Virus record (IMG/VR): IMGVR_UViG_3300031851_000017
Coordinates: 1 to 64,000 of that record
Direction: 5' to 3' (one strand)
DNA from: a virus
Length of the DNA: 64,000 nt
A program made the translations under genes and the position numbers. The notes beneath the pieces are model-generated. The model searched no databases and had not been told where the DNA came from. It saw only the letters and a program-made list of their open reading frames with translations. Positions 1 through 64,000 of the stretch are shown in pieces (position 1 is the stretch's first letter; the number at the start of each line of letters is the position of its first letter).

Positions 1-2
1 TA

Positions 3-608
3 CTAGATGAGATGGATGGTATGACTAAAGATGCACAAAATGCATTGAAGAGAATTATGGAAAGGTATGCTGATAATTGTAGGTTCATCATTACTTGTAA
101 TGATAGACATAAAATTATTAATCCTTTAATGTCAAGATGTGCTAACTATAATTTTAAGCGTCTTAACAATAAAGACATGAAATACATATTGTGCGAAATC
201 TTGTCAAAAGAGAACATAAATACACATTCAGAAGAGGAATTAGATAAGTTTATTATATATTTACAAGGGGACTTAAGACGAGGGTTGAATGAATTACAGG
301 CTTCATCGGCAAGTAAACGAACTCTCCAATATCAAATAGACATGAATATGAAACCATACTCTGAAATTATAACAATGATAAATGAAAATAACTATGAAAA
401 TGCTTTAGAGAAGGTGCATAAATTGATTTACGATTCAACAGACATGAAGACTGTATGTATTAATTTACATACAACAATTCTAGAAACTGAAAGTGATTCT
501 AGTTACAAGTTCAAAATGCTTCGTATAATTGGCGAAACAGAATGGCGCAGTAATAACATGAATCCTAAAGTCTTGGCATCTTGGATGGTAGGACAGATGA
601 TAAAATGA
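3..608 (+). CDS. Clamp loader (replication factor C) small subunit, 5'-truncated by the window edge
   Basis: This is the C-terminal two thirds of an RFC small-subunit-like AAA+ ATPase, which loads the PCNA-type clamp onto primed DNA. The frame is open to the window edge: codons from base 3 read L-D-E-M-D-G-M-T, the Walker B/DExx region of archaeal RFC small subunits. It is followed by K-D-A-Q-N-A-L-K-R and the sensor/arginine-finger stretch M-S-R-C-A-N-Y, then a helical collar-like region. The Walker A motif must lie upstream of the window. The PCNA gene lies 2.7 kb downstream in the same orientation, consistent with a joint role at the replication fork. The family assignment is secure. Whether a second clamp loader subunit exists cannot be seen here. 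Confidence 0.93.
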   Translation, partial: LDEMDGMTKDAQNALKRIMERYADNCRFIITCNDRHKIINPLMSRCANYNFKRLNNKDMKYILCEILSKENINTHSEEELDKFIIYLQGDLRRGLNELQASSASKRTLQYQIDMNMKPYSEIITMINENNYENALEKVHKLIYDSTDMKTVCINLHTTILETESDSSYKFKMLRIIGETEWRSNNMNPKVLASWMVGQMIK

Positions 609-688
609 TAGAGTTACTTTTGGTGTTGATTGGATTGAGAATATTAATTAAAATGTTAGATAGTAACAGGGGGAGAAGAAGATGGTAA
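605..688 (+). CDS. Microprotein with one hydrophobic segment (27 aa)
   Basis: A 27-codon frame whose ATG overlaps the TGA of the clamp loader gene by 4 bases (ATGA) and whose end overlaps the next ATG. Residues 2-17 (I-E-L-L-L-V-L-I-G-L...) are hydrophobic and could span a membrane; the end is Arg-rich (R-G-R-R-R-W). Only the coupled overlaps and the bipartite composition support it as a gene. It also carries the GGGGGAG Shine-Dalgarno of the next gene. Function unknown. Confidence 0.45.
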   Translation: MIELLLVLIGLRILIKMLDSNRGRRRW

Positions 689-924
689 AAAGATTCTTTG
701 ACTTTAATAAAGATGGAGTTGTTGACAAAGATGACTTTGAACATCTCATACTTAGATATGAGATAATCGTGTTAGGTGGTATAGCACTAATTATACTACC
801 AATATTAAACACGTTAAATTACATTAGTGTAGATTCCAATTTCTTTTGGGTGCTTTGCGGGTTAGTAATGGCAGCCGAAGGATTGGTTGAAATAAAATAC
901 GAAAGGAAAAAAAGGAGAAAATAA
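682..924 (+). CDS. EF-hand-containing small membrane protein
   Basis: An 80-residue protein with a textbook single EF-hand calcium loop near the N-terminus: residues 7-19 read D-F-N-K-D-G-V-V-D-K-D-D-F, with acidic or Asn residues at loop positions 1, 3, 5, 9 and 12 and Gly at position 6. Two hydrophobic segments follow (about residues 28-46 and 54-68), then a strongly basic C-terminus (K-Y-E-R-K-K-R-R-K). The start has a GGGGGAG ribosome site. An early-region protein that binds calcium in front of a membrane anchor suggests a sensor or host-envelope function, but this is inference. It sits between the clamp loader and the candidate ssDNA-binding protein. Confidence 0.75.
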   Translation: MVKRFFDFNKDGVVDKDDFEHLILRYEIIVLGGIALIILPILNTLNYISVDSNFFWVLCGLVMAAEGLVEIKYERKKRRK

Positions 925-925
925 T

Positions 926-2152
926 ATGAATGAAGAAATGAAAAATGAAATAATGAAAGCAGCAGAACTGCTCGGTTTATCCGAGTCAGATGCTATGAGT
1001 AAGTTCGAGGACATATGTACCAAGAACAATCTCGATGCATCTAAAGAACCTCTATTGGCTAGAGGACTTTGGCGACAATATTTTAGTAGTGCTAGAAACA
1101 TACTAAATCGCGAAAAGACACAAACCAATACGAACAATTCTTTCTATAAGAAAGCATTTGGGTTCTTTGTATCGCTAAATGATGCAGTAGATATAATGGC
1201 ATTGGATAGAGATAGAGTAGTAAAAGAGTACAATAGAGATAGTGATTTAACTTACTCTCTTGGAAAAATTGCAATCTTTGCACAAATAGAAGACGGAAAG
1301 TTTGAAGGAAGAATGATGAGAGACAATGAAGAAAGAGTCAAAGTTATGGAAGCATTACCTGAAAACAATGTAGCATTAGATAACGGTCTATTCTTAGTAC
1401 CGCTAAATACTAATGACGCAGCATGGAACAAAAAGAACTACGGAAAACCTACACCTGTTTCAGAGTGGAGAAGAACCGGAGTTTTCATCGGTGAAGTTGA
1501 CGGAAGAATGGGAGCATTCGCTTTTAGTTACAAAGGCGAATCATCTCTTACTTTTACACCTAATACTTTTGAATGGGTACACTTTGATGCGTTCTTTATG
1601 AACGAAGATTACAGTACTATCTTTGGTGGTAAATCTAGAACAATGGAGTCTTTAATTCTTAACAATGATTTAGCAGAAGAAGACGATAGAAAGAGAGTAC
1701 CATTCGGTTCTGTACAAGATATAATTATGGAATACTGTACTGAAAATTACAGCCCATTAGTTGACTTAGAACAGGCTCATAGTAATGCTGCATCTAGACC
1801 ATACAAGCAGCGTTATGTTGTTACTGATGGTACAGTTACTAGTATTAATATGACACCAACAGGTAACGGTAATAGAATCATTAACATTGATGATTTAACT
1901 ACTGAGTTTAATTTTGATAATGATGGTTTTACAGCAACTACTTGTTGGATTCCATCTTCTTTAGTAATTGATTTTGGTATCGGTTCAGAAGTTATTATAG
2001 TTGGTAGAACAAGTCAGGGAACAGATGACGAAGGCGCATTAAGACCTGTAACAATTAATGTTAGTGGTATCTATGTTATTAGTGCTAGAGGCGGAAGTCC
2101 TGAATTAATCGAACACGTTGAATCAGAAGAAGACGATTGGTTCTTTGACTGA
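926..2152 (+). CDS. Candidate OB-fold single-stranded DNA-binding protein
   Basis: A 408-residue protein in the replisome operon. The N-terminal 110 residues are helical. The C-terminal third (about 290-390) is beta-rich (Y-V-V-T-D-G-T-V-T-S-I-N ... S-E-V-I-I-V-G-R-T), as expected for an OB fold. It ends in a very acidic tail closing with aromatics (E-S-E-E-D-D-W-F-F-D), the arrangement used by many SSB and phage ssDNA-binding proteins to recruit partners. No RPA zinc finger is visible. The context between clamp loader, recombinase and clamp supports an RPA/SSB role, but the primary sequence alone does not prove it. Confidence 0.5.
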   Translation: MNEEMKNEIMKAAELLGLSESDAMSKFEDICTKNNLDASKEPLLARGLWRQYFSSARNILNREKTQTNTNNSFYKKAFGFFVSLNDAVDIMALDRDRVVKEYNRDSDLTYSLGKIAIFAQIEDGKFEGRMMRDNEERVKVMEALPENNVALDNGLFLVPLNTNDAAWNKKNYGKPTPVSEWRRTGVFIGEVDGRMGAFAFSYKGESSLTFTPNTFEWVHFDAFFMNEDYSTIFGGKSRTMESLILNNDLAEEDDRKRVPFGSVQDIIMEYCTENYSPLVDLEQAHSNAASRPYKQRYVVTDGTVTSINMTPTGNGNRIINIDDLTTEFNFDNDGFTATTCWIPSSLVIDFGIGSEVIIVGRTSQGTDDEGALRPVTINVSGIYVISARGGSPELIEHVESEEDDWFFD

Positions 2153-2190
2153 TTATGTAAAAGTGTAGTCATGCACATATTGTTGGCTAT

Positions 2191-2207
2191 AAGGGTGCAA
2201 TACCCTT
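2191..2207 (+). promoter_or_regulatory. Small hairpin in the leader between the SSB candidate and the 70-aa gene
   Basis: A 6-bp stem (AAGGGT/ACCCTT) with a 5-base loop lies in the 77-bp gap before the gene at 2230, one of the few real gaps in this block. It is followed by AAATTAAAAGGAG, not a T-run, so it is more likely an RNA-stability or translational element than a terminator. Confidence 0.3.
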
Positions 2208-2229
2208 TAAATTAAAAGGAGAATATAAA

Positions 2230-2442
2230 ATGAAAGAATATGAAATAATAAATGCAACAGTAATTAAGGGAAGTAGTTATTGGTTTAATGTAAGTAAGGT
2301 TGACTTTACTACTAGAAAACTAAATGACATTACAGGACAATATTGGGTTAAGTTCCATTTCTCTTCCGGTAAAGAAATAAGAATAGTAGTAGAAGAAGAA
2401 GATTTAGATGAACTAGTAAATATCTTTGATTATCTATTATAA
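2230..2442 (+). CDS. Hypothetical protein (70 aa)
   Basis: A small protein rich in beta-strand-like segments (Y-E-I-I-N-A-T-V-I ... Y-W-V-K-F-H-F ... E-I-R-I-V-V-E-E-E-D-L-D-E-L) with an acidic C-terminal helix. It has a clear AGGAGA ribosome site. I do not recognise a family. It directly precedes the RecA/Sak4-like ATPase, separated by a few bases, so a role with that protein or in replication is plausible but unproven. Confidence 0.7.
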   Translation: MKEYEIINATVIKGSSYWFNVSKVDFTTRKLNDITGQYWVKFHFSSGKEIRIVVEEEDLDELVNIFDYLL

Positions 2443-2459
2443 TATAAATGGTGATAAGA

Positions 2460-3299
2460 ATGACAATGAGTTATGAAGAAAGAAAGAAAATAATAATGCA
2501 ACAAATACAAGACAGAATGAAGAGAGAAAAAGAGTTCCTTCTATTAGGAATAACAGGTAATCCCAAAGTCGGTAAATCCGGTTTAGCAATGGATTGTAGA
2601 ACAGAAGAAGAAATTAAGAAAGGTATGACAGTAGAAATACTAGACCTAGATGACGGTTCTACTGCTACTTGGGATTCTGCATGGAATAGAGATGAGAACA
2701 TAAGAGTGTTCGTACCTAATATTTGGAATGAAGATGGTTCAATGAATTGGGATGAAACATTCCACAACTGTTCTACTTGGATTAAAATGTTAGAAGAACA
2801 AATTAAAGAAGGAAACGTAAAGGCTGTAATTTTAGATGGTGTAGATAAAATCTACGAAGGTTCTAGTGATGTACTTCGTAAATCGTTAGTAAAAAATGCA
2901 GCAAGAAGCGGTTCTGTAATACAGGATTCAGATACAGTAAGAGTAAGTCCGTTAGATTGGAAAGTTAGAAATAAGATTTATGATAGAATCATTAATCCTT
3001 TTGTAGCATTAAGAACTAATAGGTTTCTTATTACACATATGAAACCTGTTTACGAAGGTATAGGCGCACCAATTGCAGTAGGAGAAACTCCCGATTGGTA
3101 CAAAACTACACCACATAAACTATTACAAATAGTAAACATAAAAGAACAAAAGTTAGGAAAGAAAACTACCTACATGGCGACACTAACTGCTAGTAAAACT
3201 AATTCCAAAATGGTAGGTAAAAAATGGCCTGTATTCGTATTAGAAGAAACAGGAAATCAATGGAATGGAATACCTGAATTAAAGACAGGTGAATTATAA
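2460..3299 (+). CDS. RecA/Sak4-like P-loop ATPase (recombinase-type)
   Basis: About 279 residues forming a compact RecA-fold ATPase. Walker A is G-N-P-K-V-G-K-S (residues 33-40) and Walker B is A-V-I-L-D-G-V-D (122-129), both typical of the minimal Sak4/AAA_24 recombinases of phages and of archaeal RadA-like proteins without the N-terminal HhH domain. The expected function is homologous pairing or strand annealing, possibly with the OB-fold protein upstream. The start is placed at 2460 because GGTGAT at 2450-2455 is a perfect Shine-Dalgarno for it; an in-frame ATG at 2448 overlaps that site and is less likely. It is followed 15 bp later by PCNA. Confidence 0.8.
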   Translation: MTMSYEERKKIIMQQIQDRMKREKEFLLLGITGNPKVGKSGLAMDCRTEEEIKKGMTVEILDLDDGSTATWDSAWNRDENIRVFVPNIWNEDGSMNWDETFHNCSTWIKMLEEQIKEGNVKAVILDGVDKIYEGSSDVLRKSLVKNAARSGSVIQDSDTVRVSPLDWKVRNKIYDRIINPFVALRTNRFLITHMKPVYEGIGAPIAVGETPDWYKTTPHKLLQIVNIKEQKLGKKTTYMATLTASKTNSKMVGKKWPVFVLEETGNQWNGIPELKTGEL

Positions 3300-3314
3300 T
3301 GGAGATAAATAACA

Positions 3315-4088
3315 ATGAAAATAATAATAGAAGCAAAGGAATTGAGTGAATTAATAGAGAGCGTAGCATTAAAAGGAAGATACTTCGATGGTGGAGAATC
3401 TAAAAATGGTATGCTATCAGCACACGCATATTTGGTAGTCAATGGAAACATTCTTCAAATATGGAATGCCGACAATACTACCATTTGTGGGTTGAAGCAA
3501 GACTTAGAAGAGTCTACTCATGCCGATACTGAAAGTGGTTCAGCCGTAGTTGATATCAAGAAGACTGTTAAATACTTAAAGGGATTTACAGGGTTGGTTA
3601 CAATTGAAGCAAATGATTTCTTGTACATTAGTAATGAGTCATCAAACGCTACTTTACCATTAGTAGTTGAACATAGCCATCAGCCTATGATTGATATGTT
3701 AATTGAGTTTGAAAAGACAGTAAGAGATGTTAATGTAACATTCCCTACGTTTAGAAGAACTACCTTTGAAACTAAACTACACGTTCTAAGTGATGTCTTA
3801 ACAGCCGCTACAAAGGGCTGTGATGTAATCAATACCGCTAGATATAAGTTTGATTATAATAACAATATATTAAAAATGTCATCTATTAAAACAGATTTAG
3901 ATAAATATGAGACTACGGTAATAACATTAACTAGAGATGGCGAACCATCAACCGTAGAGTTTACAGGTTTCTTTCACGGATTTTTTGACTTAACGGCAGT
4001 TAATATTTATTTGAAAGACGACTCTCCTGTTTTATTTGTGTCGCCTAATAGAATATTATTGAAAGCACCTTACATGGATAGGAGTTAA
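3315..4088 (+). CDS. PCNA-like DNA sliding clamp
   Basis: A 257-residue protein of the usual archaeal PCNA length, beginning M-K-I-I-I-E-A-K-E-L-S-E-L-I-E-S-V and ending in strand-rich sequence (S-P-V-L-F-V-S-P-N-R-I-L-L-K-A-P-Y). The alternating strand and helix pattern fits two clamp domains that trimerise around DNA and tether the polymerase. It is diverged from cellular PCNA: no obvious interdomain connector consensus is seen. It lies between the recombinase and polymerase B, 5 bp before the polymerase, which strongly supports the call. The ribosome site is GGAGATAA. Confidence 0.8.
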   Translation: MKIIIEAKELSELIESVALKGRYFDGGESKNGMLSAHAYLVVNGNILQIWNADNTTICGLKQDLEESTHADTESGSAVVDIKKTVKYLKGFTGLVTIEANDFLYISNESSNATLPLVVEHSHQPMIDMLIEFEKTVRDVNVTFPTFRRTTFETKLHVLSDVLTAATKGCDVINTARYKFDYNNNILKMSSIKTDLDKYETTVITLTRDGEPSTVEFTGFFHGFFDLTAVNIYLKDDSPVLFVSPNRILLKAPYMDRS

Positions 4089-4092
4089 GAGT

Positions 4093-5793
4093 ATGATAAT
4101 TAATGAAATTAAAAATGGCATTGGTTTAGTTTGGAGAGATGAAAACAATAACAGACTACAAGAAACTGTTTCTTTGAAAGACTACAAACATTACTTTTTC
4201 ATTAAGGCTACGTCAACTAGACATAATAATTTGTTAGTTAAAGACAACAATACAAGAGGCAAGTTTCAAGTTGACCTGTCTTATGAATTAGGAGATTGGG
4301 TTTCACTAGAAGGTGAATCTTTAGTAAAAGTTTCGTGGGGAACTAAATCTCCTAGTCTTAGGTATCAGATTAGAGAGAAGTTAGAAGAGTTAGGAGTTGA
4401 CTCATACGAAGCAGATATACCACATCATTATCGGTATGCTGTTGATGAGTTAAGTTCTATTCCCGATTATAAAATGCGTAAGTGTTTTTGGGATATGGAG
4501 TGGATGCAAGGCGGAGAACATGATGGTAAGATTACCTGTATAGTAATATACGATAGTTACGATGATGAGTATAGTGTATTCGCTTGGTTTCCTAACTTAG
4601 AGCAGAAACTTAGTATGGAGTTCCTTTACAAATTAAGAAGGAATTATAACTTAAAAATATTCAAGTCAGAAGAATCTATGCTTGACAACTTCTTAACATA
4701 TTTTATTCAGAAGAGACCGGATATGTTAATCTCATGGTTCGGATGGAAATTCGACTTACCTAAACTAATAGAGAGAAATAGTGCCTACAATATTGATTCA
4801 AGAATGTTATCTCCTTTTAATGAAGTAAGAGGGGTTTCTTGGAAGGATAACAAAGTTAAGATATATCCTAAACAAGTAAACGGGTCTTCTCCTATAACAC
4901 AACCAATTAAGGGAGTGATTACAGTAGCATTAGATTTAGTTTTTGAAAGACAGTGGAATGATTCACAAAGAGGAACATTACCTTCTATGGCTTTAGATTA
5001 TATTTCTGAATCTGTTTTAGGCGATAAGAAATTAGTTAGTGAAAAGTTTCCTGATAAAAATGAGTTCTTTGCTAGAGGTTGGTTAGAAGATACTGAAACA
5101 TATCTAGAGTATGCGATAAAGGATGTTGAGTTAATCAAAAGAATTGATGATGAGAACCACTGTATTGATTCAGTTTTAGCATTACAGAAATTACTTATTG
5201 CTCCTTTTGATGCTTGCTTCTATGCAAGTAATATGGGTGGAATATATTTTATGCGTAACGCTAATTGGAAAGCACCAACAGGAAAGAAAGGTGAGAAGGT
5301 TAACTACGATGGAGCAATGATATACAATCCATTAACAGAAGGCACAAATGGAAGATATGACAACGTAGCCGCGTTTGATTTCGCTTCTCTATATCCTTCA
5401 ATGATTATTTCACGGAACATTTCATGGGAATCTAAATCAAAACTTCCAACAGAGTTTGCAGTTAACTTAGCAATACCTAGAGATTTTAGTGAAGTGAAGG
5501 AAGAGAAGATGTTGTATTACAATACTGATAAATTAGGACTATTACCTAAGTCTCTTATTGAACTTAAAGCATTAAGAAACGAATACAAAAAGAATATGAA
5601 AGAAGCAACAACCAAAGATGATAAGATTAAATGGAATAATAATCAAATGGCGGTCAAGAGATTGATGGCTTCATTTTACGGCATCACCGCGTATCAAGGA
5701 TTTGGTTGGGCTGATATAGACCTAGCCGCTAGTATTACTGCTAGTGCTAGAGAGGCTATTAGATTAGCCGCATTTAAAGCGAGGGAATTATAA
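4093..5793 (+). CDS. polB: Family B DNA polymerase, N-terminal part (exonuclease and palm motifs A and B)
   Basis: 566 residues covering the 3'-5' exonuclease and the first part of the polymerase domain. Exo I is F-W-D-M-E-W (D134/E136). Exo II is the region S-W-F-G-W-K-F-D-L-P, which keeps F-D but lacks the usual Asn. Exo III is Y-A-I-K-D-V-E-L. Motif A is D429-F-A-S-L-Y-P-S. Motif B is K522-R-L-M-A-S-F-Y-G, where the common N-S-x-Y-G is A-S-F-Y-G. The frame stops after A-F-K-A-R-E-L, exactly before the strand that should carry motif C. Motif C is found in a separate gene starting at 6134. The enzyme must therefore be assembled from two chains, or rejoined by an unseen mechanism. Identity as the viral replicative polymerase is certain. 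Confidence 0.96.
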   Translation: MIINEIKNGIGLVWRDENNNRLQETVSLKDYKHYFFIKATSTRHNNLLVKDNNTRGKFQVDLSYELGDWVSLEGESLVKVSWGTKSPSLRYQIREKLEELGVDSYEADIPHHYRYAVDELSSIPDYKMRKCFWDMEWMQGGEHDGKITCIVIYDSYDDEYSVFAWFPNLEQKLSMEFLYKLRRNYNLKIFKSEESMLDNFLTYFIQKRPDMLISWFGWKFDLPKLIERNSAYNIDSRMLSPFNEVRGVSWKDNKVKIYPKQVNGSSPITQPIKGVITVALDLVFERQWNDSQRGTLPSMALDYISESVLGDKKLVSEKFPDKNEFFARGWLEDTETYLEYAIKDVELIKRIDDENHCIDSVLALQKLLIAPFDACFYASNMGGIYFMRNANWKAPTGKKGEKVNYDGAMIYNPLTEGTNGRYDNVAAFDFASLYPSMIISRNISWESKSKLPTEFAVNLAIPRDFSEVKEEKMLYYNTDKLGLLPKSLIELKALRNEYKKNMKEATTKDDKIKWNNNQMAVKRLMASFYGITAYQGFGWADIDLAASITASAREAIRLAAFKAREL

Positions 5794-6137
5794 TGAGTAA
5801 AAGATGGAAGAAAAGAGTTAATCAAAACAATAAAGATACAATGAAATTATCAGAATTAATAGCATTTATGATGAGTAAATATCCTATGACCGAAGAAGAA
5901 CACAACGCAATATTAAATTGGGAAGAGTTCAACATTAATATAGAAAGGCAGACTACAACAGAAGAACAAGCAAAGCAGACATTTTCAATAGAAGCGATTG
6001 CAGGTGTTACTGCTACCTTTCATCTTTGGCTCTTAGGAAGAGTAAAAGATAGGTGGGAATCAGAAGATTGGGATTTAGATAAAGCACCCCATGCTATTAC
6101 TGTTAATGCTAAAGTGGATTGGAGTAATGACATATGA
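5793..6137 (+). CDS. Hypothetical protein encoded between the two polymerase halves (114 aa)
   Basis: Its ATG overlaps the stop of the polymerase N-part (TAATG) and its stop overlaps the start of the C-part (ATGA), so all three genes are translationally coupled. The N-terminus is basic (S-K-R-W-K-K-R-V-N-Q-N-N-K); the remainder is helical with Trp-rich patches (L-N-W-E-E-F, R-W-E-S-E-D-W-D). It shows no intein signatures (no N-terminal Cys/Ser, no terminal H-N), no HNH or GIY-YIG motif and no zinc ligands. Function unknown. Its position makes a polymerase accessory subunit or a decayed mobile insertion possible. Confidence 0.75.
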   Translation: MSKRWKKRVNQNNKDTMKLSELIAFMMSKYPMTEEEHNAILNWEEFNINIERQTTTEEQAKQTFSIEAIAGVTATFHLWLLGRVKDRWESEDWDLDKAPHAITVNAKVDWSNDI

Positions 6138-7060
6138 AAGTAGTTTACGGACATACTGATTCAATTTATGTTCAGTGTGATGATATAGAAAAAGCAAAGA
6201 ACGTTTGTAGTGAAATTAACGACCATGTTAGGAAATCATTTCCTAATCTATTAGGTTTAGATGAACACCCTGTTACTTTAGAGTTTGAAAAGTATTACAA
6301 ATCACTAGGAGTAGGTGCAACAAAGAATAGAAATGCAGGTTTAATAACTTGGAAGGATGGAGAATATCTTGAAGAAGACGAGTTTGTTCTTACAGGTTTC
6401 TCTGCTAAAAGAGTTGCACAAACAAAACTAGCGAAGGAAACACAAATGAAAGTATTGCGAATGTGGGTTGATGGAGTTGAAGAAGAAGTAGTCTCTAGTT
6501 ACTTACATGGTTTATTTAATACTGTTATTTCCGGCGATATAGAATTATCAATGCTTACTAACAGAACTAGATTTCGTGAAGAAAGATTCAAGGTGAAATG
6601 TATGGGTGAATGTAAAAAAATGAAATGGGGAAAAGTTTTCTCACTATCAGAAATCATTGAGAATATTGCAGAACACCGCAGTAATTTTTCTAGCGATAAG
6701 TGGAAGTGTTGCAATAAACCTAATCTTAGAACATTACAAGATAAGAAACCCACAATCGGTTCGGGTATAGAAGGGGTATTGTATTACAACTCTTTTAATG
6801 AAGTGCAAATAGATGACTCTTATCTTTATATTAAAATTAAAGATAACACCACTACATACATACACCCACTTACACAAGAAGATACAATTCCTTCTTGGGT
6901 TTCAGTTAGACATGAATCAGAACTATCTCACTTTACTCCCGATTATTTACATTATGCTTATCAAGTAGTTAGTAAGGCAGAACCTATCTACAACGCAATG
7001 GGGTGGAATATAGATAATATTACTAAAAGTAGGAATCAAGATTTGGGGGATTGGTTTTGA
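6134..7060 (+). CDS. polB: Family B DNA polymerase, C-terminal part (motif C and thumb)
   Basis: 308 residues beginning M-K-V-V-Y-G-H-T-D-S-I-Y-V: motif C starts at residue 5, so the chain opens directly on the catalytic beta-hairpin. The second motif C Asp (D9) is kept and the first is His (Y-G-H-T-D-S instead of Y-G-D-T-D-S). Further thumb landmarks follow (L-E-F-E-K-Y-Y-K; L-T-G-F-S-A-K-R-V). Joined to the upstream half, the two chains give about 870 residues, the normal size for family B. Nothing appears lost at the break. Methanothermobacter PolB is a known naturally split relative. The start overlaps the preceding stop by ATGA. Confidence 0.95.
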   Translation: MKVVYGHTDSIYVQCDDIEKAKNVCSEINDHVRKSFPNLLGLDEHPVTLEFEKYYKSLGVGATKNRNAGLITWKDGEYLEEDEFVLTGFSAKRVAQTKLAKETQMKVLRMWVDGVEEEVVSSYLHGLFNTVISGDIELSMLTNRTRFREERFKVKCMGECKKMKWGKVFSLSEIIENIAEHRSNFSSDKWKCCNKPNLRTLQDKKPTIGSGIEGVLYYNSFNEVQIDDSYLYIKIKDNTTTYIHPLTQEDTIPSWVSVRHESELSHFTPDYLHYAYQVVSKAEPIYNAMGWNIDNITKSRNQDLGDWF

Positions 7061-7461
7061 GATTATCTTGGTCTATGAAAAGAAGAATAGAAAGATGGAA
7101 AATTAGACACGCTAAAATAAACGAATGGATTGTATTTTACAAAGAAGAAATAACAAAAGATTATAACAGAATGAAAGGTTTTTTACAGAAACTAAATAAA
7201 AAAAAGGTTAAAAAAATGAAAATGGATAAAAATAAAAAAGAAACTATGTTCTTTGACTCAAAAGAATATATAGGATTAACAGTAAATAAAGGTGAAATTA
7301 AACTTATAGAAAAACCACCTTTAAGTTTTTATTCTTTTAAAGATGAAGAAACAATAGCACCAACATGGTCTCCACATGACAAAAATTGTGATTGTGAAGA
7401 TTGTTTAGAAACGTTATTAAACACGTTAAAGTTTAAATTTGATACGGAGAATGATGAATAA
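7057..7461 (+). CDS. Hypothetical protein with C-D-C-E-D-C motif
   Basis: About 134 residues. The N-terminal third is strongly basic and helical (K-R-R-I-E-R-W-K-I-R-H), then comes a Lys-rich linker, and the C-terminal part carries H-D-K-N-C-D-C-E-D-C-L-E, which could bind a metal with the nearby His. I place the start at TTG 7057 because it overlaps the polymerase stop as TTGA and has GGGGGAT at 7044-7050. ATG 7075 and an internal ATG at 7216 (preceded by AAAAGGTT) are alternatives, so two shorter genes are not excluded. No family recognised. Confidence 0.6.
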   Translation: MRLSWSMKRRIERWKIRHAKINEWIVFYKEEITKDYNRMKGFLQKLNKKKVKKMKMDKNKKETMFFDSKEYIGLTVNKGEIKLIEKPPLSFYSFKDEETIAPTWSPHDKNCDCEDCLETLLNTLKFKFDTENDE

Positions 7462-8357
7462 TGAAAATACAAAAGAAAGAAGGATTTGATAGGGATTTTA
7501 CTTATCAATGGAATGCAGATTGGAAAGAAGAAGATACTGATAAACCTATATTGAAGATAACTAAATCTTCTGTGGGACAGTTTGATTGGTGTCCTAAGAA
7601 ATATGAGTTTGGATATATAGATAGAAAACCGCAAGATACTTCAGAAGCAATGCACAATGGAACATTAGTTCACAACGCATTGGAGGAATTTTACAATGTT
7701 TTTGATATTAAGAAAGCAGAAACTATGGATAATAAAGAAGTAACAGAATATATGTTTAGTCTATTTCCTATTGATAATATGTCTGAAATGTATGAAACCT
7801 TATCTATTAACGAAGCACAACGTTTTATGGTTGCTAAAGAAGATAAAACTTTAGAAGAGTTTCTTCCTGTAATCAATGAAGTTACATTAGATGCACAAAT
7901 TACAATTAACAGAGCAAACTATCCAAAGTTCCCATTGAAGAGAGATTATGTTATTCATTTACAGGGGATAATAGATAGAATGTTTGTTGATAAGAATGGC
8001 TACATTCCTATGGAGTTAAAGACAGGCGCATGGAAAGAGTATAAGAAAACTATGATGAGAAAAGAAATGGCTTATTATAAGTTAATATTTGATAATTGTC
8101 CTATCGAACAATTAGAAGCAATCGGTCTTAATCGTGAAAAACAAATAACACATTGGGGTTGGAGATACCCTGCCTCTAATCTTATATATGTGGAAGAACA
8201 GAAAAAGTCTAGCCATAAAGCACTTATGAGAAGTATAGTAAAATTACTAAAGGCGTATGAAGATAAATCATTCCCAACAAAATACAATGCTAGAACTTGT
8301 TCATATTGTAGTTACTTAGATATTTGTGATGGTGGAGCAGATGAGGGGTGGTTATAA
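7461..8357 (+). CDS. Cas4/RecB-like PD-(D/E)XK nuclease with Fe-S cluster cysteines
   Basis: 298 residues with the complete Cas4/AddB layout. An early cysteine (C44 in F-D-W-C-P-K-K-Y) is followed by the helix G-T-L-V-H71-N-A-L-E-E-F, then G-I-I-D172-R and E185-L-K187 of the nuclease core, K-E-M-A-Y-Y as motif QxxxY equivalent, and the C-terminal triad C280-S-Y-C283 ... C289. The four cysteines are expected to hold a 4Fe-4S cluster. Such proteins are 5'-3' or single-strand exonucleases acting in DNA end processing and recombination. Here it most likely works with the Sak4-like ATPase or in genome maturation rather than in CRISPR adaptation, as no cas1/cas2 is present. The ATG lies one base past the previous stop region (TAATG). 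Confidence 0.88.
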   Translation: MKIQKKEGFDRDFTYQWNADWKEEDTDKPILKITKSSVGQFDWCPKKYEFGYIDRKPQDTSEAMHNGTLVHNALEEFYNVFDIKKAETMDNKEVTEYMFSLFPIDNMSEMYETLSINEAQRFMVAKEDKTLEEFLPVINEVTLDAQITINRANYPKFPLKRDYVIHLQGIIDRMFVDKNGYIPMELKTGAWKEYKKTMMRKEMAYYKLIFDNCPIEQLEAIGLNREKQITHWGWRYPASNLIYVEEQKKSSHKALMRSIVKLLKAYEDKSFPTKYNARTCSYCSYLDICDGGADEGWL

Positions 8358-8587
8358 TGGTAGAAGTTATTATTTGGACGGCTACTTGGTGTGCGCCCTG
8401 CAAAGGACTTAAGACTTGGACGGATGTACATTTTCCCTTTGTGATATACAAAGATATAGAAAAAGACGTAGCCCCATTTGAGATTAAATCAGTACCGACA
8501 ATGCAAGTAGGTCAAGTGTTTATAGCAAATGTTTCAACAATAAAACAATATTTATCTAAAAGGGGGAATCAAATTAATGGAAGTTAA
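8357..8587 (+). CDS. Thioredoxin/glutaredoxin-like protein
   Basis: A 76-residue minimal thioredoxin fold: V-E-V-I-I-W-T-A-T-W-C-A-P-C-K-G, a classical C-x-P-C redox centre at about residues 12-15, followed by the cis-Pro loop S-V-P-T-M-Q-V-G. It is the size of a glutaredoxin. Likely roles are electron donor for ribonucleotide reduction or thiol control, but no reductase is visible in this window. The start is taken at ATG 8357 (TAATG overlap, GGGGTGG ribosome site); the frame extends to GTG 8348. Confidence 0.85.
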   Translation: MVEVIIWTATWCAPCKGLKTWTDVHFPFVIYKDIEKDVAPFEIKSVPTMQVGQVFIANVSTIKQYLSKRGNQINGS

Positions 8588-8849
8588 ATGGATTTATCAT
8601 AATGGTATTAGAGTTCTAGCATTAGTAGTCAATGATAACGACCCATATGAATTTTGTGAAAATTGTGGTAAGAAACATTATTCTCATCCTAAATTAGCAA
8701 TCAAAGAAGACAAAGATTGGTGCGGGGATTGTAATGATGAATATTTTAAAAAACATATGTCTGATGCAGAATTAGGAATGTGGACTATATATGAAATGGA
8801 AAGAAATAGAGCAGTAGTAGTAGTAAGAGAGTTGGATGTAAATGAGTAA
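8577..8849 (+). CDS. Zinc-ribbon protein (90 aa)
   Basis: Contains two C-x-x-C pairs (F-C-E-N-C-G-K-K and W-C-G-D-C-N-D) about 20 residues apart, the spacing of a small zinc ribbon, in an otherwise acidic protein. The ribosome site is AGGGGG at 8562-8567, and the start overlaps the thioredoxin gene by 11 bases. Likely binds nucleic acid or protein. No specific family recognised. Confidence 0.75.
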   Translation: MEVKWIYHNGIRVLALVVNDNDPYEFCENCGKKHYSHPKLAIKEDKDWCGDCNDEYFKKHMSDAELGMWTIYEMERNRAVVVVRELDVNE

Positions 8850-9027
8850 GATAGAAGATATAGTAATTAAAAAAATAGAAGCAAGAGCAGAAATTGGAGA
8901 ACGTAAATATAATACAACAATGGAAAGAGTTGACTTGACAAGAAAAGCATGGTTAATCCATGCACAGGAAGAGGCTTTAGACCTAGCAATTTATTTACAG
9001 AAGTTGATAATGTTGGAGGAAGAGTAA
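8842..9027 (+). CDS. MazG-like / nucleotide pyrophosphohydrolase-type small helical protein
   Basis: 61 residues, R-A-E-I-G-E-R-K-Y-N-T-T-M-E-R-V-D-L ... H-A-Q-E-E-A-L-D-L-A-I-Y-L-Q-K-L. The E-E-A-L-D-x-A-I-Y-L pattern and the preceding G-x-R-K-Y are shared with short MazG-like proteins common in marine phages. The full four-helix pyrophosphatase would need dimers or tetramers of this chain. Predicted to act on nucleotides, for example lowering dUTP or alarmone levels; this rests on motif resemblance only. Confidence 0.6.
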   Translation: MSKIEDIVIKKIEARAEIGERKYNTTMERVDLTRKAWLIHAQEEALDLAIYLQKLIMLEEE

Positions 9028-9119
9028 TGAAAAACAGTTGGTCTTTAAAAATAATATATTTTATAGGTAAAGTATCTACTATGATTAGTAGATTTAATAG
9101 CAACAGGTGGAGAAAATGA
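9027..9119 (+). CDS. Microprotein (30 aa)
   Basis: A 30-codon frame starting on the stop of the MazG-like gene (TAATG, with GGAGGAAGAG upstream as a strong ribosome site) and ending in an ATGA overlap with the next microgene. One hydrophobic stretch (L-K-I-I-Y-F-I-G-K-V) and a basic end (N-R-W-R-K). Coupling and the GGAGG site support translation. No function can be assigned. Confidence 0.5.
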   Translation: MKNSWSLKIIYFIGKVSTMISRFNSNRWRK

Positions 9120-9175
9120 AGTGGAAAGAATACTTTAGAAGAAAGAAAGAATACAAAGAGAGGTATAAAAAATGA
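9116..9175 (+). CDS. Microprotein, highly basic (19 aa)
   Basis: A 19-codon frame (M-K-W-K-E-Y-F-R-R-K-K-E-Y...) coupled on both sides by ATGA overlaps, with AGGTGGAG as ribosome site. Half of the residues are Lys or Arg. It may be a real peptide or only a coupling leader for the next gene. Confidence 0.35.
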   Translation: MKWKEYFRRKKEYKERYKK

Positions 9176-9564
9176 AAGATAAAGTTGAAAAAATATTAAG
9201 TTCTAGAGAATGGACTTTTGCTGATTTAACTAATATGAATCAGTTAGTAAAAAACTTTTCAGAAGAAATATATACACAGTTAGATGCTAAGGAAAAACTA
9301 ACTATTGTATGGGAAGAAGATATATATAGAAATGTAAAAAGTTCTAACATACAGTCATTCGGAAGTTTCTTCCAAATGTTAGTAATAGAACAAATACAAA
9401 TACAAGTAGCAAGTACATTACAAGAACAATTACTTACAGCGAATGTAAACTTTAGTAATAATAAAAATAAGGAGGAAGAAAACAATGTTGTTTCCGAGGG
9501 AAGTTTGGGCGGGAAGCCACTTAAAGAACGCACCGCAGATGAAAAGAAAGATAGTGAAGAATAA
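9172..9564 (+). CDS. Hypothetical acidic protein (130 aa)
   Basis: Helical throughout, with an N-terminal half resembling a small coiled-coil (V-E-K-I-L-S-S-R-E-W-T-F-A-D-L) and a low-complexity acidic C-terminus (N-K-N-K-E-E-E-N-N ... D-E-K-K-D-S-E-E). The final 80 bases overlap the primase gene in another frame, which fits the low-complexity tail. No family recognised; the position before the primase suggests a replication accessory role. Confidence 0.65.
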   Translation: MKDKVEKILSSREWTFADLTNMNQLVKNFSEEIYTQLDAKEKLTIVWEEDIYRNVKSSNIQSFGSFFQMLVIEQIQIQVASTLQEQLLTANVNFSNNKNKEEENNVVSEGSLGGKPLKERTADEKKDSEE

Positions 9565-10486
9565 GAAAGAGTTTATTGATTGGGTTAATATTTACAATGG
9601 AAGAATGAATTGTTATACAACAGTTTATGATTTTGAAGTTGTGAATGATAATACTAAAATAGATTCTTCGGTTGTTCTTGACAGAATGTTTCTAGATTTT
9701 GATGCACATGATGAACCTTTAGAAAACGCACATAGAGATTTTATGAGCGTTGGAAAGAAACTATCGTCATTGAATATAATGTTCAATGCTTATTTTAGCG
9801 GGAAAGGTTTTCATATCATTGCACACGGAGAGCGAGTTAATGATATTAGATGCATTCAACAGTATTATACCGAATTGGCTAAAGACCATCCTACACTTGA
9901 TAGAACAGGTATTCAAACTAATAGGTTAAGGAGAGTTCCCAATACTTTGAATCTAAGTAGTGGTAAAGAAAACAATCACTACTTTTGTACTCCACTAGAC
10001 TTTGCTTCTTTAGAAGAAGTTTCTATGTATGATATATTAGTTATGGCTAAACATAGAAACCCCATGATAACAACGGGAACAGAAAGAATTGTATTTCCTA
10101 CCGTGAAACCAATTCACTTGGCAGATATTGAAATAGAGATACCAAAACCTATCGGAACATTACCAATCATACCCTGTTTGCATAATGCGATTATGGTCGA
10201 GAACCCTAGTCATTATGCTAGAGTTTACTTGGTTCAATGGTATAGAGACTTACTTACATTAGGAGAAAGAAAAGTTTCTTTGGAACAACAAAAGGAAGTA
10301 TCTGAATTGATTATGACAGAGTTAGCAACAATAGCAGGTCATCCTGAAGTATGGTTAGATTGGGATTACAATAAGACTAAGAAATATGTTAGTGGAATTG
10401 TATCCAAAGGTTATCATGCAGTTGGTTGTGGGTCGTTAATTACACAAGGATATTGTGTAGGAAAATGTTGGAGGTATCACGAATGA
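9485..10486 (+). CDS. Archaeo-eukaryotic primase, PriS catalytic domain fused to a PriL-like Fe-S domain
   Basis: 333 residues that make RNA or DNA primers for the polymerase. The catalytic core has M-F-L-D71-F-D73 (metal ligands), Y-F-S-G-K-G-F-H110 (nucleotide-binding motif) and D139-R-T-G-I-Q-T-N-R-L-R-R-V-P-N-T (third motif). The C-terminus carries C231 (I-P-C-L-H-N-A) plus C315, C324 and C328, matching the four Cys of the PriL 4Fe-4S domain. One chain thus seems to combine both archaeal primase subunits. The start at 9485 is fixed by GGAGG at 9471-9475 and overlaps the previous gene by 80 bases. The stop overlaps the next ATG. Confidence 0.88.
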   Translation: MLFPREVWAGSHLKNAPQMKRKIVKNKKEFIDWVNIYNGRMNCYTTVYDFEVVNDNTKIDSSVVLDRMFLDFDAHDEPLENAHRDFMSVGKKLSSLNIMFNAYFSGKGFHIIAHGERVNDIRCIQQYYTELAKDHPTLDRTGIQTNRLRRVPNTLNLSSGKENNHYFCTPLDFASLEEVSMYDILVMAKHRNPMITTGTERIVFPTVKPIHLADIEIEIPKPIGTLPIIPCLHNAIMVENPSHYARVYLVQWYRDLLTLGERKVSLEQQKEVSELIMTELATIAGHPEVWLDWDYNKTKKYVSGIVSKGYHAVGCGSLITQGYCVGKCWRYHE

Positions 10487-11181
10487 AATTATTAATAGAT
10501 AGTAGAGAAAACTCGGAACTAACAGAGAGAGTAATAGAAAAAGCCCAAAGTCTAAACGTGCCGTTTGAAAAACAGTGGCTAGAAATTGGCGACTATGTTT
10601 TCAATGACGTTTGTTTTGAGGCCAAATCTTCTTTTGATTTTATTCAATCTATTGTAAATAAAAGATTGTGGAATCAATTAGATAATATGGATAGAGCATA
10701 TGTAAATAATTTAGTTATTGTTTACGGTTCATTTGAAGATGGTTTTCGTAAGCATTTAGAACACATAAAAACTAGCATGAATAAAACAGCACAAAGAGTT
10801 ATTCTTAGAAAGAAGTTCTTTGGTTCGATGAGTAAGATAATATTAGATACTGATTGTAGTATTATTTGGGTTAGAGATGCATTAACAGCCGCAGAATTAA
10901 TTGCAGTTGTTTGTAAAATGCAACCACATGATAGGGAAGTATATGTTCCTAGAATTGTGAAACAGAAAAAAATTAGCACTACTGATTTAAGAGTGGATGT
11001 ATTATCTACAATTAAAGGAGTAAGTGATAAAAAGGCTAAACTTTTGATAAAGAAGTTTGGTTCTATAATGGAAATAGGAGAGTCATCTTCTTTAGAATTA
11101 TGTAAGATAGACGGTATTGGCGGAGTATTAGCAAACCGTATTATTGATACTTTAAATTCAGAAGACAAAATACAAATATAG
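10483..11181 (+). CDS. XPF/Mus81/Hef-type ERCC4 structure-specific nuclease
   Basis: 232 residues: an ERCC4 nuclease domain followed by tandem helix-hairpin-helix. The nuclease core shows L-L-I-D6-S-R8-E9-N, I-G36-D37-Y38 and F-E46-A-K48-S-S-F-D52, a variant of E-R-K-x-x-x-D in which Arg is Ala. The C-terminal half has two HhH units (S-T-I-K-G-V-S-D-K-K-A-K-L-L and C-K-I-D-G-I-G-G-V-L-A-N-R). The family cuts branched or 3'-flap DNA, so a role in resolving replication or recombination intermediates is likely. The start at 10483 follows a near-perfect GGAGGTATCAC ribosome site and ATGA overlap; the longer frame from 10426 is rejected. Confidence 0.9.
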   Translation: MKLLIDSRENSELTERVIEKAQSLNVPFEKQWLEIGDYVFNDVCFEAKSSFDFIQSIVNKRLWNQLDNMDRAYVNNLVIVYGSFEDGFRKHLEHIKTSMNKTAQRVILRKKFFGSMSKIILDTDCSIIWVRDALTAAELIAVVCKMQPHDREVYVPRIVKQKKISTTDLRVDVLSTIKGVSDKKAKLLIKKFGSIMEIGESSSLELCKIDGIGGVLANRIIDTLNSEDKIQI

Positions 11182-11193
11182 GAGAAAAGAAAA

Positions 11194-12768
11194 ATGAAAA
11201 ATATTGATAATAATTTTAATGAAGATGAATTACTAGAAGAGGCAATGAGGAATCAGTTTAATGAAACGAAAAATACAACATTAAGGCTACCAAAAATAGT
11301 TGAAGAATATGCAGATAGTGCAATAGAGGTATCTAGAAATAATAGAGTACCTGCAATATTATCAGCCTATTCCTTACTAGGACAGATTTGTAAAGAAATG
11401 GTTTATGTTCCAAAAGGAAGAGGTACAGAAGATGTTAGAGTTCACATTATTTGGCTACAAACAAGTGGTTCGGGTAAAAGTGAAATGTATAATTTTACAG
11501 GTAGAATAGCGCAGTATGTTTTTGATATCATTAATGGTAGACATAGAGACAACGTTGAAGCAGAAACAGCAGGTGAAAGACATAATAGATTTTCTATTCA
11601 TGCTGTTAAGTCAACAACAGACGCGGCACTTATCGGTAAAATGAAAATGGAAGATGTTACTATTACTGATGATGACGGCAACACTACATACGAACAAATA
11701 CCTAAACAACTATTTGGTGGTTTGGAAGGTGATGGTCTTTGTGTGTATGATGAGTTCGAGTATTCGGGTGTTTTCAAACCTACGCAACATAAACAAGAAG
11801 TTGTAATGTATTTGAATACACTAATGAATACTCTAGCAGGTCAAAATTATAGAATAACAAAACAATTAGCAGAAGGTGGAGAAATGTATTGTGATAGCAG
11901 ACGTTCTATTTACGCTACATCCTATATTCCTAAAACACTAACTAGTGTTATAGCAGAAACAGGACTACTGCAACGTTGTTTAATCTATATCAGAGAAGTT
12001 CCTATAAGTGAACAGAATGCTGTAAGAGAAACATTGAGTAATGATTATGGTAGAATTATAGATACTCAAACACCAATCAATAAGTTTGGTGATGCCTTTG
12101 TGGAAATCTATGAATGTCTTAAAGAGAAGTATGATTCTGTTCCATTGGAAGTTAATGATAATATGTCAGAAGAACAGATTAGAGAAGCAGAAGTAATCAG
12201 AAGAAAGAAAGTAATCACGTTTTCTAAAGGTGTAAACGATACAATAACAAACGAGACAATTAAGTTTCAGAACTTTGTACATGATAGCCGACCTGCTGTA
12301 ATTGAGATAGCAAATAATTTTATTACTAGAATGCAAGTAAGTATGGTTAGACTAGCAGTTCTTTCTTGTATTGCAGAAGCACCTAAATTACCAAAGAAAG
12401 ATAGATTCAAACTAACTAGTAAACACGTTTTACAAGCATCTCATGTAACCCAACAATGTTATAAATCTCTTGTATTGTGGTTAGATTCAGCCCTAAGAGC
12501 CGAAAGACTATCTTCTGCCAAGAAACAAAAGTTAGATGTATTTACAAAAGAGTATAAAAAATTAGTAGAAAATGGAAAATCAGTAAGCATAGAAGGACAG
12601 ACAGGAGAGTGGATAAATAAATCTGTACTATTAGAAACAGTAAGATTAGTAACCAATGCATCACCTGCAACAGTATATAGGAACTACAAATCTAATAAGG
12701 AGTATTTTGACGAAATAAGACACAACAAAACTAGATTTGTAAATATAAAAAGGAGAGGAATAAAATGA
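11194..12768 (+). CDS. DUF3987-like P-loop ATPase, candidate replicative helicase
   Basis: 524 residues. Walker A is T-S-G-S-G-K95-S-E and Walker B is G-L-C-V-Y-D186-E187-F-E, within a RecA-like core, followed by a long helical region and a C-terminal segment resembling a winged helix (N-K-S-V-L-L-E-T-V-R-L-V-T-N-A-S-P-A-T-V-Y). DUF3987-type proteins accompany primases in phages and mobile elements and are thought to act as replicative helicases. No MCM or other helicase is visible in this window, so this is the best candidate. It could alternatively be a loader or packaging-unrelated ATPase. Confidence 0.6.
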   Translation: MKNIDNNFNEDELLEEAMRNQFNETKNTTLRLPKIVEEYADSAIEVSRNNRVPAILSAYSLLGQICKEMVYVPKGRGTEDVRVHIIWLQTSGSGKSEMYNFTGRIAQYVFDIINGRHRDNVEAETAGERHNRFSIHAVKSTTDAALIGKMKMEDVTITDDDGNTTYEQIPKQLFGGLEGDGLCVYDEFEYSGVFKPTQHKQEVVMYLNTLMNTLAGQNYRITKQLAEGGEMYCDSRRSIYATSYIPKTLTSVIAETGLLQRCLIYIREVPISEQNAVRETLSNDYGRIIDTQTPINKFGDAFVEIYECLKEKYDSVPLEVNDNMSEEQIREAEVIRRKKVITFSKGVNDTITNETIKFQNFVHDSRPAVIEIANNFITRMQVSMVRLAVLSCIAEAPKLPKKDRFKLTSKHVLQASHVTQQCYKSLVLWLDSALRAERLSSAKKQKLDVFTKEYKKLVENGKSVSIEGQTGEWINKSVLLETVRLVTNASPATVYRNYKSNKEYFDEIRHNKTRFVNIKRRGIK

Positions 12769-13010
12769 GTAATAAAACATATGAACATACATTTCAAATG
12801 TATAATGTAAAAGATGGCCCGAAAGTAATGATTGAAGCACTAAACACGTTAGGACAACAAGGTTGGGCTTTAAGCACAGTAATGAATATAGGAACTGATA
12901 GATTAATCGCTTTCTTAGTAAGAGATACAACTAAAGAAGCACCTAATCCACAAAAAGCAGACCAAGATAAAATTACTGCTTTGTGGTCTGCAACAGGTGA
13001 TGAAGAGTGA
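12765..13010 (+). CDS. Small DUF4177-like protein (81 aa)
   Basis: Begins M-S-N-K-T-Y-E-H-T-F and includes A-L-N-T-L-G-Q-Q-G-W-A-L-S-T-V-M and L-I-A-F-L-V-R-D, the 'strand, helix with G-W, strand' outline of DUF4177-like proteins. The C-terminus is charged. ATGA overlap with the ATPase gene. Function unknown. Confidence 0.65.
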   Translation: MSNKTYEHTFQMYNVKDGPKVMIEALNTLGQQGWALSTVMNIGTDRLIAFLVRDTTKEAPNPQKADQDKITALWSATGDEE

Positions 13011-13129
13011 AAAGAAAACAATATAAAAAAATAATGAAAATGTTTTCACATATTAAAGTTGTAAGAAATTTGACTGATGAAGAAAAAGAAGACGAGTTGG
13101 AGTTGGAGTTTTATGACAGTGATTGCTAA
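13007..13129 (+). CDS. Microprotein, basic head and acidic tail (40 aa)
   Basis: GTG start overlapping the previous TGA (GTGA). The first 12 residues are basic (K-R-K-Q-Y-K-K-I-M-K-M), the last 17 are acidic (E-E-K-E-D-E-L-E-L-E-F). It overlaps the start of the exonuclease gene by 17 bases and supplies its GGAGTTGGAG ribosome site. Supported by coupling only. Confidence 0.4.
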   Translation: MKRKQYKKIMKMFSHIKVVRNLTDEEKEDELELEFYDSDC

Positions 13130-13724
13130 GAACGTTTTAGCAATTGATTTAGAAACAAAAAATATGTCTCACGAAATTGGTGGTTGGGAAAACACCCATA
13201 TGTTTCAAGTATCAACTGTTTGTACTTGGGATGGAGATGTAGGAACTATCTATATTGACAAATCAGTGGACGATTTGAAAAAATCTAACGTAATTATCAA
13301 ACCATTATCAGAATTAAAATTCGATTTAGAAAAACATTTTGATAATGGTGGAAAATTACTAGGTCATAATATACGAAACTTCGATTTACCTGTTTTGAAA
13401 AACGCAATGGATATTTATTGTATCAGAAAATACCTAGATAATCCTGAATCATATATTGATACTAGCGCAATACTTTCTAAAGAATACGGTGAAAGATATT
13501 CTCTTTCTAATTTAGTTCAACATACACTTGGTTCTGATAAATTAATGGATAGTGCAGATGCACCAAAGATTTGGAAAACAGGAGGCTACTCTCAAGTCGC
13601 TGAATATTGTTTGAAAGATTGTGAATTAGTTTATGATTTGTGGAAACACGGTGTTGAGAACCAAATAGTTAAAGGCTTCTCCCTTGAAGAAGCAATTGAG
13701 AAAGATTTGGAGGTGATGTGGTAA
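13113..13724 (+). CDS. DEDDy-type 3'-5' exonuclease (DnaQ/PolB exonuclease fold)
   Basis: 203 residues with all DEDD motifs: Exo I V-L-A-I-D12-L-E14-T, Exo II G-H-N86-I-R-N-F-D91-L-P, Exo III A-E-Y165-C-L-K-D169. It is a stand-alone proofreading-type exonuclease, separate from the polymerase's own exonuclease domain, and could act in repair, primer removal or RNA degradation. The start at ATG 13113 is preferred because a GGAGTTGGAG ribosome site precedes it and the conserved fold begins right after; the frame extends to 13077 without conserved sequence. Confidence 0.85.
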   Translation: MTVIAKNVLAIDLETKNMSHEIGGWENTHMFQVSTVCTWDGDVGTIYIDKSVDDLKKSNVIIKPLSELKFDLEKHFDNGGKLLGHNIRNFDLPVLKNAMDIYCIRKYLDNPESYIDTSAILSKEYGERYSLSNLVQHTLGSDKLMDSADAPKIWKTGGYSQVAEYCLKDCELVYDLWKHGVENQIVKGFSLEEAIEKDLEVMW

Positions 13725-13885
13725 TGGCTTTAAGTGCAACATCTATTGCTATTTGGATTGTTTTTATAATTATGATTTCATTATTATTTTTTGCAGCCTT
13801 TGGTAATAGTAAATATTCAGAAGATACTATTGAAGAGTATATGACGAACCTAATAAATGAGGAACAAAAACGTGGCTCTAGTTGA
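13724..13885 (+). CDS. Small single-pass membrane protein (53 aa)
   Basis: TAATG overlap with the exonuclease gene and a GGAGGTGATG ribosome site, the complete anti-16S sequence. Residues 7-26 (S-I-A-I-W-I-V-F-I-I-M-I-S-L-L-F-F) form one transmembrane helix; the rest is an acidic soluble tail. The perfect ribosome site makes it a convincing gene. Function unknown; small membrane proteins of this kind may act in host membrane interaction or lysis. Confidence 0.65.
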   Translation: MALSATSIAIWIVFIIMISLLFFAAFGNSKYSEDTIEEYMTNLINEEQKRGSS

Positions 13886-14009
13886 GGTATGTAACTTCTG
13901 TAAAGAAGAGACTATACCAAGACGGATTCGTGGGGTCTATGTTGGTAGTCTTGATGAAATCAAGATTTGGCAATGTAGAAAATGTAAGGCTTTGTGGTCG
14001 AATAATTAA
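13872..14009 (+). CDS. Zinc-ribbon microprotein (45 aa)
   Basis: GTG start overlapping the previous gene by 14 bases. It has two C-x-x-C pairs (V-C-N-F-C-K-E-E and W-Q-C-R-K-C-K-A-L-W) 25 residues apart, the pattern of a complete zinc ribbon, ending just before the terminator at 14017. The paired knuckles argue against chance. Possibly a transcription-related or nucleic-acid-binding factor. Confidence 0.6.
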   Translation: MALVEVCNFCKEETIPRRIRGVYVGSLDEIKIWQCRKCKALWSNN

Positions 14010-14016
14010 TTTTATT

Positions 14017-14050
14017 CGGCCATGAGGCCGCTTTTTTTTTTTATTTTTTT
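14017..14050 (+). terminator. Terminator of the replication block (hairpin plus T-tract)
   Basis: A perfect 5-bp GC stem CGGCC/GGCCG (14017-14030) with a 4-base loop is followed by C and T-rich sequence (14032-14050). It lies 7 bp after the last + strand gene of the main block. T-tracts are the known archaeal termination signal; the hairpin strengthens the call. Confidence 0.75.
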
Positions 14051-14072
14051 AAGTATTTTTTTTTTAATTAGT

Positions 14073-14104
14073 ATTCTTATATTTTTAAGAATAGTATTTT
14101 TTTT
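14073..14104 (+). terminator. Second, back-up terminator
   Basis: A 7-bp AT stem ATTCTTA/TAAGAAT (14073-14092) followed by AGTATTTTTTTT (T-run 14097-14104), 22 bp after the first T-tract. The tandem arrangement suggests tight insulation of the replication block from the following small operon. Confidence 0.55.
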
Positions 14105-14124
14105 GTAAAGAGCAATTCTGAGAG

Positions 14125-14132
14125 TATATAAA
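14125..14132 (+). promoter_or_regulatory. TATA box of the boundary mini-operon
   Basis: TATATAAA preceded by purines (GAGAG), an archaeal TATA-box match, just after the tandem terminators. A start about 25 bases downstream would give an 80-base leader before the GTG at 14228. The context (terminators, then box, then three small genes) supports it; no transcript data. Confidence 0.5.
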
Positions 14133-14227
14133 CTGTGCAGAATTTGTATTTTAACATAAAAAATACCGCAATGTAAATTAACTACTTGGTGTTAGAACTA
14201 CACTAGAGTGAAGCGGGTTTGTCAACA

Positions 14228-14395
14228 GTGGAAATCAATCAATCAATTATAGAAGGTTTAACCCACTTAGATTTAGACTTCGCTATGTTTTTTGTAAATA
14301 CTTTTTTTGTAATCGTATCATTACAAATAACTCACTTATTTTATGTATTATGGGAGGAAAAAAGATATGAAAGAAAGAACACATCACAATGGTAA
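14228..14395 (+). CDS. Small membrane protein (55 aa)
   Basis: A GTG-started frame with one long hydrophobic helix (F-A-M-F-F-V-N-T-F-F-V-I-V-S-L...H-L-F-Y-V-L-W) and a basic tail (E-K-R-Y-E-R-K-N). No good ribosome site precedes the GTG; ATG 14285 would give a shorter 36-residue form. It overlaps the next microgene by 29 bases. Moderate support. Confidence 0.4.
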   Translation: MEINQSIIEGLTHLDLDFAMFFVNTFFVIVSLQITHLFYVLWEEKRYERKNTSQW

Positions 14396-14450
14396 ATGTA
14401 AGTGGATGACCGATTTTATGGAGTCATTGAAAGATATAGAAGTTGAGTAA
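14367..14450 (+). CDS. Microprotein (27 aa)
   Basis: A strong GGGAGG ribosome site at 14352-14357 sits 9 bases before the ATG. The peptide (M-K-E-R-T-H-H-N-G-K-C-K-W-M...) has two His and one Cys but no full metal motif. It ends 1 base before the next ATG. The ribosome site makes translation likely; function unknown. Confidence 0.5.
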   Translation: MKERTHHNGKCKWMTDFMESLKDIEVE

Positions 14451-14451
14451 A

Positions 14452-14580
14452 ATGAATGAAGATTATTGGGAAGCACAAATAGAAGGTTTTGAAAATCAAT
14501 TCAAGAAACCAATTTGGAGAGACTACTTAGAAACTCAACGTAAGTTATTAGATGAAGTATTTTCTTTAGGTTTAGATTAA
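14452..14580 (+). CDS. Small acidic protein at the convergent boundary (42 aa)
   Basis: Starts one base after the previous stop and reads M-N-E-D-Y-W-E-A-Q-I-E-G-F; helical, acidic, with K-P-I-W-R-D-Y-L-E-T-Q-R. Its last 9 bases overlap the end of the opposite-strand late gene (14572-14580), so early and late transcription converge here. Function unknown. Confidence 0.5.
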   Translation: MNEDYWEAQIEGFENQFKKPIWRDYLETQRKLLDEVFSLGLD

Positions 14581-14859
14581 CCACTCAGGTAAAACCGGAA
14601 AATTATCTGCCGCTTCATTAGCCCCCGTAGATTCATCATCTACATCAAAGTAGTCTGTAATATCTCTCCACGCTTGTCTATATTCTAACAACTCTTGTTG
14701 TTGTTCAGTAGTATATAATGCAAATCTATCTGTTAACATAAATTGGTCTGTAAAAACTAAAAATGCTTCTCTCTCATGTCCAACGGCTTGCCAAGTCCAA
14801 TCTTCTTCTTCTACATGAGTAACATTACCGTCACCGTCTTGAAATACTTGTTCTCTCAT
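14572..14859 (-). CDS. Tail-fibre assembly chaperone-like protein
   Basis: 95 residues, the last gene of the late block. The segment E-L-L-E-Y-R-Q-A-W-R-D-I-T-D-Y-F and the end N-F-P-V-L-P-E-W-L-I match the 'L-x-x-Y-R-Q-A-L-R-D-I ... W-P-x-x-P' pattern of phage tail-fibre assembly proteins, which also occupy this position after the fibre genes. The start is set at ATG 14859 with GGTGAT 4 bases upstream; the GTG at 14868 lies inside that ribosome site. It should fold or trimerise the fibres encoded just upstream. Confidence 0.7.
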   Translation of the reverse strand: MREQVFQDGDGNVTHVEEEDWTWQAVGHEREAFLVFTDQFMLTDRFALYTTEQQQELLEYRQAWRDITDYFDVDDESTGANEAADNFPVLPEWLI

Positions 14860-14864
14860 TTTAA

Positions 14865-15593
14865 TCACCCGAATGTATTTATCACCCTTACATTAACCCA
14901 CGGAATAGCACCTATTTGGTCTGTAATATCATTTAATACTGATGATTGGTTACTAGTGCTTGTAGATGTCTGCGTAATCAATGTGTTAGCACTTTCACCG
15001 AAACTACCTATTTCTCTTAACACACTACAATAGACATCATTTTGATTATCCTCAAAATAGTGTGGTAAAGTAGACGCAGGTTTACAGTATAAATTAGTAG
15101 TATTACTATCAGCCCAAACTAAACCTATGAAGTACCAAGTTTTTTCATCCATTTCATAAGTCTGATTAGCATTACCTGCGGCATTCTTTAATTGTGCTAG
15201 TATTGGGCTTGTTGATGTAAAAGTTATTGATGTCTGAGCCACCAAATTGTCGGGGTAAGGCGCACCACCAACAGCCGCTTTAGAATCATAAACTCCTATT
15301 TTCATAGTTGCATTACTGTTTGCGGTTGATGCTCTCATTGAAATATAATCTATTGTTCCTCCTTGATAAGACCACATTGGAATCATAGAAACATAATTCA
15401 TAGCAGTACACGCATTGAATGTTTGAGTCCTTATACCCATCATTCTTGAAGGAACTCTATACTTTACCGTACCAAAAGCAGATATTCCATTTACTGATGC
15501 TCCATAATGGTCATTCTTAGTTGCTCCTCCACCACCTGTTCCATCATCTACTGTACCATCACTCTTTCTTCTTCTGAATGCTTGTCTACCCAT
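14865..15593 (-). CDS. Tail-fibre tip or receptor-binding-region protein
   Basis: 242 residues. A basic, Gly-rich N-terminus (R-R-R-K-S-D-G-T-V-D-D-G-T-G-G-G-G) leads into a Ser/Thr/Asn-rich beta domain (M-R-A-S-T-A-N-S-N-A-T-M-K-I-G-V-Y-D) like the jelly-roll or tip domains of marine phage fibres. It is placed between the giant fibre and its chaperone, with a GGTGAT ribosome site. It probably forms a separate distal fibre subunit that meets the host cell. Fold inferred from composition and position. Confidence 0.6.
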   Translation of the reverse strand: MGRQAFRRRKSDGTVDDGTGGGGATKNDHYGASVNGISAFGTVKYRVPSRMMGIRTQTFNACTAMNYVSMIPMWSYQGGTIDYISMRASTANSNATMKIGVYDSKAAVGGAPYPDNLVAQTSITFTSTSPILAQLKNAAGNANQTYEMDEKTWYFIGLVWADSNTTNLYCKPASTLPHYFEDNQNDVYCSVLREIGSFGESANTLITQTSTSTSNQSSVLNDITDQIGAIPWVNVRVINTFG

Positions 15594-15604
15594 TTTTAAT
15601 CACC

Positions 15605-18600
15605 TCATGGATGGCATACTGCGTGTATGCTCCCTGCAATATTCGCTGTTGAACCTTGCGTATTTTTAAATCTTATGCGGATATTACTACTATTAATATC
15701 AACTTCTATTTCACCTATTGGTGCAGCACCATCATAAATAATACCGTATTCTGTAAAGTTAGCGGCTGAACCATCATAATGGCACATAACATCCATTGTT
15801 TGTACTTCATTGTTTGAAGAGTCTGTAATATGAACTGATGCTTTAACTGCCTTAAAGTTAGCATGAGGTACTGCTAGTAATGTAATATAGTTATTATTAG
15901 CAGTACTTGTTGCACCCACTACATTACCTAATGTTTTAATTCCGCTAGGATTATGAGTTAAACCACCGTAACCGCCTGTACCATCTACTGATACTACATC
16001 AGTTTGTGTACCATTAATAGCGATATTAAGAAACATAGTACCATCATGCGTACCATCGGTAACATCCGGTGATTCCTGTCTTATACTTCCATATGCTCTA
16101 GGATTACCTGCGCTATCTTCACCATTAAGTTGTATTTTACCTAATATATCATTATCAGAAGGGGAAGCAGTATTTCTATACAAAGTTAAAACAGGGCCAT
16201 TAGTAGCATCATCTTCATTATCCATAAGTATTAATGTGCTAGGGTAAGTATCAGCATTGTCGTTAATTATTGTAACTACACCTTTACTGCTTAATGGGTA
16301 AGTACCTGTACCAACTTCTAGTGCCGTAGATATATCTACGATACCTGTTCCATTTGGAGTAATGTTAATATTAGCGTTTGAAGTTGAAACAATACTATTT
16401 CCATTAACATCTAAATCTCCACCTAACTGTGGCGTGTCATCTGCGGCTAAACTTGCTATACCACCACTAACGGTAGTCCATGAAGGCGCAGAACTGCTAC
16501 CACCCGATGTGAGAACTTGACCGGAAGAACCTGCCGCACTTCCACCGACTAAGAACTCTCCATTTGCACCAACAGAGAATCTTGTTGAGCCTTTAGTTTT
16601 GAGTTGGATTTCTCCTGTTCCCGAAGTATATCTTGTGTCTAAAATTATGTCTGTATTAGAAGATGAACTACCTTGTATTTTCATATTTGTTTCATTGTTT
16701 GGTAAGAAGATATTTGCCCTCGATTCTTGAGAACCACCACCAATAATATAGAGACTTGAATTACCTGCTATCATACTACCTGCAATATTGATTCCATCAC
16801 AATTTACTGTGCCGTCAAAATATCCATGTCTGAACTCATTGGTTGCTGAACCAATATCATATGCATTATCTGTATCAGGAATAATATTTGCATCAACAGC
16901 AGTTGACCAAGAAATACCACCACCACTACCTGTTGAAGCAGCAGTTAATCTCCCTTGTGCGTCAACAGTAATATTAGCGTTAGTGTAAGAACCCGCAGTA
17001 ACAGCAGTATCCGCTATTTGGACTGCTCCTATTCCATCATCAGCAACTTTGAAAGTTAACTGAAATGGGTCTCCTGTGCTTCCGGTATCTGTATCTGTAA
17101 AAGTAATATCTAAACCGTTTCCTTCATTAAACTTAATAAATCTCGCATCAGCAAGAAGAACATCTGTATCTGAACTGTCTCTTACAGTAAAAGCCATTTT
17201 AGCAGGTAATGTTCCGTATGTTCCATCGTGCTTTAAGAAAGTTCCTGATGAACCTGCTGATGGCAAAACACCACCATTACCTGTTCCAACTAAAGTTCTA
17301 ATTTCTGCCGCAGTTAAATCATCAGTAGCATCAGTATCTCCTGTAAAACCTAAGTTTGCTAATGTTAATGCTCTTGTTGTAGCAGAAGCGTCAGTAACAT
17401 GACCTAAAGTATTCGTAGTTATTGTTAAAGTATCAATTACATTTGCACCTGAAGTATCTATACTTATATCATCTCCATCATGTGTAGGATGGGAGTAAAC
17501 TGTATCAGGAGTTCCCGACAATACACCACTACTAATTGTTAAATTAGAACCAACTTTAATTCCACCTAGAGCAGATGAAGTGGCTATTGGAAGAGAGTAA
17601 TTATTAGCAGAAGTAGCAATATTATCAAGTTTATTTTTAAGAGTGTTAGTAAAATTATTTTGTGTAAGACCACCATCACCTACTGAATAAGTAGTGTCTT
17701 GTGTTGGTATTGTAAAATCACCCGCACTAACAGGTAATGTTATTGTAACATCACTACTAGTAGGATTATCAGCAGTAAGTAATACCTCATATGTATTGCT
17801 ATCACCTGCTCTAAATGCCAATGTATTATCTTCTACAATTTGTATTGTTTCATTACTATATTTTGTATCTCCTGTTACTACTAAATCACCCGCAATTGTA
17901 ACAGTTGTTGCGTTAGTTCCTATGGCTACTGCATTACTACCAAAGGCATTACCAAGAGCAGTTTTTAAATTAGCAACAGATACATTGTCAACATCAGGTT
18001 TATTTTGAATAAAGGCATCATTAGATGTAGTTGTTTCAGCCCAATTTGCTCTAACGTTTGGTTCTGCTCCTGAAGAAACACCCAATAGTGTTAATGCTTG
18101 TGCTACCGTCATTCCTTCTGCCGAACCTGCATTACCACTATGCGCCTTTCTTCCAACAAATCTTTCAGCAGGTAAAGAGTTCAATACATTTAATTCATCA
18201 GCAGTTGCAGAAAGAACAGTTGAACCTATTTGTATATCACCTTCATCGAAATTAACATAACCCGCACCTTTCGGTCTAATGTTTAACGATACATTCGTAT
18301 CGCTTCCTGTTGCCGCTAATATTGGTGCATTGCCTGATGCCTTATTTGCTATATTTATATAATTTACAGGACTAGATTCGGGACTTGTGAAAAGTAATAA
18401 TTCATTACCATCCTCATCTAAAATACCGTGTGCATCATCAATTTTAATATTATGACTATTAGTATCTAAGTTCCCACCTAATTGTGGGGATGTATCATCA
18501 GCAATTTCAATAAGAGAAAGAATATTTCCAATAGTACTTGATGCCTTTAAATTAGAACCTGCACCCGAACCCGCTACAAATCCAACTAATGAATCAGTAG

Positions 18601-21600
18601 TAGCCAAAGTTGCACTACTAATTTGACTTAAATCTAAAGTTAAATCCGGTGTAGTAGTTCCATTAGTAACGGTAAAACCAACACCGCCTGTTACTGCTGT
18701 TACTGAACCTCCACCTGTTCCTCCACCAATAGCACTTAGCATTTCTGAAGCAGTTAAATTAGTTATAGTATTATTAGCATTAAGTCTTGGAAATAAAGGT
18801 ACTGCCGGAGAATTTGCCGTACTTGGATTCGCTGATTTAAGTAAAGCAATTCCGGTAGTAGTACCTCCCAATGTAGCCAAAGCAGTATCGGCATCAGCAT
18901 CGTCTATTAATGTAGCACCGAATGTTGAGATTGTTGTATTAGCAGGTAATGCTAATGACTTAATATCTGCATCAACTTCTGAATCCATCAATGCACCTGC
19001 TGCTGTAACATTTGCTGTATCTGTAACATCAGCACTCGCTTCTATACCACTTAATATATTTGATTTTAGAACACTAAAATCCATTCTACTTAATACTCCA
19101 CCATCGTTAAATATTAATTCATCAGTATCAACAAGAGTACCTGTAAACTCAGTAGCACCTGTAATATCTCCTACACCGAAGTTAGATGTACCACTAGCAG
19201 AAGCACCAATAGCACTTCTAAAGTCAGAAGCGTTTAGCGTTTCTGCTTGATTACTATGATTATTTATACGAATAAACATATCTTCTGTACCTGCACCCGT
19301 AGGTATATTCGACATTGTTAGTAAATTGCTACCAACAGTAGTTGCCCCTAATGCAATTCTAGCCGCAGAAGCATTAGCCGCAGTAAGTAATGAAATCATA
19401 GGAACGTTAATTGCTGAAATTACACCGGAATCTGCGGCATTTCTTCCTAATAATAAATTGTTATCCCCAGTACTACCTATGTTCTGTAATTTAGCAAAGG
19501 TAACTGCATCGGCAGTAATCTTAGCCGTAGTAATACTAGGTATTCTTTCAATATCTAAAGTTCCGGCATTAATTTTACTAGCGTCTAGATTAGGAATGTC
19601 CGTTGCCGCTAAGTCGGGAGTGAACACATTACTACCGCTTAATGCTAAACCGCTACCTGCTGTATAAGTAGTATCTTGGGTAGGTATAGTAAATGTAGCA
19701 TTAGGAATAGTTACTGTTTTAGCCACACCTGCTACTGCTGATTTTAAAATCATATCATTGTCGTCAACAGTTGTACCTTCAAACACTACTCCATTAGAAG
19801 TTGAAACAGTTTCCACGTTATTTGTAATAGTAGTTCCTGTTACTACTAAATTACCTGCTATTGTAATCTTATCATCTGCTGAAGTACCAAATATAATATC
19901 TCCTCCAAAATCAGAATTAAGAGCCGCCTTCAAGTTAGCGACTGAGACATCATCGTTAGTATCAGTAAATACTGCATTAGCGGGAACTACCGACCGTACA
20001 TTATCATAAGCCCAATCAGAACTTATTGCAGTTGCGGTAGCACCATCAGTAGGTGTACTACTAATCGCTCTTTGACTTGTTATGTATGTATTAGAATCAA
20101 TAGTATAATTTCCTGAACCATCAGTTTTCATAAATCCACTAGAAGCAAAATCACTATCAAGCAATACAGCAGTATTACCTGCTAAAGCAGTAGTTGATGT
20201 AGTTCCTATTTCTAATAAAGTAGGTTTACTACTTAAGTCATCGTAACTTCCACTAAATAATGATGTGTTCCCTGCTAACGCTGTTGTAGCAGTAGTTCCT
20301 ATTGCCAATAATGATGTGTTCCCTGCCAATGCAGTAGACGATGTAGTTCCTAATGCTAATAAAGTAGGCTTGTTAGATAAATCATCATAACTTCCACTAA
20401 ATAAAGTTGGTTTACTTGTTAGACTACTATAAACACCATCAAAAGAAGAAGTTCCCGCACTGATAAGACCCCTTACTGCCGCGCCATCTGCCGCAGTAAT
20501 AAGACTAATCATAGGAACAGAAAGGACAGTAGGAACAGCATTACTTCCGCTAGTATTTGCTAATATATTACCAGTAGCAATTTGAGATAATCCTAATACA
20601 CTTCCTGTTTTAGTTAAACCATTATTAGCAGTTAATTGTGTTGCTGAACCGGAGAATTGTGTAAATGTTAAGGCAGTAGTTCCTACTGTTATTGAACCTG
20701 TATTGTTTAATATCCAACCTGTATCTGCATGGGTAGTTCCTTCTTCAACCCATACATATAATCCGGCAGTTACATCAGCATTAGCATCAGCATCAGTTGT
20801 TCTAGTCCAAGCACCTGCTTTACAAAGATAAATACCATTTTGGCTTGCAGTGCTTTGATTCTTTACTAATACTCTATCATCAGCAATTACACTTACACTA
20901 TCAATATCTTGAGTTCCACTTAAAGTAATATTTGTAGTAGTAGTAACCCTTACAGAATCTTTAGTATCTAATCCCTGTTTAACCACCGCCGCACTAGCAT
21001 CAGCAAGAGCAGTAATTTCAGCATCAGTTCTCATTGTATTAGTGTCTGTATTAACACTAGAAATATCTAATGTCTTATTATCCCCACCTGTAACAGTAGC
21101 GGTTATTGTTGAGCCGCTAAGAGACAATCCTGATAAGAATTTATTTGTATCTGTATTAACAGCCGAAATATCAACTGTTAAATCTGCTAAACTACCCCTT
21201 GCTAATGTTATTGTTCCACTAGCAAAAGTAGCCGCACTAACAAAATCATTACTATCAACAGAAGAACCTGCACCAATAGAGGTTCTAAATGCAGTTGCTT
21301 GATTAGTAGTTAAATCATCTGCTCTTGCTAAAAGATTCGCTACGGAAACATTGTCTACTGCGGTAGTCCCTGCTAGAGCGTCTGTTATTCCATAACCTGC
21401 AAGGGTTGTCGGTTTACTCGTTAAATTAGAAAACGCTCCACCAAATATATTACCTGCATTAGTCGCTATGTTAGTTGCGTTTGTCGCTATGTTAGTTACA
21501 TTCGTGGCTACATTAGTAGCATTAGTAGTTATACCGCTTTCCATAGTGTCTAAATTAACTGCTTGTGTTACTGTAATAAAATTCATTTTTGTGCTATCAG

Positions 21601-23995
21601 CAGATGGGTATGTATTTTTGGCAGTATTAAGACCGACAGCAGTAACGTTAGTTGCTATATCGGTTGCATTCGTAGCCACATTAGTTACGTTAGTTGCTAT
21701 GTTTGTCGCATTAGTAGTTATACTACTCGACATTGTGTTTAGATTAAGTGCAGAATTAACGGTAAGGTGTCCTACTTTCGTAGCGTCTGCTGTTGGATAT
21801 GTATTCTTAGCAGTATTAAGAGCAACTGCGGTTACATTAGTTGCTATGTTAGTTGTATTAGTTGCTAGATTAGTTACATTAGTGGCTATATTAGTCGCAT
21901 TAGTTGTTATATCACTTGCCGCACTTCCTAATCCTACATCACTAGCAGTAGCAGCAGTAAGAGTCGCTGCTTGAATAGTTGCTTGACTAACATTAGTTAC
22001 ATTATCTAAATTTAAAGTTGCAGTAGTTATTTTAGAATTATCAAATATAACATCAGCATTACTAGCATTTTGTATTACAACCGCAGTTCCACCATCATTA
22101 ATTTCTAATTTACCTGCCGCATTTATTCCTAATGTTAAGTTATTAGAAAGTGCCTTACCTGCAATAGTTCTAGATGTAGGAACTTTTGCTGATAAATCAG
22201 TAGCCAAATCAGTAATCTTAGATTGCGCTAAAGTCGGTATTCTAGCAACATCAAATGAACCGCTTGTAATTTTAGCAGCAGATAAGTCGGGTAATATTGC
22301 TTCTGTTACAGCACCCATTAATTCTGTTAAACTTAATTTTTTAACTGCGCCCGAATCACTATTATCACGGAAAATTAAACTATCATTTGCTATATCTATA
22401 CTAGACAATGCAGTTAAACCACTAATAATATCAGTAGTTCCAATGTTAGTATTTGTATCTGTATTTATTGCTGAAATATCTAGAGTCTGATTTGTTCCCC
22501 CCGATACAGTAGCAGTTATTGTTCCTCCACTCAAAGATAAACCGGAAAGAAATTTATTTGTATCTGTTGTCATGTCATCAACAACAACATTGATTTTACC
22601 ACTAGTATCATCGTAAGTAGCACCGACTCTTGTTTCTGTATTACTAGTAAACATAGCACCTACAATATCTTGCACTGCTTCTGTTGATATTTGTGAATCA
22701 GTAGTAAATCCTAATCCTGTTACGAAAGTATGTATTTGGTCTGCCGTAGCCAAACCCGTACCTCCATCAGCAATAGCACCCGTTGCTAAAGTAGCAGAAG
22801 CACCTAATCCTAGATTAGTTCTAGCGGTAGCGGCATCTTCTAAATCTGATAAATTACTATTTTTTGTTAATTTAGTGCTTATGCTATTTGTTATTGTCGT
22901 AGAAAAATTAGCATCATCACCTAATGCCGCCGCTAATTCATTAAGCGTATCTAATGCCGCCGGACTGCCATTCAATAAATTATTCAAACTACCGTCAACA
23001 TACGCTTTTATTGATTGCTGACTAGCCGCTTTGATTGCACTATTGGAAGCCATGTTATCTTCGTCTAGTAAATCTAGTTGTGTATTAGTATCAGTAGAAG
23101 TAATTGTAATATTGTTTGCATCAGTATGTGTAAGAGTAACATTAGAACCCGCTACAAACTTAATATCTTGAGTTCCTGAACCTGCACCACTTTCTGTTAA
23201 TCTTAATAATATGTCATCAGAAGAATCCACAAAAGATGTAGCATATTCATTTTGAGTATTATTATCAGCAATATAAGCAGGTGTTCCGAAAGTCCCGTCA
23301 TGTTTTAGAAACTCTCCCGCATTACCTGCTGATGGTATTAGACCTCCGTTTCCTGTGGAAATAGCGGCAATTGAAGAAGTTACATCGGCAGTTCTTGCCA
23401 AAGTTCCTGTCGAAGAAGGAAGAGTAATAGTAGCAGAACCCTTTGTTAATGTTCCATCGGGATTAATTCTAGTAGTTTCAACACCACCATTTATTGCAGA
23501 AAAACTTCTTGATGTTTGTGTATAAGTTAAATATTGTATGTCATGTGTAGCACTATTTGCTTCATCCTTATCGTATTTAACCATAGCAATAGGAATATCC
23601 CCTGCTGTTAATTCTGCTACCGTAGGAGTACTATTATTTCCTTTTCCTGATGTAGAACCATGTCTCCAAACTACTGTTTCATCACTGTCTTGTATAACTA
23701 ACAGACCATACCAATCGGCACTATTTACAGAACCATTAGTATTATTCGTTTGTATGTCAGTAGTAGTAGTTATTGTTCCATTAAATTTACCGTTTCTTAA
23801 ATAGTTACCACTTGTTATAGTAAATTTAGTGAACCCTCCAACTGCTGTTTGTGTAATATTAAAACCGCTTAATATTCTATTTTCACCCATAGCAGTATTA
23901 AGAGTTTTAATTATACCTGTATGTATTGCATCTGTCCCATCTACTAATTGTGTATCAGCCCCTAATCTACTAATAAATCCTGTATTGTTAACCAT
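15605..23995 (-). CDS. Giant repetitive tail fibre (2,796 aa)
   Basis: An extremely long, Thr/Asn/Ser/Ala/Asp-rich protein made of degenerate beta repeats, as in long phage fibres. Recognisable units include D-D-L-S-N-K-P-T-L (a common fibre-collar motif, repeated near positions 20,210-20,400), F-L-S-G-L-S-L-S-G-x-T-I-T-A-T-V (several copies) and the A-T-N-V-T-N array near 21,500-21,900. The C-terminal 300 residues are less repetitive and begin near S-S-L-Y-I-I-G-G-G-S. Chain length predicts a fibre hundreds of angstroms long. It is likely the adsorption organelle, with the neighbours at 14,572-15,593 and 23,995-24,360 as partners. Confidence 0.88.
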   Translation of the reverse strand: MVNNTGFISRLGADTQLVDGTDAIHTGIIKTLNTAMGENRILSGFNITQTAVGGFTKFTITSGNYLRNGKFNGTITTTTDIQTNNTNGSVNSADWYGLLVIQDSDETVVWRHGSTSGKGNNSTPTVAELTAGDIPIAMVKYDKDEANSATHDIQYLTYTQTSRSFSAINGGVETTRINPDGTLTKGSATITLPSSTGTLARTADVTSSIAAISTGNGGLIPSAGNAGEFLKHDGTFGTPAYIADNNTQNEYATSFVDSSDDILLRLTESGAGSGTQDIKFVAGSNVTLTHTDANNITITSTDTNTQLDLLDEDNMASNSAIKAASQQSIKAYVDGSLNNLLNGSPAALDTLNELAAALGDDANFSTTITNSISTKLTKNSNLSDLEDAATARTNLGLGASATLATGAIADGGTGLATADQIHTFVTGLGFTTDSQISTEAVQDIVGAMFTSNTETRVGATYDDTSGKINVVVDDMTTDTNKFLSGLSLSGGTITATVSGGTNQTLDISAINTDTNTNIGTTDIISGLTALSSIDIANDSLIFRDNSDSGAVKKLSLTELMGAVTEAILPDLSAAKITSGSFDVARIPTLAQSKITDLATDLSAKVPTSRTIAGKALSNNLTLGINAAGKLEINDGGTAVVIQNASNADVIFDNSKITTATLNLDNVTNVSQATIQAATLTAATASDVGLGSAASDITTNATNIATNVTNLATNTTNIATNVTAVALNTAKNTYPTADATKVGHLTVNSALNLNTMSSSITTNATNIATNVTNVATNATDIATNVTAVGLNTAKNTYPSADSTKMNFITVTQAVNLDTMESGITTNATNVATNVTNIATNATNIATNAGNIFGGAFSNLTSKPTTLAGYGITDALAGTTAVDNVSVANLLARADDLTTNQATAFRTSIGAGSSVDSNDFVSAATFASGTITLARGSLADLTVDISAVNTDTNKFLSGLSLSGSTITATVTGGDNKTLDISSVNTDTNTMRTDAEITALADASAAVVKQGLDTKDSVRVTTTTNITLSGTQDIDSVSVIADDRVLVKNQSTASQNGIYLCKAGAWTRTTDADANADVTAGLYVWVEEGTTHADTGWILNNTGSITVGTTALTFTQFSGSATQLTANNGLTKTGSVLGLSQIATGNILANTSGSNAVPTVLSVPMISLITAADGAAVRGLISAGTSSFDGVYSSLTSKPTLFSGSYDDLSNKPTLLALGTTSSTALAGNTSLLAIGTTATTALAGNTSLFSGSYDDLSSKPTLLEIGTTSTTALAGNTAVLLDSDFASSGFMKTDGSGNYTIDSNTYITSQRAISSTPTDGATATAISSDWAYDNVRSVVPANAVFTDTNDDVSVANLKAALNSDFGGDIIFGTSADDKITIAGNLVVTGTTITNNVETVSTSNGVVFEGTTVDDNDMILKSAVAGVAKTVTIPNATFTIPTQDTTYTAGSGLALSGSNVFTPDLAATDIPNLDASKINAGTLDIERIPSITTAKITADAVTFAKLQNIGSTGDNNLLLGRNAADSGVISAINVPMISLLTAANASAARIALGATTVGSNLLTMSNIPTGAGTEDMFIRINNHSNQAETLNASDFRSAIGASASGTSNFGVGDITGATEFTGTLVDTDELIFNDGGVLSRMDFSVLKSNILSGIEASADVTDTANVTAAGALMDSEVDADIKSLALPANTTISTFGATLIDDADADTALATLGGTTTGIALLKSANPSTANSPAVPLFPRLNANNTITNLTASEMLSAIGGGTGGGSVTAVTGGVGFTVTNGTTTPDLTLDLSQISSATLATTDSLVGFVAGSGAGSNLKASSTIGNILSLIEIADDTSPQLGGNLDTNSHNIKIDDAHGILDEDGNELLLFTSPESSPVNYINIANKASGNAPILAATGSDTNVSLNIRPKGAGYVNFDEGDIQIGSTVLSATADELNVLNSLPAERFVGRKAHSGNAGSAEGMTVAQALTLLGVSSGAEPNVRANWAETTTSNDAFIQNKPDVDNVSVANLKTALGNAFGSNAVAIGTNATTVTIAGDLVVTGDTKYSNETIQIVEDNTLAFRAGDSNTYEVLLTADNPTSSDVTITLPVSAGDFTIPTQDTTYSVGDGGLTQNNFTNTLKNKLDNIATSANNYSLPIATSSALGGIKVGSNLTISSGVLSGTPDTVYSHPTHDGDDISIDTSGANVIDTLTITTNTLGHVTDASATTRALTLANLGFTGDTDATDDLTAAEIRTLVGTGNGGVLPSAGSSGTFLKHDGTYGTLPAKMAFTVRDSSDTDVLLADARFIKFNEGNGLDITFTDTDTGSTGDPFQLTFKVADDGIGAVQIADTAVTAGSYTNANITVDAQGRLTAASTGSGGGISWSTAVDANIIPDTDNAYDIGSATNEFRHGYFDGTVNCDGINIAGSMIAGNSSLYIIGGGSQESRANIFLPNNETNMKIQGSSSSNTDIILDTRYTSGTGEIQLKTKGSTRFSVGANGEFLVGGSAAGSSGQVLTSGGSSSAPSWTTVSGGIASLAADDTPQLGGDLDVNGNSIVSTSNANINITPNGTGIVDISTALEVGTGTYPLSSKGVVTIINDNADTYPSTLILMDNEDDATNGPVLTLYRNTASPSDNDILGKIQLNGEDSAGNPRAYGSIRQESPDVTDGTHDGTMFLNIAINGTQTDVVSVDGTGGYGGLTHNPSGIKTLGNVVGATSTANNNYITLLAVPHANFKAVKASVHITDSSNNEVQTMDVMCHYDGSAANFTEYGIIYDGAAPIGEIEVDINSSNIRIRFKNTQGSTANIAGSIHAVCHP
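21450..21910 (-). repeat. T-N-x-x-x-I/V-A-T-N tandem array inside the fibre gene
   Basis: Within the fibre, about 60-residue units each contain several T-N-A-T-N-I-A-T-N-V short repeats followed by T-A-V-x-L-N-T-A-K-N-T-Y-P. Two long units and a third partial one are visible, with matching DNA (runs of 'ttagttgcta' type). Such arrays recombine easily and can change fibre length. Confidence 0.75.
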
Positions 23996-24360
23996 TATTT
24001 CAACTCCACTCTAATTGTAAAAGATACCGTATCAGATGCCGCGACTACGCCTGTGCTAGTGAATGTTACTCTTGTTAACATTACTCCCGAAGTATTAACA
24101 TCAGTATCGCTGTTATTATGAAATATTCCCAATTCAGTTATTCCTGATGTTGGTATTTGAGAACCTAAGAAATCCACATTCCAAATTAAAGTCGAGCCGA
24201 CTCTTGTAGGAGTAACATCAGTCGCATGAGTAAACACCACATGGTCTAAATTAGTTTGTGAAGGGGCAGTGCTATCTGAACCATCACCTATTTTTATCAC
24301 TCTATATTTTTCTTGAATATAATTAGCAATTATATCCTCCTTACCTGCATTCACTATCAT
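23995..24360 (-). CDS. Tail-fibre-associated protein (121 aa)
   Basis: Starts M-I-V-N-A-G-K-E-D-I-I-A-N-Y-I and ends in beta-rich sequence (D-T-V-S-F-T-I-R-V-E-L-K). It overlaps the fibre start by one base and lies after the 2,270-residue tail protein. The size and strand-helix pattern are those of small connectors that attach fibres to the tail tip (compare phage fibre N-terminal attachment domains with T-x-G-I-T-E-L-G-I-F). Likely joins fibre and hub. Confidence 0.6.
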   Translation of the reverse strand: MIVNAGKEDIIANYIQEKYRVIKIGDGSDSTAPSQTNLDHVVFTHATDVTPTRVGSTLIWNVDFLGSQIPTSGITELGIFHNNSDTDVNTSGVMLTRVTFTSTGVVAASDTVSFTIRVELK

Positions 24361-24362
24361 AC

Positions 24363-27300
24363 TTATACATCCTTTTCGCTCTTGTAGGTCTTTAATGTTG
24401 TTGACCCTGCTCCAAATCCTAATATAGTTGTAAAACCTAACGGATTAGAGAATCCTAAATTACCTGTTGATGAAACTATTTTGTATTCTATTGTGCCGTT
24501 TTTGACTAAAAATGAATCAAAAACAGTTTTACCTACCACACTTTGTATAGAATTTTTACCAAATAAAACCGAAGAATTAGAAGTTTGTTTATTAGTCAAT
24601 TCACTCAACCTTTCTGCTATTGTTTTATTGAAAGTTCCAACTGTTATTGAAGAAATACCATCTAATATATTTTCTATTTCAAACACTTGATATTCATTTT
24701 TTGGTATGTTATGATTTGGAAAATCAAGAATTAGAATATCTCCGGCTTCCATCAATTCTAATCCTTCTTTTTGTATTTTTAATTTTATTTTTCTTATATC
24801 TGCGTTATGTATTTGTAATAATTGTTGAGATTTTATTTTCGCATCTAATATAGTTTTAATTGACGAATCAACATGGCGTATAGTCCTATTTCTACTATTT
24901 CTATCGTCTATTGGTATTTCTGATTCTGCTTTGACTCCATCACCAATGACAATTATTTTATTTGCTTTATCAAAGAGAGATTTATTGCTTTCAACAGATA
25001 TTAGATTATGACCTGTTTTATAACTAATTGAATATCTTCTAAGGCCATGTGTATCTTCTATATCCTTTGCTACAAGTTCGTTATTAGTTATTTTAAAATC
25101 TAATCCTTTTTTACTCGCTAATAAATTAATAGCGTCAAAGGCGTTAGTATCATTAAAATTTATATTAGAAACATGAGTTTTTCTTTCTCTTTTTATTATT
25201 TCATCAAAAGGTAGTGGGTCAAAAATCATATTATTAAAAGTGATAGTAGTAGAACTAACAGAAGTAACTTCGCCAATTAAATAACCCTTCTGAGTGTATA
25301 AAACATCTCCCGCAACAACATTAATTGGACTATCTACTGTTGTCAATACACTAGAAGTAACGACATTTTGATTATTAGCATTGTGAGTAATTTTAGATAC
25401 TAATACATTATTTACTATTTCAGCATCTACTACATTCGAGGTATAATTTCTAAAACTCTTTTCATAGTCAAAATCTAACCCTACTTCATTAGCAATGTTT
25501 TCTATTTCGTTTTCAATAATTCCACCGATACTAAATGTAGTGCCAATATAACATTTAGAAGGTTTAAATGATAATTTTCTTGGAACATTTATATCTAAAA
25601 TTTCTCCAAAAGAAACACAACCATCTCCATTTAACGTTCCATTATAATCAAATCTTAATTTTTGTCCTGTTCCTGTGCCAACATATGAAACTGATAAAGA
25701 CTTACTTTGAGAATTAAGTCCATCTGTAATATAACATTTCATCTCATCACCATTAGTAAATAAACTAGAACTTATTGTTGATAAGTCTCTCCTATCCAAG
25801 TAATTATTTCCTGTAATATCTTCATCTATATTTAATAACATATACATAGAATAAATTCCTTCCGAATATTGATTTTTTATACTTGTATCTCCTGTTAAGA
25901 AATTAGAAATAATCTTATTATATTGCAGACCTTTATCTTGCATAACATTGATTTCAAAATAATTTGGCGTATCTTCAAATACTGTATCCGATATTCTCAT
26001 CAACCTAAAATAATTTCCATGTTCAGAAATATCAATAGATTTATCAAATGTTAATTTATGAGTATCGTATGTTCCTGTTTCATCAACTTCATGTGTTAAT
26101 ATTTTACCAATATAAACAGGTGTTCCTTTTTCTGTAACGTCTCCTAACATTAAAACTTCAGTTCCTATTGGTAGCACCAATGGAATATTAATTGTTAATG
26201 TATTAGTGCTAGTGTTATTAGCCGACCATGTAAAAGATGTTCCTAGTATAGAACCTGTTCCAGTTGCAGGGAGACTTGAACTATCTTCTAAAATTATGTA
26301 ATGTGTGTTACCAACCGTAGAACCCGCCCCACCTATCTTATGTCTTGTTGTATTATTAGGTAAAGATTGATTATCTATAAGTTTACTACTTACAATATAA
26401 AACCCTTCTAAATTAGGCACAAAATTTAACCAATGGTGTGTGGAAGAAGTGTTCATAATGAATGTTTTTTCAGTTCCCATAGCAACATCAGAAGTAATAT
26501 TAAATTGTGGTTTGATAAACATCTGTGCTGAATATAATTCTCCGTCATTTTTAGAATTATATGGTAGGGGGCTACCGTCCACATAAACAGCATTATCTGC
26601 TAGATGATGATTAGTTTTTCTGTCGGTAGTCGGGGTATGGCCTTCCCTGTAAGAAAAAGGATAGGACGCTGTTTTTGTTCCAATAAACGATAAATTATTA
26701 CTAGTTCCCGCATAATTACTTCCTTTTATATTCATAATATTACTTGTATGTTGGTCTAAACTTAACCTTCCCGCAACTGTGCTTGCTAAGTTAGTAAACG
26801 AGTCAGATTTTAATGGACTACTAGTAAATTCCATTGTAGTATCGCTACCTTCTCTTGAACTTGTCATATCTTTAAAAATAGCAGTGCAGTTTTCATAAAT
26901 ATCACTACTAGGCCAAGCAATATTGTAAGGTCTTTGGTTTATAGTTTGGCCTGTATGATTATCTAAATGGGGCTTACATAAGGCAGAAAGAACCTTAGAA
27001 ATATGATATTTTTGAAAAGTTAAATTATTATTATTATCATTAGTAGCCCCCGCAATACGCTCCAAGTGAAACGCTGAATTAATAAAATAATCAGTACCCG
27101 AAACATTAGATTCAGATACATTACTTATTAGAGGTAATAAAATATTAGGAGGATTGTATTCATTTGAATTTCCACTTAATAGTGAAAAATTAAAATATGG
27201 ACTCTCAAAACTAGGAGATGTCATATATATTCTAGACAAAACTAACTGAGGAATAACCGTATTATTAGCCGCTATATTATCCTTTGTCAATAAATCCATT

Positions 27301-30300
27301 TTATTTCCTATTTGAGAATACAAATCATAATCGTCATAATCAGTCTGTCCGACACTAGGATTCCACCACTTTCTATATATTGGAATATTTATTCTAGGGG
27401 AAGCATTCAAACTATAAGCAGATTCAGCATCTACCGAATTAAAATGCCAATCAAATGTTGCTTCTACTAGTCTAATTACTCCCCATCTTTTAATTTGTGT
27501 AGGATTATCTAAAGAAGATTTAGATATTTCACTTATCTCATAGTTTTCATCTTCTCTTTTAGTAGAAAAAGTTTGACCGTTATAATCGTGATTAGTTTTA
27601 GTTTTACTTAAACCATTAATACCTTCAAACATAACACCAAAATTTTCTATTTTATTTGAATCCGAAAAACCCAAATTGTTAAATCGTAATTTTGAAAACG
27701 GGAATAAATCACCCGTAGCATAGAAAGAATACGGTCTTGCCCTCCAATCATTGTTAACCAATTTTTTAATATTAGCAGTTGAAACTGTTTCATCAATATT
27801 AATTGTGTTATCGGCTCTTTTATACCAAGCAACTCCAATTTGAGAGTCCACGTTTTCGTTAAGACTTGTTGTTTTATTTGTATTTAAATCTCTTACTCCG
27901 TCTGCGAAAAGCATTACACCCGATGTATAACCTTTAATCTTAAATTCTCTATTACTATCGTTATAAACAGGGTCTCCGTTAACATAATCATTAGGCGTTA
28001 TTGTGCTATTATCAAATTGTTGTAAATCTGTATATCTTATTGTATGTTCGGGGGCATAATAATGCTGAAATTGTTTTTTTAATTTATGTATAAAACCACC
28101 CAACGGCATATTACTATTTAAGAAATATAAATTGTTATGGTCGTCAGGAGTATCGTTGGCGACTGAAAGAAAACGTGAATCATAAGTATTTCTATCTTGC
28201 ACACCCAATACAACAGGAAAGTTAGGAGCAATTTGAACTACATTTTTAGTATCGCTTACCTCATTTATGTTAACTACGTGAAACATTTCACTAGATAAAA
28301 TATCTTTATTTGTAAGAGTTCTACTAGTTTCTTTTTCTTTTCCTATTCTTAATAAATATCTACTAGAAGTAGTTGCAATATTAGTATTTGTAGAGCCGCC
28401 ATTAAGACGATATTTATTTATTTTACTAGGATTAATAATATCAAATCCAAAACTATCGTTATTTTGAAAATCCCCTTCATTAGAAGAAAGACTCAAGTTA
28501 TGATATGAAAATTTATTAGTCGCGGCATTATATGTATAATTAATTCCTTTATTAAAAATTAAGCCTTTTTCTGATACACTAGAAAAATCTGTTGTTCTTT
28601 CTTCTTCTAGTATGTTGGTAGAAATTGCCTTTACTCCTGAAATAAATCTAGAAGCCTCGTTTAGAGGATTATAATAATACACATTAGAACCACTAGTAAT
28701 ATTAGTATATGTGTTATCTTTTAATGTAATAGTAGTAATTGAATTAGATACTGAATGACTGTTATATTCTCCAATTAATTCAAAAAAAGAATTAAAGAAT
28801 AATGTATATTTTGTAAATGTTTGAGAACCATTAACCAATATTTGATTAGACTCTCCCTTATTTACAGTAGTTGATGAAGTGTAATAATTGTTCAAATCAT
28901 CTAAATGTGGGTTTAATGTAGAATATACTATATCATCACTAAAATTTAAATTTTTATTTACCGTATTAGACAACAGTCTAGCCATTTCATCTCTTCCTGA
29001 AATAGTATAAGTCATCATTCCATTTTCATTTTTAGATTCTATATCTTCTACATTGCCGTTAAATATTTCTTGATTAATAGTAAAACTTCCATTGTAGTAA
29101 TACATTCTAGATATAGGAGTTTTTTGATAATATTGCTTTGAGACATCTAAAACAGTAAGATATTTATGCACTCTATCTCCATAATTAATCCTAATATCAT
29201 GTCCTCTTCTATTAGTTATAGATATTCTAGCATTATACAATTTTGTATTTTCTATTTCTATTGTTTTATCCTCTAAAGTTAATCTATTATTCTGGTCGTT
29301 TCTTATCTTTGTATCTGCTAAAAACTCAACATTTAATTTATTATTAGAATAAGGAACTATGTAACACTCAGCATTTGTTACTATTTTAACACTATTACTT
29401 CCACTTAGCCCCCCAACTACTTTAACAAAAGTATTACTATCAACAGTTTTTATTGCATCTAAATAAATTTTTTGAGTATTAGTTGAATAATTTCTAGTGC
29501 TGACACTAGAAACTACATAATTATAACCTTCAACTTCTATAATAGTTCCATCTGTTAAAACTGAATTGTAGTCATATTCACCTGTTAAATTATTTATATT
29601 TAAAACATTAGTCTCGAATGCAGTAGAAGTAACAGTATGTTCTATTTTTTTAAGTTTCATATTATCTGAGAATAACCCATTTCTAACTACCATTTTAGAA
29701 CTCTCTTTGACTTTCAAATGCTGAGTTCCACTATTATCTAAACTCACAACAGTAGCCATTTTACTCATTTTATTTTTAGGATTATTTACTATTGTATCTA
29801 ATGTCGTGGGAACTTTGTCATTTTTCAAGGAAGCAGATTTAAAATTAATATAAGTTGTAACTCCCTTTAAATTGCTACTTTTGTCCCAAACATTTCCGGT
29901 GGAAGAATACTCATCGGTTGTGCTTCTTCTCATTAAAGGAAATGCGGTGTGCCAAAAAATAGGGTTGAAATTATTGTCATCTTCATCATCAACTAATATA
30001 TTATCTACAAGTATTGCATCTAATATACCCCTTCCCATGTTTTGTATTGTGCTGTCATATTTTTTCTCTGTTTTGAAAACTATGTTTTGTATCGTTTGGC
30101 CTATTTTTAGATTAGCATCTGTTGATTCTTGTATTGCTATTCTAGCAAAATCTAATCTAGCGTGATATACTCTACTTTCAATTGCTGCTAAGTTATCTCC
30201 CAAAGATTCTACGTTACCAATATATGTTCCACTAGAATTAAACAATGACATTCCTTCTGTCAACTTATCCCAATTTGCTTTCTTGGCCGTAGAAAACTCA

Positions 30301-31175
30301 ATTTGTGGATTACTATTTCCCAATTGATAAATAGAGTGTTCATCTATAACACTAGTAGAAATTGTAGATAAAGTACTTTCCCAAACTCTATGCGAAGTAA
30401 CAGTATATTTTGTATTATAATCTAATTGGTTTTTTTCTTGTAATCTATCATTGTAAAAATAAAATGTAGGAGTGTTTACATTGCAAACCTTATCATACTT
30501 ATCAGTAGTCGCTAAGGCATCACCTCTCAATCCATAAGACACCGCGACTAAATCAGTATCAACTTCGCCCGTTTTAGCCGCCCCTTTGTATATTTCAAAT
30601 GTAGTTCCTTCGGGAATTTCACCATTGTATTTAGGGCTAAATTCTATACCATCACCGAACTCATCAAATGAAACAATTCTTTTTATTTTAGCAAAATGCG
30701 CTCTAACATTGTCTTGACTAGACCCCGAACCATCTTCTTTATCAACAACATTATAGTTTAACATAACAAAATAATCATAATTATCTATATCAATTCCTTT
30801 TCTATCAGCAGGGGTATTACTAAAATCATATGTAACCTTTATGTTAGTATTTCCATCAGGAAATAATTTATCATATATTTTAATTTTAAACGAAGGAGTA
30901 TTTTCTTTATTCGTTCCTGACATTATTGCAGTTTGTATCGTGCCTTCTTTTCTAGGTGCAGTTCTTATTTCAGTATGTATTATTGAACTTGAAGGTGCGG
31001 ATGAAGATAAATAATTAGTTTCGTCTTCTAAACCTACTGTATATAATGTAGGATTTACTGAAACATTTTTGAATGCTTTTTCTTTAGCGTTAGAGCCATT
31101 TTTATCTGTATAAGTAGCAGTAACATCAGATTCACTCACACCCGTATTCAAAGGAAATAACATTCTTCCTGTCAT
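24363..31175 (-). CDS. Very large tail hub / tail-tip protein (2,270 aa)
   Basis: Located between a lectin-like protein and the fibre. The last 300 residues include N-K-I-I-V-I-G-D-G-V-K-A-E-S-E, A-K-I-K-S-Q-Q-L-L-Q-I-H-N-A-D and E-A-G-D-I-L-I-L-D-F-P-N-H-N-I, the layout of phage tail hub proteins of the gp27 / prophage tail type. The preceding about 1,900 residues are Asn/Ser/Thr-rich beta domains probably decorating the tip. The N-terminus (M-T-G-R-M-L-F-P-L-N-T-G) has a GGTGAG ribosome site. It should cap the tail tube and carry the fibres. No lysozyme or peptidase motif was recognised. Confidence 0.72.
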   Translation of the reverse strand: MTGRMLFPLNTGVSESDVTATYTDKNGSNAKEKAFKNVSVNPTLYTVGLEDETNYLSSSAPSSSIIHTEIRTAPRKEGTIQTAIMSGTNKENTPSFKIKIYDKLFPDGNTNIKVTYDFSNTPADRKGIDIDNYDYFVMLNYNVVDKEDGSGSSQDNVRAHFAKIKRIVSFDEFGDGIEFSPKYNGEIPEGTTFEIYKGAAKTGEVDTDLVAVSYGLRGDALATTDKYDKVCNVNTPTFYFYNDRLQEKNQLDYNTKYTVTSHRVWESTLSTISTSVIDEHSIYQLGNSNPQIEFSTAKKANWDKLTEGMSLFNSSGTYIGNVESLGDNLAAIESRVYHARLDFARIAIQESTDANLKIGQTIQNIVFKTEKKYDSTIQNMGRGILDAILVDNILVDDEDDNNFNPIFWHTAFPLMRRSTTDEYSSTGNVWDKSSNLKGVTTYINFKSASLKNDKVPTTLDTIVNNPKNKMSKMATVVSLDNSGTQHLKVKESSKMVVRNGLFSDNMKLKKIEHTVTSTAFETNVLNINNLTGEYDYNSVLTDGTIIEVEGYNYVVSSVSTRNYSTNTQKIYLDAIKTVDSNTFVKVVGGLSGSNSVKIVTNAECYIVPYSNNKLNVEFLADTKIRNDQNNRLTLEDKTIEIENTKLYNARISITNRRGHDIRINYGDRVHKYLTVLDVSKQYYQKTPISRMYYYNGSFTINQEIFNGNVEDIESKNENGMMTYTISGRDEMARLLSNTVNKNLNFSDDIVYSTLNPHLDDLNNYYTSSTTVNKGESNQILVNGSQTFTKYTLFFNSFFELIGEYNSHSVSNSITTITLKDNTYTNITSGSNVYYYNPLNEASRFISGVKAISTNILEEERTTDFSSVSEKGLIFNKGINYTYNAATNKFSYHNLSLSSNEGDFQNNDSFGFDIINPSKINKYRLNGGSTNTNIATTSSRYLLRIGKEKETSRTLTNKDILSSEMFHVVNINEVSDTKNVVQIAPNFPVVLGVQDRNTYDSRFLSVANDTPDDHNNLYFLNSNMPLGGFIHKLKKQFQHYYAPEHTIRYTDLQQFDNSTITPNDYVNGDPVYNDSNREFKIKGYTSGVMLFADGVRDLNTNKTTSLNENVDSQIGVAWYKRADNTINIDETVSTANIKKLVNNDWRARPYSFYATGDLFPFSKLRFNNLGFSDSNKIENFGVMFEGINGLSKTKTNHDYNGQTFSTKREDENYEISEISKSSLDNPTQIKRWGVIRLVEATFDWHFNSVDAESAYSLNASPRINIPIYRKWWNPSVGQTDYDDYDLYSQIGNKMDLLTKDNIAANNTVIPQLVLSRIYMTSPSFESPYFNFSLLSGNSNEYNPPNILLPLISNVSESNVSGTDYFINSAFHLERIAGATNDNNNNLTFQKYHISKVLSALCKPHLDNHTGQTINQRPYNIAWPSSDIYENCTAIFKDMTSSREGSDTTMEFTSSPLKSDSFTNLASTVAGRLSLDQHTSNIMNIKGSNYAGTSNNLSFIGTKTASYPFSYREGHTPTTDRKTNHHLADNAVYVDGSPLPYNSKNDGELYSAQMFIKPQFNITSDVAMGTEKTFIMNTSSTHHWLNFVPNLEGFYIVSSKLIDNQSLPNNTTRHKIGGAGSTVGNTHYIILEDSSSLPATGTGSILGTSFTWSANNTSTNTLTINIPLVLPIGTEVLMLGDVTEKGTPVYIGKILTHEVDETGTYDTHKLTFDKSIDISEHGNYFRLMRISDTVFEDTPNYFEINVMQDKGLQYNKIISNFLTGDTSIKNQYSEGIYSMYMLLNIDEDITGNNYLDRRDLSTISSSLFTNGDEMKCYITDGLNSQSKSLSVSYVGTGTGQKLRFDYNGTLNGDGCVSFGEILDINVPRKLSFKPSKCYIGTTFSIGGIIENEIENIANEVGLDFDYEKSFRNYTSNVVDAEIVNNVLVSKITHNANNQNVVTSSVLTTVDSPINVVAGDVLYTQKGYLIGEVTSVSSTTITFNNMIFDPLPFDEIIKRERKTHVSNINFNDTNAFDAINLLASKKGLDFKITNNELVAKDIEDTHGLRRYSISYKTGHNLISVESNKSLFDKANKIIVIGDGVKAESEIPIDDRNSRNRTIRHVDSSIKTILDAKIKSQQLLQIHNADIRKIKLKIQKEGLELMEAGDILILDFPNHNIPKNEYQVFEIENILDGISSITVGTFNKTIAERLSELTNKQTSNSSVLFGKNSIQSVVGKTVFDSFLVKNGTIEYKIVSSTGNLGFSNPLGFTTILGFGAGSTTLKTYKSEKDV

Positions 31176-32273
31176 TTACTCACCAAACGTATAATAAAAT
31201 AAAATGTTACTGTAACTAGGTGTTAAAGTATTGATTGTTAAACTCGGTTCTTTCCCTTTGTGCATTGAGATTTCAAAAAGTTCTCCCATAAATTGTTCAC
31301 TAGTAAGAGTTCCTTTACCTATTCTAGATTCGCCATTATTTGTAGTTGAATCAAACTCAAAGGTAGGAACTGTAAGAGTTTGAGTTTTGATAGATTGATT
31401 ATTAACATACAATTCTATTTGCCCGTTCTTTCTATACGAACAAGAAACTTTGTAAACTTCTTCCAAATACAATGCTTCTCTAGGCTGAGAAATATAAATT
31501 AAACCTCCCGATAAGTAGGAAGAAATGCTAAGTGTAGTATTTGTGCCGCTTTTACTAATCACTTTTCCTAAACTAACTCCACTACTACTAAATATTTCAG
31601 TTCCTCCACTATTATGTGCGCCTAATTTAGCCATTTTATCAGAAGCACTACTACCAAAAGTTAGCGTAGCACCCGCGCCTCCACTTCCATTTGAAATAGT
31701 AGCATCGGAAGCCAGTTCTGTAAGACTAGTATTGTTTTTTTGATAATAACCGTTTTCATCATAATAACCATGTAAGGTATTTACAGAAGTTATAATAGGA
31801 TTATCGCTAGAAATAGTAGTAGTTAAACCGGAAGTATTTGTAAAATCAACACACAGTTTATATTCAGCAGGTTGATTATAATTAGTAGTTGTAGTATTCT
31901 GTAAATAAAACTTAAAATTGTTATTATAAAATAACATCATTTTGTGAGATAACCTACTTGTTACATGATTTGTGTAATCCCCTGTTCCAAAATATCTAGA
32001 ACTTTGGTAATCATCAAAAGTAGAAGAATAAGAATCTCTAGGACTAGGAGGTGTTCTCGTAGAAGTTTTTGTATCTACATCAGCAGAACCATGTCCGTTT
32101 CCATTAACGTCATATGGCGTTATAATTGCTTCAATGGTAAAGTTATCAGTATGATTCCAAAAGTTGCCTTTAGAAGCGGCTGTACCTACTGTATCGGCAT
32201 CTAATTTTAAATAGCCATCACACATAACAGGAAAGACTAATGCTTTAGAATCTCCAATATATACGTTAGCCAT
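31176..32273 (-). CDS. Tail protein with concanavalin/LamG-like domain
   Basis: 365 residues. The pattern N-F-T-I-E-A-I-I-T-P-Y-D near the start, Y-K-V-S-C-S-Y-R-K-N-G-Q-I-E-L-Y-V-N-N-Q-S-I in the second half and a final S-N-I-L-F-Y-Y-T-F-G-E fit a LamG/concanavalin beta sandwich, commonly sugar-binding. The middle is Ser/Thr-rich. Encoded directly upstream of the giant hub, with GAGGTGA as ribosome site. Possibly recognises surface glycans of the archaeal host. Confidence 0.6.
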   Translation of the reverse strand: MANVYIGDSKALVFPVMCDGYLKLDADTVGTAASKGNFWNHTDNFTIEAIITPYDVNGNGHGSADVDTKTSTRTPPSPRDSYSSTFDDYQSSRYFGTGDYTNHVTSRLSHKMMLFYNNNFKFYLQNTTTTNYNQPAEYKLCVDFTNTSGLTTTISSDNPIITSVNTLHGYYDENGYYQKNNTSLTELASDATISNGSGGAGATLTFGSSASDKMAKLGAHNSGGTEIFSSSGVSLGKVISKSGTNTTLSISSYLSGGLIYISQPREALYLEEVYKVSCSYRKNGQIELYVNNQSIKTQTLTVPTFEFDSTTNNGESRIGKGTLTSEQFMGELFEISMHKGKEPSLTINTLTPSYSNILFYYTFGE

Positions 32274-32284
32274 TTTTCTTCACC

Positions 32285-33022
32285 TCAATCAAAGAAATTG
32301 TCGCCTATCACTTTTGCTTCTTCAAAGTCTAATTGATATCCAATCGTAGGAAACTCACTAGCAATAATATTAGTAGTAAAGGAACGCATAAATCCTTCAA
32401 CACCAATATGATTATTATTTAATGATATATTATCAAAAATGTTAGATTGACTACTCATAGTATTGCCTGTACCAAATGTGAAGGAATTATCAAATGCTCG
32501 ATTTTTCCAAGAAAAAGGAATTAAGGGTACTTTGTCTATACTTAGAACTCTCATTTCTGCGGCTGTAACTGTATTTCCGTCTTTATCCTTTGTTCTTTGG
32601 TCGAAAGCATTGTTTACTTTACTAGGATAAAAGAATAATATTTTACTTATATTTTGGTCGTCCTGTAAAGAACTAGAATCAGCGTAAGAATGTATTAGTT
32701 GCATTAGTTCAAATGATGTCATAACAACATCTCTTTCATTATCCGAACCTTGTTCTGATTGTTTGATAATATTTTGTTCGGTTAATCTGCCCGTTATATT
32801 AATTGTCTTACTAGCGAGACCCATATCAAAAGCAAGATTTAGTGATTCTCCCGTTATCGCCCCTGCTAATGGAACAGGAACGTTAGGTACACTTTTACCT
32901 GTTGAAATATTTACAGTTTCAACGTGTAATGGTATTCTATTTTTAATAGCACTACCCGAACCTATATCATTTCTTCTAGATAATTCTAACATTACCATAT
33001 TATTCGGATTTAAAACACTCAA
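32285..33022 (-). CDS. Distal tail / minor tail protein (245 aa)
   Basis: Follows the tape measure gene, where distal tail proteins lie in siphovirus-type gene orders. The protein is mixed alpha/beta (I-P-L-H-V-E-T-V-N-I-S-T-G; I-L-F-F-Y-P-S-K-V-N-N). No family motif seen. The start is TTG 33022, overlapping the tape measure stop as TTGA with GAGTGAG upstream; ATG 32998 is a weaker alternative because nothing resembling a ribosome site precedes it. Confidence 0.6.
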   Translation of the reverse strand: MSVLNPNNMVMLELSRRNDIGSGSAIKNRIPLHVETVNISTGKSVPNVPVPLAGAITGESLNLAFDMGLASKTINITGRLTEQNIIKQSEQGSDNERDVVMTSFELMQLIHSYADSSSLQDDQNISKILFFYPSKVNNAFDQRTKDKDGNTVTAAEMRVLSIDKVPLIPFSWKNRAFDNSFTFGTGNTMSSQSNIFDNISLNNNHIGVEGFMRSFTTNIIASEFPTIGYQLDFEEAKVIGDNFFD

Positions 33023-34533
33023 AAGAAACTCACTCCATTATTTGACCTCATCATTTTAAGTTTAATTTCCTTACCTATTTTATTTGCTATGTCTCTTATT
33101 TCTGCATCCGATGCACCAACTCGACCACTAACATGAATGTGTATTGTATTGCCTCCCGAACTTCCCATTCTTTGACTATCTGCATTAGAATGAACTCTAG
33201 AACCTCTAGGTAAGGATACTAATTCCGGCCCTTTTTCTCCTACTAACTGCATATTAGAATTTACTATTCCTCCTGTTGAAAGCCCCACCATCTTCTTCAC
33301 AACTGCGGCCACTACACCCGCAATAGCGGCGATTATTAAAACAGGTAAACTGATAAGTGTGCTACCTAATAATGCCATTATTCCCACAACTACCGCAACT
33401 AATTGCACTACATCTAATACCATTGTAGCAAAGCCCTTCAAACTTAAAAACCCATCTTTTAATCTTTCCCAAATTAACTTTAATGTCCCTCCTATTACTA
33501 CGGTTATGGCAGTTCCTATTGCCGTTAAAGCAAGTAATACTACACCACCAAAAACCTGTAATAATCCCCATAATAATAAAATTATATCTCCATTTTCTAA
33601 AGCATATTTAATATCCGCAATACCATTAGAAATAATTCCCATAGTATATGCTATAATAGTCATAGCGACTTCAAATATTTCTCCTAACCACTCCATAGTT
33701 GTCGCGAATGGTTCTTTGAAACCTTCAAATACATTTTTTAATAATACTAAACCTACTAATATTGCCGCTAAACCTAACATGAACTTAGCAAAAAACACCA
33801 ATCCTGTTTTTATAAACTTACCAAAATTAAGCCATGTTTGTATTTTAAATACTTTTTTAATTTGACCCACATATTCACTCGCAATTAATTGTTTTTGCAA
33901 TAATTTAACTCTAATATTATCAAACCTACTACCTGTTGTTCCGATAGAACTACCTGCCGCTTGTCTTTCTCTTAATTCATCTTGTAGTCGTCTTTTTCTG
34001 TTTGTTCTTTTGTCAATTGCTTTTTGTTCTGTTGTTGTTTGTTGATGTAATTCCCTAAAAATTTCTTTTACTGCCTGTATCATTTCTATTTCATCTTCAA
34101 TAGTTTGAATACCATCCTTACCAAAAAGAGAAAATTCTGTTCCCTTAAACTCTGAAAGGTTTTCTTCTAGTAAAAATATTAAATTCGATATATTATCTAC
34201 ATCTTTTAGTGCATCTTTATCAAATATTCCTTTAATTGGTTCTAATCTTTGCGAGGCTTCCATTGCTTCTGTTGCACCTTTTACCGCAAGTTGAAGTTGT
34301 TTCATTGATGGCACAGTTTTTTTTGTTATCTCGTTAGCCACATGAATAATTCCTCTTAATGTATTTTGTAACTCCCAAAATGCACCTGTTCCTGAAGTAA
34401 ATCTACTTAGTATAGTCCAGTATGAACTATATCTTAGTTTCTTTGTTACGTCATAAAGTTTAGTTGTATCAGAAGTTATTTTTCTTGTTGCATCTGCAAA
34501 ACTCAACATATCTTTGGTAGCATTATCAACCAT
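33019..34533 (-). CDS. Tail tape measure protein (short, 504 aa)
   Basis: The N-terminal half is helical coiled-coil. The middle (about 235-420) has several long hydrophobic helices (F-A-K-F-M-L-G-L-A-A-I-L-V-G-L-V-L-L). The C-terminus has the hallmark V-G-E-K-G-P-E-L-V-S-L-P-R-G-S-R-V of tape measure proteins. It sits right after the frameshifted assembly chaperones, as in lambda. By the usual 1.5 angstrom per residue, the tail would be roughly 75 nm, short for a siphovirus. The ribosome site is AGTGAT. Confidence 0.88.
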   Translation of the reverse strand: MVDNATKDMLSFADATRKITSDTTKLYDVTKKLRYSSYWTILSRFTSGTGAFWELQNTLRGIIHVANEITKKTVPSMKQLQLAVKGATEAMEASQRLEPIKGIFDKDALKDVDNISNLIFLLEENLSEFKGTEFSLFGKDGIQTIEDEIEMIQAVKEIFRELHQQTTTEQKAIDKRTNRKRRLQDELRERQAAGSSIGTTGSRFDNIRVKLLQKQLIASEYVGQIKKVFKIQTWLNFGKFIKTGLVFFAKFMLGLAAILVGLVLLKNVFEGFKEPFATTMEWLGEIFEVAMTIIAYTMGIISNGIADIKYALENGDIILLLWGLLQVFGGVVLLALTAIGTAITVVIGGTLKLIWERLKDGFLSLKGFATMVLDVVQLVAVVVGIMALLGSTLISLPVLIIAAIAGVVAAVVKKMVGLSTGGIVNSNMQLVGEKGPELVSLPRGSRVHSNADSQRMGSSGGNTIHIHVSGRVGASDAEIRDIANKIGKEIKLKMMRSNNGVSFF

Positions 34534-34537
34534 ATTA

Positions 34538-34747
34538 TCACTTCTTATTCATTTTATCCATTTCTTCTGACTCTATCTTTTTAAATTCACCATGAACTTC
34601 TAGCATTTGTTTTATGAGAATAGCGGGGGTATTGTAAGCCTCTAAAGGACTAGTTCCGAAAGTGGTTGAATATGTATATATCATTATCCGTGATGCAATA
34701 TGCGGCGGCACATTACCGCCTTTTAATGCTCTACGAACTAACTTTCG
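34538..34747 (-). CDS. Tail assembly chaperone, T-like extension made by -1 frameshift
   Basis: An open frame of 69 codons in the -1 frame relative to the upstream chaperone gene. It has no suitable start or ribosome site of its own: the first in-frame ATG is about 24 codons in. Read through the GGGAAAC slip, it continues R-K-L-V-R-R-A-L-K-G-G-N-V-P-P-H-I-A-S-R and ends E-E-M-D-K-M-N-K-K just before the tape measure ATG. The fusion product would be 190 residues, analogous to lambda gpGT, which binds the tape measure during tail assembly. The architecture supports this strongly. Confidence 0.8.
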   Translation of the reverse strand, partial: RKLVRRALKGGNVPPHIASRIMIYTYSTTFGTSPLEAYNTPAILIKQMLEVHGEFKKIESEEMDKMNKK

Positions 34748-35109
34748 TTTCCCGTATCATCCCCCATCATATCGGTGAAAGGATTAGGGAGAATTTCTTT
34801 AAGTTGTGCGCCAACATAAGGGCTAAGTCGTAGTAAATCAACAGACGTTAAAACGGGGTCTGTTTTTTCAACAAAGTTTTCAACCATAAATCTATACATT
34901 TTATTCAAATCTAAATCAAAAGATTTAGACTGCGAATCAATGTTCATTACACTTGACAACGCTTGTTCTACCTGTAACCAAGTTGGTTCTTTAATCCAAA
35001 CTTGTAGGTATTCATCACTATCAGGGGCTACCCTTATGTGATGGCATTCTGTATTTACTGCGGCAAATAGCCGACTCTTATCTGTTATTGCTTTCTTTTC
35101 TTCTACCAT
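34738..35109 (-). CDS. Tail assembly chaperone, G-like (123 aa)
   Basis: 123 residues between tail tube and tape measure genes, the invariant position of tail assembly chaperones. N-terminal sequence (V-E-E-K-K-A-I-T-D-K-S-R-L-F-A-A-V) is followed by helices with a hydrophobic core (W-L-Q-V-E-Q-A-L-S-S-V-M; V-D-L-L-R-L-S-P-Y-V-G-A-Q-L-K-E-I). The final codons contain the slippery site. GGTGG ribosome site. A 21-base inverted repeat (35131-35151) lies in its 87-bp leader. Confidence 0.78.
   Translation of the reverse strand: MVEEKKAITDKSRLFAAVNTECHHIRVAPDSDEYLQVWIKEPTWLQVEQALSSVMNIDSQSKSFDLDLNKMYRFMVENFVEKTDPVLTSVDLLRLSPYVGAQLKEILPNPFTDMMGDDTGNES
34747..34753 (-). promoter_or_regulatory. Programmed -1 ribosomal frameshift site G-GGA-AAC
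   Basis: On the - strand the heptamer GGGAAAC fits X-XXY-YYZ exactly in the zero frame (ACG GGA AAC) and lies three codons before the zero-frame stop and a few codons after the last stop in the -1 frame. Downstream, a 5-bp GC hairpin (GGCGG/CCGCC, 34704-34720) could stimulate slippage; a closer ACGAA/TTCGT stem also exists. Confidence 0.82.
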
Positions 35110-35130
35110 GTTTTTCCACCTAACTATATA

Positions 35131-35151
35131 CTAACAAACAAACGATGTTAG
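35131..35151 (-). promoter_or_regulatory. Hairpin in the leader of the tail chaperone gene
   Basis: CTAACA/TGTTAG, a 6-bp stem with 9-base loop, in the 87-bp gap (35110-35196) between the tail tube gene and the chaperone gene, one of the few intergenic gaps in the late block. It may adjust chaperone level relative to the abundant tube protein. No T-run, so not an obvious terminator. Confidence 0.35.
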
Positions 35152-35196
35152 TGGAATGTGATATTGAACTATTATCTAATTTAATAGTCCTCCGTA

Positions 35197-36726
35197 TTAA
35201 TGCATTAAAGCCCATTTACCTTTATATTGTGCATTTGATAATGTTCTTGCTGACGCTGTAAAGGATGCTTCTATCGCACCTTTATCTTCGGGGAAAGGAA
35301 TATCAACATTAGTTATTATAAAATCTGTTAATTTTAATTTAATAAACTCACCCGTTGCAGTATCCTTTGTAAAGTTTATTTCTATATCTCCACTAGATTC
35401 TGTGCTTCCTCTTAATTCATCCCACAATTTAGTATCTGTAATTAATACTGACATTTGAATTTCATATGTTCTTTGTGCAGGTATATGTTCATTCATAACT
35501 TGCCTACTTGTATTTCCGATAAATCTCTGAGGGGTAATATTATTATTAATTGTAATAGAACCGGATTTTACTCTTGCATAAGTTTCACTAAATACTTTTA
35601 ACGAACCATCAGAAAACATAAATGGGTAATTATCAGAAGCAGTAGCACTAAAATTTTGTAAATCACTAGGATTTAATTTTCCATTATGGGGAATGTAATC
35701 GTTGGAATTATCAGTAACAACATCGTATGCTCTCCTAGTAACTAAAGACAAATTAGTTTTCAGTTCTTCACCTTCTGTAAAGTTAAGAGACAAGGTATTA
35801 ACTTGACACCCCGTAAATATTCGAGAATACATATTCTCATGTGGGGTCAAATTATCAACGGCTGTGCTTGCAGACACCCCCGCTTTTCTATATGATACAT
35901 CTAACCCGAAAGAAGGTAGTGAAGCCCCGTTCGATTCATCGAAAGTATAGGTTAAAATATCAGAACTAGCAATTTCATCATAAGTAGTTAAATTACTAAA
36001 AGTACCATCGGTAGTATCATTTGTAGTTAAAGGTGGATATTCAATACCGCCCGCTATAACTCTTGAAATTCCAACCCCTCCACTTTTGTAAATGAATTTG
36101 TTTGTTGTATTTACATCCCAATCATCAGAAGAACCATTACTGTTCGATAATGAAGATACTTTTCCTAAAGCATAATACAACCAAGAACCATTATTCATTG
36201 ATAGGTCTAAAGAACCTCCACTAACGGTTTCTGCTCCTTTGTATTGTAAAGCAAGATTTCTTGTATTGCCTCCCATTAATGGTAATTGTGTAGTTTGAAC
36301 ATCCACACTAGGCGGAGTAAAACTATTAACTAACCCTAACCAATTATCAGAAAGTAATTTTTCATTAGTAGTTGAAGGAGCAATAACAGGCGCACCGAAT
36401 GCTAATAATTTAACATCCACATTTTCAGCCCCCGCACTTGTCATTACCGAAACATCAGAATCAAAAGTAAAACTACTTGCAGTATTAGAAGTAACTGTAA
36501 CATAAAAAACAGTATCAGTAGTTTCATTAATTACTTTTGCTCTGCAACCAACATATAGGTCTTTTAAAAATTTATATTTTGCTTGTTCCGAACTGTCTAA
36601 TACTACAATGTTTAGATTAGTATTCCCACTAGCCCAAGTTACATTCATACTATCAAAAAACATATCCATTTCAGGCACTAACGTAGCCATTGTCCCTGCG
36701 CCTACAAATACTTCATTACTTACCAT
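35197..36726 (-). CDS. Major tail (tube) protein
   Basis: 509 residues, all-beta in appearance. The second half shows the tube-protein hallmarks R-V-K-S-G-S-I-T-I-N-N-N-I-T and, near the end, F-I-I-T-N-V-D-I-P-F-P-E-D-K-G-A-I-E-A-S-F-T-A-S-A-R. The first half carries extra inserted domains, making it longer than most tube proteins (150-350 residues). It lies between the tail terminator and the assembly chaperones, exactly where expected, with a GGTGAT ribosome site. Confidence 0.8.
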   Translation of the reverse strand: MVSNEVFVGAGTMATLVPEMDMFFDSMNVTWASGNTNLNIVVLDSSEQAKYKFLKDLYVGCRAKVINETTDTVFYVTVTSNTASSFTFDSDVSVMTSAGAENVDVKLLAFGAPVIAPSTTNEKLLSDNWLGLVNSFTPPSVDVQTTQLPLMGGNTRNLALQYKGAETVSGGSLDLSMNNGSWLYYALGKVSSLSNSNGSSDDWDVNTTNKFIYKSGGVGISRVIAGGIEYPPLTTNDTTDGTFSNLTTYDEIASSDILTYTFDESNGASLPSFGLDVSYRKAGVSASTAVDNLTPHENMYSRIFTGCQVNTLSLNFTEGEELKTNLSLVTRRAYDVVTDNSNDYIPHNGKLNPSDLQNFSATASDNYPFMFSDGSLKVFSETYARVKSGSITINNNITPQRFIGNTSRQVMNEHIPAQRTYEIQMSVLITDTKLWDELRGSTESSGDIEINFTKDTATGEFIKLKLTDFIITNVDIPFPEDKGAIEASFTASARTLSNAQYKGKWALMH

Positions 36727-36737
36727 TTTTAATCACC

Positions 36738-37265
36738 CTATGTATTCCGTCCAATCCGTTTCATTTCAACTGATAACTTATACCCTAATAGTCTTTTACC
36801 TCTATCATTAGCCTCGCTTCTACTTGTTAACTTTAGTAACTCAGCACTTTCCTCTATTGTTCCCGAAGTTCCCCCACCAACATAAACAGTTGGACGTAGA
36901 GAGTTATGTTCTAAAATGTATCGTGTAATTCTATACAATGCTTGCAATCTATCCCTAGAATAAGTAGCATTTGGAAAATCTCGTCTATGCAAAACTCTTA
37001 TGTGTAAAGTAAAATTAAATGTTTCATTTCTAACAGCATAGTCTATTGTAGGATAACTTGTTGTAGCACTATCTTCAAAAACAATAACTACCTCTTGAGA
37101 ATCAACATCAACCCGTCTTCCTTCTTTTGGAACAATAGACCTAACATCAATAAACTTAGGTGTTACTGCATGACTCGCTACAATACTACCATTATTTGTT
37201 AGAGTTGTAGCAGTAGCAGCCCAATTATCATTAAGTAATCTAACAATAAAACTTACTTCATCCAT
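36738..37265 (-). CDS. Tail terminator / completion protein
   Basis: 175 residues: V-S-F-I-V-R-L-L-N-D-N-W at the start, then V-V-I-V-F-E-D-S, F-N-F-T-L-H-I-R-V-L-H-R-R-D-F, and the helix R-D-R-L-Q-A-L-Y-R-I-T-R-Y-I-L. This is the alpha/beta layout of proteins that cap the finished tail and join it to the head. Position between adaptor and tube protein supports the call. AGGGTAA ribosome site. Confidence 0.65.
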   Translation of the reverse strand: MDEVSFIVRLLNDNWAATATTLTNNGSIVASHAVTPKFIDVRSIVPKEGRRVDVDSQEVVIVFEDSATTSYPTIDYAVRNETFNFTLHIRVLHRRDFPNATYSRDRLQALYRITRYILEHNSLRPTVYVGGGTSGTIEESAELLKLTSRSEANDRGKRLLGYKLSVEMKRIGRNT

Positions 37266-37270
37266 ATTAT

Positions 37271-37486
37271 TTACCCTCTTCTTTCTCTTCCTATCAATGC
37301 AGCATATGTTTCTTTTTGAAAATCATTTTTTAATTTTTTTAGTAAAAGTTCTATTGCGTGTTTTTGCATTTCTTCATCAGATAAACTAATATCAAAACCT
37401 AAAATCCCTTCCATTTCTTTCAATATAATATTACGTTCTACTTGTATTCTTAACATTTCCGTCAAAAATGCTTGATAATTTTCCAT
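37271..37486 (-). CDS. Small head-tail junction protein (71 aa)
   Basis: Fully helical and charged (Y-Q-A-F-L-T-E-M-L-R-I-Q-V-E-R-N-I-I-L-K-E-M-E-G), ending in A-L-I-G-R-E-R-R-G. It is encoded between adaptor and tail terminator with only 4-5 base gaps, where phages carry neck proteins. No specific family recognised. Confidence 0.6.
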   Translation of the reverse strand: MENYQAFLTEMLRIQVERNIILKEMEGILGFDISLSDEEMQKHAIELLLKKLKNDFQKETYAALIGRERRG

Positions 37487-37490
37487 AATA

Positions 37491-38567
37491 TCACGATATA
37501 AAATGTATTAGATTCTTTTTACCTGCTATAATTTTATTCGCTTCTTCAAGTAAAATATCATGTTTAGTTTTCAAATCTATATTAGAACCCGTTTCTGATA
37601 TTATAATAGAATTATCATCATGTCTTATAATTTCGGCTGCTACTAATTTAGTCGCTGCTTCATGTATTCCGGCAGGTACTCTTCCATTGCCCGCTACATA
37701 TGTAACTCTAATGGAATGGTTTTGAACATAAGGAAATTCTCTTCTAAAAAATATTTTTCCTTCATCGTTTATAGTCCAATAGTCTCCCATTCTATTTTGG
37801 TCTTGATTATCTGTAAATGTCGCCACCGTTCCGAAGTTTGATGTTATAGTGCAAGCCGAACCATCTTCACCCATTAACAAAGAAGATATAATTACAGTTT
37901 TACTATCTTCTGAATCAGTAGTTGCATAAAAGAAATCTGAAATGTTAACATTAGAATTTCCATTAGCAGTAACAGATTTAGCAGCAGTTTCACCTGTAAA
38001 GTTTGCAGTTTTAGCGGGAAACACTTCATTAATTGTATCTACTAATTGACTAGCAGTAGTTTTAGCACCAAAGTTATCATAAAAATGTGTTCCTTCTATT
38101 ATATTAAAAGTATAACTTCCTACTGTTAATGAGATAGTCCAAGTACTATTTGTTACAGATGTCGGTAAAGTAATTTTTGCAGTAGCAGATGCCAAATCTT
38201 TGTATTCATTTCCCTGCCATACTTCTAATCTAACTATTTTCCTAATTTTTGGTTGAGATAGTTGTACAAAACCAACATAGTCTTTCCATATAGATACAGG
38301 ATAAGCCCCTTGATTCCATCCATCAAAAGAAAAATATTCATCCTTATGTATTATAGGTCTAAACGATTGACCTATACCACCATCTATTTTTTCTTCCACT
38401 CTCTTTATAATTTTTCCAATTTCTGCTCTTGTAGGTGTTGTCGTATCAGAAAATGCTCCAATTTGTAATAGGTTAGAAACATCTGTATGTGTAGTATAAT
38501 GACCGTTACCTATTGTATAGTTTACGTTGATATTTGTAAAATCACTTGGAGAGGAAACCTTTGCCAT
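37491..38567 (-). CDS. Head-tail adaptor (connector) protein
   Basis: 358 residues. The N-terminal region R-A-E-I-G-K-I-I-K-R-V-E-E-K-I-D matches the helical start of gp6/QLRG-like adaptors that bind the portal. A beta-rich insertion (about 120-260: Y-T-F-N-I-I-E-G-T-H-F) makes it larger than usual. The end is R-V-T-Y-V-A-G-N-G-R-V-P-A-G-I-H-E-A-A-T-K-L-V, also typical of adaptors (strand, then helix after P-x-x-I). It should close the capsid after packaging. Confidence 0.7.
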   Translation of the reverse strand: MAKVSSPSDFTNINVNYTIGNGHYTTHTDVSNLLQIGAFSDTTTPTRAEIGKIIKRVEEKIDGGIGQSFRPIIHKDEYFSFDGWNQGAYPVSIWKDYVGFVQLSQPKIRKIVRLEVWQGNEYKDLASATAKITLPTSVTNSTWTISLTVGSYTFNIIEGTHFYDNFGAKTTASQLVDTINEVFPAKTANFTGETAAKSVTANGNSNVNISDFFYATTDSEDSKTVIISSLLMGEDGSACTITSNFGTVATFTDNQDQNRMGDYWTINDEGKIFFRREFPYVQNHSIRVTYVAGNGRVPAGIHEAATKLVAAEIIRHDDNSIIISETGSNIDLKTKHDILLEEANKIIAGKKNLIHFIS

Positions 38568-41500
38568 CTAATTCAATCCCATTAATTGCTTATATTTATA
38601 CTGTGCGGCTAAAATCCTAGCGTTATCATTCATAGAAGTTTCTTTAGAACCCACTTTACTCGGTATAGATGACCCCAATCTTGTTGATGCAGAAAATCCC
38701 CTTATTGGTTCATCAGTCTTACTTCCCGACATTGCCGATGATGGATTTAGTGATTTTAGTGATTCACTAGTTTTAGAATCAAAGGATACAAATGGAATAT
38801 ATTTTAGTTGACCCAAACCCGCCAACATTCCTCTAGGCAAAGTTGTCATTAATTTGCTATCTTTATTTTTTATTTCTAATTTAGGAATTTTCCTTTTATT
38901 CGGTAGTATTTCTTCTACAAACAATTGCTGTAATGTTTTAGTTATGTTAAACATATTATAACTATTTTGACCTGCTCTATTTTCTCTTAATAAACTTCCT
39001 AAGTTTAACAAATTCTTGAATGATTTAAAATCTAATTTATCCACTCTTTTTGTTTTAGTACCTTTTTCATCTGTTTGTTCTTTTAACGTTATTAAAAAGT
39101 TACCGAAAAGACTTACTAACTGTTCTCTATCAGTTTTACTTAGCCAAAAGAATAAACTGTTAATTTCATCAACCTCTTCTATTTCTTCGATAGTAAGTGA
39201 AAACATTTTTGTTATTTTGTTTAGTTGTTTTTTTCTTAATATTTCAGACTTACTAACATTACCCTTTTGGTCTTCATATGTTTGTGTTATTTCTTCAATT
39301 ATATTATTCAATGTTATTATATCAACATTATCGTATGCAAAATTCCCTCTTAATATGCTTTTGTAATAACCTTGATAGCCGTCCTCAAACCATGTTGGAA
39401 ATATATCAGTTTCCACTGTTTCTTCTTGGTCTACCCATTCTCTTTTTTCTCTTTCTTCTTTCTGTAAAGAGCCATAAGAAAGAAGTATTTTTTTATTGTC
39501 TTCACTTGTAAACCACTTATACGCTTCTGATTCTTTGAACTTATCAAAAATTTCCTTTGCACTTTCTGTAACTTCTTCTGTAACTTCTTCTGTAAGCATT
39601 CCATCCATTTCATCTGAATCAAATCCCACGCGTAGATTTGACAAACCTACGAGATATTTTCCATATAATCTAAATAAATTATCAACATCTTCTTGTTTTC
39701 CGCTATTTGTTAATTTCTTAATATTTTGAGATGTAATGGTTTTACCATCTTTTGTTTCAATTTTTAGACGATTCATTAAATCATTTATTTTTTTAAAGTC
39801 ATTATACGTTGCATCTATCGCCCACCTAATTCTAGTTTCAGGATTTCCTGAATTTTCGCCCTTTCCCGATGTGTTAAAAATAGAAGTTGTTAGATAAAAG
39901 GCAGCATCATCCCAATTACCTTTGTTAGTAACCTTTTCTAATTTTCTAGGAGAACCTTTAGTAAAATTATAACTATCTTTTTGTAAAAGCGTGTGCAATT
40001 TTTGTTGGAAAGGCATAATATCATCTACAATTAAATTATGTATTCTATCTACATCTTTATGAAATGTGTCGGGGGTGTTGTATAATAATCTAGAATCCGA
40101 AGATGTACCTTTAGGTCTTGTTCCTGTATCTTCATCAGCGAGTTGTGTTCCATATTTTTTATTATAGTTTAAAAATTCATTAAAATTCTCTTTACTTTGT
40201 AACGCTTCTTTAGCCTTGCCGTCTGCAAATTTTAACTTAAACGTATATTTACCCATCATTACTTCGCCTTTTTGTGGTGTTAATACTGCTTTAATAGCAG
40301 CACCAATATCATACATTGCAGTACTACTTATTCTTGTATCACTAGCAATTATTTTTTCAATTAATTTAGTGGCTCTTGCCTCATCGGTAATTTCGTTATA
40401 AAATTGTTTAACAGTATCGTAAGCCTGTTGTTCAGATAGTCCCATGTAATTGCCTCCTGTTTCGGGCTTCAAAGAAGAAAACACATTATACATTTCAACT
40501 ACGGGCGTTTCTATTGGATTGCGATTATCCTTTTGGTCTAAAAATGGATTATTAGGGTCTTTTGATTGACCTTTAAAATGTCTTTCTAACATTGTGCGTG
40601 TAGTTTTTTCATCACTAAATATTCTTTCTAACACTAAAATTCCATTAGTAAAACTAGGCTCGAAGAAGTCTTTAAACCCACTAAAATCTGTATCCTTTGG
40701 TGTAAATTTTTTATTGGAAAAGTTTTTATTTTTGTTTTTCCAATTAGGTTCTCTCTTTAAAAAAGTTATAGTTTTCAAAACACTTTTTAGAAGTTGTTTT
40801 TCTATATCCTCTTCTTCATCTTGGTCGGTATCTTTAGTTTTTTCTTTATATACATTGTCTATAATATCTAATATTTCTTTAAGGACAGAAATGGCAAATT
40901 TCTGTTCGTTTCCTTCACTATCTTTTGGTTCGGATATTCGCTCTACAAACGCACTACCGCCTTCTGATAAATCGCTAAGCAACATTAAAATCCATTTTGT
41001 CTTAGCATCTGATGTTTCAAAAATTTCTTTAGCCTTTGCAAACTTCTTTTTCTCATTTTCTTCACCATCTAATAGTGTCGTTAGATATTTAGTTTTTTCA
41101 TTACTCTGACTTGTAGTATTTATCCATTTCTCGTATAGGTCTATTTTCGTTTTTAAATCTTCATCATCCCTAGTTGATAAATTATATTTAGATTTCTCAT
41201 CTAATATATTTTTATCTAGTCCGGCTTTATCAAACACTTTTTGAAAATACTTATTAGTGTCTATAATAATATTAAGTGAAGATTTGGTTTCTTTACCACT
41301 CTCTGATTTTGATGTTTCTAATTTAACAGTAATTATTCCTTTTTCTTTTAATATTTCAGGTATATAAATAACCTTAGATTTATCAAATGAATCTATAACA
41401 CTGTAATTACTTTCATCATCAACTTCTTCTAAAAGTGCAAGTTTATCTTCAAGACCCTGTTCTATTGCTTCTTCAAATTCTGCATCAAAATTCATTCGTT

Positions 41501-42164
41501 TCTCTTTAGAGAGTCCATTCCTATGTTCCTTTAAGTTTTTAATTTTTTTATTCTTTAAATAATTAGTTTTTATTTTTTCTCTCATATCTTCTATTTCTTT
41601 ATTAGTAATTTTAGGTTTATCATAAGTTTCTTCTAATAATTGGTTTCGTCTTTTTTCATTGAGAAAATGTTTAGTTAGAAAGTTTATTTTTTTAGCCCTA
41701 TTTAATAAATTAACGCTAAAAATATATTTATCATCAGTTCTAGTTAATTTTTTCTTTTTTTGTTCTTTAGAGGTATCATATATTGTTACATAACCTTTAT
41801 CTGCTAATTTTTCTATCAACGAGTGTAATTTTACCTTTCCTATTTTTTCCATTATTAATTTTATCAATTTCTTTAATTCTTTTGATTTGAGTCTTCTTAC
41901 ATTAGCATCTTTATCTTTAAAATCATCCTCATCTGCTTCCCTAATATCCCTAACAGAAAGGTTTGCCTTTTTCATTTTTTCATTGGGATTTTCTACTGAC
42001 TTAAAAAAGATAGAAGCAGCAAATTTTTCAAAAAATTGTTCTATTCTTTTATTAGAGTGAGAAAATTCTTTATCATTAAATAATTCAATATTTTCTTCGG
42101 TTAATAAGAACTCGGTTAGTTGGTATCTATCTATACTACTATTAATCCATACACCCTTTTTCAT
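38568..42164 (-). CDS. Very large charged protein (1,198 aa), candidate internal or head protein
   Basis: Helical, extremely rich in Lys, Glu, Asp and Asn, with no enzyme motif that I recognise. Near residues 530-545 it contains H-F-K-G-Q-S-K-D-P-N-N-P-F-L-D-Q-K, nearly identical to a segment of the 736-residue protein at 54,617-56,827. The C-terminus (N-A-R-I-L-A-A-Q-Y-K-Y-K-Q-L-M) is less charged. It is encoded between head proteins and the adaptor, so it could be an ejected internal protein or large head component. The ribosome site is AAGGTGGT. Confidence 0.7.
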   Translation of the reverse strand: MKKGVWINSSIDRYQLTEFLLTEENIELFNDKEFSHSNKRIEQFFEKFAASIFFKSVENPNEKMKKANLSVRDIREADEDDFKDKDANVRRLKSKELKKLIKLIMEKIGKVKLHSLIEKLADKGYVTIYDTSKEQKKKKLTRTDDKYIFSVNLLNRAKKINFLTKHFLNEKRRNQLLEETYDKPKITNKEIEDMREKIKTNYLKNKKIKNLKEHRNGLSKEKRMNFDAEFEEAIEQGLEDKLALLEEVDDESNYSVIDSFDKSKVIYIPEILKEKGIITVKLETSKSESGKETKSSLNIIIDTNKYFQKVFDKAGLDKNILDEKSKYNLSTRDDEDLKTKIDLYEKWINTTSQSNEKTKYLTTLLDGEENEKKKFAKAKEIFETSDAKTKWILMLLSDLSEGGSAFVERISEPKDSEGNEQKFAISVLKEILDIIDNVYKEKTKDTDQDEEEDIEKQLLKSVLKTITFLKREPNWKNKNKNFSNKKFTPKDTDFSGFKDFFEPSFTNGILVLERIFSDEKTTRTMLERHFKGQSKDPNNPFLDQKDNRNPIETPVVEMYNVFSSLKPETGGNYMGLSEQQAYDTVKQFYNEITDEARATKLIEKIIASDTRISSTAMYDIGAAIKAVLTPQKGEVMMGKYTFKLKFADGKAKEALQSKENFNEFLNYNKKYGTQLADEDTGTRPKGTSSDSRLLYNTPDTFHKDVDRIHNLIVDDIMPFQQKLHTLLQKDSYNFTKGSPRKLEKVTNKGNWDDAAFYLTTSIFNTSGKGENSGNPETRIRWAIDATYNDFKKINDLMNRLKIETKDGKTITSQNIKKLTNSGKQEDVDNLFRLYGKYLVGLSNLRVGFDSDEMDGMLTEEVTEEVTESAKEIFDKFKESEAYKWFTSEDNKKILLSYGSLQKEEREKREWVDQEETVETDIFPTWFEDGYQGYYKSILRGNFAYDNVDIITLNNIIEEITQTYEDQKGNVSKSEILRKKQLNKITKMFSLTIEEIEEVDEINSLFFWLSKTDREQLVSLFGNFLITLKEQTDEKGTKTKRVDKLDFKSFKNLLNLGSLLRENRAGQNSYNMFNITKTLQQLFVEEILPNKRKIPKLEIKNKDSKLMTTLPRGMLAGLGQLKYIPFVSFDSKTSESLKSLNPSSAMSGSKTDEPIRGFSASTRLGSSIPSKVGSKETSMNDNARILAAQYKYKQLMGLN

Positions 42165-42177
42165 TCATTATACCACC

Positions 42178-42891
42178 TTAAGCAAGCCATTTAGCCCATG
42201 CAACTGCTTTACCCAATCCTTGTGCTAGACCTAGACCACTTTGAGGTGGAGTATATGTTGGTTGACCTGTTTGTGGGTCAATCCAATAAGGATTATTCAT
42301 GTTGTCATAACCACTAGGAGGAATAGGATAACCGCTACCGTTGTTCATAGCCATTTGTTGTTGGTTTAGAGTATTGTTAAAATTAGTACTCATGTTTCCT
42401 CCTTGTATTTGACTTGGATTTAACCCTTGATGATTCATACCCATTTGAGGATTCATACCCATGTTGGTAGAAGGAGCAGGTGCAGATGGAGAACTAAACC
42501 CTTGTGCTTCGAGATACTGTTGTTTAGCCATTCTTCTTTGCATAACAACTTCACTATTAATTGCAGTAGCCAATAAATTCTGTATATCTAAATCAATATT
42601 TTCTTGAGTTATAGCAGTAAAATCACTAAGAGCATCGGGTGTTATAGATAAATTGCCACTAGAACTTTGACTAAACTCTAACTTTACTAACATTTGACTA
42701 ACACTTCTTGTAACAGTGTCTTCAATAAGTTTTTCTAAAGCCCCTAAGAATGCCTCTCCGTGATATTGAAAAAAATCTTCTACATGGTTTTCCTGTAAAG
42801 TTAGAAGATTGTTCATTGCTTTGAATTGGGTTTGTTGTTGTGCGCCAATTTGGGTTGCTAACGCACCATTACTAGTTCCGAATAATCCCAT
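42178..42891 (-). CDS. Hypothetical head-module protein with Gln/Asn/Pro-rich tail
   Basis: 237 residues. The N-terminal 140 are helical (T-Q-I-G-A-Q-Q-Q-T-Q-F-K-A-M-N-N-L-L). The C-terminal 90 are low complexity, rich in Met, Asn, Gln, Gly and Pro (M-G-M-N-P-Q-M-G-M-N-H-Q-G-L-N), ending with an amphipathic A-V-A-W-A-K-W-L-A. GGAGTGATT ribosome site. Probably a structural or scaffolding-related protein; not recognised. Confidence 0.6.
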   Translation of the reverse strand: MGLFGTSNGALATQIGAQQQTQFKAMNNLLTLQENHVEDFFQYHGEAFLGALEKLIEDTVTRSVSQMLVKLEFSQSSSGNLSITPDALSDFTAITQENIDLDIQNLLATAINSEVVMQRRMAKQQYLEAQGFSSPSAPAPSTNMGMNPQMGMNHQGLNPSQIQGGNMSTNFNNTLNQQQMAMNNGSGYPIPPSGYDNMNNPYWIDPQTGQPTYTPPQSGLGLAQGLGKAVAWAKWLA

Positions 42892-42894
42892 TAA

Positions 42895-43572
42895 TCACTC
42901 CCCCCCTGTTTCAACATTGACAACGTTAACGCCTTCGGTTAATAGAGTTTTGACTCTTTCATTAATATTGTTAGTTTCTATAATTAATCTAAATAATTCT
43001 TCTTCTTTATTTTCAGCACCGTTGTTTGGAGGTCGGATAGTCCAACCCATAGCAGAAAGAGATTGCATATCGGCTTGTTTTAATGTTGTCATTGGACTTG
43101 ATGTTACTAAATTAACAGGGTTCAAACTTTTAGCAGATGGGATGTATGCACTAAAAGAAAGTCCGTGTTCTTCTGCTAGTATTTGTTGTTCTAACATTTC
43201 ATATTGTCTATGAATTGCTGCGTGTTTTTCACAATATGTTCCTCTCATTGGATAACCTTTTCTTACTTTATGTAAAGGTAAAGGTGGTCTTCTAGCATCA
43301 CCTGCTTCCCAAACTTTTTGTGAACCGCAAACCACACATCTATCCTTTAAATTATATTTGAATCGGTATGGTATTTTCAAAAATTTCTTTTTTTCGGGCT
43401 TTAATACTTTGATTATTTCTTTCAATTGTTTTTTAGGTTTTAGGTTTTTATACTCATAATGTATAATTGAACCTGCTGCTCTCGCGGCAGAAAATCTATC
43501 TAAAAATGGGTTAGTTCCCACATGGGCTGATTGTGCGCCAATAAGATTTGTTGGGTTGTAGTTCATTGTCAT
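42895..43572 (-). CDS. Hypothetical head-module protein with zinc-binding motif
   Basis: About 225 residues. The central part carries R-C-V-V-C-G-S-Q-K-V-W ... T-Y-C-E-K-H-A-A-I-H, which gives C-x-x-C plus C-x-x-H ligands of a treble-clef or ribbon type. Basic N-terminal half, helical C-terminal half ending in V-N-V-V-N-V-E-T-G-G-E. I place the start at ATG 43572, 8 bases after GGGTGA; the frame extends to a GTG at 43584 that overlaps that site. Between GTPase and unknown head protein. Confidence 0.6.
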   Translation of the reverse strand: MTMNYNPTNLIGAQSAHVGTNPFLDRFSAARAAGSIIHYEYKNLKPKKQLKEIIKVLKPEKKKFLKIPYRFKYNLKDRCVVCGSQKVWEAGDARRPPLPLHKVRKGYPMRGTYCEKHAAIHRQYEMLEQQILAEEHGLSFSAYIPSAKSLNPVNLVTSSPMTTLKQADMQSLSAMGWTIRPPNNGAENKEEELFRLIIETNNINERVKTLLTEGVNVVNVETGGE

Positions 43573-43586
43573 GTGGTAATTCACCC

Positions 43587-44255
43587 TTAGTAGTCCTTTA
43601 TCATTGTTAGGATTCCTCTATATACCATCTCTGAATCAGATTTGGCACTTACTATATATTTGTAGCATGGTATTCCTTTATCATTTAACTTCTGCATTCC
43701 ATTTCTAAAGGATTCAAATATTGGGTGTTTTTCTATTGTCTCATAATCATATTTGTCTTTCCACAAATCATGTTTATTAGCCCAAAGACCAACTGCTACT
43801 GGGTAATCATGTAACTTTTTCTTTTTCTTCTTTCCTCCAATGTTCCAATAAGGATTACAAATAGTATCTACTAAAAAAGTCCAACATAACTGTTGTTCTA
43901 TATCGTAGTGCTTATCCATATGTCTATCATCTAACATGAATATAATATATTTAACTTTTCTAGTTCTCATATCTTCTATCCATTCTTGCCAAAAAACAGT
44001 TTCTCCTCCTACATCTGCCGTCTTAACTGTGTGTGCATCACCATCTAATTTTACATATTTTCTTGATGCTCTATGTAGTCCTACTGTTCTATCTGTAATA
44101 GAAGGGACTTCACCTCTTGTTCTTAGTTGATGATGTAGTGTAGTTTTACCTGCCTTACTTGCTCCATATACACCGAATGGTATTGAATGCAATCTTTGAT
44201 AAACTTTATTCAATCCTTCAACTAATAGAATAGCGAAGCCCGCCATTACTGACAT
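43587..44255 (-). CDS. Ras/Arf-like small GTPase
   Basis: 222 residues with all five GTPase boxes. G1 is G31-A-S-K-A-G-K37-T38-T. A G2 Thr lies in the S-I-T-D-R-T-V-G-L loop (52-60). G3 is D81-V-G-G84-E. G4 is A-N160-K-H-D163. G5 is V-S203-A-K205. The D-V-G-G-E box recalls Arf/Arl proteins, where the usual Gln after D-x-G-G is Glu here. A hydrophobic segment precedes the domain (A-G-F-A-I-L-L-V), and a Lys-rich loop (G-K-K-K-K-K-K) sits before G4. Encoded beside two membrane proteins in the head gene module with a GGTGAT ribosome site. Likely membrane-recruited and regulatory. A GTPase in a viral structural block is unusual. Confidence 0.85.
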   Translation of the reverse strand: MSVMAGFAILLVEGLNKVYQRLHSIPFGVYGASKAGKTTLHHQLRTRGEVPSITDRTVGLHRASRKYVKLDGDAHTVKTADVGGETVFWQEWIEDMRTRKVKYIIFMLDDRHMDKHYDIEQQLCWTFLVDTICNPYWNIGGKKKKKKLHDYPVAVGLWANKHDLWKDKYDYETIEKHPIFESFRNGMQKLNDKGIPCYKYIVSAKSDSEMVYRGILTMIKDY

Positions 44256-44261
44256 TATATA

Positions 44262-44486
44262 TCACCATAAATGATGCCATAAATTAATTATCCCATTCCA
44301 TGTAGAAGTAAATAAATTATATCCGAATAAAGATATTGAGTGTCCTATTAAAAAACTAACCCCACAAGAAATAGCGCCCCAAAGAAAAAATCTTGCTCTT
44401 AAAAACCAAATATCAGCAGAATGCGCTCTTTGTAAATCATAGGCTAATGTGGATTCATCGAACCCCATTAGGATTTCTCCTACCAT
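44262..44486 (-). CDS. Membrane protein (74 aa)
   Basis: Two hydrophobic stretches (about W-F-L-R-A-R-F-F-L-W-G-A-I-S-C-G-V-S-F-L-I-G and a weaker one near the C-terminus) in a 74-residue chain; GGTGATTAC ribosome site. Adjacent to a second membrane protein and the GTPase, suggesting a membrane-linked unit. Confidence 0.65.
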   Translation of the reverse strand: MVGEILMGFDESTLAYDLQRAHSADIWFLRARFFLWGAISCGVSFLIGHSISLFGYNLFTSTWNGIINLWHHLW

Positions 44487-44494
44487 GTAATCAC

Positions 44495-44920
44495 CTACTC
44501 ATTGAAGCCTGTTAAAAATGTTGGGCTAATTGTATTACCATCAAATTGTTGTGTTTGTTGAGTCATTGTGGGTAAATTAGCATCTCCATAAAAAGGCTGT
44601 CCGAATGATTGGTTGAAACTTCTAAGTGATTCTCTAACCCTTTTACGATTTTCTTCATCTCTCGCTTTTCTATTCCAATAAGCATCTATTTTTCTTTGTA
44701 ATAAAAAATCTTCAATAATATCATTTAACATTAAATCAAATAATGCCTTTAATAACATAATTCCTCCTACTGTACATATTCCAAATAGCACTGCATGGGA
44801 TAATCCGGTGTAGGGGAAGTCAACACCATATATAGTGTAAAAATAAATGTTAGTACCACTAATTGCACCAACGAAAAGTATAGTCATTACTAATCTTGTA
44901 TCTGTATCAATACTAGGCAC
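44495..44920 (-). CDS. Membrane protein (141 aa)
   Basis: Two clear transmembrane helices in the first 65 residues (V-M-T-I-L-F-V-G-A-I-S-G-T and A-V-L-F-G-I-C-T-V-G-G-I-M-L-L), then a charged helix rich in Arg (K-A-R-D-E-E-N-R-K-R-V-R) and a Gln-rich end. GTG start with GGAGTTGAT upstream. In the head gene module, so possibly a virion or assembly-site membrane protein. Confidence 0.68.
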   Translation of the reverse strand: MPSIDTDTRLVMTILFVGAISGTNIYFYTIYGVDFPYTGLSHAVLFGICTVGGIMLLKALFDLMLNDIIEDFLLQRKIDAYWNRKARDEENRKRVRESLRSFNQSFGQPFYGDANLPTMTQQTQQFDGNTISPTFLTGFNE

Positions 44921-44924
44921 AATA

Positions 44925-45200
44925 TCAACTCCACGAACAGGAGTATGAACCCCCCGAACCTGTTAGAATTGCAGTTATTCCTGTACCCATTGACCTATTG
45001 TGCATATCAAATTCTATTGTGCTATTAGCAGTTAGAATTAGTCTAGCAACTTCATCTGCTGAACCAACAGTTGTACTGTTATGGTCGTATATTTTTAATG
45101 TGGCAGTTCCGGTAGAACAAAAATGAATGCTTGTTAATTTGCACCTACCATCATTCACTACTGCACTTGCAGTTTTTACAGGACTACCTGCGGAAACCAT
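44925..45200 (-). CDS. Small beta-sandwich virion protein, candidate capsid decoration
   Basis: 91 residues with Thr/Ser/Gly-rich strands (C-K-L-T-S-I-H-F-C-S-T-G-T-A-T-L-K-I-Y-D-H-N), a pattern common to small structural proteins of marine phages. It starts on the previous stop (TAATG). Located three genes after the capsid protein; a decoration or surface role is likely. No exact family. Confidence 0.6.
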   Translation of the reverse strand: MVSAGSPVKTASAVVNDGRCKLTSIHFCSTGTATLKIYDHNSTTVGSADEVARLILTANSTIEFDMHNRSMGTGITAILTGSGGSYSCSWS

Positions 45201-45652
45201 TACTTCACTTCCTTTTTAGTAGTAGTTTTCTTTTTAGTAGTAGTTTTCTTTTTTGGTGCTGTCTTTTTAGGAACTGCTTTTTCTTCCTTAACAACAGTTT
45301 CTTTTTTTGGTGATATTGTTTCAGTAACAGTTTCAACTACATTTTCAACTACTGCTTCAACCTTTTTAGTTACAGGAGTTTTTACCTTCTTAGGATATAG
45401 TATATCAAGAATATTTCCTTCAACACCTAAGTGCCTACGGATTGCCTTTACTCTATTTTCCGGTAAGTTTGCAATATCCTTTTTATCATCTTCTGTAAAG
45501 TCTATTTCTATTGCTTCATCACCTAAATATAATGCTGCAATTCTTGCAGGTACTTCACAAGGAGCATTTGCATTAATGGAATACAGTGTTTCCCCTGCCC
45601 CTCTTATTACTAGTTCGCCATTTCTATGTGTTTTCAATTTTACTAAAGCCAT
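45200..45652 (-). CDS. Head-module protein with Lys/Thr tandem-repeat tail
   Basis: About 150 residues, the first gene after the capsid protein. An alpha/beta N-terminal part of about 85 residues (V-K-L-K-T-H-R-N-G-E-L-V-I-R-G) is followed by a strongly basic, Val/Pro/Thr/Lys-rich tail with the repeat K-K-K-T-T-T-K-K. The tail resembles histone-like C-termini and may contact packaged DNA. The start is ATG 45652 after AGGTTGAT; TTG 45661 lies in that site. Confidence 0.65.
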   Translation of the reverse strand: MALVKLKTHRNGELVIRGAGETLYSINANAPCEVPARIAALYLGDEAIEIDFTEDDKKDIANLPENRVKAIRRHLGVEGNILDILYPKKVKTPVTKKVEAVVENVVETVTETISPKKETVVKEEKAVPKKTAPKKKTTTKKKTTTKKEVK

Positions 45653-45671
45653 AATTATCAACCTTTTTTTA

Positions 45672-45707
45672 TAGGGTAGTAATCCCTACCCCGATACTTC
45701 GGAGTAG
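45672..45707 (-). promoter_or_regulatory. Tandem hairpins downstream of the capsid gene
   Basis: In the 93-bp gap after the capsid protein, a 9-bp stem with one G-T pair (CTACTCCGA/TCGGGGTAG, 45686-45707) and a 5-bp stem (TAGGG/CCCTA, 45672-45688) share bases and could be alternatives. The following - strand sequence is A-rich, so they look like an RNA processing, stability or attenuation element rather than a T-tract terminator. Confidence 0.45.
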
Positions 45708-45745
45708 AGACTACTACTTTACGTTTTCACTTACTATCGAATACC

Positions 45746-47149
45746 TTAAGCACTCTTTAGGTTTGTAATTTTACCTTGTCCCTTGAAGAAAGAACAGCAA
45801 GTTTCTCCCATAGTACGGTACATTCCTTGATTTCCAAGTTTACCAACACCGAATGGGTTTCCACTAGTAATACCATCTTCGAAGTATTGTGTAGGTTTCA
45901 TTACAGATAGCCACAAGTGGTCAGTATCTAGAACTAATATATCACTAATTCTGTTAGATGTGGACTTACCTGTTGACGGCATATCTTTAGCAGGGATGAT
46001 TGGTATGTCATAGTATGTTGCAACTCTGAAACCAACTTCTTGACCCTTGACACCACGAACACCATTATGGGAAGGAACGATTTCTTTCCTATCCATAAAT
46101 CTCTCTTGTGATTGTAGTAAATCAGAGATTTTCTGAATGGTATCGTATCCTGTAATCATAACTTTAGGGTTTCCACCGTTAGTACGGATTCTTCTAATCA
46201 TATCATTAAGAATACTTAGTGTTAGAACCCTACATTCACCTGATGTATAACCTGCACCGAAATCAACTTCTGCATCTAGGAAAGAAGGAACACCTGTGTA
46301 GGTATAATTTCCACTTCCACCGGATGTGTTAACAGTAACAGTTCTAGTTGAACCAAAGATAGTAGTAGCATCAGCAAGTTGTGCTGCTGTACCGTTATTT
46401 GTTTGGTTGTGATAGAATACGTCATCGTCAGCCATAGTTGCAAGTTCAACCGCAGATGAAACTATCTTCATTAAAGAAGTATAGTTCTTCTCAATACCTG
46501 TTGTACCGTTCTCTGAGTATTTCTCAAGAGGCATAACTAACATTTTACTCTGAACTTCTGCGTGTAGTTTACCCATGTCTTCTCTAACGATAGCACGAAT
46601 ATCACCAACACCATCATCAATTGCAGCCATTTCCATTCCTAGTTCTGAGAACTCGAATAGATGTGCAATAGTCTTAGGGCTAACATATAGTTTAGTATAT
46701 TCAGGAGCAATTGCTCTGAAACCATCTGCACCACCTAATGTTGCGTTTTCTCCAACACCACCAATTTGGTCTGCTCTAGGAGTTGCTGCATCTGCTGATG
46801 AAATACTAGCGGTAACTGCATTAGTACCTGTACCGAATGCTGCATCACTACCACCAATAGGTCGTGATTTCAGAACTCTCCATCCACTAGATGTGTATGG
46901 TCTCTTAGCAAGCATTGCTAGAGGGTTTACTTCTTGGTTTAATACAGACCAAACTTTCTGTCCGTATAGTAGGTTGTACAAATCACCTAGACCTGCTGCA
47001 CCCGTAAATGCATTAGCACTAGTATCGTGAGGAGTACCGAAACCACCTACAACTCCACCTGCTTTAAGCAAGGCATTGCCGCTTCCTGTTCCGCCGTATC
47101 CGTATGTTGCTGCTTCTAAATCTTTCATTGTTTTAATATATCCACTCAT
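45746..47149 (-). CDS. HK97-fold major capsid protein
   Basis: 467 residues directly after the protease/scaffold gene, as in HK97-type modules. An N-terminal region (M-S-G-Y-I-K-T-M-K-D-L-E-A-A-T-Y-G) is followed by W-S-V-L-N-Q-E-V-N-P-L-A-M-L-A-K-R-P, an alpha/beta body with D-M-G-K-L-H-A-E-V-Q-S-K-M-L and R-V-A-T-Y-Y-D-I-P-I-I-P-A-K-D-M-P near the P- and A-domain ends, and a Cys-containing C-terminus. It forms the icosahedral shell. GGAAGTGA ribosome site and a strong hairpin after the stop fit high expression. Confidence 0.88.
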   Translation of the reverse strand: MSGYIKTMKDLEAATYGYGGTGSGNALLKAGGVVGGFGTPHDTSANAFTGAAGLGDLYNLLYGQKVWSVLNQEVNPLAMLAKRPYTSSGWRVLKSRPIGGSDAAFGTGTNAVTASISSADAATPRADQIGGVGENATLGGADGFRAIAPEYTKLYVSPKTIAHLFEFSELGMEMAAIDDGVGDIRAIVREDMGKLHAEVQSKMLVMPLEKYSENGTTGIEKNYTSLMKIVSSAVELATMADDDVFYHNQTNNGTAAQLADATTIFGSTRTVTVNTSGGSGNYTYTGVPSFLDAEVDFGAGYTSGECRVLTLSILNDMIRRIRTNGGNPKVMITGYDTIQKISDLLQSQERFMDRKEIVPSHNGVRGVKGQEVGFRVATYYDIPIIPAKDMPSTGKSTSNRISDILVLDTDHLWLSVMKPTQYFEDGITSGNPFGVGKLGNQGMYRTMGETCCSFFKGQGKITNLKSA

Positions 47150-47161
47150 AATTTCACTTCC

Positions 47162-48358
47162 TTAATTTCCCCTCACAAGAGAATGTACGTCATCCCAAGT
47201 CATATTGGCTGCTGCCTCTAAACTTGTAGGTATTCCTTCCGGTAATGCCATTGACATTTCCACACTTTTGCGAATTGTTGCGTCTTTCTCTGATAGAGAT
47301 TTTCGTAGTAGAGCAAATTCTTTCTTTAGTGCTGCTACATCTGTTCTAGCATCGTATGATGCGGATTGTGCTGCTGATTTCTTAACTGCAAGTTCTTCTG
47401 AAAGTCTTGCTCCAAATTGCTTAGAAAGATTATCGTATGCAATTTTTTCCATCTGCTCTGCTTTGAATTGTGCATATGCTTTCTCAACATTATCTGCACT
47501 TAGGTTAAGAGTACTAAAGTCAGCAGCATCTAAGCCTTCACTCTTTAGTTCAGTAGGTGGAGTTGTAGGATTACCGTTATCTACAACCAATGTCCCTGCT
47601 TCTGATGTTGTATTATCAATATCAAGAGCCTTCATTTCTTCTTCCTCTTCTTCTTCTTCTTCAGCCTTCATTTCTTCTTCCTCTTCTTCTTCCTCTTCCA
47701 TAGTAGCCATACTATATTGGGCGGTCTTCGTTACTTCGTCATATTTTTCTTCCTCTCCGAGTCCGTTAACTTGTTTCATCAAGTCATTCAACTCTTCGAG
47801 TGCTTTTTCCAATTTTTCACTCATTGTTTTATCCTCCATTTTTAAAATGTCGAATTTTGCTTCGGGATTAATACCCTTTTCACAGATAGTTACTTCATGT
47901 AACTCTAATCTGTCTATCTCATTATATTCACCAAACTCATCTGAGGTTCTTTGTTTCTTAGAAATCGCCTGACCTCCAATACTAAAAGAACGAAGAGTTC
48001 CTTTTCTAATACTTCTTGAAATTTCTTTTGCCTTTTCTATGTCATCTCTTAATTTAATAACAACATAAAACCCTACATCATCTACACCAGTTTTATGTAA
48101 AGTACCATTCATATCTCTATACTTCTCAATAACTTCTCCAACTTGTACATTAGAATGATTAGACATAACATTTCTATATTTCTTTTCAGACATATATTTT
48201 TCAACTGCTTCATCTAATGCCTTTAATGTAATTAAATCATTTTGCTTATCTACAATTTCTATTGAAGCATAGCCACCAATAATTAAATCATCAGACTTAA
48301 GAATAGTAAACTCATGCTCTTTATCCGCTTTGAATAAAAGAGATGGCTGCATAAGCAT
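47162..48358 (-). CDS. Prohead protease fused to scaffold
   Basis: 398 residues. The N-terminal 170 residues show the U35/HK97-type protease layout: I-G-G-Y-A-S-I-E-I-V-D-K-Q-N-D, a catalytic His candidate in M-S-N-H-S-N-V-Q-V-G, and G-T-L-R-S-F-S-I-G-G-Q as catalytic Ser region. The rest is a scaffold-like helical segment containing two nine-Glu tracts (E-E-E-E-E-E-E-E-E-M-K) and a long coiled-coil. The last residues, M-T-W-D-D-V-H-S-L-V, resemble the tag found at the start of twelve proteins upstream. The protease matures the capsid. No Shine-Dalgarno precedes the start; see the TATA box at 48381. Confidence 0.85.
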   Translation of the reverse strand: MLMQPSLLFKADKEHEFTILKSDDLIIGGYASIEIVDKQNDLITLKALDEAVEKYMSEKKYRNVMSNHSNVQVGEVIEKYRDMNGTLHKTGVDDVGFYVVIKLRDDIEKAKEISRSIRKGTLRSFSIGGQAISKKQRTSDEFGEYNEIDRLELHEVTICEKGINPEAKFDILKMEDKTMSEKLEKALEELNDLMKQVNGLGEEEKYDEVTKTAQYSMATMEEEEEEEEEMKAEEEEEEEEEMKALDIDNTTSEAGTLVVDNGNPTTPPTELKSEGLDAADFSTLNLSADNVEKAYAQFKAEQMEKIAYDNLSKQFGARLSEELAVKKSAAQSASYDARTDVAALKKEFALLRKSLSEKDATIRKSVEMSMALPEGIPTSLEAAANMTWDDVHSLVRGN

Positions 48359-48380
48359 TATTTTTTTGTCTTTTTACTTT

Positions 48381-48391
48381 TACTATATTAA
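48381..48391 (-). promoter_or_regulatory. TATA-box-like promoter of the protease-capsid genes, leaderless
   Basis: On the - strand TTAATATAGTA centres about 28 bases upstream of the protease ATG at 48358, the archaeal TATA-to-start distance, and no ribosome site lies between. This predicts a leaderless transcript starting near the ATG. It is one of the few late genes without Shine-Dalgarno. Confidence 0.5.
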
Positions 48392-48404
48392 GTAATCGCT
48401 ATTT

Positions 48405-51020
48405 TTAATTTGGTAATGTCAAATTAGCATATTTATCTTCTTGTATATTCCAAACATCTACTTCATTTCCATCTTTTAACATATCTTGTTTTTTACCCGT
48501 CCAAGCAACCCATCTTTTTTTCTCATTTAGAGGCACTACTCTTAGATGTAATCTAGTCTCAAACTTATCTCCCTCTAATTTGTATTCGTGATAACCGTCT
48601 TTTTGTACTCCTAGAATAATATCACCTTTATCTATGACCTTACCTGCAATTATTTTTTCTGCTACAATAGCAGGGTATTTTACAGATTTACCAAACAAAT
48701 TGTATATATCATCAGTATCTCCTATGTCAATTAACCAAGCAAATCTATTTTTTTTATAGTCTATAATTAAATTAATATTACCATCGTCTTGTCTATTTAT
48801 AGTAAACTTACCTTTTCTTGAATCTTCTTTTTGAATAATATTTTCATCAGTTTCCTTTTCTTCTTTATCTTTTTCTATGTAAGATTCATCAACAACAAAA
48901 ACTTGGGGGTCTTCTTTATCTAAAAATTCAACAGAATCTTGTTGTTTTAACCAACCTGTTAATTTTTTAGGATTACCATCAATCCAACCCGCCCATGCTT
49001 TATTGTGCTTAGTTTGCACAAATTGAACTATTTCTTCTGAGGTTAATTTTTCATTCGGACTATCCGCTATCTCGTTCTTTATCGCTATTCTTAATTCAGA
49101 CCTACTGTGTTTTATTAATTTAGATATTTCTTCTTTCCATAAATCAATGTTATAAAGAGCATTTTTCTCCATTAAATTATCGCCATCAAAACCATAGATA
49201 GTAAACCCATCTAAATCTTCCTTTAATATGATTTCAGCAGTACCGTGTATATCATCTGTAATGTAATATCCCTTTTTAATTTTTTTAGGTTTAAGTAAAT
49301 TAGATTCTAACCCACTCATAACTCTAAATGGAGCAGATACAGCAGAACCAATTAGATTATTTATTGCACTAGATAATGATTTTTTACTTTTAGATGCTAA
49401 TTTTTCCAAAGTAGCAATATTATCTGATTGTGTTACTTCGGGTATTTCTATCACTTTAGCAGAATACAAACTGAATCCATTTTTTTTCTTTGTTACTTCA
49501 TCAACTTTAACTCTAACAATAGAGCCTATGTCAACATTTATTTTTGTGTTGAGAGCCTTACCAACTTCTAAATATGCCTTATCTTCATAATCAACAGTTG
49601 CATAATTTCTAGAAACTTCTGCCGTAACAGCACCAATACCCATAGTGTAGGAATATAAATTGCTTTTTGTTTTTCTTTTATTTAACACAACTACATCTAA
49701 ATCAACAAACTTCTTCCACTTAACCCATTTTGGGTTTTTCCTATTCCCTATGTAATAAGTAGATTCAATATCTTTTATAACAACACCTTCTGACGCAGGT
49801 AATTTCATAATATCCTTTGAATACTCTTCCACTTCTTTCTTAGAGTCTGCTATTCTAGTGTCTTTTTTAGAAGGAAACGCCATCTGTTCAGAAGAATGCT
49901 GTGCGTATTGATATAATAAAATATTAATTCTTTCTCTAAGTGGAGAATCTGTTATGTCTTTACCTTCATGTACCATGATATCAAAAACGTGTGCTTTCAG
50001 ACTACCCTTTGTTTTCTTATGAAATACATGAGTAATAGTATCTGCTCTATGAAGGGGTTCATCACCTAAAAATAACATTAATTCAGCATCTAATATACAA
50101 TCGCCAAATTGTTTTTTCTCCATATGTTTTACTTGTTCGGGACATTTAGAAGTAATGTCTTTTTGATTAAATGAATAAATCTTAACTTTACCATTAAACT
50201 TGTGTATCTGTATTCTCATCCCGTCATATTTTTCTTGTACTACAAACTCTCCGGTTAGTCCCTTAATTTCATCTAAATCGTCTATTTCAAAAATACGATA
50301 CATTGGTTTATTTGGTCTAATAAAATCTATTTCTGCTTTCTCTTCCATTGATTTAGAAATATCTAATTCTAATAATGCGTCCCAATCTTCATCATCATAT
50401 TTTTCCAAATAAATATTTTCTAATTTTTTAAATGCTTCTTTACATTTTGTTTCTATTCTTTCAGTATTGTCATCAGAACTACCATAGTGTTCTATAATGT
50501 AAATAGGCACATCTTTGGGTTCTAAATCTAAACCCATATATCCTTGTGTAATTTCATCGGGTTTCAAACCATGTGCTTTCCAAGACTTTTCGGGTATTGG
50601 GTTTGTGTGGGAACGTACTGCATAATGAATAAACGATAATAACACAGATTCATTTTCTAAGAGTACTTTAATTACATCATCACCTAACTGTTTAGAAAAA
50701 GGGTCGCTAATTTTATCTGACTTAAATCTAAGTTCTTTAACACTATCATAGATTTCTTTTGCTTGTCTAGAATTGGGGTCATAGGCTTCGTTAGAAAAAG
50801 CAACTTTTTCTTTTAAATAGGTTTTTAATTCTCTAGAAAAATCATCTAAAGAATCAAATTGGTCTCTAACTTCTTTGACAGTTTGCTTCCATTTTTCTCC
50901 ATATTCAGAAGGACTTTCTTTTGCAGAAAGATAAGAATATCTAACTCTTTCAAAGAAATCTAAAACTCTTTTAGTTAAAGGTGTTTTTTTCTTTTCAAAG
51001 AAAAGTCCTGTTTGTGGCAT
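48405..51020 (-). CDS. lig: ATP-dependent DNA ligase with long C-terminal extension
   Basis: 871 residues. Motif I is E-K264-Y-D-G-M-R269 (adenylated Lys264), then D311-A-E313, F-D-I (motif IIIa region), E411-G-V-V-I-K416 (motif IV) and K-W-V-K-W-K436 (motif V). The 260 residues before motif I correspond to the DNA-binding domain of archaeal ligases. After the OB domain (to about 540) come about 330 residues of unknown type, rich in charged helices and a final beta-rich section (G-V-Q-K-D-G-Y-H-E-Y-K-L-E-G-D). Archaeal ligases are normally 550-620 residues. It is placed in the structural block rather than with replication genes, which may reflect late expression. Confidence 0.9.
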   Translation of the reverse strand: MPQTGLFFEKKKTPLTKRVLDFFERVRYSYLSAKESPSEYGEKWKQTVKEVRDQFDSLDDFSRELKTYLKEKVAFSNEAYDPNSRQAKEIYDSVKELRFKSDKISDPFSKQLGDDVIKVLLENESVLLSFIHYAVRSHTNPIPEKSWKAHGLKPDEITQGYMGLDLEPKDVPIYIIEHYGSSDDNTERIETKCKEAFKKLENIYLEKYDDEDWDALLELDISKSMEEKAEIDFIRPNKPMYRIFEIDDLDEIKGLTGEFVVQEKYDGMRIQIHKFNGKVKIYSFNQKDITSKCPEQVKHMEKKQFGDCILDAELMLFLGDEPLHRADTITHVFHKKTKGSLKAHVFDIMVHEGKDITDSPLRERINILLYQYAQHSSEQMAFPSKKDTRIADSKKEVEEYSKDIMKLPASEGVVIKDIESTYYIGNRKNPKWVKWKKFVDLDVVVLNKRKTKSNLYSYTMGIGAVTAEVSRNYATVDYEDKAYLEVGKALNTKINVDIGSIVRVKVDEVTKKKNGFSLYSAKVIEIPEVTQSDNIATLEKLASKSKKSLSSAINNLIGSAVSAPFRVMSGLESNLLKPKKIKKGYYITDDIHGTAEIILKEDLDGFTIYGFDGDNLMEKNALYNIDLWKEEISKLIKHSRSELRIAIKNEIADSPNEKLTSEEIVQFVQTKHNKAWAGWIDGNPKKLTGWLKQQDSVEFLDKEDPQVFVVDESYIEKDKEEKETDENIIQKEDSRKGKFTINRQDDGNINLIIDYKKNRFAWLIDIGDTDDIYNLFGKSVKYPAIVAEKIIAGKVIDKGDIILGVQKDGYHEYKLEGDKFETRLHLRVVPLNEKKRWVAWTGKKQDMLKDGNEVDVWNIQEDKYANLTLPN

Positions 51021-51030
51021 ACTACCTCAC

Positions 51031-51246
51031 TCAGTTGGAATCTTTCTTTTCTTTTCCTTCGATGTTACTAGTTTTAGGTAATTGTACTTCTGATGGATTT
51101 TTCTTTGGCCTTTTTACTTTAACTTCTTCGCCTGTTAGTGGTTCATCTATTTCCATTGTATTTACATTAGCCTCTTGTAAAACTTCCTTTGCTTTAGCAA
51201 TTACTAGTTCTAATAATTTTTCTTTTTTTGTTACTCTTTCCGGCAT
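51031..51246 (-). CDS. Hypothetical protein (71 aa)
   Basis: Helical N-terminal half (M-P-E-R-V-T-K-K-E-K-L-L-E-L-V-I-A-K-A-K) and a Lys/Pro/Glu-rich, probably disordered C-terminal half. The start ATG 51246 has GGGGG seven bases upstream; TTG 51252 is too close to that site. Located between a tagged protein and ligase. It lacks the M-S-W tag. Confidence 0.55.
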   Translation of the reverse strand: MPERVTKKEKLLELVIAKAKEVLQEANVNTMEIDEPLTGEEVKVKRPKKNPSEVQLPKTSNIEGKEKKDSN

Positions 51247-51248
51247 AT

Positions 51249-51593
51249 TCAAGCCCCCGCTACTCTATCAAAAGATTGTCCTTCTCTTCTAAAATTTCCA
51301 TCTATATCCATTTGAAAGTAGATAATATCTTCTCCGTTTTCATCTTTAACATCAACATACAAACCACCTGCTTTTTCATCGGGGTCAAGACTCAATGATA
51401 TGTCTAATATTTTTCCTAATCCCTCTAATTCATTACCATCATTAATACTACGTTGCAACTCCGCTAAATTTTCTTCGGTATAATCGCCTTCATCAAATAT
51501 ATTGTCGTTTAAAAATCTTTCAACTTCTTTTTCTAACATATTAATAAACCCTGCATCTATTTCGATTCTTTTTAATATATTTTTCCAACTCAT
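51249..51593 (-). CDS. MSW-tagged protein 12 (114 aa)
   Basis: Starts M-S-W-K-N-I-L-K-R-I, the shared tag. The frame continues 15 codons upstream, but GGAGAGATAGAT before ATG 51593 and the tag fix this start. After the tag: an acidic, mostly helical protein (F-I-N-M-L-E-K-E-V-E-R-F; D-K-A-G-G-L-Y-V-D-V-K-D). No enzyme motifs. Confidence 0.7.
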   Translation of the reverse strand: MSWKNILKRIEIDAGFINMLEKEVERFLNDNIFDEGDYTEENLAELQRSINDGNELEGLGKILDISLSLDPDEKAGGLYVDVKDENGEDIIYFQMDIDGNFRREGQSFDRVAGA

Positions 51594-51595
51594 AT

Positions 51596-51811
51596 CTATC
51601 TCTCCATCGTAGTTACTAATTCGTGTATGTCTTCCCAAGCCATACTCTTTTTAATAGTATTATTATTTTCCATCATCGGTGAAGGTGATTCAACTACAAC
51701 TAATCCTGATTTCATAAGTAAATTATCTTTATGATAAACCGCCTCTTCTAAATGTTTCACCTTGTTCACTAATTCTTTCAATAACATTAACATTTCATTA
51801 TCTTCACTCAT
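51596..51811 (-). CDS. Small protein with C-terminal tag-like motif (71 aa)
   Basis: N-terminal helix (E-D-N-E-M-L-M-L-L-K-E-L-V-N-K-V-K-H-L), a Pro/Asn-rich linker and then M-A-W-E-D-I-H-E-L-V-T-T-M-E-R at the C-terminus, which matches the protease/scaffold end M-T-W-D-D-V-H-S-L-V. GGGGG ribosome site. It could be a small scaffold partner displaying the same docking peptide. Confidence 0.65.
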   Translation of the reverse strand: MSEDNEMLMLLKELVNKVKHLEEAVYHKDNLLMKSGLVVVESPSPMMENNNTIKKSMAWEDIHELVTTMER

Positions 51812-51884
51812 TTTCTTGTAGCCCCCTAATATATTTGGTGAACTCTTTTCTTATTAGTCTTTCTAACTCTCCTTTCATATTCAT
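51804..51884 (-). CDS. Microprotein (26 aa)
   Basis: Starts on the stop of the next upstream gene (ATGA) and ends overlapping the following start. M-N-M-K-G-E-L-E-R-L-I-R-K-E-F-T-K-Y, an amphipathic helix. Coupling on both sides is the only support; it may just keep ribosomes engaged. Confidence 0.35.
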   Translation of the reverse strand: MNMKGELERLIRKEFTKYIRGLQENE

Positions 51885-52033
51885 CTCTTACTCACCATCT
51901 CATCAACCGCTTGTTTTAAATCATTTATAATTGTTCTAAGTTTAGTTCTAAAAGCAAGAGGGATTTCCATTGTGCTTATAGTTTCTATAATGGCTTTCAA
52001 TGTTTGAATTGTTCGTTGGTCGTATTTTGTCAT
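51881..52033 (-). CDS. Small helical protein (50 aa)
   Basis: ATGA overlap with the upstream tagged gene, GGTGATTTAGA before the ATG. M-T-K-Y-D-Q-R-T-I-Q-T-L-K-A-I-I-E-T, two helices separated by I-P-L-A. The upstream sequence is that of the tag cassette, but the coding start is M-T-K and not M-S-W. Function unknown. Confidence 0.55.
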   Translation of the reverse strand: MTKYDQRTIQTLKAIIETISTMEIPLAFRTKLRTIINDLKQAVDEMVSKR

Positions 52034-52368
52034 TCTAAATCACCTTTCATAAGTAGTTCAAATCCTTGTTTTTTTAATTTTTTATATGCTTCTAATGGCT
52101 TATTCATAGAAAGCCACATAATCATAGATGCAACTTCTGCATTAACAGTGTTACCTTTCAGTTTCATTGTGTATTTGCCTTCATTTGAGTAAGCATCCTC
52201 AACAATTTTTTTAAATTCTTCAAACCTCATATGTATTTTGACTTCTTTGTTACCATACTTGTCGAACATAGCCTCAAAATTATTTGGTTCATCTTCTTTA
52301 GACAATGAAGGGAAATGGCTTTCATCATATCGTTTCATGTCTATTTTTATTATATCTTCCCAACTCAT
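52030..52368 (-). CDS. MSW-tagged protein 11 (112 aa)
   Basis: Begins M-S-W-E-D-I-I-K-I-D. ATG 52368 has GGGGGAGAAAT as ribosome site and overlaps the stop of the upstream zinc protein (ATGA); an upstream extension (8 codons) lies in that gene. The remainder is helical and acidic, ending M-K-G-D-L-E, residues encoded by the next gene's ribosome site. No known domain. Confidence 0.7.
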   Translation of the reverse strand: MSWEDIIKIDMKRYDESHFPSLSKEDEPNNFEAMFDKYGNKEVKIHMRFEEFKKIVEDAYSNEGKYTMKLKGNTVNAEVASMIMWLSMNKPLEAYKKLKKQGFELLMKGDLE

Positions 52369-52523
52369 ATTTCTCCCCCACACACAACACAACGGTGTCC
52401 ATCTCCTTTACCATTTTTACCTTCTATAAAATCCATTTCTTTTCCACAACAATGCGGAACTCCATTTTTAATATGAGGCACTTTCTTCCTACGTTCTTCT
52501 TTTAGTATATCTTCCCAACTCAT
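52365..52523 (-). CDS. MSW-tagged zinc-ribbon protein 10 (52 aa)
   Basis: Starts M-S-W-E-D-I-L-K-E-E, then a basic stretch (R-R-K-K-V-P) and a compact knuckle: H-C-C-G-K-E-M ... H-R-C-V-V-C-G-G, giving paired cysteines for zinc. The only cargo in the cluster with an obvious metal site, and one of the smallest. Translation is coupled to the next gene by ATGA. Confidence 0.72.
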   Translation of the reverse strand: MSWEDILKEERRKKVPHIKNGVPHCCGKEMDFIEGKNGKGDGHRCVVCGGEI

Positions 52524-52536
52524 TTTAAATCACCTT

Positions 52537-53100
52537 TCATTCATTCACTCTCCTTAATAATCCAGCACTATCAAAGACGAGATGTGCGAAGGGGTATTTA
52601 TTTTGTAAGTCCTCTAAAGACTCACCATTACTTATCCCTGCTTTAAAGGCAGATAGTTCTCTAGAATCTTTGTAATCAGTAAATGGGTTTTCATAATATT
52701 GGTCTGTGAAGTCATCCATTAGAGAAACCACTTGTGCATTTTTATTTCCTCTTTTTGGAGAAGTATAACCATCATCATCCTCATCATCTTTCAATTCAGT
52801 ATAGACAGATATGATTGATTGATATAAGTCCTCATATTCTTCATCGTCAACCGAAGTATTTTGATATCGTTTTATGTCTTTTGACAGTCTACTTATCTTA
52901 TCATTCTTGTCCTTTACATATTCAAGCATCTTTTCACATATGTCGTATAGTTCTTGGTCAACTTCTAACAGTTCCTCTTTTTTGTAAACATAGGTTTCTT
53001 CTAGGCTGTGTAACTTTTGAAGAAGGTCAAACATTTCTTTAGGTAGAATCTTTTCCTCACCAATTGTCATATATATTTTTATTACGTCAAACCAACTCAT
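52537..53100 (-). CDS. MSW-tagged protein 9 (187 aa)
   Basis: Begins M-S-W-F-D-V-I-K-I-Y. Long helical segments follow (L-L-Q-K-L-H-S-L-E-E-T-Y-V-Y-K-K-E-E-L-L), then a Asp/Glu-rich linker and a C-terminal region F-K-A-G-I-S-N-G-E-S-L-E-D-L-Q-N-K-Y-P-F-A-H. No family seen. GAGTGATTTAGA ribosome site. Confidence 0.72.
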   Translation of the reverse strand: MSWFDVIKIYMTIGEEKILPKEMFDLLQKLHSLEETYVYKKEELLEVDQELYDICEKMLEYVKDKNDKISRLSKDIKRYQNTSVDDEEYEDLYQSIISVYTELKDDEDDDGYTSPKRGNKNAQVVSLMDDFTDQYYENPFTDYKDSRELSAFKAGISNGESLEDLQNKYPFAHLVFDSAGLLRRVNE

Positions 53101-53116
53101 TCTAAATCACTCCACA

Positions 53117-53386
53117 TTACCTAATCTGACTTTTATTGATACCTACACCTCTGACGGTGAATTTCTCTGTCTCTCTAGGTCTATCTTTTGTTCCCATTAG
53201 ACATCTAACAAAAATAGGCAGGTCAAAACCAAGAACAGGTTGTGAGGAAGAGGAATAAATAACGTCGGATTTAACACCAAACTTCTCATCTATCATTTTC
53301 ATGATATCTTCTAAATTCCCCTCTTCTCCTATCAGTTCCTCTAACTCTGCCATTACATCTTTCTTTAGTATATCTTCCCAACTCAT
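53117..53386 (-). CDS. MSW-tagged protein 8 (89 aa)
   Basis: Tag M-S-W-E-D-I-L-K-K-D. GGAGAG before ATG 53386 fixes the start; the frame runs 7 codons further upstream. The body has V-M-A-E-L-E-E-L-I-G-E-E-G-N-L-E-D-I and a short beta-rich C-terminal section (P-V-L-G-F-D-L-P-I-F-V-R-C-L-M-G). Function unknown. Confidence 0.7.
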   Translation of the reverse strand: MSWEDILKKDVMAELEELIGEEGNLEDIMKMIDEKFGVKSDVIYSSSSQPVLGFDLPIFVRCLMGTKDRPRETEKFTVRGVGINKSQIR

Positions 53387-53387
53387 T

Positions 53388-53657
53388 TTAATCTCTCCGC
53401 ATTTCAAATTGCATATCTTCTAAGCGTTGTTCATATTCATTTCTTTCTTCTTGGGCAGTTTCTTCTCTATCTTTCTGATTCATTACATTACGTGGTTGTT
53501 CTTTTCCTGAAGAATTAACCATGTCCTGTATCTCTCTTCGTTCTTTGGTCTTTTGCCTTTCATTAGTAAAAGAAACCGGACTACCATTTACCTTTCTATT
53601 CAGACTTAATTTTTTTCTTGTCGTATTTTTTCTTTTAACAATGTCAAACCAACTCAT
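53388..53657 (-). CDS. MSW-tagged protein 7 (89 aa)
   Basis: Tag M-S-W-F-D-I-V-K-R-K followed by an extremely polar, basic-acidic sequence (N-T-T-R-K-K-L-S-L-N; R-E-I-Q-D-M; E-E-R-N-E-Y-E-Q-R-L-E-D-M) lacking a hydrophobic core, probably disordered. GGTGATTTAGA ribosome site. This strongly suggests that the tag itself carries the localisation information. Confidence 0.68.
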   Translation of the reverse strand: MSWFDIVKRKNTTRKKLSLNRKVNGSPVSFTNERQKTKERREIQDMVNSSGKEQPRNVMNQKDREETAQEERNEYEQRLEDMQFEMRRD

Positions 53658-53663
53658 TCTAAA

Positions 53664-53978
53664 TCACCTTCTACCGTAATTCTCAAACACTTCTTCTTCA
53701 TCATCTAACGCATTTCTTAATTTTACAATATAAGAATAAAAGTCTATATTATCTAATATTACATATATTTCCTCGGCAACGCTATGAAATAATTCACTTC
53801 TTGGTATTTTTTCATAAGTGGCAGGTTCATTTGCTTTAGGTTTACTATCTATGAACTCTTTTAATATTTTCCTATGTTTATCCATATCCGAACTAAGCCT
53901 ATTGATGTAGTCGTGTAATTCGTGAGAATAGACTATTTTCTCACTTCTATCTTTTTTTACTATATCTTCCCAACTCAT
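53664..53978 (-). CDS. MSW-tagged protein 6 (104 aa)
   Basis: Tag M-S-W-E-D-I-V-K-K-D. Helical body (Y-I-N-R-L-S-S-D-M-D-K-H-R-K-I-L; I-Y-V-I-L-D-N-I-D-F-Y-S-Y-I-V-K-L). Start overlaps the upstream stop (ATGA); GGTGATTTAGA ribosome site. No known family. Confidence 0.7.
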   Translation of the reverse strand: MSWEDIVKKDRSEKIVYSHELHDYINRLSSDMDKHRKILKEFIDSKPKANEPATYEKIPRSELFHSVAEEIYVILDNIDFYSYIVKLRNALDDEEEVFENYGRR

Positions 53979-54244
53979 TCTAAATCACCATAATACCCAT
54001 TTCGGAAACCTTTTCCTTTGTTGAGTAATTCAATCCACGCCATTCTCAAATCATCTTCCCTCGTAATTGCATTTGTTAATTGAGTTAGTTTTTCGTCTTG
54101 TTGTTCTTTAGGTAACTTCATAATTTCAGTAACATTTGTCAAGACATACTGGGCATTTTTTATATTATTGCCTACCATGTATCTTGCGAACTCATCTACA
54201 TCCCTAAACATATATTCTTTCTTTAGTATATCTTTCCAACTCAT
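53975..54244 (-). CDS. MSW-tagged protein 5 (89 aa)
   Basis: Tag M-S-W-K-D-I-L-K-K-E. Helical body with V-D-E-F-A-R-Y-M-V-G and L-T-N-A-I-T-R-E-D-D-L-R-M-A-W-I-E-L-L-N-K, ending G-Y-Y-G-D-L-E, whose last four residues come from the next gene's ribosome site. ATGA coupling to both neighbours. Confidence 0.7.
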   Translation of the reverse strand: MSWKDILKKEYMFRDVDEFARYMVGNNIKNAQYVLTNVTEIMKLPKEQQDEKLTQLTNAITREDDLRMAWIELLNKGKGFRNGYYGDLE

Positions 54245-54567
54245 TCTAAATCACCCTTACTTTTTGGATAAACTAAGTCTCGTATTTGACGATACAACGT
54301 TTCGTAATCTTTTCTAAGTTCTGCTGCCGATGAAACTATTTCTAGATTCTTTTCATCAAAGCCCTCGAACTTTTTTTGAAGTCTTTTATCAGACTTAATT
54401 AAGTCTAATTTTTTCATCTCATCTAACAGGTCTGAAAGATGTGTCATCTCTTGACCCATGTATTCAGTAGGCTGAGTTTTTTGAAGAAGTTTCTTAAGTT
54501 TCTTCTTTTGTTTAGAATCAACTTTTTCTAAAATTGAAGGTGATTTTAGTATTTCCTTCCAACCCAT
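54241..54567 (-). CDS. MSW-tagged protein 4 (108 aa, variant tag)
   Basis: Tag is M-G-W-K-E-I-L-K-S-P, with Gly for Ser and Glu for Asp. The start at ATG 54567 is chosen because it aligns with the other tags; TTG 54573 adds M-S. The body is Lys-rich helical (K-K-L-K-K-L-L-Q-K-T; L-S-D-L-L-D-E-M-K-K-L) and ends in S-K-G-D-L-E. Probably the degenerate copy of the cassette. Confidence 0.66.
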   Translation of the reverse strand: MGWKEILKSPSILEKVDSKQKKKLKKLLQKTQPTEYMGQEMTHLSDLLDEMKKLDLIKSDKRLQKKFEGFDEKNLEIVSSAAELRKDYETLYRQIRDLVYPKSKGDLE

Positions 54568-54616
54568 ACTCAACCACTTTGTCTATCCGTTCTTATCACT
54601 AGTTTATGAAGTTTAT

Positions 54617-56827
54617 TTATTTTAACTGATTACGGTCATTGAACTCAGTATATTCATATTCAGATTCATCTGTATCTGTAATATCATTCCCTTTAGGTTC
54701 ATCTGTTTTATTACTAAGGAAACCATCTACCCTTTTCGCAAAAGTATTAATTTTATTGGTAATGTTACTGAGTTCTCTTCTAACAGTATTTGCATTCCTT
54801 AAAGCAAGAACCGCCCATTTTTGTTTATCTAAATCTGAGTTCTGTTTTACTAATTTATTTAAAAAATTACTTTTTAATAACACATAGTTTAGTATTTCAG
54901 AATTATTAATTTCGGAAGTGCTATCTTCATCATATTTAGGCAAAGAAGTTTCTTTCTCTTTAAATTTTTCACCACTTGATTCTTCAATTATTTCAAACTT
55001 TAATGCAAAATCTATCCATAACTTTTCAATTTCTTCTTTGTTTTTTCTTAAAAGATTAAATCTATTTCTTTCAATTGCTCCCATATCGTCTTCCGACCGT
55101 TCTCTAGAAATTGTAGTTTTTTGGTCTAAAAATGGGTTATTGGGGTTTTTTGATTGGCCTTCAAAATGTTGACTAACGTTCCTATCTACTAATTTTCTTT
55201 TACCATCTTTATCTTTTACACTTCCTTTTGGTGTAATAGTTAATTTTTTTTCTATTTCTTTAAATACATTTGTTACACTATTAAAAAGATATTTTCTTTT
55301 TTCGTTTATTTTCAAGCCCCGTACTTTACTTTCATAATCATCTAAAAGTTCACTACTTCCTTCTTGTTCTTCACTACCAGATTCTAATTCTCTTGCAATA
55401 TTACTTAACATTTGTTTGAACTCACTTACTGAAAATGTCTCTCCCTTAATAGAAAACGTATTATTACTTAAAGAATCGAAATTGACTTCATCTCTATTTG
55501 TAAGTGAAGTAGCGGCTACAAAAACCACACCTAAACTATTAGCAATATCCCTATGTTTCTGTAAATCAGAAATATCTCTTCTAGTGTCATTATAAATATT
55601 TACTATTGATGGTTTTAAATTAAAACCTTTAGTTTCTAATATAATTTTTGTAAAATGCAAGACTTCGTGATTTTGTTTTGCTTTTTTCAGAGAAATATTA
55701 ATTTGATATATCATATTTTGTTTCATTTGTATAGCCTTTTCATCATCAGTATCAAGAGGACTTAACATTTCAACAATTTCAGTTATTTCGTCTACTAGGT
55801 GATTTGTGTCTTCCATTATCTCATATGCAAGGGTTAGTAAATCTTCTTTAGTAAGTTCAGTTTTATCTGTAACTGCCCCACCAAGAACAGTTAATATACC
55901 CTCTATTTGGTCTTTAAAATCCATATCATTCTTATTATCACTATACAAATTCATCATTTCTCTAATGTTATTAAAATATTCTTGGGTATCTAAATTTAAA
56001 TATTCTATTAATCTTTTACTGCCCTTATACGTTTTAATATCATCTTCGACTTCTATTCCAAGTTTATCGAATATATTATTTAAAATGTCCCTTGACGGTT
56101 TATTACCATATATTTTGAATTGGTTTAACCAACCACCTACCTTTGAATAAAATGCCCCTTCTTCTACTAACAATTTTCTTAAATTGGGAGAAATGTCCTT
56201 TCTGCCTTTGAAAAAATCGTTAATTGAATTATATAAATCAAATATTAATTTAACTTCATCATCATTGTCTCTATCAACATCACCATTTTCTAAAATAACC
56301 TTAAGTTTTTCTTCTATTTCTTCCGCTTCAGTAGGTAAAGGAGTATCAAGAACTTTTTCTATTTTAGTAAAAAAATTAGGTTTTTCTTTTGTTCCAAAAA
56401 ATAATTTATGTACTTTAGGATATTTCTCTTCGGAATATTTTTTCTTAAGGTAATAAATAGCAGATTCTAAATTAAGTAAAGTCCTTATTTCATCTGTCCG
56501 TCCAGTAGATTCTAATACAACTTCTGTTAGGTCATCTTTTGTTTTAATGTTTTTACTCTTTTTCTTTGTAGCAAGTATTTCTGTTGTACCGCCAGCGCCC
56601 TCAAAAAGACCATCAAATATTATTTCTTGTCCTAAACCATTTTTTTCATTGGATTCTTTTTTCTTATCTTCCCGAACTAAATCATTATATTTTTTTTCTA
56701 AAGTCCTTATTTCGTTAATAGTAATATTATGAATCTCTCTTCTATTCTTAAATAATACGCTTAATATTTTACCCCAATCTTTTTGTGCCTTCATAATATC
56801 TTTTTTTAAAATATCCATAAACGACAC
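54617..56827 (-). CDS. Large MSW-tagged protein 3 (736 aa)
   Basis: GTG start; tag (M)-S-F-M-D-I-L-K-K-D with Phe for Trp. A long helical, charged chain with no enzyme motif recognised. Around residues 552-570 it contains H-F-E-G-Q-S-K-N-P-N-N-P-F-L-D-Q-K, shared almost word for word with the 1,198-residue protein at 38,568. The composition (Lys/Glu/Asp/Asn, coiled-coil) resembles that protein and the one at 62,211. The largest cargo of the tag family; candidate internal head or ejection protein. Confidence 0.72.
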   Translation of the reverse strand: MSFMDILKKDIMKAQKDWGKILSVLFKNRREIHNITINEIRTLEKKYNDLVREDKKKESNEKNGLGQEIIFDGLFEGAGGTTEILATKKKSKNIKTKDDLTEVVLESTGRTDEIRTLLNLESAIYYLKKKYSEEKYPKVHKLFFGTKEKPNFFTKIEKVLDTPLPTEAEEIEEKLKVILENGDVDRDNDDEVKLIFDLYNSINDFFKGRKDISPNLRKLLVEEGAFYSKVGGWLNQFKIYGNKPSRDILNNIFDKLGIEVEDDIKTYKGSKRLIEYLNLDTQEYFNNIREMMNLYSDNKNDMDFKDQIEGILTVLGGAVTDKTELTKEDLLTLAYEIMEDTNHLVDEITEIVEMLSPLDTDDEKAIQMKQNMIYQINISLKKAKQNHEVLHFTKIILETKGFNLKPSIVNIYNDTRRDISDLQKHRDIANSLGVVFVAATSLTNRDEVNFDSLSNNTFSIKGETFSVSEFKQMLSNIARELESGSEEQEGSSELLDDYESKVRGLKINEKRKYLFNSVTNVFKEIEKKLTITPKGSVKDKDGKRKLVDRNVSQHFEGQSKNPNNPFLDQKTTISRERSEDDMGAIERNRFNLLRKNKEEIEKLWIDFALKFEIIEESSGEKFKEKETSLPKYDEDSTSEINNSEILNYVLLKSNFLNKLVKQNSDLDKQKWAVLALRNANTVRRELSNITNKINTFAKRVDGFLSNKTDEPKGNDITDTDESEYEYTEFNDRNQLK

Positions 56828-56840
56828 AATCTAACCCCCC

Positions 56841-57071
56841 TTAAAATGGTATATTTTCACTACGCATATTCTTTCTTTTAGGTGTTATCATAACATCGGG
56901 AATATTACTAGGTGCATCATCTGTTTTATTTTTCAATGTTGTACTTGGGTCAATCCCTACAACAGAATAGTCCCTACTAATAGTAACATTTTTCTTTTGT
57001 TCCGCACCTTCTTTTATTCTCGCTTGTTTTAACTCTCTTTCTAATTGCCTTACACTTTTTTCTTCACTCAT
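56841..57071 (-). CDS. Hypothetical protein (76 aa)
   Basis: Helical N-terminal half (V-R-Q-L-E-R-E-L-K-Q-A-R-I-K-E-G-A) and a polar C-terminal half ending R-S-E-N-I-P-F. No M-S-W tag though it lies inside the cluster; AGAGGTGA ribosome site. The start overlaps the upstream tagged gene by ATGA. Confidence 0.55.
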   Translation of the reverse strand: MSEEKSVRQLERELKQARIKEGAEQKKNVTISRDYSVVGIDPSTTLKNKTDDAPSNIPDVMITPKRKNMRSENIPF

Positions 57072-57475
57072 TTTCTTTCACCTCTTGCCTTTTCATTTTT
57101 AGCCTTCCATCGTGCTAATAATTCCGCTTCGTTTTCTTCTGTTCTTTTAGCGGCTTCTGCATCTTGCCCTGTGGAAGTTTTAGTTGCTATTAATTCATTA
57201 GCATGATATAATTTAACACTATTTTCATTATGTGGGTTTTCTGTCATTAAAGTGCCATCGGGCATCTTATGTGTTTTACCTTCCCATAATTTACCATCTT
57301 TAGTATAATGTCGAACACCCTGTTCTTTTGTCATTTCATCTAATTCCGGTTCTAAAAAACTTTTTTCATTTTCTCTTCTTCTAGAAGTTGAGTCTTTGGG
57401 GGACTTGTAACCTCTGCCTCGCAATCCTGTTCCCTTTCTTTTGCCCGTTCTTTTTATTACATTAAACCAACTCAT
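57068..57475 (-). CDS. MSW-tagged protein 2 (135 aa)
   Basis: Tag M-S-W-F-N-V-I-K-R-T, then a very basic stretch (G-K-R-K-G-T-G-L-R-G-R-G-Y-K) and a region H-K-M-P-D-G-T-L-M-T-E-N-P-H-N-E-N-S-V-K-L-Y-H of a type seen in several phage structural proteins (M-P-D-G-x-x-M ... N-S-x-x-L-Y-H). C-terminal helix rich in Glu/Arg. It may bind DNA or capsid. Confidence 0.68.
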   Translation of the reverse strand: MSWFNVIKRTGKRKGTGLRGRGYKSPKDSTSRRRENEKSFLEPELDEMTKEQGVRHYTKDGKLWEGKTHKMPDGTLMTENPHNENSVKLYHANELIATKTSTGQDAEAAKRTEENEAELLARWKAKNEKARGERK

Positions 57476-57549
57476 TTCTCATCACCTACTATTGGTAAAC
57501 TCATTCCTACATTCCACACTATTATATCTGAAAATAATCTTAATTTCAT
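57472..57549 (-). CDS. Microprotein (25 aa)
   Basis: M-K-L-R-L-F-S-D-I-I-V-W-N-V-G-M-S-L..., ending in ATGA overlap with the tagged gene. One amphipathic or hydrophobic stretch. It fills the only gap between the two tagged genes next to the portal; support is weak. Confidence 0.3.
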   Translation of the reverse strand: MKLRLFSDIIVWNVGMSLPIVGDEK

Positions 57550-57550
57550 C

Positions 57551-57754
57551 TTACTCACTTAATTCCGCTTTGACCCAATCGAACTCATCTTCTACATTAT
57601 ATTTACGAAGTTTGGCTTGTATGTTATTCCAACTCGCCCCGAAGTCTAATAGTTTTTTTGTATATTCTAAAACACTTCGTTTTCGATTACCATAATCTAT
57701 CCATTTTGGATAAGCAAACGATGGTTCAAATTTTAACATTTCAAACCAAGCCAT
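57551..57754 (-). CDS. MSW-tagged protein 1 (67 aa)
   Basis: Tag variant M-A-W-F-E-M-L-K-F-E directly after the portal gene, with GGAGAG upstream. The remainder is helical and basic (R-K-R-S-V-L-E-Y-T-K-K-L-L; W-N-N-I-Q-A-K-L-R-K-Y). First in transcription order of the tagged genes. Function unknown. Confidence 0.68.
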   Translation of the reverse strand: MAWFEMLKFEPSFAYPKWIDYGNRKRSVLEYTKKLLDFGASWNNIQAKLRKYNVEDEFDWVKAELSE

Positions 57755-59413
57755 TTAACCTACTCTCCTTTCTGTTCGCTTGTCATTGTTTTCATTACCT
57801 GCTTCTCTTGGTAAACCCTTAAATCTTTTATCGGGAGCATTAAACATACTAGGTTTGTTTCTTTTTTTAGGTGGTTCTGATTTAACCTTTTCGGGAACAC
57901 CTGCCTCTGCCATTGTTGGTTTATTTCCTTCTGCCATCATTTGACCTAACTGACTAGCATCAATATCCGTACCCGCGTAAGGGTCAAGTTCAAACTCATC
58001 TCCTTTACCCTGTTGTTTTTCTTTTTCTTCCATAGGTTTATCATAAGTAAACCTGCCTTCTGAATCCATCTTTACTTCAAATCCTAAGTTCTTTATTGCA
58101 CCTGCAATATTAACTTCCATCTCTCTTAATCTTAATTTAGCAATTTCATCTTCTTCCTCTGATGGTGGAAGTTTTAGAACCCAATCTGTTATTCCAAATT
58201 CGGTTGTAATAAAAGGAAATACATAATTATTCCAAGTAGTCTGCGCCATTTCTACTGCTCTATTAGTAACAAGTATTTGCATACCTTCGTTATTTAATCC
58301 ACCGCCCGCAGAAGCGTCATTCATAAACACTTTACTTACACCATAAAAAGCAGAAATTCTATCTCGTAAATCATCTTTTACTGCTACATATTCCATTTCT
58401 TTTAGGCTATCCATGAACCTAACCCATTCAACAGAACCCTTTCCTGTTTCAGATTCAATTCCCATTACAGGTATGAAGTGTGGGTCTTGTTCCATCTTTT
58501 CTTTAACACCACGCCAAAATGATTTCATAGATTCCATATTTCTAGTTTGAACAGCCAATAATCCCTTCGGCATTCTTGCCTTAGTATATGATGAGTTTAC
58601 ATAATTATCCATTGCGATTAAAGTAGTAACATTATTCCACAATGTAATTATTGGTGACATACCATATAATCGAGAAGGAGAGTATTTACTAAAATGAACA
58701 ACTTCCCCTTTGATAAAATACTGTTCCTCCCCATTGACTCTATTAACATAATGAATCGGGTATAGTTCAGAGTTACACACTTCACAAGTTTCAGTTTCGT
58801 GTTCATGCACTCTGTTTCTATGACGCAAACAAACATATCCACCTTTACCTCTCTCTCCTAATTCGTTAGAATAAATGTGCATAGTAACAGGGTCGCCTCT
58901 AAAAACTTCTTTTATTCGGTGCATTCTAACTTTACAATTATTATCTAAATAATATTCCTTAACTGTAACTAAATACGCATCGTCCATTATATTCAAGTCA
59001 TCTTCTAATTCCTTCAAAACATCTATGAACATTTGGTCTGCTTTATTTACATATCCGCCTAAAAACTTTTTAGCATATTCTAATTGTTTAGAATCCGGCT
59101 TAATTAAATTAGTAGATTCACAATCACTACACTGTAAAACAGGATTAGAATGTTCCTTTTCACAGTCGCTACATTTCAAGGCAAACTTTTCTTCCCACTT
59201 ATATCCCCTCCTAAACACCTCTTGTTTAAGTTGAGTTATACACGTTCTAACAATAGTAGATTGCTGCACTATATGATAAATAATAGGACTTGTTAACAAA
59301 TAAGAATTGTCTCTTTCTTGTATTCCTAAATTAAACACCGTTCTATCTGCGGGTTTTGGGGTAGTATTTCTAAATAAATTAGTAAATGAAAATCTTCTTT
59401 TTTCTTCTACCAT
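57755..59413 (-). CDS. Portal protein with inserted zinc knuckles
   Basis: 552 residues. The portal fold is indicated by the S-P-I-I-Y-H-I-V-Q-Q-S-T-I-V-R-T start of the core, K-G-E-V-V-H-F-S-K-Y-S-P-S-R-L-Y-G-M-S-P-I (typical P-S-x-x-Y-G-x-S-P), the clip and wing, F-Y-G-V-S-K-V-F-M-N, and a disordered, Lys/Pro-rich C-terminus. Unusual are two Cys sets: C81/C84/C95/C98 and C195/H198/C210/C213, each a full zinc ribbon or knuckle, in the wing region. It forms the dodecameric DNA channel. GGGGTGAT ribosome site. Confidence 0.9.
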   Translation of the reverse strand: MVEEKRRFSFTNLFRNTTPKPADRTVFNLGIQERDNSYLLTSPIIYHIVQQSTIVRTCITQLKQEVFRRGYKWEEKFALKCSDCEKEHSNPVLQCSDCESTNLIKPDSKQLEYAKKFLGGYVNKADQMFIDVLKELEDDLNIMDDAYLVTVKEYYLDNNCKVRMHRIKEVFRGDPVTMHIYSNELGERGKGGYVCLRHRNRVHEHETETCEVCNSELYPIHYVNRVNGEEQYFIKGEVVHFSKYSPSRLYGMSPIITLWNNVTTLIAMDNYVNSSYTKARMPKGLLAVQTRNMESMKSFWRGVKEKMEQDPHFIPVMGIESETGKGSVEWVRFMDSLKEMEYVAVKDDLRDRISAFYGVSKVFMNDASAGGGLNNEGMQILVTNRAVEMAQTTWNNYVFPFITTEFGITDWVLKLPPSEEEDEIAKLRLREMEVNIAGAIKNLGFEVKMDSEGRFTYDKPMEEKEKQQGKGDEFELDPYAGTDIDASQLGQMMAEGNKPTMAEAGVPEKVKSEPPKKRNKPSMFNAPDKRFKGLPREAGNENNDKRTERRVG

Positions 59414-60759
59414 TAAGCAATCACCCCTTCTAATTTATCCATTTCAAACATCTTACATTTGTCATGTAACTTTACTACGGTAGTAATATCAATACCGTCT
59501 TTAGAAAAATCATAGCCAACATGGTCTTTATGATTCTCGTATTTCATTAATTGAAACAATTCAGTTTTTCTTTCATTATACCATTCTGCTTTTTTATAGG
59601 ATTTTTTCATTCTTAACAACTCTAATAATATATCTGCGTTTTTTCCTTTCATTCTAAAATGTGGCCTACATTTAGTTAATAGTTCAACTACATCATCATG
59701 GGAATAAAAATTCAACCTGTTAACAGGTCTAGTATCTTGTGGAGATTTTTGGTCTAAATGTAATCTTCCGCAACCCAATGATTTGTGCATTTCCAACATA
59801 AATGCTTTTCCTCTTTCTCCGGTAGCAACAAGTCCCACTCTTGGGTTGAACTTTTTATCCATAGTAATGTAGCCATCAGAATCAATAAAGGCAGCAGTAT
59901 AAGCATAAATATCTTTTTTAATATCATCACTAAACTTATAGAAAGCCCCATTGACATTAGTAACATTACAAGATATAGCCATCTTAGAAATTATACTAGG
60001 TGTAGTTTTATTGAATAATTTTTTTGGTAATCTTTCATGTATCTGTCTTGCAGATATACCCGATTGTTCACTAACTAATGAAACAATATTTTGTTTAATG
60101 ATATCCTTTTTATCAACTGTTTTCATGTGATTTTTAATTAAACGTTTAAATTCTCTTTTAGATGAAGTCATTTCTTTTGTTAATTTAGAAAACTCTTTAT
60201 TATAACCGACTAATTTTTTATCTATTTTTGCTTCCCAATATTTACACAAAACATCTACCATATTTCTTCTTGTATCTTCATCATTAACGTATGATAACTT
60301 AATCAATTGGTCTTCCGTACAAGTCATATCTTGAACTAATGGTTTATATTTACTTAACCAATATATATTTTCTATACTATCTTCTAAATGACTGGCATAC
60401 CCGTCAATTAATCCATCAATTGATTTAGTCATGTTTGTTCTATCTGTACCTTTTAGAGTTCTACGGTATTTACGCATTTGCTTAATCATTTTTGGTATAT
60501 CTGAACCTTCCACTTCGTACTTTTTTAATTTATAATCCAAATGTTTTTTAGCATCCGTCAAAGACATATTGAACTCTTCTGCAAACCTTTTTTCTAACGT
60601 AGAATGGTCTTCTAAAGTACTGGTCTTTAGCCATTTATTTTTTTCCACTTTTATAGTAGATAACATCGTTTCTTGTTCTGTTTTTAAAGCGTCTTTTTTT
60701 CGCTGTAAAACAGCAAGTGCTTCATATTCTTCAGGGGATAATTCTTTTTCGTCTGCCAT
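59413..60759 (-). CDS. Winged-helix plus single LAGLIDADG endonuclease-like protein
   Basis: 448 residues in three parts: helical N-terminal region (1-215), a winged-helix candidate (222-275: I-V-S-L-V-S-E-Q-S-G-I-S-A-R-Q-I-H-E-R-L) and a C-terminal LAGLIDADG domain with the catalytic motif Y-T-A-A-F-I-D-S-D-G-Y-I (287-298) and typical following strands (P-R-V-G-L-V-A-T-G). The N-terminal part might be a virus structural or packaging protein. It sits between terminase and portal and overlaps the portal start by one base. Either a homing endonuclease or a domesticated DNA cutter. Confidence 0.75.
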   Translation of the reverse strand: MADEKELSPEEYEALAVLQRKKDALKTEQETMLSTIKVEKNKWLKTSTLEDHSTLEKRFAEEFNMSLTDAKKHLDYKLKKYEVEGSDIPKMIKQMRKYRRTLKGTDRTNMTKSIDGLIDGYASHLEDSIENIYWLSKYKPLVQDMTCTEDQLIKLSYVNDEDTRRNMVDVLCKYWEAKIDKKLVGYNKEFSKLTKEMTSSKREFKRLIKNHMKTVDKKDIIKQNIVSLVSEQSGISARQIHERLPKKLFNKTTPSIISKMAISCNVTNVNGAFYKFSDDIKKDIYAYTAAFIDSDGYITMDKKFNPRVGLVATGERGKAFMLEMHKSLGCGRLHLDQKSPQDTRPVNRLNFYSHDDVVELLTKCRPHFRMKGKNADILLELLRMKKSYKKAEWYNERKTELFQLMKYENHKDHVGYDFSKDGIDITTVVKLHDKCKMFEMDKLEGVIA

Positions 60760-60772
60760 TCGCCCTATCCTC

Positions 60773-62206
60773 CTAGAAGTTCAGTCCTAGCATACCGCCT
60801 AAAGAGTTATTCGTAGGTTTAGGGCTATCGAACAACCCCATATCATCTAACAACATAAATACATCTTGTGAATTTTGGGTGGCGGCATTGGCTAAAGCCA
60901 AACTCATTACTAAGTCATCGTGTGCGCCCACACCTTCAAACTTTCCTGAATGAGTAATAGAAAACATTGACAATTCTTCAATCAACATATTGGTTAGTTT
61001 CTTACTAGAATTATCACCATAAGGAAAGTTGATTTTTCCATTTTCTATGTTCATTTGTAGGTTAAGAATTATTTCCTGTTTTCTTTTTCGTGTTGTGTTG
61101 AAATCTGTTACATTCAAATCTGAAATGTTTCTTAATTCTTGTGTAAATGCCTTAGCAAACGTATTTGTTTCATATAGGATTTCTTCGGGTTCAAATATTT
61201 TACCTATCAATCTAATTTTATCTATATTTTCTCTAAACTCAACATTTTTAGCCCTATCAACATGGACTATTGTTTTGTTCATATTTTCATCCACCTCTAA
61301 AACAGTAATTACATTGTAATCTCCATCGGTAGATATAGCAGGGTCAACACCAACGTAATATTTGTACCCTTTATCTTTCCTATGCCCTAATTTCAAAACA
61401 TAATCCTTATTTTTACACTTAGTTACAAACTCAGGATTGAAAAGTGCTGTGCCAGTAGAAATTGGAACACAAAGATATTCTCTTGTAAATTTTAAAGAAC
61501 CAATTTCTGACTTCCTACGCATGAGAGCATCGTAGTCCCACCTCTCCGGCCATAATGGTTCATTGAGTGCATTAAGACAGGGATATTTAGTAACATTATA
61601 TGCCTCATTTTCTTCTAATTGCGAAAATATATCGGTATATGTAAATGGTGTACCAATCATTCTCAATTTAGAAGTGTGATGTAGTGTCGGTATCATATCT
61701 CCAAAAAACCAATCAGTAACTTTCTCAATACCCACTAAACTAAACTCTTTCAAAGGGTCGTCAATGATAATTTCTTGAGGGTGAAGTCCTCTAATTTGCG
61801 AACCAACAGAACGCTCTAAAATTGCGTTACCATTTGTTAATTGAATATTACCGATAGCCCAACCCCTACTAGGTTTGTATTGTTTTAATGCAGGTATATT
61901 GAAATATCTATCAATTTCTCTCATGTGAACTAAAGTCTGCTTTTGGTTGGAAGAAATATACAACATTTGGAAAGGCGGTTCTTGAAATATAAGATTCCAT
62001 ACCACCCAACTATGCATAAAAACAGATTTTCCGTGGTCTCTACTACAAATTATAACTGTTCTATCAGTAGTATTCATAGATTCTAACCATTCTTGCATAT
62101 ATTCAGGATACATCATACCTAAAACATTCTTGAAAAAATAAGGAAAGGAAGTTTTAGATAATTCCATATCCATTTGTGTTACAAAGTCTAACTCATTTAA
62201 TTCCAA
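60773..62206 (-). CDS. terL: Large terminase subunit (ATPase and nuclease)
   Basis: 477 residues. ATPase: Walker A C-S-R-D-H-G59-K60-S61, Walker B E-I-I-I-D149-D150-P, coupling motif M-I-G-T-P-F. Nuclease (RNase H fold): G-V-D288-P-A, E-I-L-Y-E346-T, and A-H-D430-D-L-V-M-S. It powers DNA entry and cuts the concatemer. The frame begins at TTG 62206, three bases after GGTGAT; ATG 62173 is the next in-frame option. Next to an unknown protein upstream; no small terminase subunit recognised. Confidence 0.93.
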   Translation of the reverse strand: MELNELDFVTQMDMELSKTSFPYFFKNVLGMMYPEYMQEWLESMNTTDRTVIICSRDHGKSVFMHSWVVWNLIFQEPPFQMLYISSNQKQTLVHMREIDRYFNIPALKQYKPSRGWAIGNIQLTNGNAILERSVGSQIRGLHPQEIIIDDPLKEFSLVGIEKVTDWFFGDMIPTLHHTSKLRMIGTPFTYTDIFSQLEENEAYNVTKYPCLNALNEPLWPERWDYDALMRRKSEIGSLKFTREYLCVPISTGTALFNPEFVTKCKNKDYVLKLGHRKDKGYKYYVGVDPAISTDGDYNVITVLEVDENMNKTIVHVDRAKNVEFRENIDKIRLIGKIFEPEEILYETNTFAKAFTQELRNISDLNVTDFNTTRKRKQEIILNLQMNIENGKINFPYGDNSSKKLTNMLIEELSMFSITHSGKFEGVGAHDDLVMSLALANAATQNSQDVFMLLDDMGLFDSPKPTNNSLGGMLGLNF

Positions 62207-62210
62207 AAAA

Positions 62211-63989
62211 TCACCTAAAGTTAGCCTTTATGAAATAAACCCCTTCCTTTGGAATACCATGTCTTGTGCTTATATCATCCATAGAATTAACTTCGTTCAC
62301 TATTAAATTTATTTCATGTGCCGAAACGTCAACATTAAAATCACTTTTCATTATTTCAATAGTACTATTAACTTGGTCGAAATTGTGTGTTTTAGAAGTA
62401 TTATAATATACAGGCTTACCCATCATTTTTCTGATGCTATCATGTGCATCTAATATTTTTAATTCATCTTCACTACGCAAAACTTTCATGTCCTTTAGTG
62501 CGGTTTTAAATGCAGCAATGCCTTTTTTACTTCCGACTTTTCTTCTACCTGCCGAAGATGAAGTTATACTAGCATCATGTCTTAAAATTAAATTAATAAT
62601 TTGTTTAAACGGATAGTTAATATTAGAATTAAATTCTTCGTCCCAATCTTTAGGTGTCTTTCCACTCTTAGAATTAGGATAATAACCGTTTGGATTAACA
62701 CCAAGTTCTTTATTTGTTTTAAACCAATCATCTATCAAATTATTATTTTCCAAAGTTTCATATAAAAAAGCACCAAGTTCTGTATTTATTTCATCAACAA
62801 TAACAGTTTCACCTTGAACTAGTAAAATTTCCTTTATTGCAGAACTTATCGTTTTAAATTCCGCTTTTAGTTTTTCAATATCAGCGTTTTTTAATGGGGA
62901 ATTAATTAAATTAATAAACTCAGTTAATTCCTTTATGTCTTCCGAAGAAATCATAGCATATCCTAACTCTCTTTCTATATTTAATAACCGAATAAAGGAA
63001 TTGTTTTTACTTGAACCGCTTGCTAAAGATTTAAAAGTTTTCATAGAGTTCTCGTTCATAGTAAAGGCAATTTCATCATCGAAAGGAACATATTGATGAT
63101 AGACAGGCACAACGAAAAAGTCAATTATTGCAGTTAATAATTCATCTAATTCTTTTTCTGCTTCAATTAATTCTGAACGATATTCTTTGGCATTTAATGT
63201 ACCTAAATTATTTAATCGTTTTTTACCCTTGATGCCTTTAATGTCCTTAGCCCCCATATCTAATGAAGATTCTTTACCATAGTTAGTGGCGGTAGGAGAA
63301 ACACTTTCATCATATATTTTAGAAAAGGTGTTTAAAAACTTTGATATATTTTTGCTTTTTCTGTTTATGTCTTCTGAATCCAACCCATTATTAAACACAT
63401 CATCTTCTTCATTATCAATAATTAAATCAGACTTTGTTGTAGAAGACAATGGTAAATAAAACTCAGTCATCGAATCAGTAACAGAAGCCAAATCTTCTAG
63501 TTCCTTAACATACTCTAATATTTTTTTATCTATGCTAATTCTAGTGTTATAATTAGCATCAAACTTAGCGCCTTGAATCAACAATAGTTTTTTCAGTTTT
63601 TTCAGTTGATTTTCAAAAATCGGTGTATTTTTGAACGCTTCTGAATTACCTCTATCTGTAAAAGCCCGATAATATATTGGGTCAACTGCTACAACCGTCT
63701 TAAACTTAGACAATATATCTTCAAGTTCTTTATTTTCTGTTGCTGTTATGGAATTTTGCCCTGTCCTTTTTATTTCGTCTATTTCTGCTGTTGTTCCTGT
63801 TACTTGACCTGTGTCTTTATCATACGTTGATACTGCTTTAGCACCTTGATTCTCTGTAAGTTTACCTTCTAATGCCGCATCAGTTTCATAATCAACATCT
63901 TCTGTAAAGTTAATTATTTTTTTATCTTTAAGAAGTTCTACAAATAATTTAATATGAATTTTTTTATTCATATAACCTTTAAGTTGCAT
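62211..63989 (-). CDS. Large hypothetical protein upstream of terminase (592 aa)
   Basis: Charged and mainly helical (K-S-K-N-I-S-K-F-L-N-T-F-S-K-I-Y-D; E-L-I-E-A-E-K-E-L-D-E-L-L-T-A-I-I-D-F-F). Composition is similar to the 736- and 1,198-residue proteins. Start at 63989 or at ATG 63971, which has the better AAAGGTTAT ribosome site. It ends 5 bases before the terminase start codon. No known domain; may be an internal head or packaging protein. Confidence 0.65.
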   Translation of the reverse strand: MQLKGYMNKKIHIKLFVELLKDKKIINFTEDVDYETDAALEGKLTENQGAKAVSTYDKDTGQVTGTTAEIDEIKRTGQNSITATENKELEDILSKFKTVVAVDPIYYRAFTDRGNSEAFKNTPIFENQLKKLKKLLLIQGAKFDANYNTRISIDKKILEYVKELEDLASVTDSMTEFYLPLSSTTKSDLIIDNEEDDVFNNGLDSEDINRKSKNISKFLNTFSKIYDESVSPTATNYGKESSLDMGAKDIKGIKGKKRLNNLGTLNAKEYRSELIEAEKELDELLTAIIDFFVVPVYHQYVPFDDEIAFTMNENSMKTFKSLASGSSKNNSFIRLLNIERELGYAMISSEDIKELTEFINLINSPLKNADIEKLKAEFKTISSAIKEILLVQGETVIVDEINTELGAFLYETLENNNLIDDWFKTNKELGVNPNGYYPNSKSGKTPKDWDEEFNSNINYPFKQIINLILRHDASITSSSAGRRKVGSKKGIAAFKTALKDMKVLRSEDELKILDAHDSIRKMMGKPVYYNTSKTHNFDQVNSTIEIMKSDFNVDVSAHEINLIVNEVNSMDDISTRHGIPKEGVYFIKANFR

Positions 63990-64000
63990 TTTACCAAACT

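Follow-up and report, generated by a model that had tools for sequence, protein, structure and literature searches.

A tryptophan-centred motif at scaffold C-termini and a similar N-terminal tag on late proteins of putative marine archaeal viruses

Introduction

The capsid-targeting sequences (CTSs) of phage T4 are present on the internal proteins IPI–IPIII and on Alt and are removed as peptides by the prohead protease; the first ten residues of IPIII are required and sufficient for the packaging of foreign proteins (PMC9026906). In phage P1, the N-terminal 30 residues of DarB suffice to package a reporter, and the N-termini of the Dar proteins have no consensus (PMC9024508). Short C-terminal sequences have been described for the binding of scaffolds to capsid proteins. 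The SaPI1 protein CpmB, a helical protein of 72 residues, has a C-terminal motif (RIIK) in common with the 80alpha scaffold and, as set out in the relevant passages of PMC5644958, the two proteins compete for one site on the capsid protein via their last 16 residues. The P22 scaffold binds coat through its C-terminal helical region (PMC9962691). A sequence-only reading of the locus analysed here started from the premise that scaffold C-termini bind the capsid protein, for which 80alpha/SaPI1 (PMC5644958) and P22 (PMC9962691) provide the general precedent, and proposed that N-terminal tags of other proteins mimic the docking peptide of the scaffold.

Genome organization and relatives

The stretch of DNA that was analysed (the window) covers 64 kb out of a 66-kb uncultivated virus record. 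Its plus-strand half carries archaeal-style replication genes (clamp-loader-like, PolB and ERCC4-type genes), and its minus-strand half carries the late genes, namely those for terminase, portal, a run of small proteins, an ATP-dependent DNA ligase-domain protein, a prohead protease fused to a scaffold, the major capsid protein and tail proteins. By capsid protein, the nearest named relatives are the haloarchaeal Druskaviridae, at 23–30% identity, and the gene content of the window appears to fit the magroviruses of marine group II archaea. For these marine archaeal tailed viruses, the relevant passages of PMC10160649 describe genes for PolB, DNA ligase, an ERCC4 nuclease, portal, terminase, capsid and a prohead serine protease, all of which the window has in common with them; the same passages make no mention of tags or scaffold motifs. 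The family B DNA polymerase (4093-7060) is encoded in two ORFs, 4093-5793 and 6134-7060, separated upstream of the YGHTDS motif by a 114-aa ORF (5793-6137), and a 99-kb relative has the same split arrangement.

Relatives came from three IMG/VR searches with capsid proteins and from a profile search that started from a haloviral one; together these yielded 220 loci, or 113 after the removal of duplicates. Two members of this archaeal virus group, L232 and L233 (NZMJ01000101.1 and NZMJ01000024.1), are contigs in a MAG labelled as the bacterium Maricaulis sp.; the host assignment was rejected, as it probably reflects binning contamination. The head genes and motifs on which the comparison rests are the following:

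45746..47149, minus strand: major capsid protein, HK97 fold by family (Pfam SU10_MCP, E=4.7e-10; PHROG major head protein), candidate docking partner
47162..48358, minus strand: 398-aa fusion of a prohead protease (Peptidase_S78; Pfam PF04586, E=2.6e-10, residues 26-175; PHROG head maturation protease) with an acidic coiled-coil scaffold domain
47174..47203, minus strand: C-terminal motif M-T-W-D-D-V-H-S-L-V of the protease/scaffold (sequence; kept in relatives)
51596..51811, minus strand: 71-aa protein, likely a small accessory scaffold (40-row alignment; AF2 helices 3-34 and 59-70)
51614..51643, minus strand: C-terminal motif M-A-W-E-D-I-H-E-L-V of the 71-aa protein (sequence and alignment; predicted C-terminal helix starting at W59)
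57755..59413, minus strand: portal protein (PHROG portal, E=5.9e-68)

C-terminal motifs of the protease/scaffold and the 71-aa protein

The protease/scaffold has an HK97-type layout, in which the Peptidase_S78 domain is followed by an acidic, coiled-coil-like region (judged by eye) and the gene lies directly upstream of the capsid gene, an order that relatives keep. Its C-terminal end, MTWDDVHSLVRGN, and that of the 71-aa protein, MAWEDIHELVTTMER, are exactly those that had been read from the sequence, coordinates included. The motif then proposed, W-[DE]-D-[IV], is present at both C-termini, but the true motif is longer, roughly M-x-W-x-[DE]-[IVLA]-H-x-[LIMF]-V. At the scaffold C-terminus it is a conserved property: it was found in all 80 first-round loci and is kept in relatives with capsid proteins ~50-100% identical. 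One clade has A in place of H (LSWNEIADIARKYN), and in a divergent marine clade, with capsid proteins ~50% identical, the scaffold C-terminus reads M[ST]W-x-E-[AI]-H. The W is invariant in the C-terminal alignments of both the scaffold and the 71-aa protein, and the scaffold tail looks helical from its sequence.

For the 71-aa protein, AF2 predicts a long N-terminal helix, a flexible or disordered linker and a C-terminal helix that starts at W59; M57 and W59 are invariant, and the same C-terminus is present in ~40 loci. In the relative L233, the two C-termini have ten identical residues in common, MDWSDIHKMV. Covariation of the two motifs, judged by eye, is seen in L232, where N replaces H in both, and most loci have none. 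Among PDB sequences, the profile of the 71-aa protein matched no phage scaffold; such matches as there were, up to E=1, were weak and coiled-coil-like. The 71-aa protein is likely a small accessory scaffold. It resembles CpmB in size, in predicted layout and in a C-terminus common with the scaffold. However, the motif is M-x-W-x-[DE]-I-H and not RIIK, and neither an RIIK hook nor sequence homology to CpmB was found; moreover, CpmB belongs to a parasite and redirects capsid size, whereas the 71-aa protein is the virus's own. The short Trp motif also differs from the coat-binding domain of the P22 scaffold, a helix-turn-helix with basic residues.

N-terminal tags on late proteins

Between the portal gene on one side and the protease and capsid genes on the other, 12 genes of the window begin with an MSWEDILK-type sequence, in one case with F for W:

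51249..51593, minus strand: tagged protein MSWKNILKR
52030..52368, minus strand: tagged protein MSWEDIIKI
52365..52523, minus strand: tagged protein MSWEDILKE
52537..53100, minus strand: tagged protein MSWFDVIKI
53117..53386, minus strand: tagged protein MSWEDILKK
53388..53657, minus strand: tagged protein MSWFDIVKR
53664..53978, minus strand: tagged protein MSWEDIVKK
53975..54244, minus strand: tagged protein MSWKDILKK
54241..54567, minus strand: tagged protein MGWKEILKS, resembling a conserved tagged family (45 members, ~109 aa)
54617..56827, minus strand: 736-aa protein with a GTG start and, as a variant tag, MSFMDILKK (F for W)
57068..57475, minus strand: tagged protein MSWFNVIKR
57551..57754, minus strand: tagged protein MAWFEMLK

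Across the 113 loci there are 196 tagged genes, with the consensus M-S-W-x-D-I-L-K. A degenerate tag pattern, applied to 21 whole records, gave 144 matches and a reversed control none, and the matches are confined to one strand in all but one of these records. With a stricter core, 185 of 191 matches lie within the first 16 residues and six elsewhere, a count in which the choice of start codons favoured tags. The tags of the 99-kb relative are located in two late-gene clusters, between or beside the portal, terminase and capsid genes; its early replication genes contain no convincing tag.

As with the T4 CTSs, the short N-terminal sequence is common to otherwise unrelated proteins. The non-redundant set comprises 133 tagged proteins; an alignment of 114 has a mean column identity of 4%, and only M1, W3 and K8 are nearly invariant. 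Pfam assigned the 114 proteins to eight sparse families, mostly of unknown function, without revealing a common function, and the PHROG matches of tagged proteins are likewise mostly of unknown function. The tag is modular, as a tagged protein of 102 aa (L011:946-1251) illustrates: it consists of MTDWFEILKKKG and a domain, and its match at 61% identity, gp37 of Celeribacter phage P12053L, begins only after the tag. Other tagged proteins carry small Cys-containing basic domains that are present also in cyanomyoviruses, where neighbouring genes start with MKSFKQFQES or MKSYNEFISES, sequences that we take to resemble T4-type CTSs. A striking case of sharing between archaeal and cyanobacterial viruses is found in two tagged small basic proteins (L186:15937-16170 and L191:9566-9781), whose KWPSAYASGALV-CRK-GA-NWGN segment is ~83% identical to a stretch within large proteins of cyanomyoviruses (T4-GC 119 in Syn19).

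The ~109-aa tagged family (54241-54567 in the window; 45 members) is nearly universal in the window's clade, and the divergent clade has at this position a longer protein that lacks the tag but is similar at its C-terminus; this family is possibly a core head protein and not cargo. Tag-like sequences also occur internally, as KKSWE[DE]MLVKDWV, 79 residues before the protein end, in L061 and L047 and as KSWQNILVKDWG in a longer protein of L198. These look like the outcome of fusions that placed a tagged cargo gene behind another gene, and they suggest that a free N-terminus may be dispensable for the tag.

The tag could in principle be a nucleotide-level feature, either a translation-initiation element or a spreading ribosome-site cassette, since Ser2 is almost always encoded by AGT (105 tags), compared with ~29% of Ser codons elsewhere in these ORFs. 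However, untagged genes, the capsid gene included, also start with ATGAGT, a GGTGAT-type upstream site is present in untagged genes too, and the core occurs at C-termini as well. The codons for D, I, L and K of the tag vary, so that selection acts on the protein. We rejected the DNA-level explanation, which we regard as highly improbable.

How alike are tags and C-terminal motifs

In a six-frame scan of the 64 kb (open frames of at least 40 codons), W-[DE]-D-[IVL] occurs six times, in four N-terminal tags and the two C-termini. The resemblance exceeds what chance would give. A weight matrix for M S W x D I, built from 127 non-redundant tags, was used to scan 469,774 non-N-terminal windows; the best 50 all lie at most 25 residues from a C-terminus, as do 92 of the best 100. 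When the start Met was left out (S W x D I), C-terminal windows made up 27 of the top 50 and 67 of the top 100. Because homologues inflate these counts, the ORFs were clustered by BLAST, which gave 72 families with at least five members. W-x-[DEN]-phi is present in the last 22 residues of at least 60% of the members in only three of the 72, which are the protease/scaffold (83 members), the 71-aa protein (50) and a sister-lineage scaffold (6).

The likeness has limits. The start Met is trivially shared, and Ser2 of the tags is partly the general ATGAGT start context, so the true overlap of tags and C-termini is the core W-x-acidic-hydrophobic. The tags read W-x-[DEN]-[IV]-[LI]-K and the C-termini W-x-[DE]-[IVLA]-[H/N/D/A]-x-phi-V: the fourth residue after W is L, I, V, F or M in 196 of 196 tags and H, N, D or A (polar, rarely Ala) in all C-termini, and Lys8 of the tags (179 of 196) is not conserved in the C-termini. 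The earlier claim that the C-termini copy the core of the tags is thus upheld for W-x-[DE]-phi only, as the sequences part at the fourth residue after W. This difference past the core could mean different partners.

Co-occurrence and lineages

Among tagged loci with a readable scaffold, all 62 have the C-terminal motif, and none of 30 motif-less loci has MSW-type tags. A tagged virus with a scaffold that lacks the motif was looked for among the loci with a readable scaffold and was not found for the MSW tag. Fifteen such loci have the C-terminal motif and no tags in the stretch examined, several of these stretches being partial. Since the loci are related, the co-occurrence may reflect few evolutionary events. 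The haloviruses have neither the C-terminal motif nor tags. In the sister lineage the scaffold ends in a W core although MSW tags are absent, a pattern suggesting that the tags arose after the scaffold motif.

Some loci of this lineage (L162, L163, L166, L167, L171 and L199) carry an N-terminal repeat of their own, MS[FY]NQ[HQT]xGxTNN, on three to six adjacent genes immediately upstream of the one for the scaffold (for example L163:6717-8796 and L166:6403-9272). No copy of this sequence is present at the sister-lineage scaffold C-terminus, so tagging may have arisen more than once and scaffold mimicry is not required for it. For the proposal that tags mimic the scaffold's docking peptide, the outcome is partial support: the motif is conserved and co-occurs with tags, but the MS[FY]NQ tags do not match their scaffold. 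One MS[FY]NQ-tagged protein has a CWENYEMVGTK...VPNC domain like one in cyanomyovirus proteins. In a Druskaviridae virus (L142:56, 4476, 8590 and 8701; genes 113, 115 and 116 of halovirus HVTV-1), the segment RVYVDSPDEAPEGVQVQQG... is repeated in several head-region proteins and is possibly another shared module.

These comparisons bear on the possibility that the tags and the C-terminal motif are unrelated, the latter being an ordinary scaffold anchor and the former having a different late function, for example in association with the membrane or the portal, so that W-x-[DE]-phi would be coincidental. Without the start Met and Ser2, all that is left in common is a W plus one acidic and one hydrophobic residue, the two sets split cleanly at the residue after the core, and the MSFNQ lineage has tags that do not match its scaffold. 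Against this, the C-terminal core is conserved only in scaffold-type families and the small protein among the 72 families, more than half of the 50 top-scoring S-W-x-D-I windows lie at C-termini, and tags and motif co-occur. We consider a coincidence unlikely.

Proposed scaffold anchoring and cargo loading

Our preferred explanation, which on balance we hold to be probable, is that the C-terminus of the protease/scaffold forms a short amphipathic helix from the invariant Trp and would anchor the scaffold inside the procapsid, most likely by contacting the major capsid protein on its inner face. As a small accessory scaffold, the 71-aa protein would hold on by this anchor too, much as CpmB uses the one of the 80alpha scaffold. 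The W-x-[DE]-phi core would likewise underlie the N-terminal tags, which would act as capsid-targeting sequences and recruit many unrelated small proteins to the head as it assembles; the protease would subsequently clear the scaffold, and DNA would be packaged. The parts of this explanation differ in strength. The sequences, their conservation and co-occurrence, the position of the tags among late genes and their modularity are observations. That the tag is a packaging signal is quite likely, and docking of the scaffold C-terminus on the capsid protein seems reasonably probable. Binding of tags and C-termini to the same or an overlapping site is a more tentative suggestion. AF2 modelling of an in-frame read-through of the scaffold tail joined to the capsid protein (59 rows) returned a pTM of 0.22 and a mean pLDDT of 44.6, values too low for the model to count as evidence.

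Tags and T4 CTSs are alike in comprising ~10 N-terminal residues on diverse, poorly conserved proteins, and in both cases the set of cargo varies between relatives. They differ in sequence, and the tagged genes per genome are more numerous here. The P1 DarB signal is N-terminal as well, but the Dar N-termini lack a consensus, in contrast to the strict consensus on unrelated proteins here. The relevant passages of the CpmB/80alpha work mention no N-terminal cargo tags with the motif (PMC5644958).

The main rival, and a serious option even though we rate it as rather unlikely, is that the tags are capsid-targeting sequences that bind the scaffold or core, as in T4, and that the C-terminal copies mark the scaffold and the small protein for co-assembly, for example on a shared hub. 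In T4, the internal proteins co-purify with the scaffold gp22 and are directed to the core by their propeptides (PMC9026906). Docking on the scaffold or core would also agree with the predicted helices of the small protein and with a scaffold tail that seems helical by sequence, and the divergence of tags and C-termini past the core makes two surfaces possible. However, the termini of the T4 core proteins gp21, gp22, gp67 and gp68 carry no evident CTS copy, whereas here scaffold and cargo have a common core. A motif common to scaffold and cargo suggests a common partner and not mutual binding.

Another possibility is that the prohead protease recognizes or cuts at the motif, which it would carry on its own C-terminus and which would be present on its substrates and clipped in maturation. 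One C-terminal copy does sit on the protease itself, the T4 prohead protease removes the CTS peptides (PMC9026906), and Lys8 is a feature of the tags and not of the C-termini. On the other hand, no residue past the tag is conserved, and the T4-type site [LI]xE is not enriched after the tags (0.018 versus 0.020 per position), although the S78 protease may differ in specificity; docking is, in addition, compatible with cleavage. We find a pure protease signal improbable, and return to scaffold anchoring on the capsid protein, with the tags as capsid-targeting sequences, as our working explanation.

Conclusions

We tentatively suggest that one short linear motif serves as an address code for the procapsid, C-terminal on the scaffold and a mini-scaffold and, in a derived N-terminal form, on a large and fast-changing accessory set. 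About eight codons might then turn any gene product into virion cargo, for which delivery into the host is plausible; on this view the ancestral form would be that of the scaffold, and the tags later mimics of it. No paper matching MSWEDIL-type tags was found in the open literature searched and we know of no natural cargo that copies the C-terminus of the P22 scaffold. A capsid-targeting peptide and a mimic of a scaffold anchor are each known, and their combination and scale are, as far as we found, unreported.

If correct, a simple pattern would list the proteins that abundant uncultivated viruses of marine archaea package in the virion and probably inject, among them 196 tagged genes whose functions are nearly all unknown. 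The tag provides a testable peptide for docking and packaging assays, and the small protein is a candidate accessory, possibly size-setting, scaffold in archaeal tailed viruses. The loading of cargo by imitation of the scaffold's own anchor would then be a natural strategy of these viruses.
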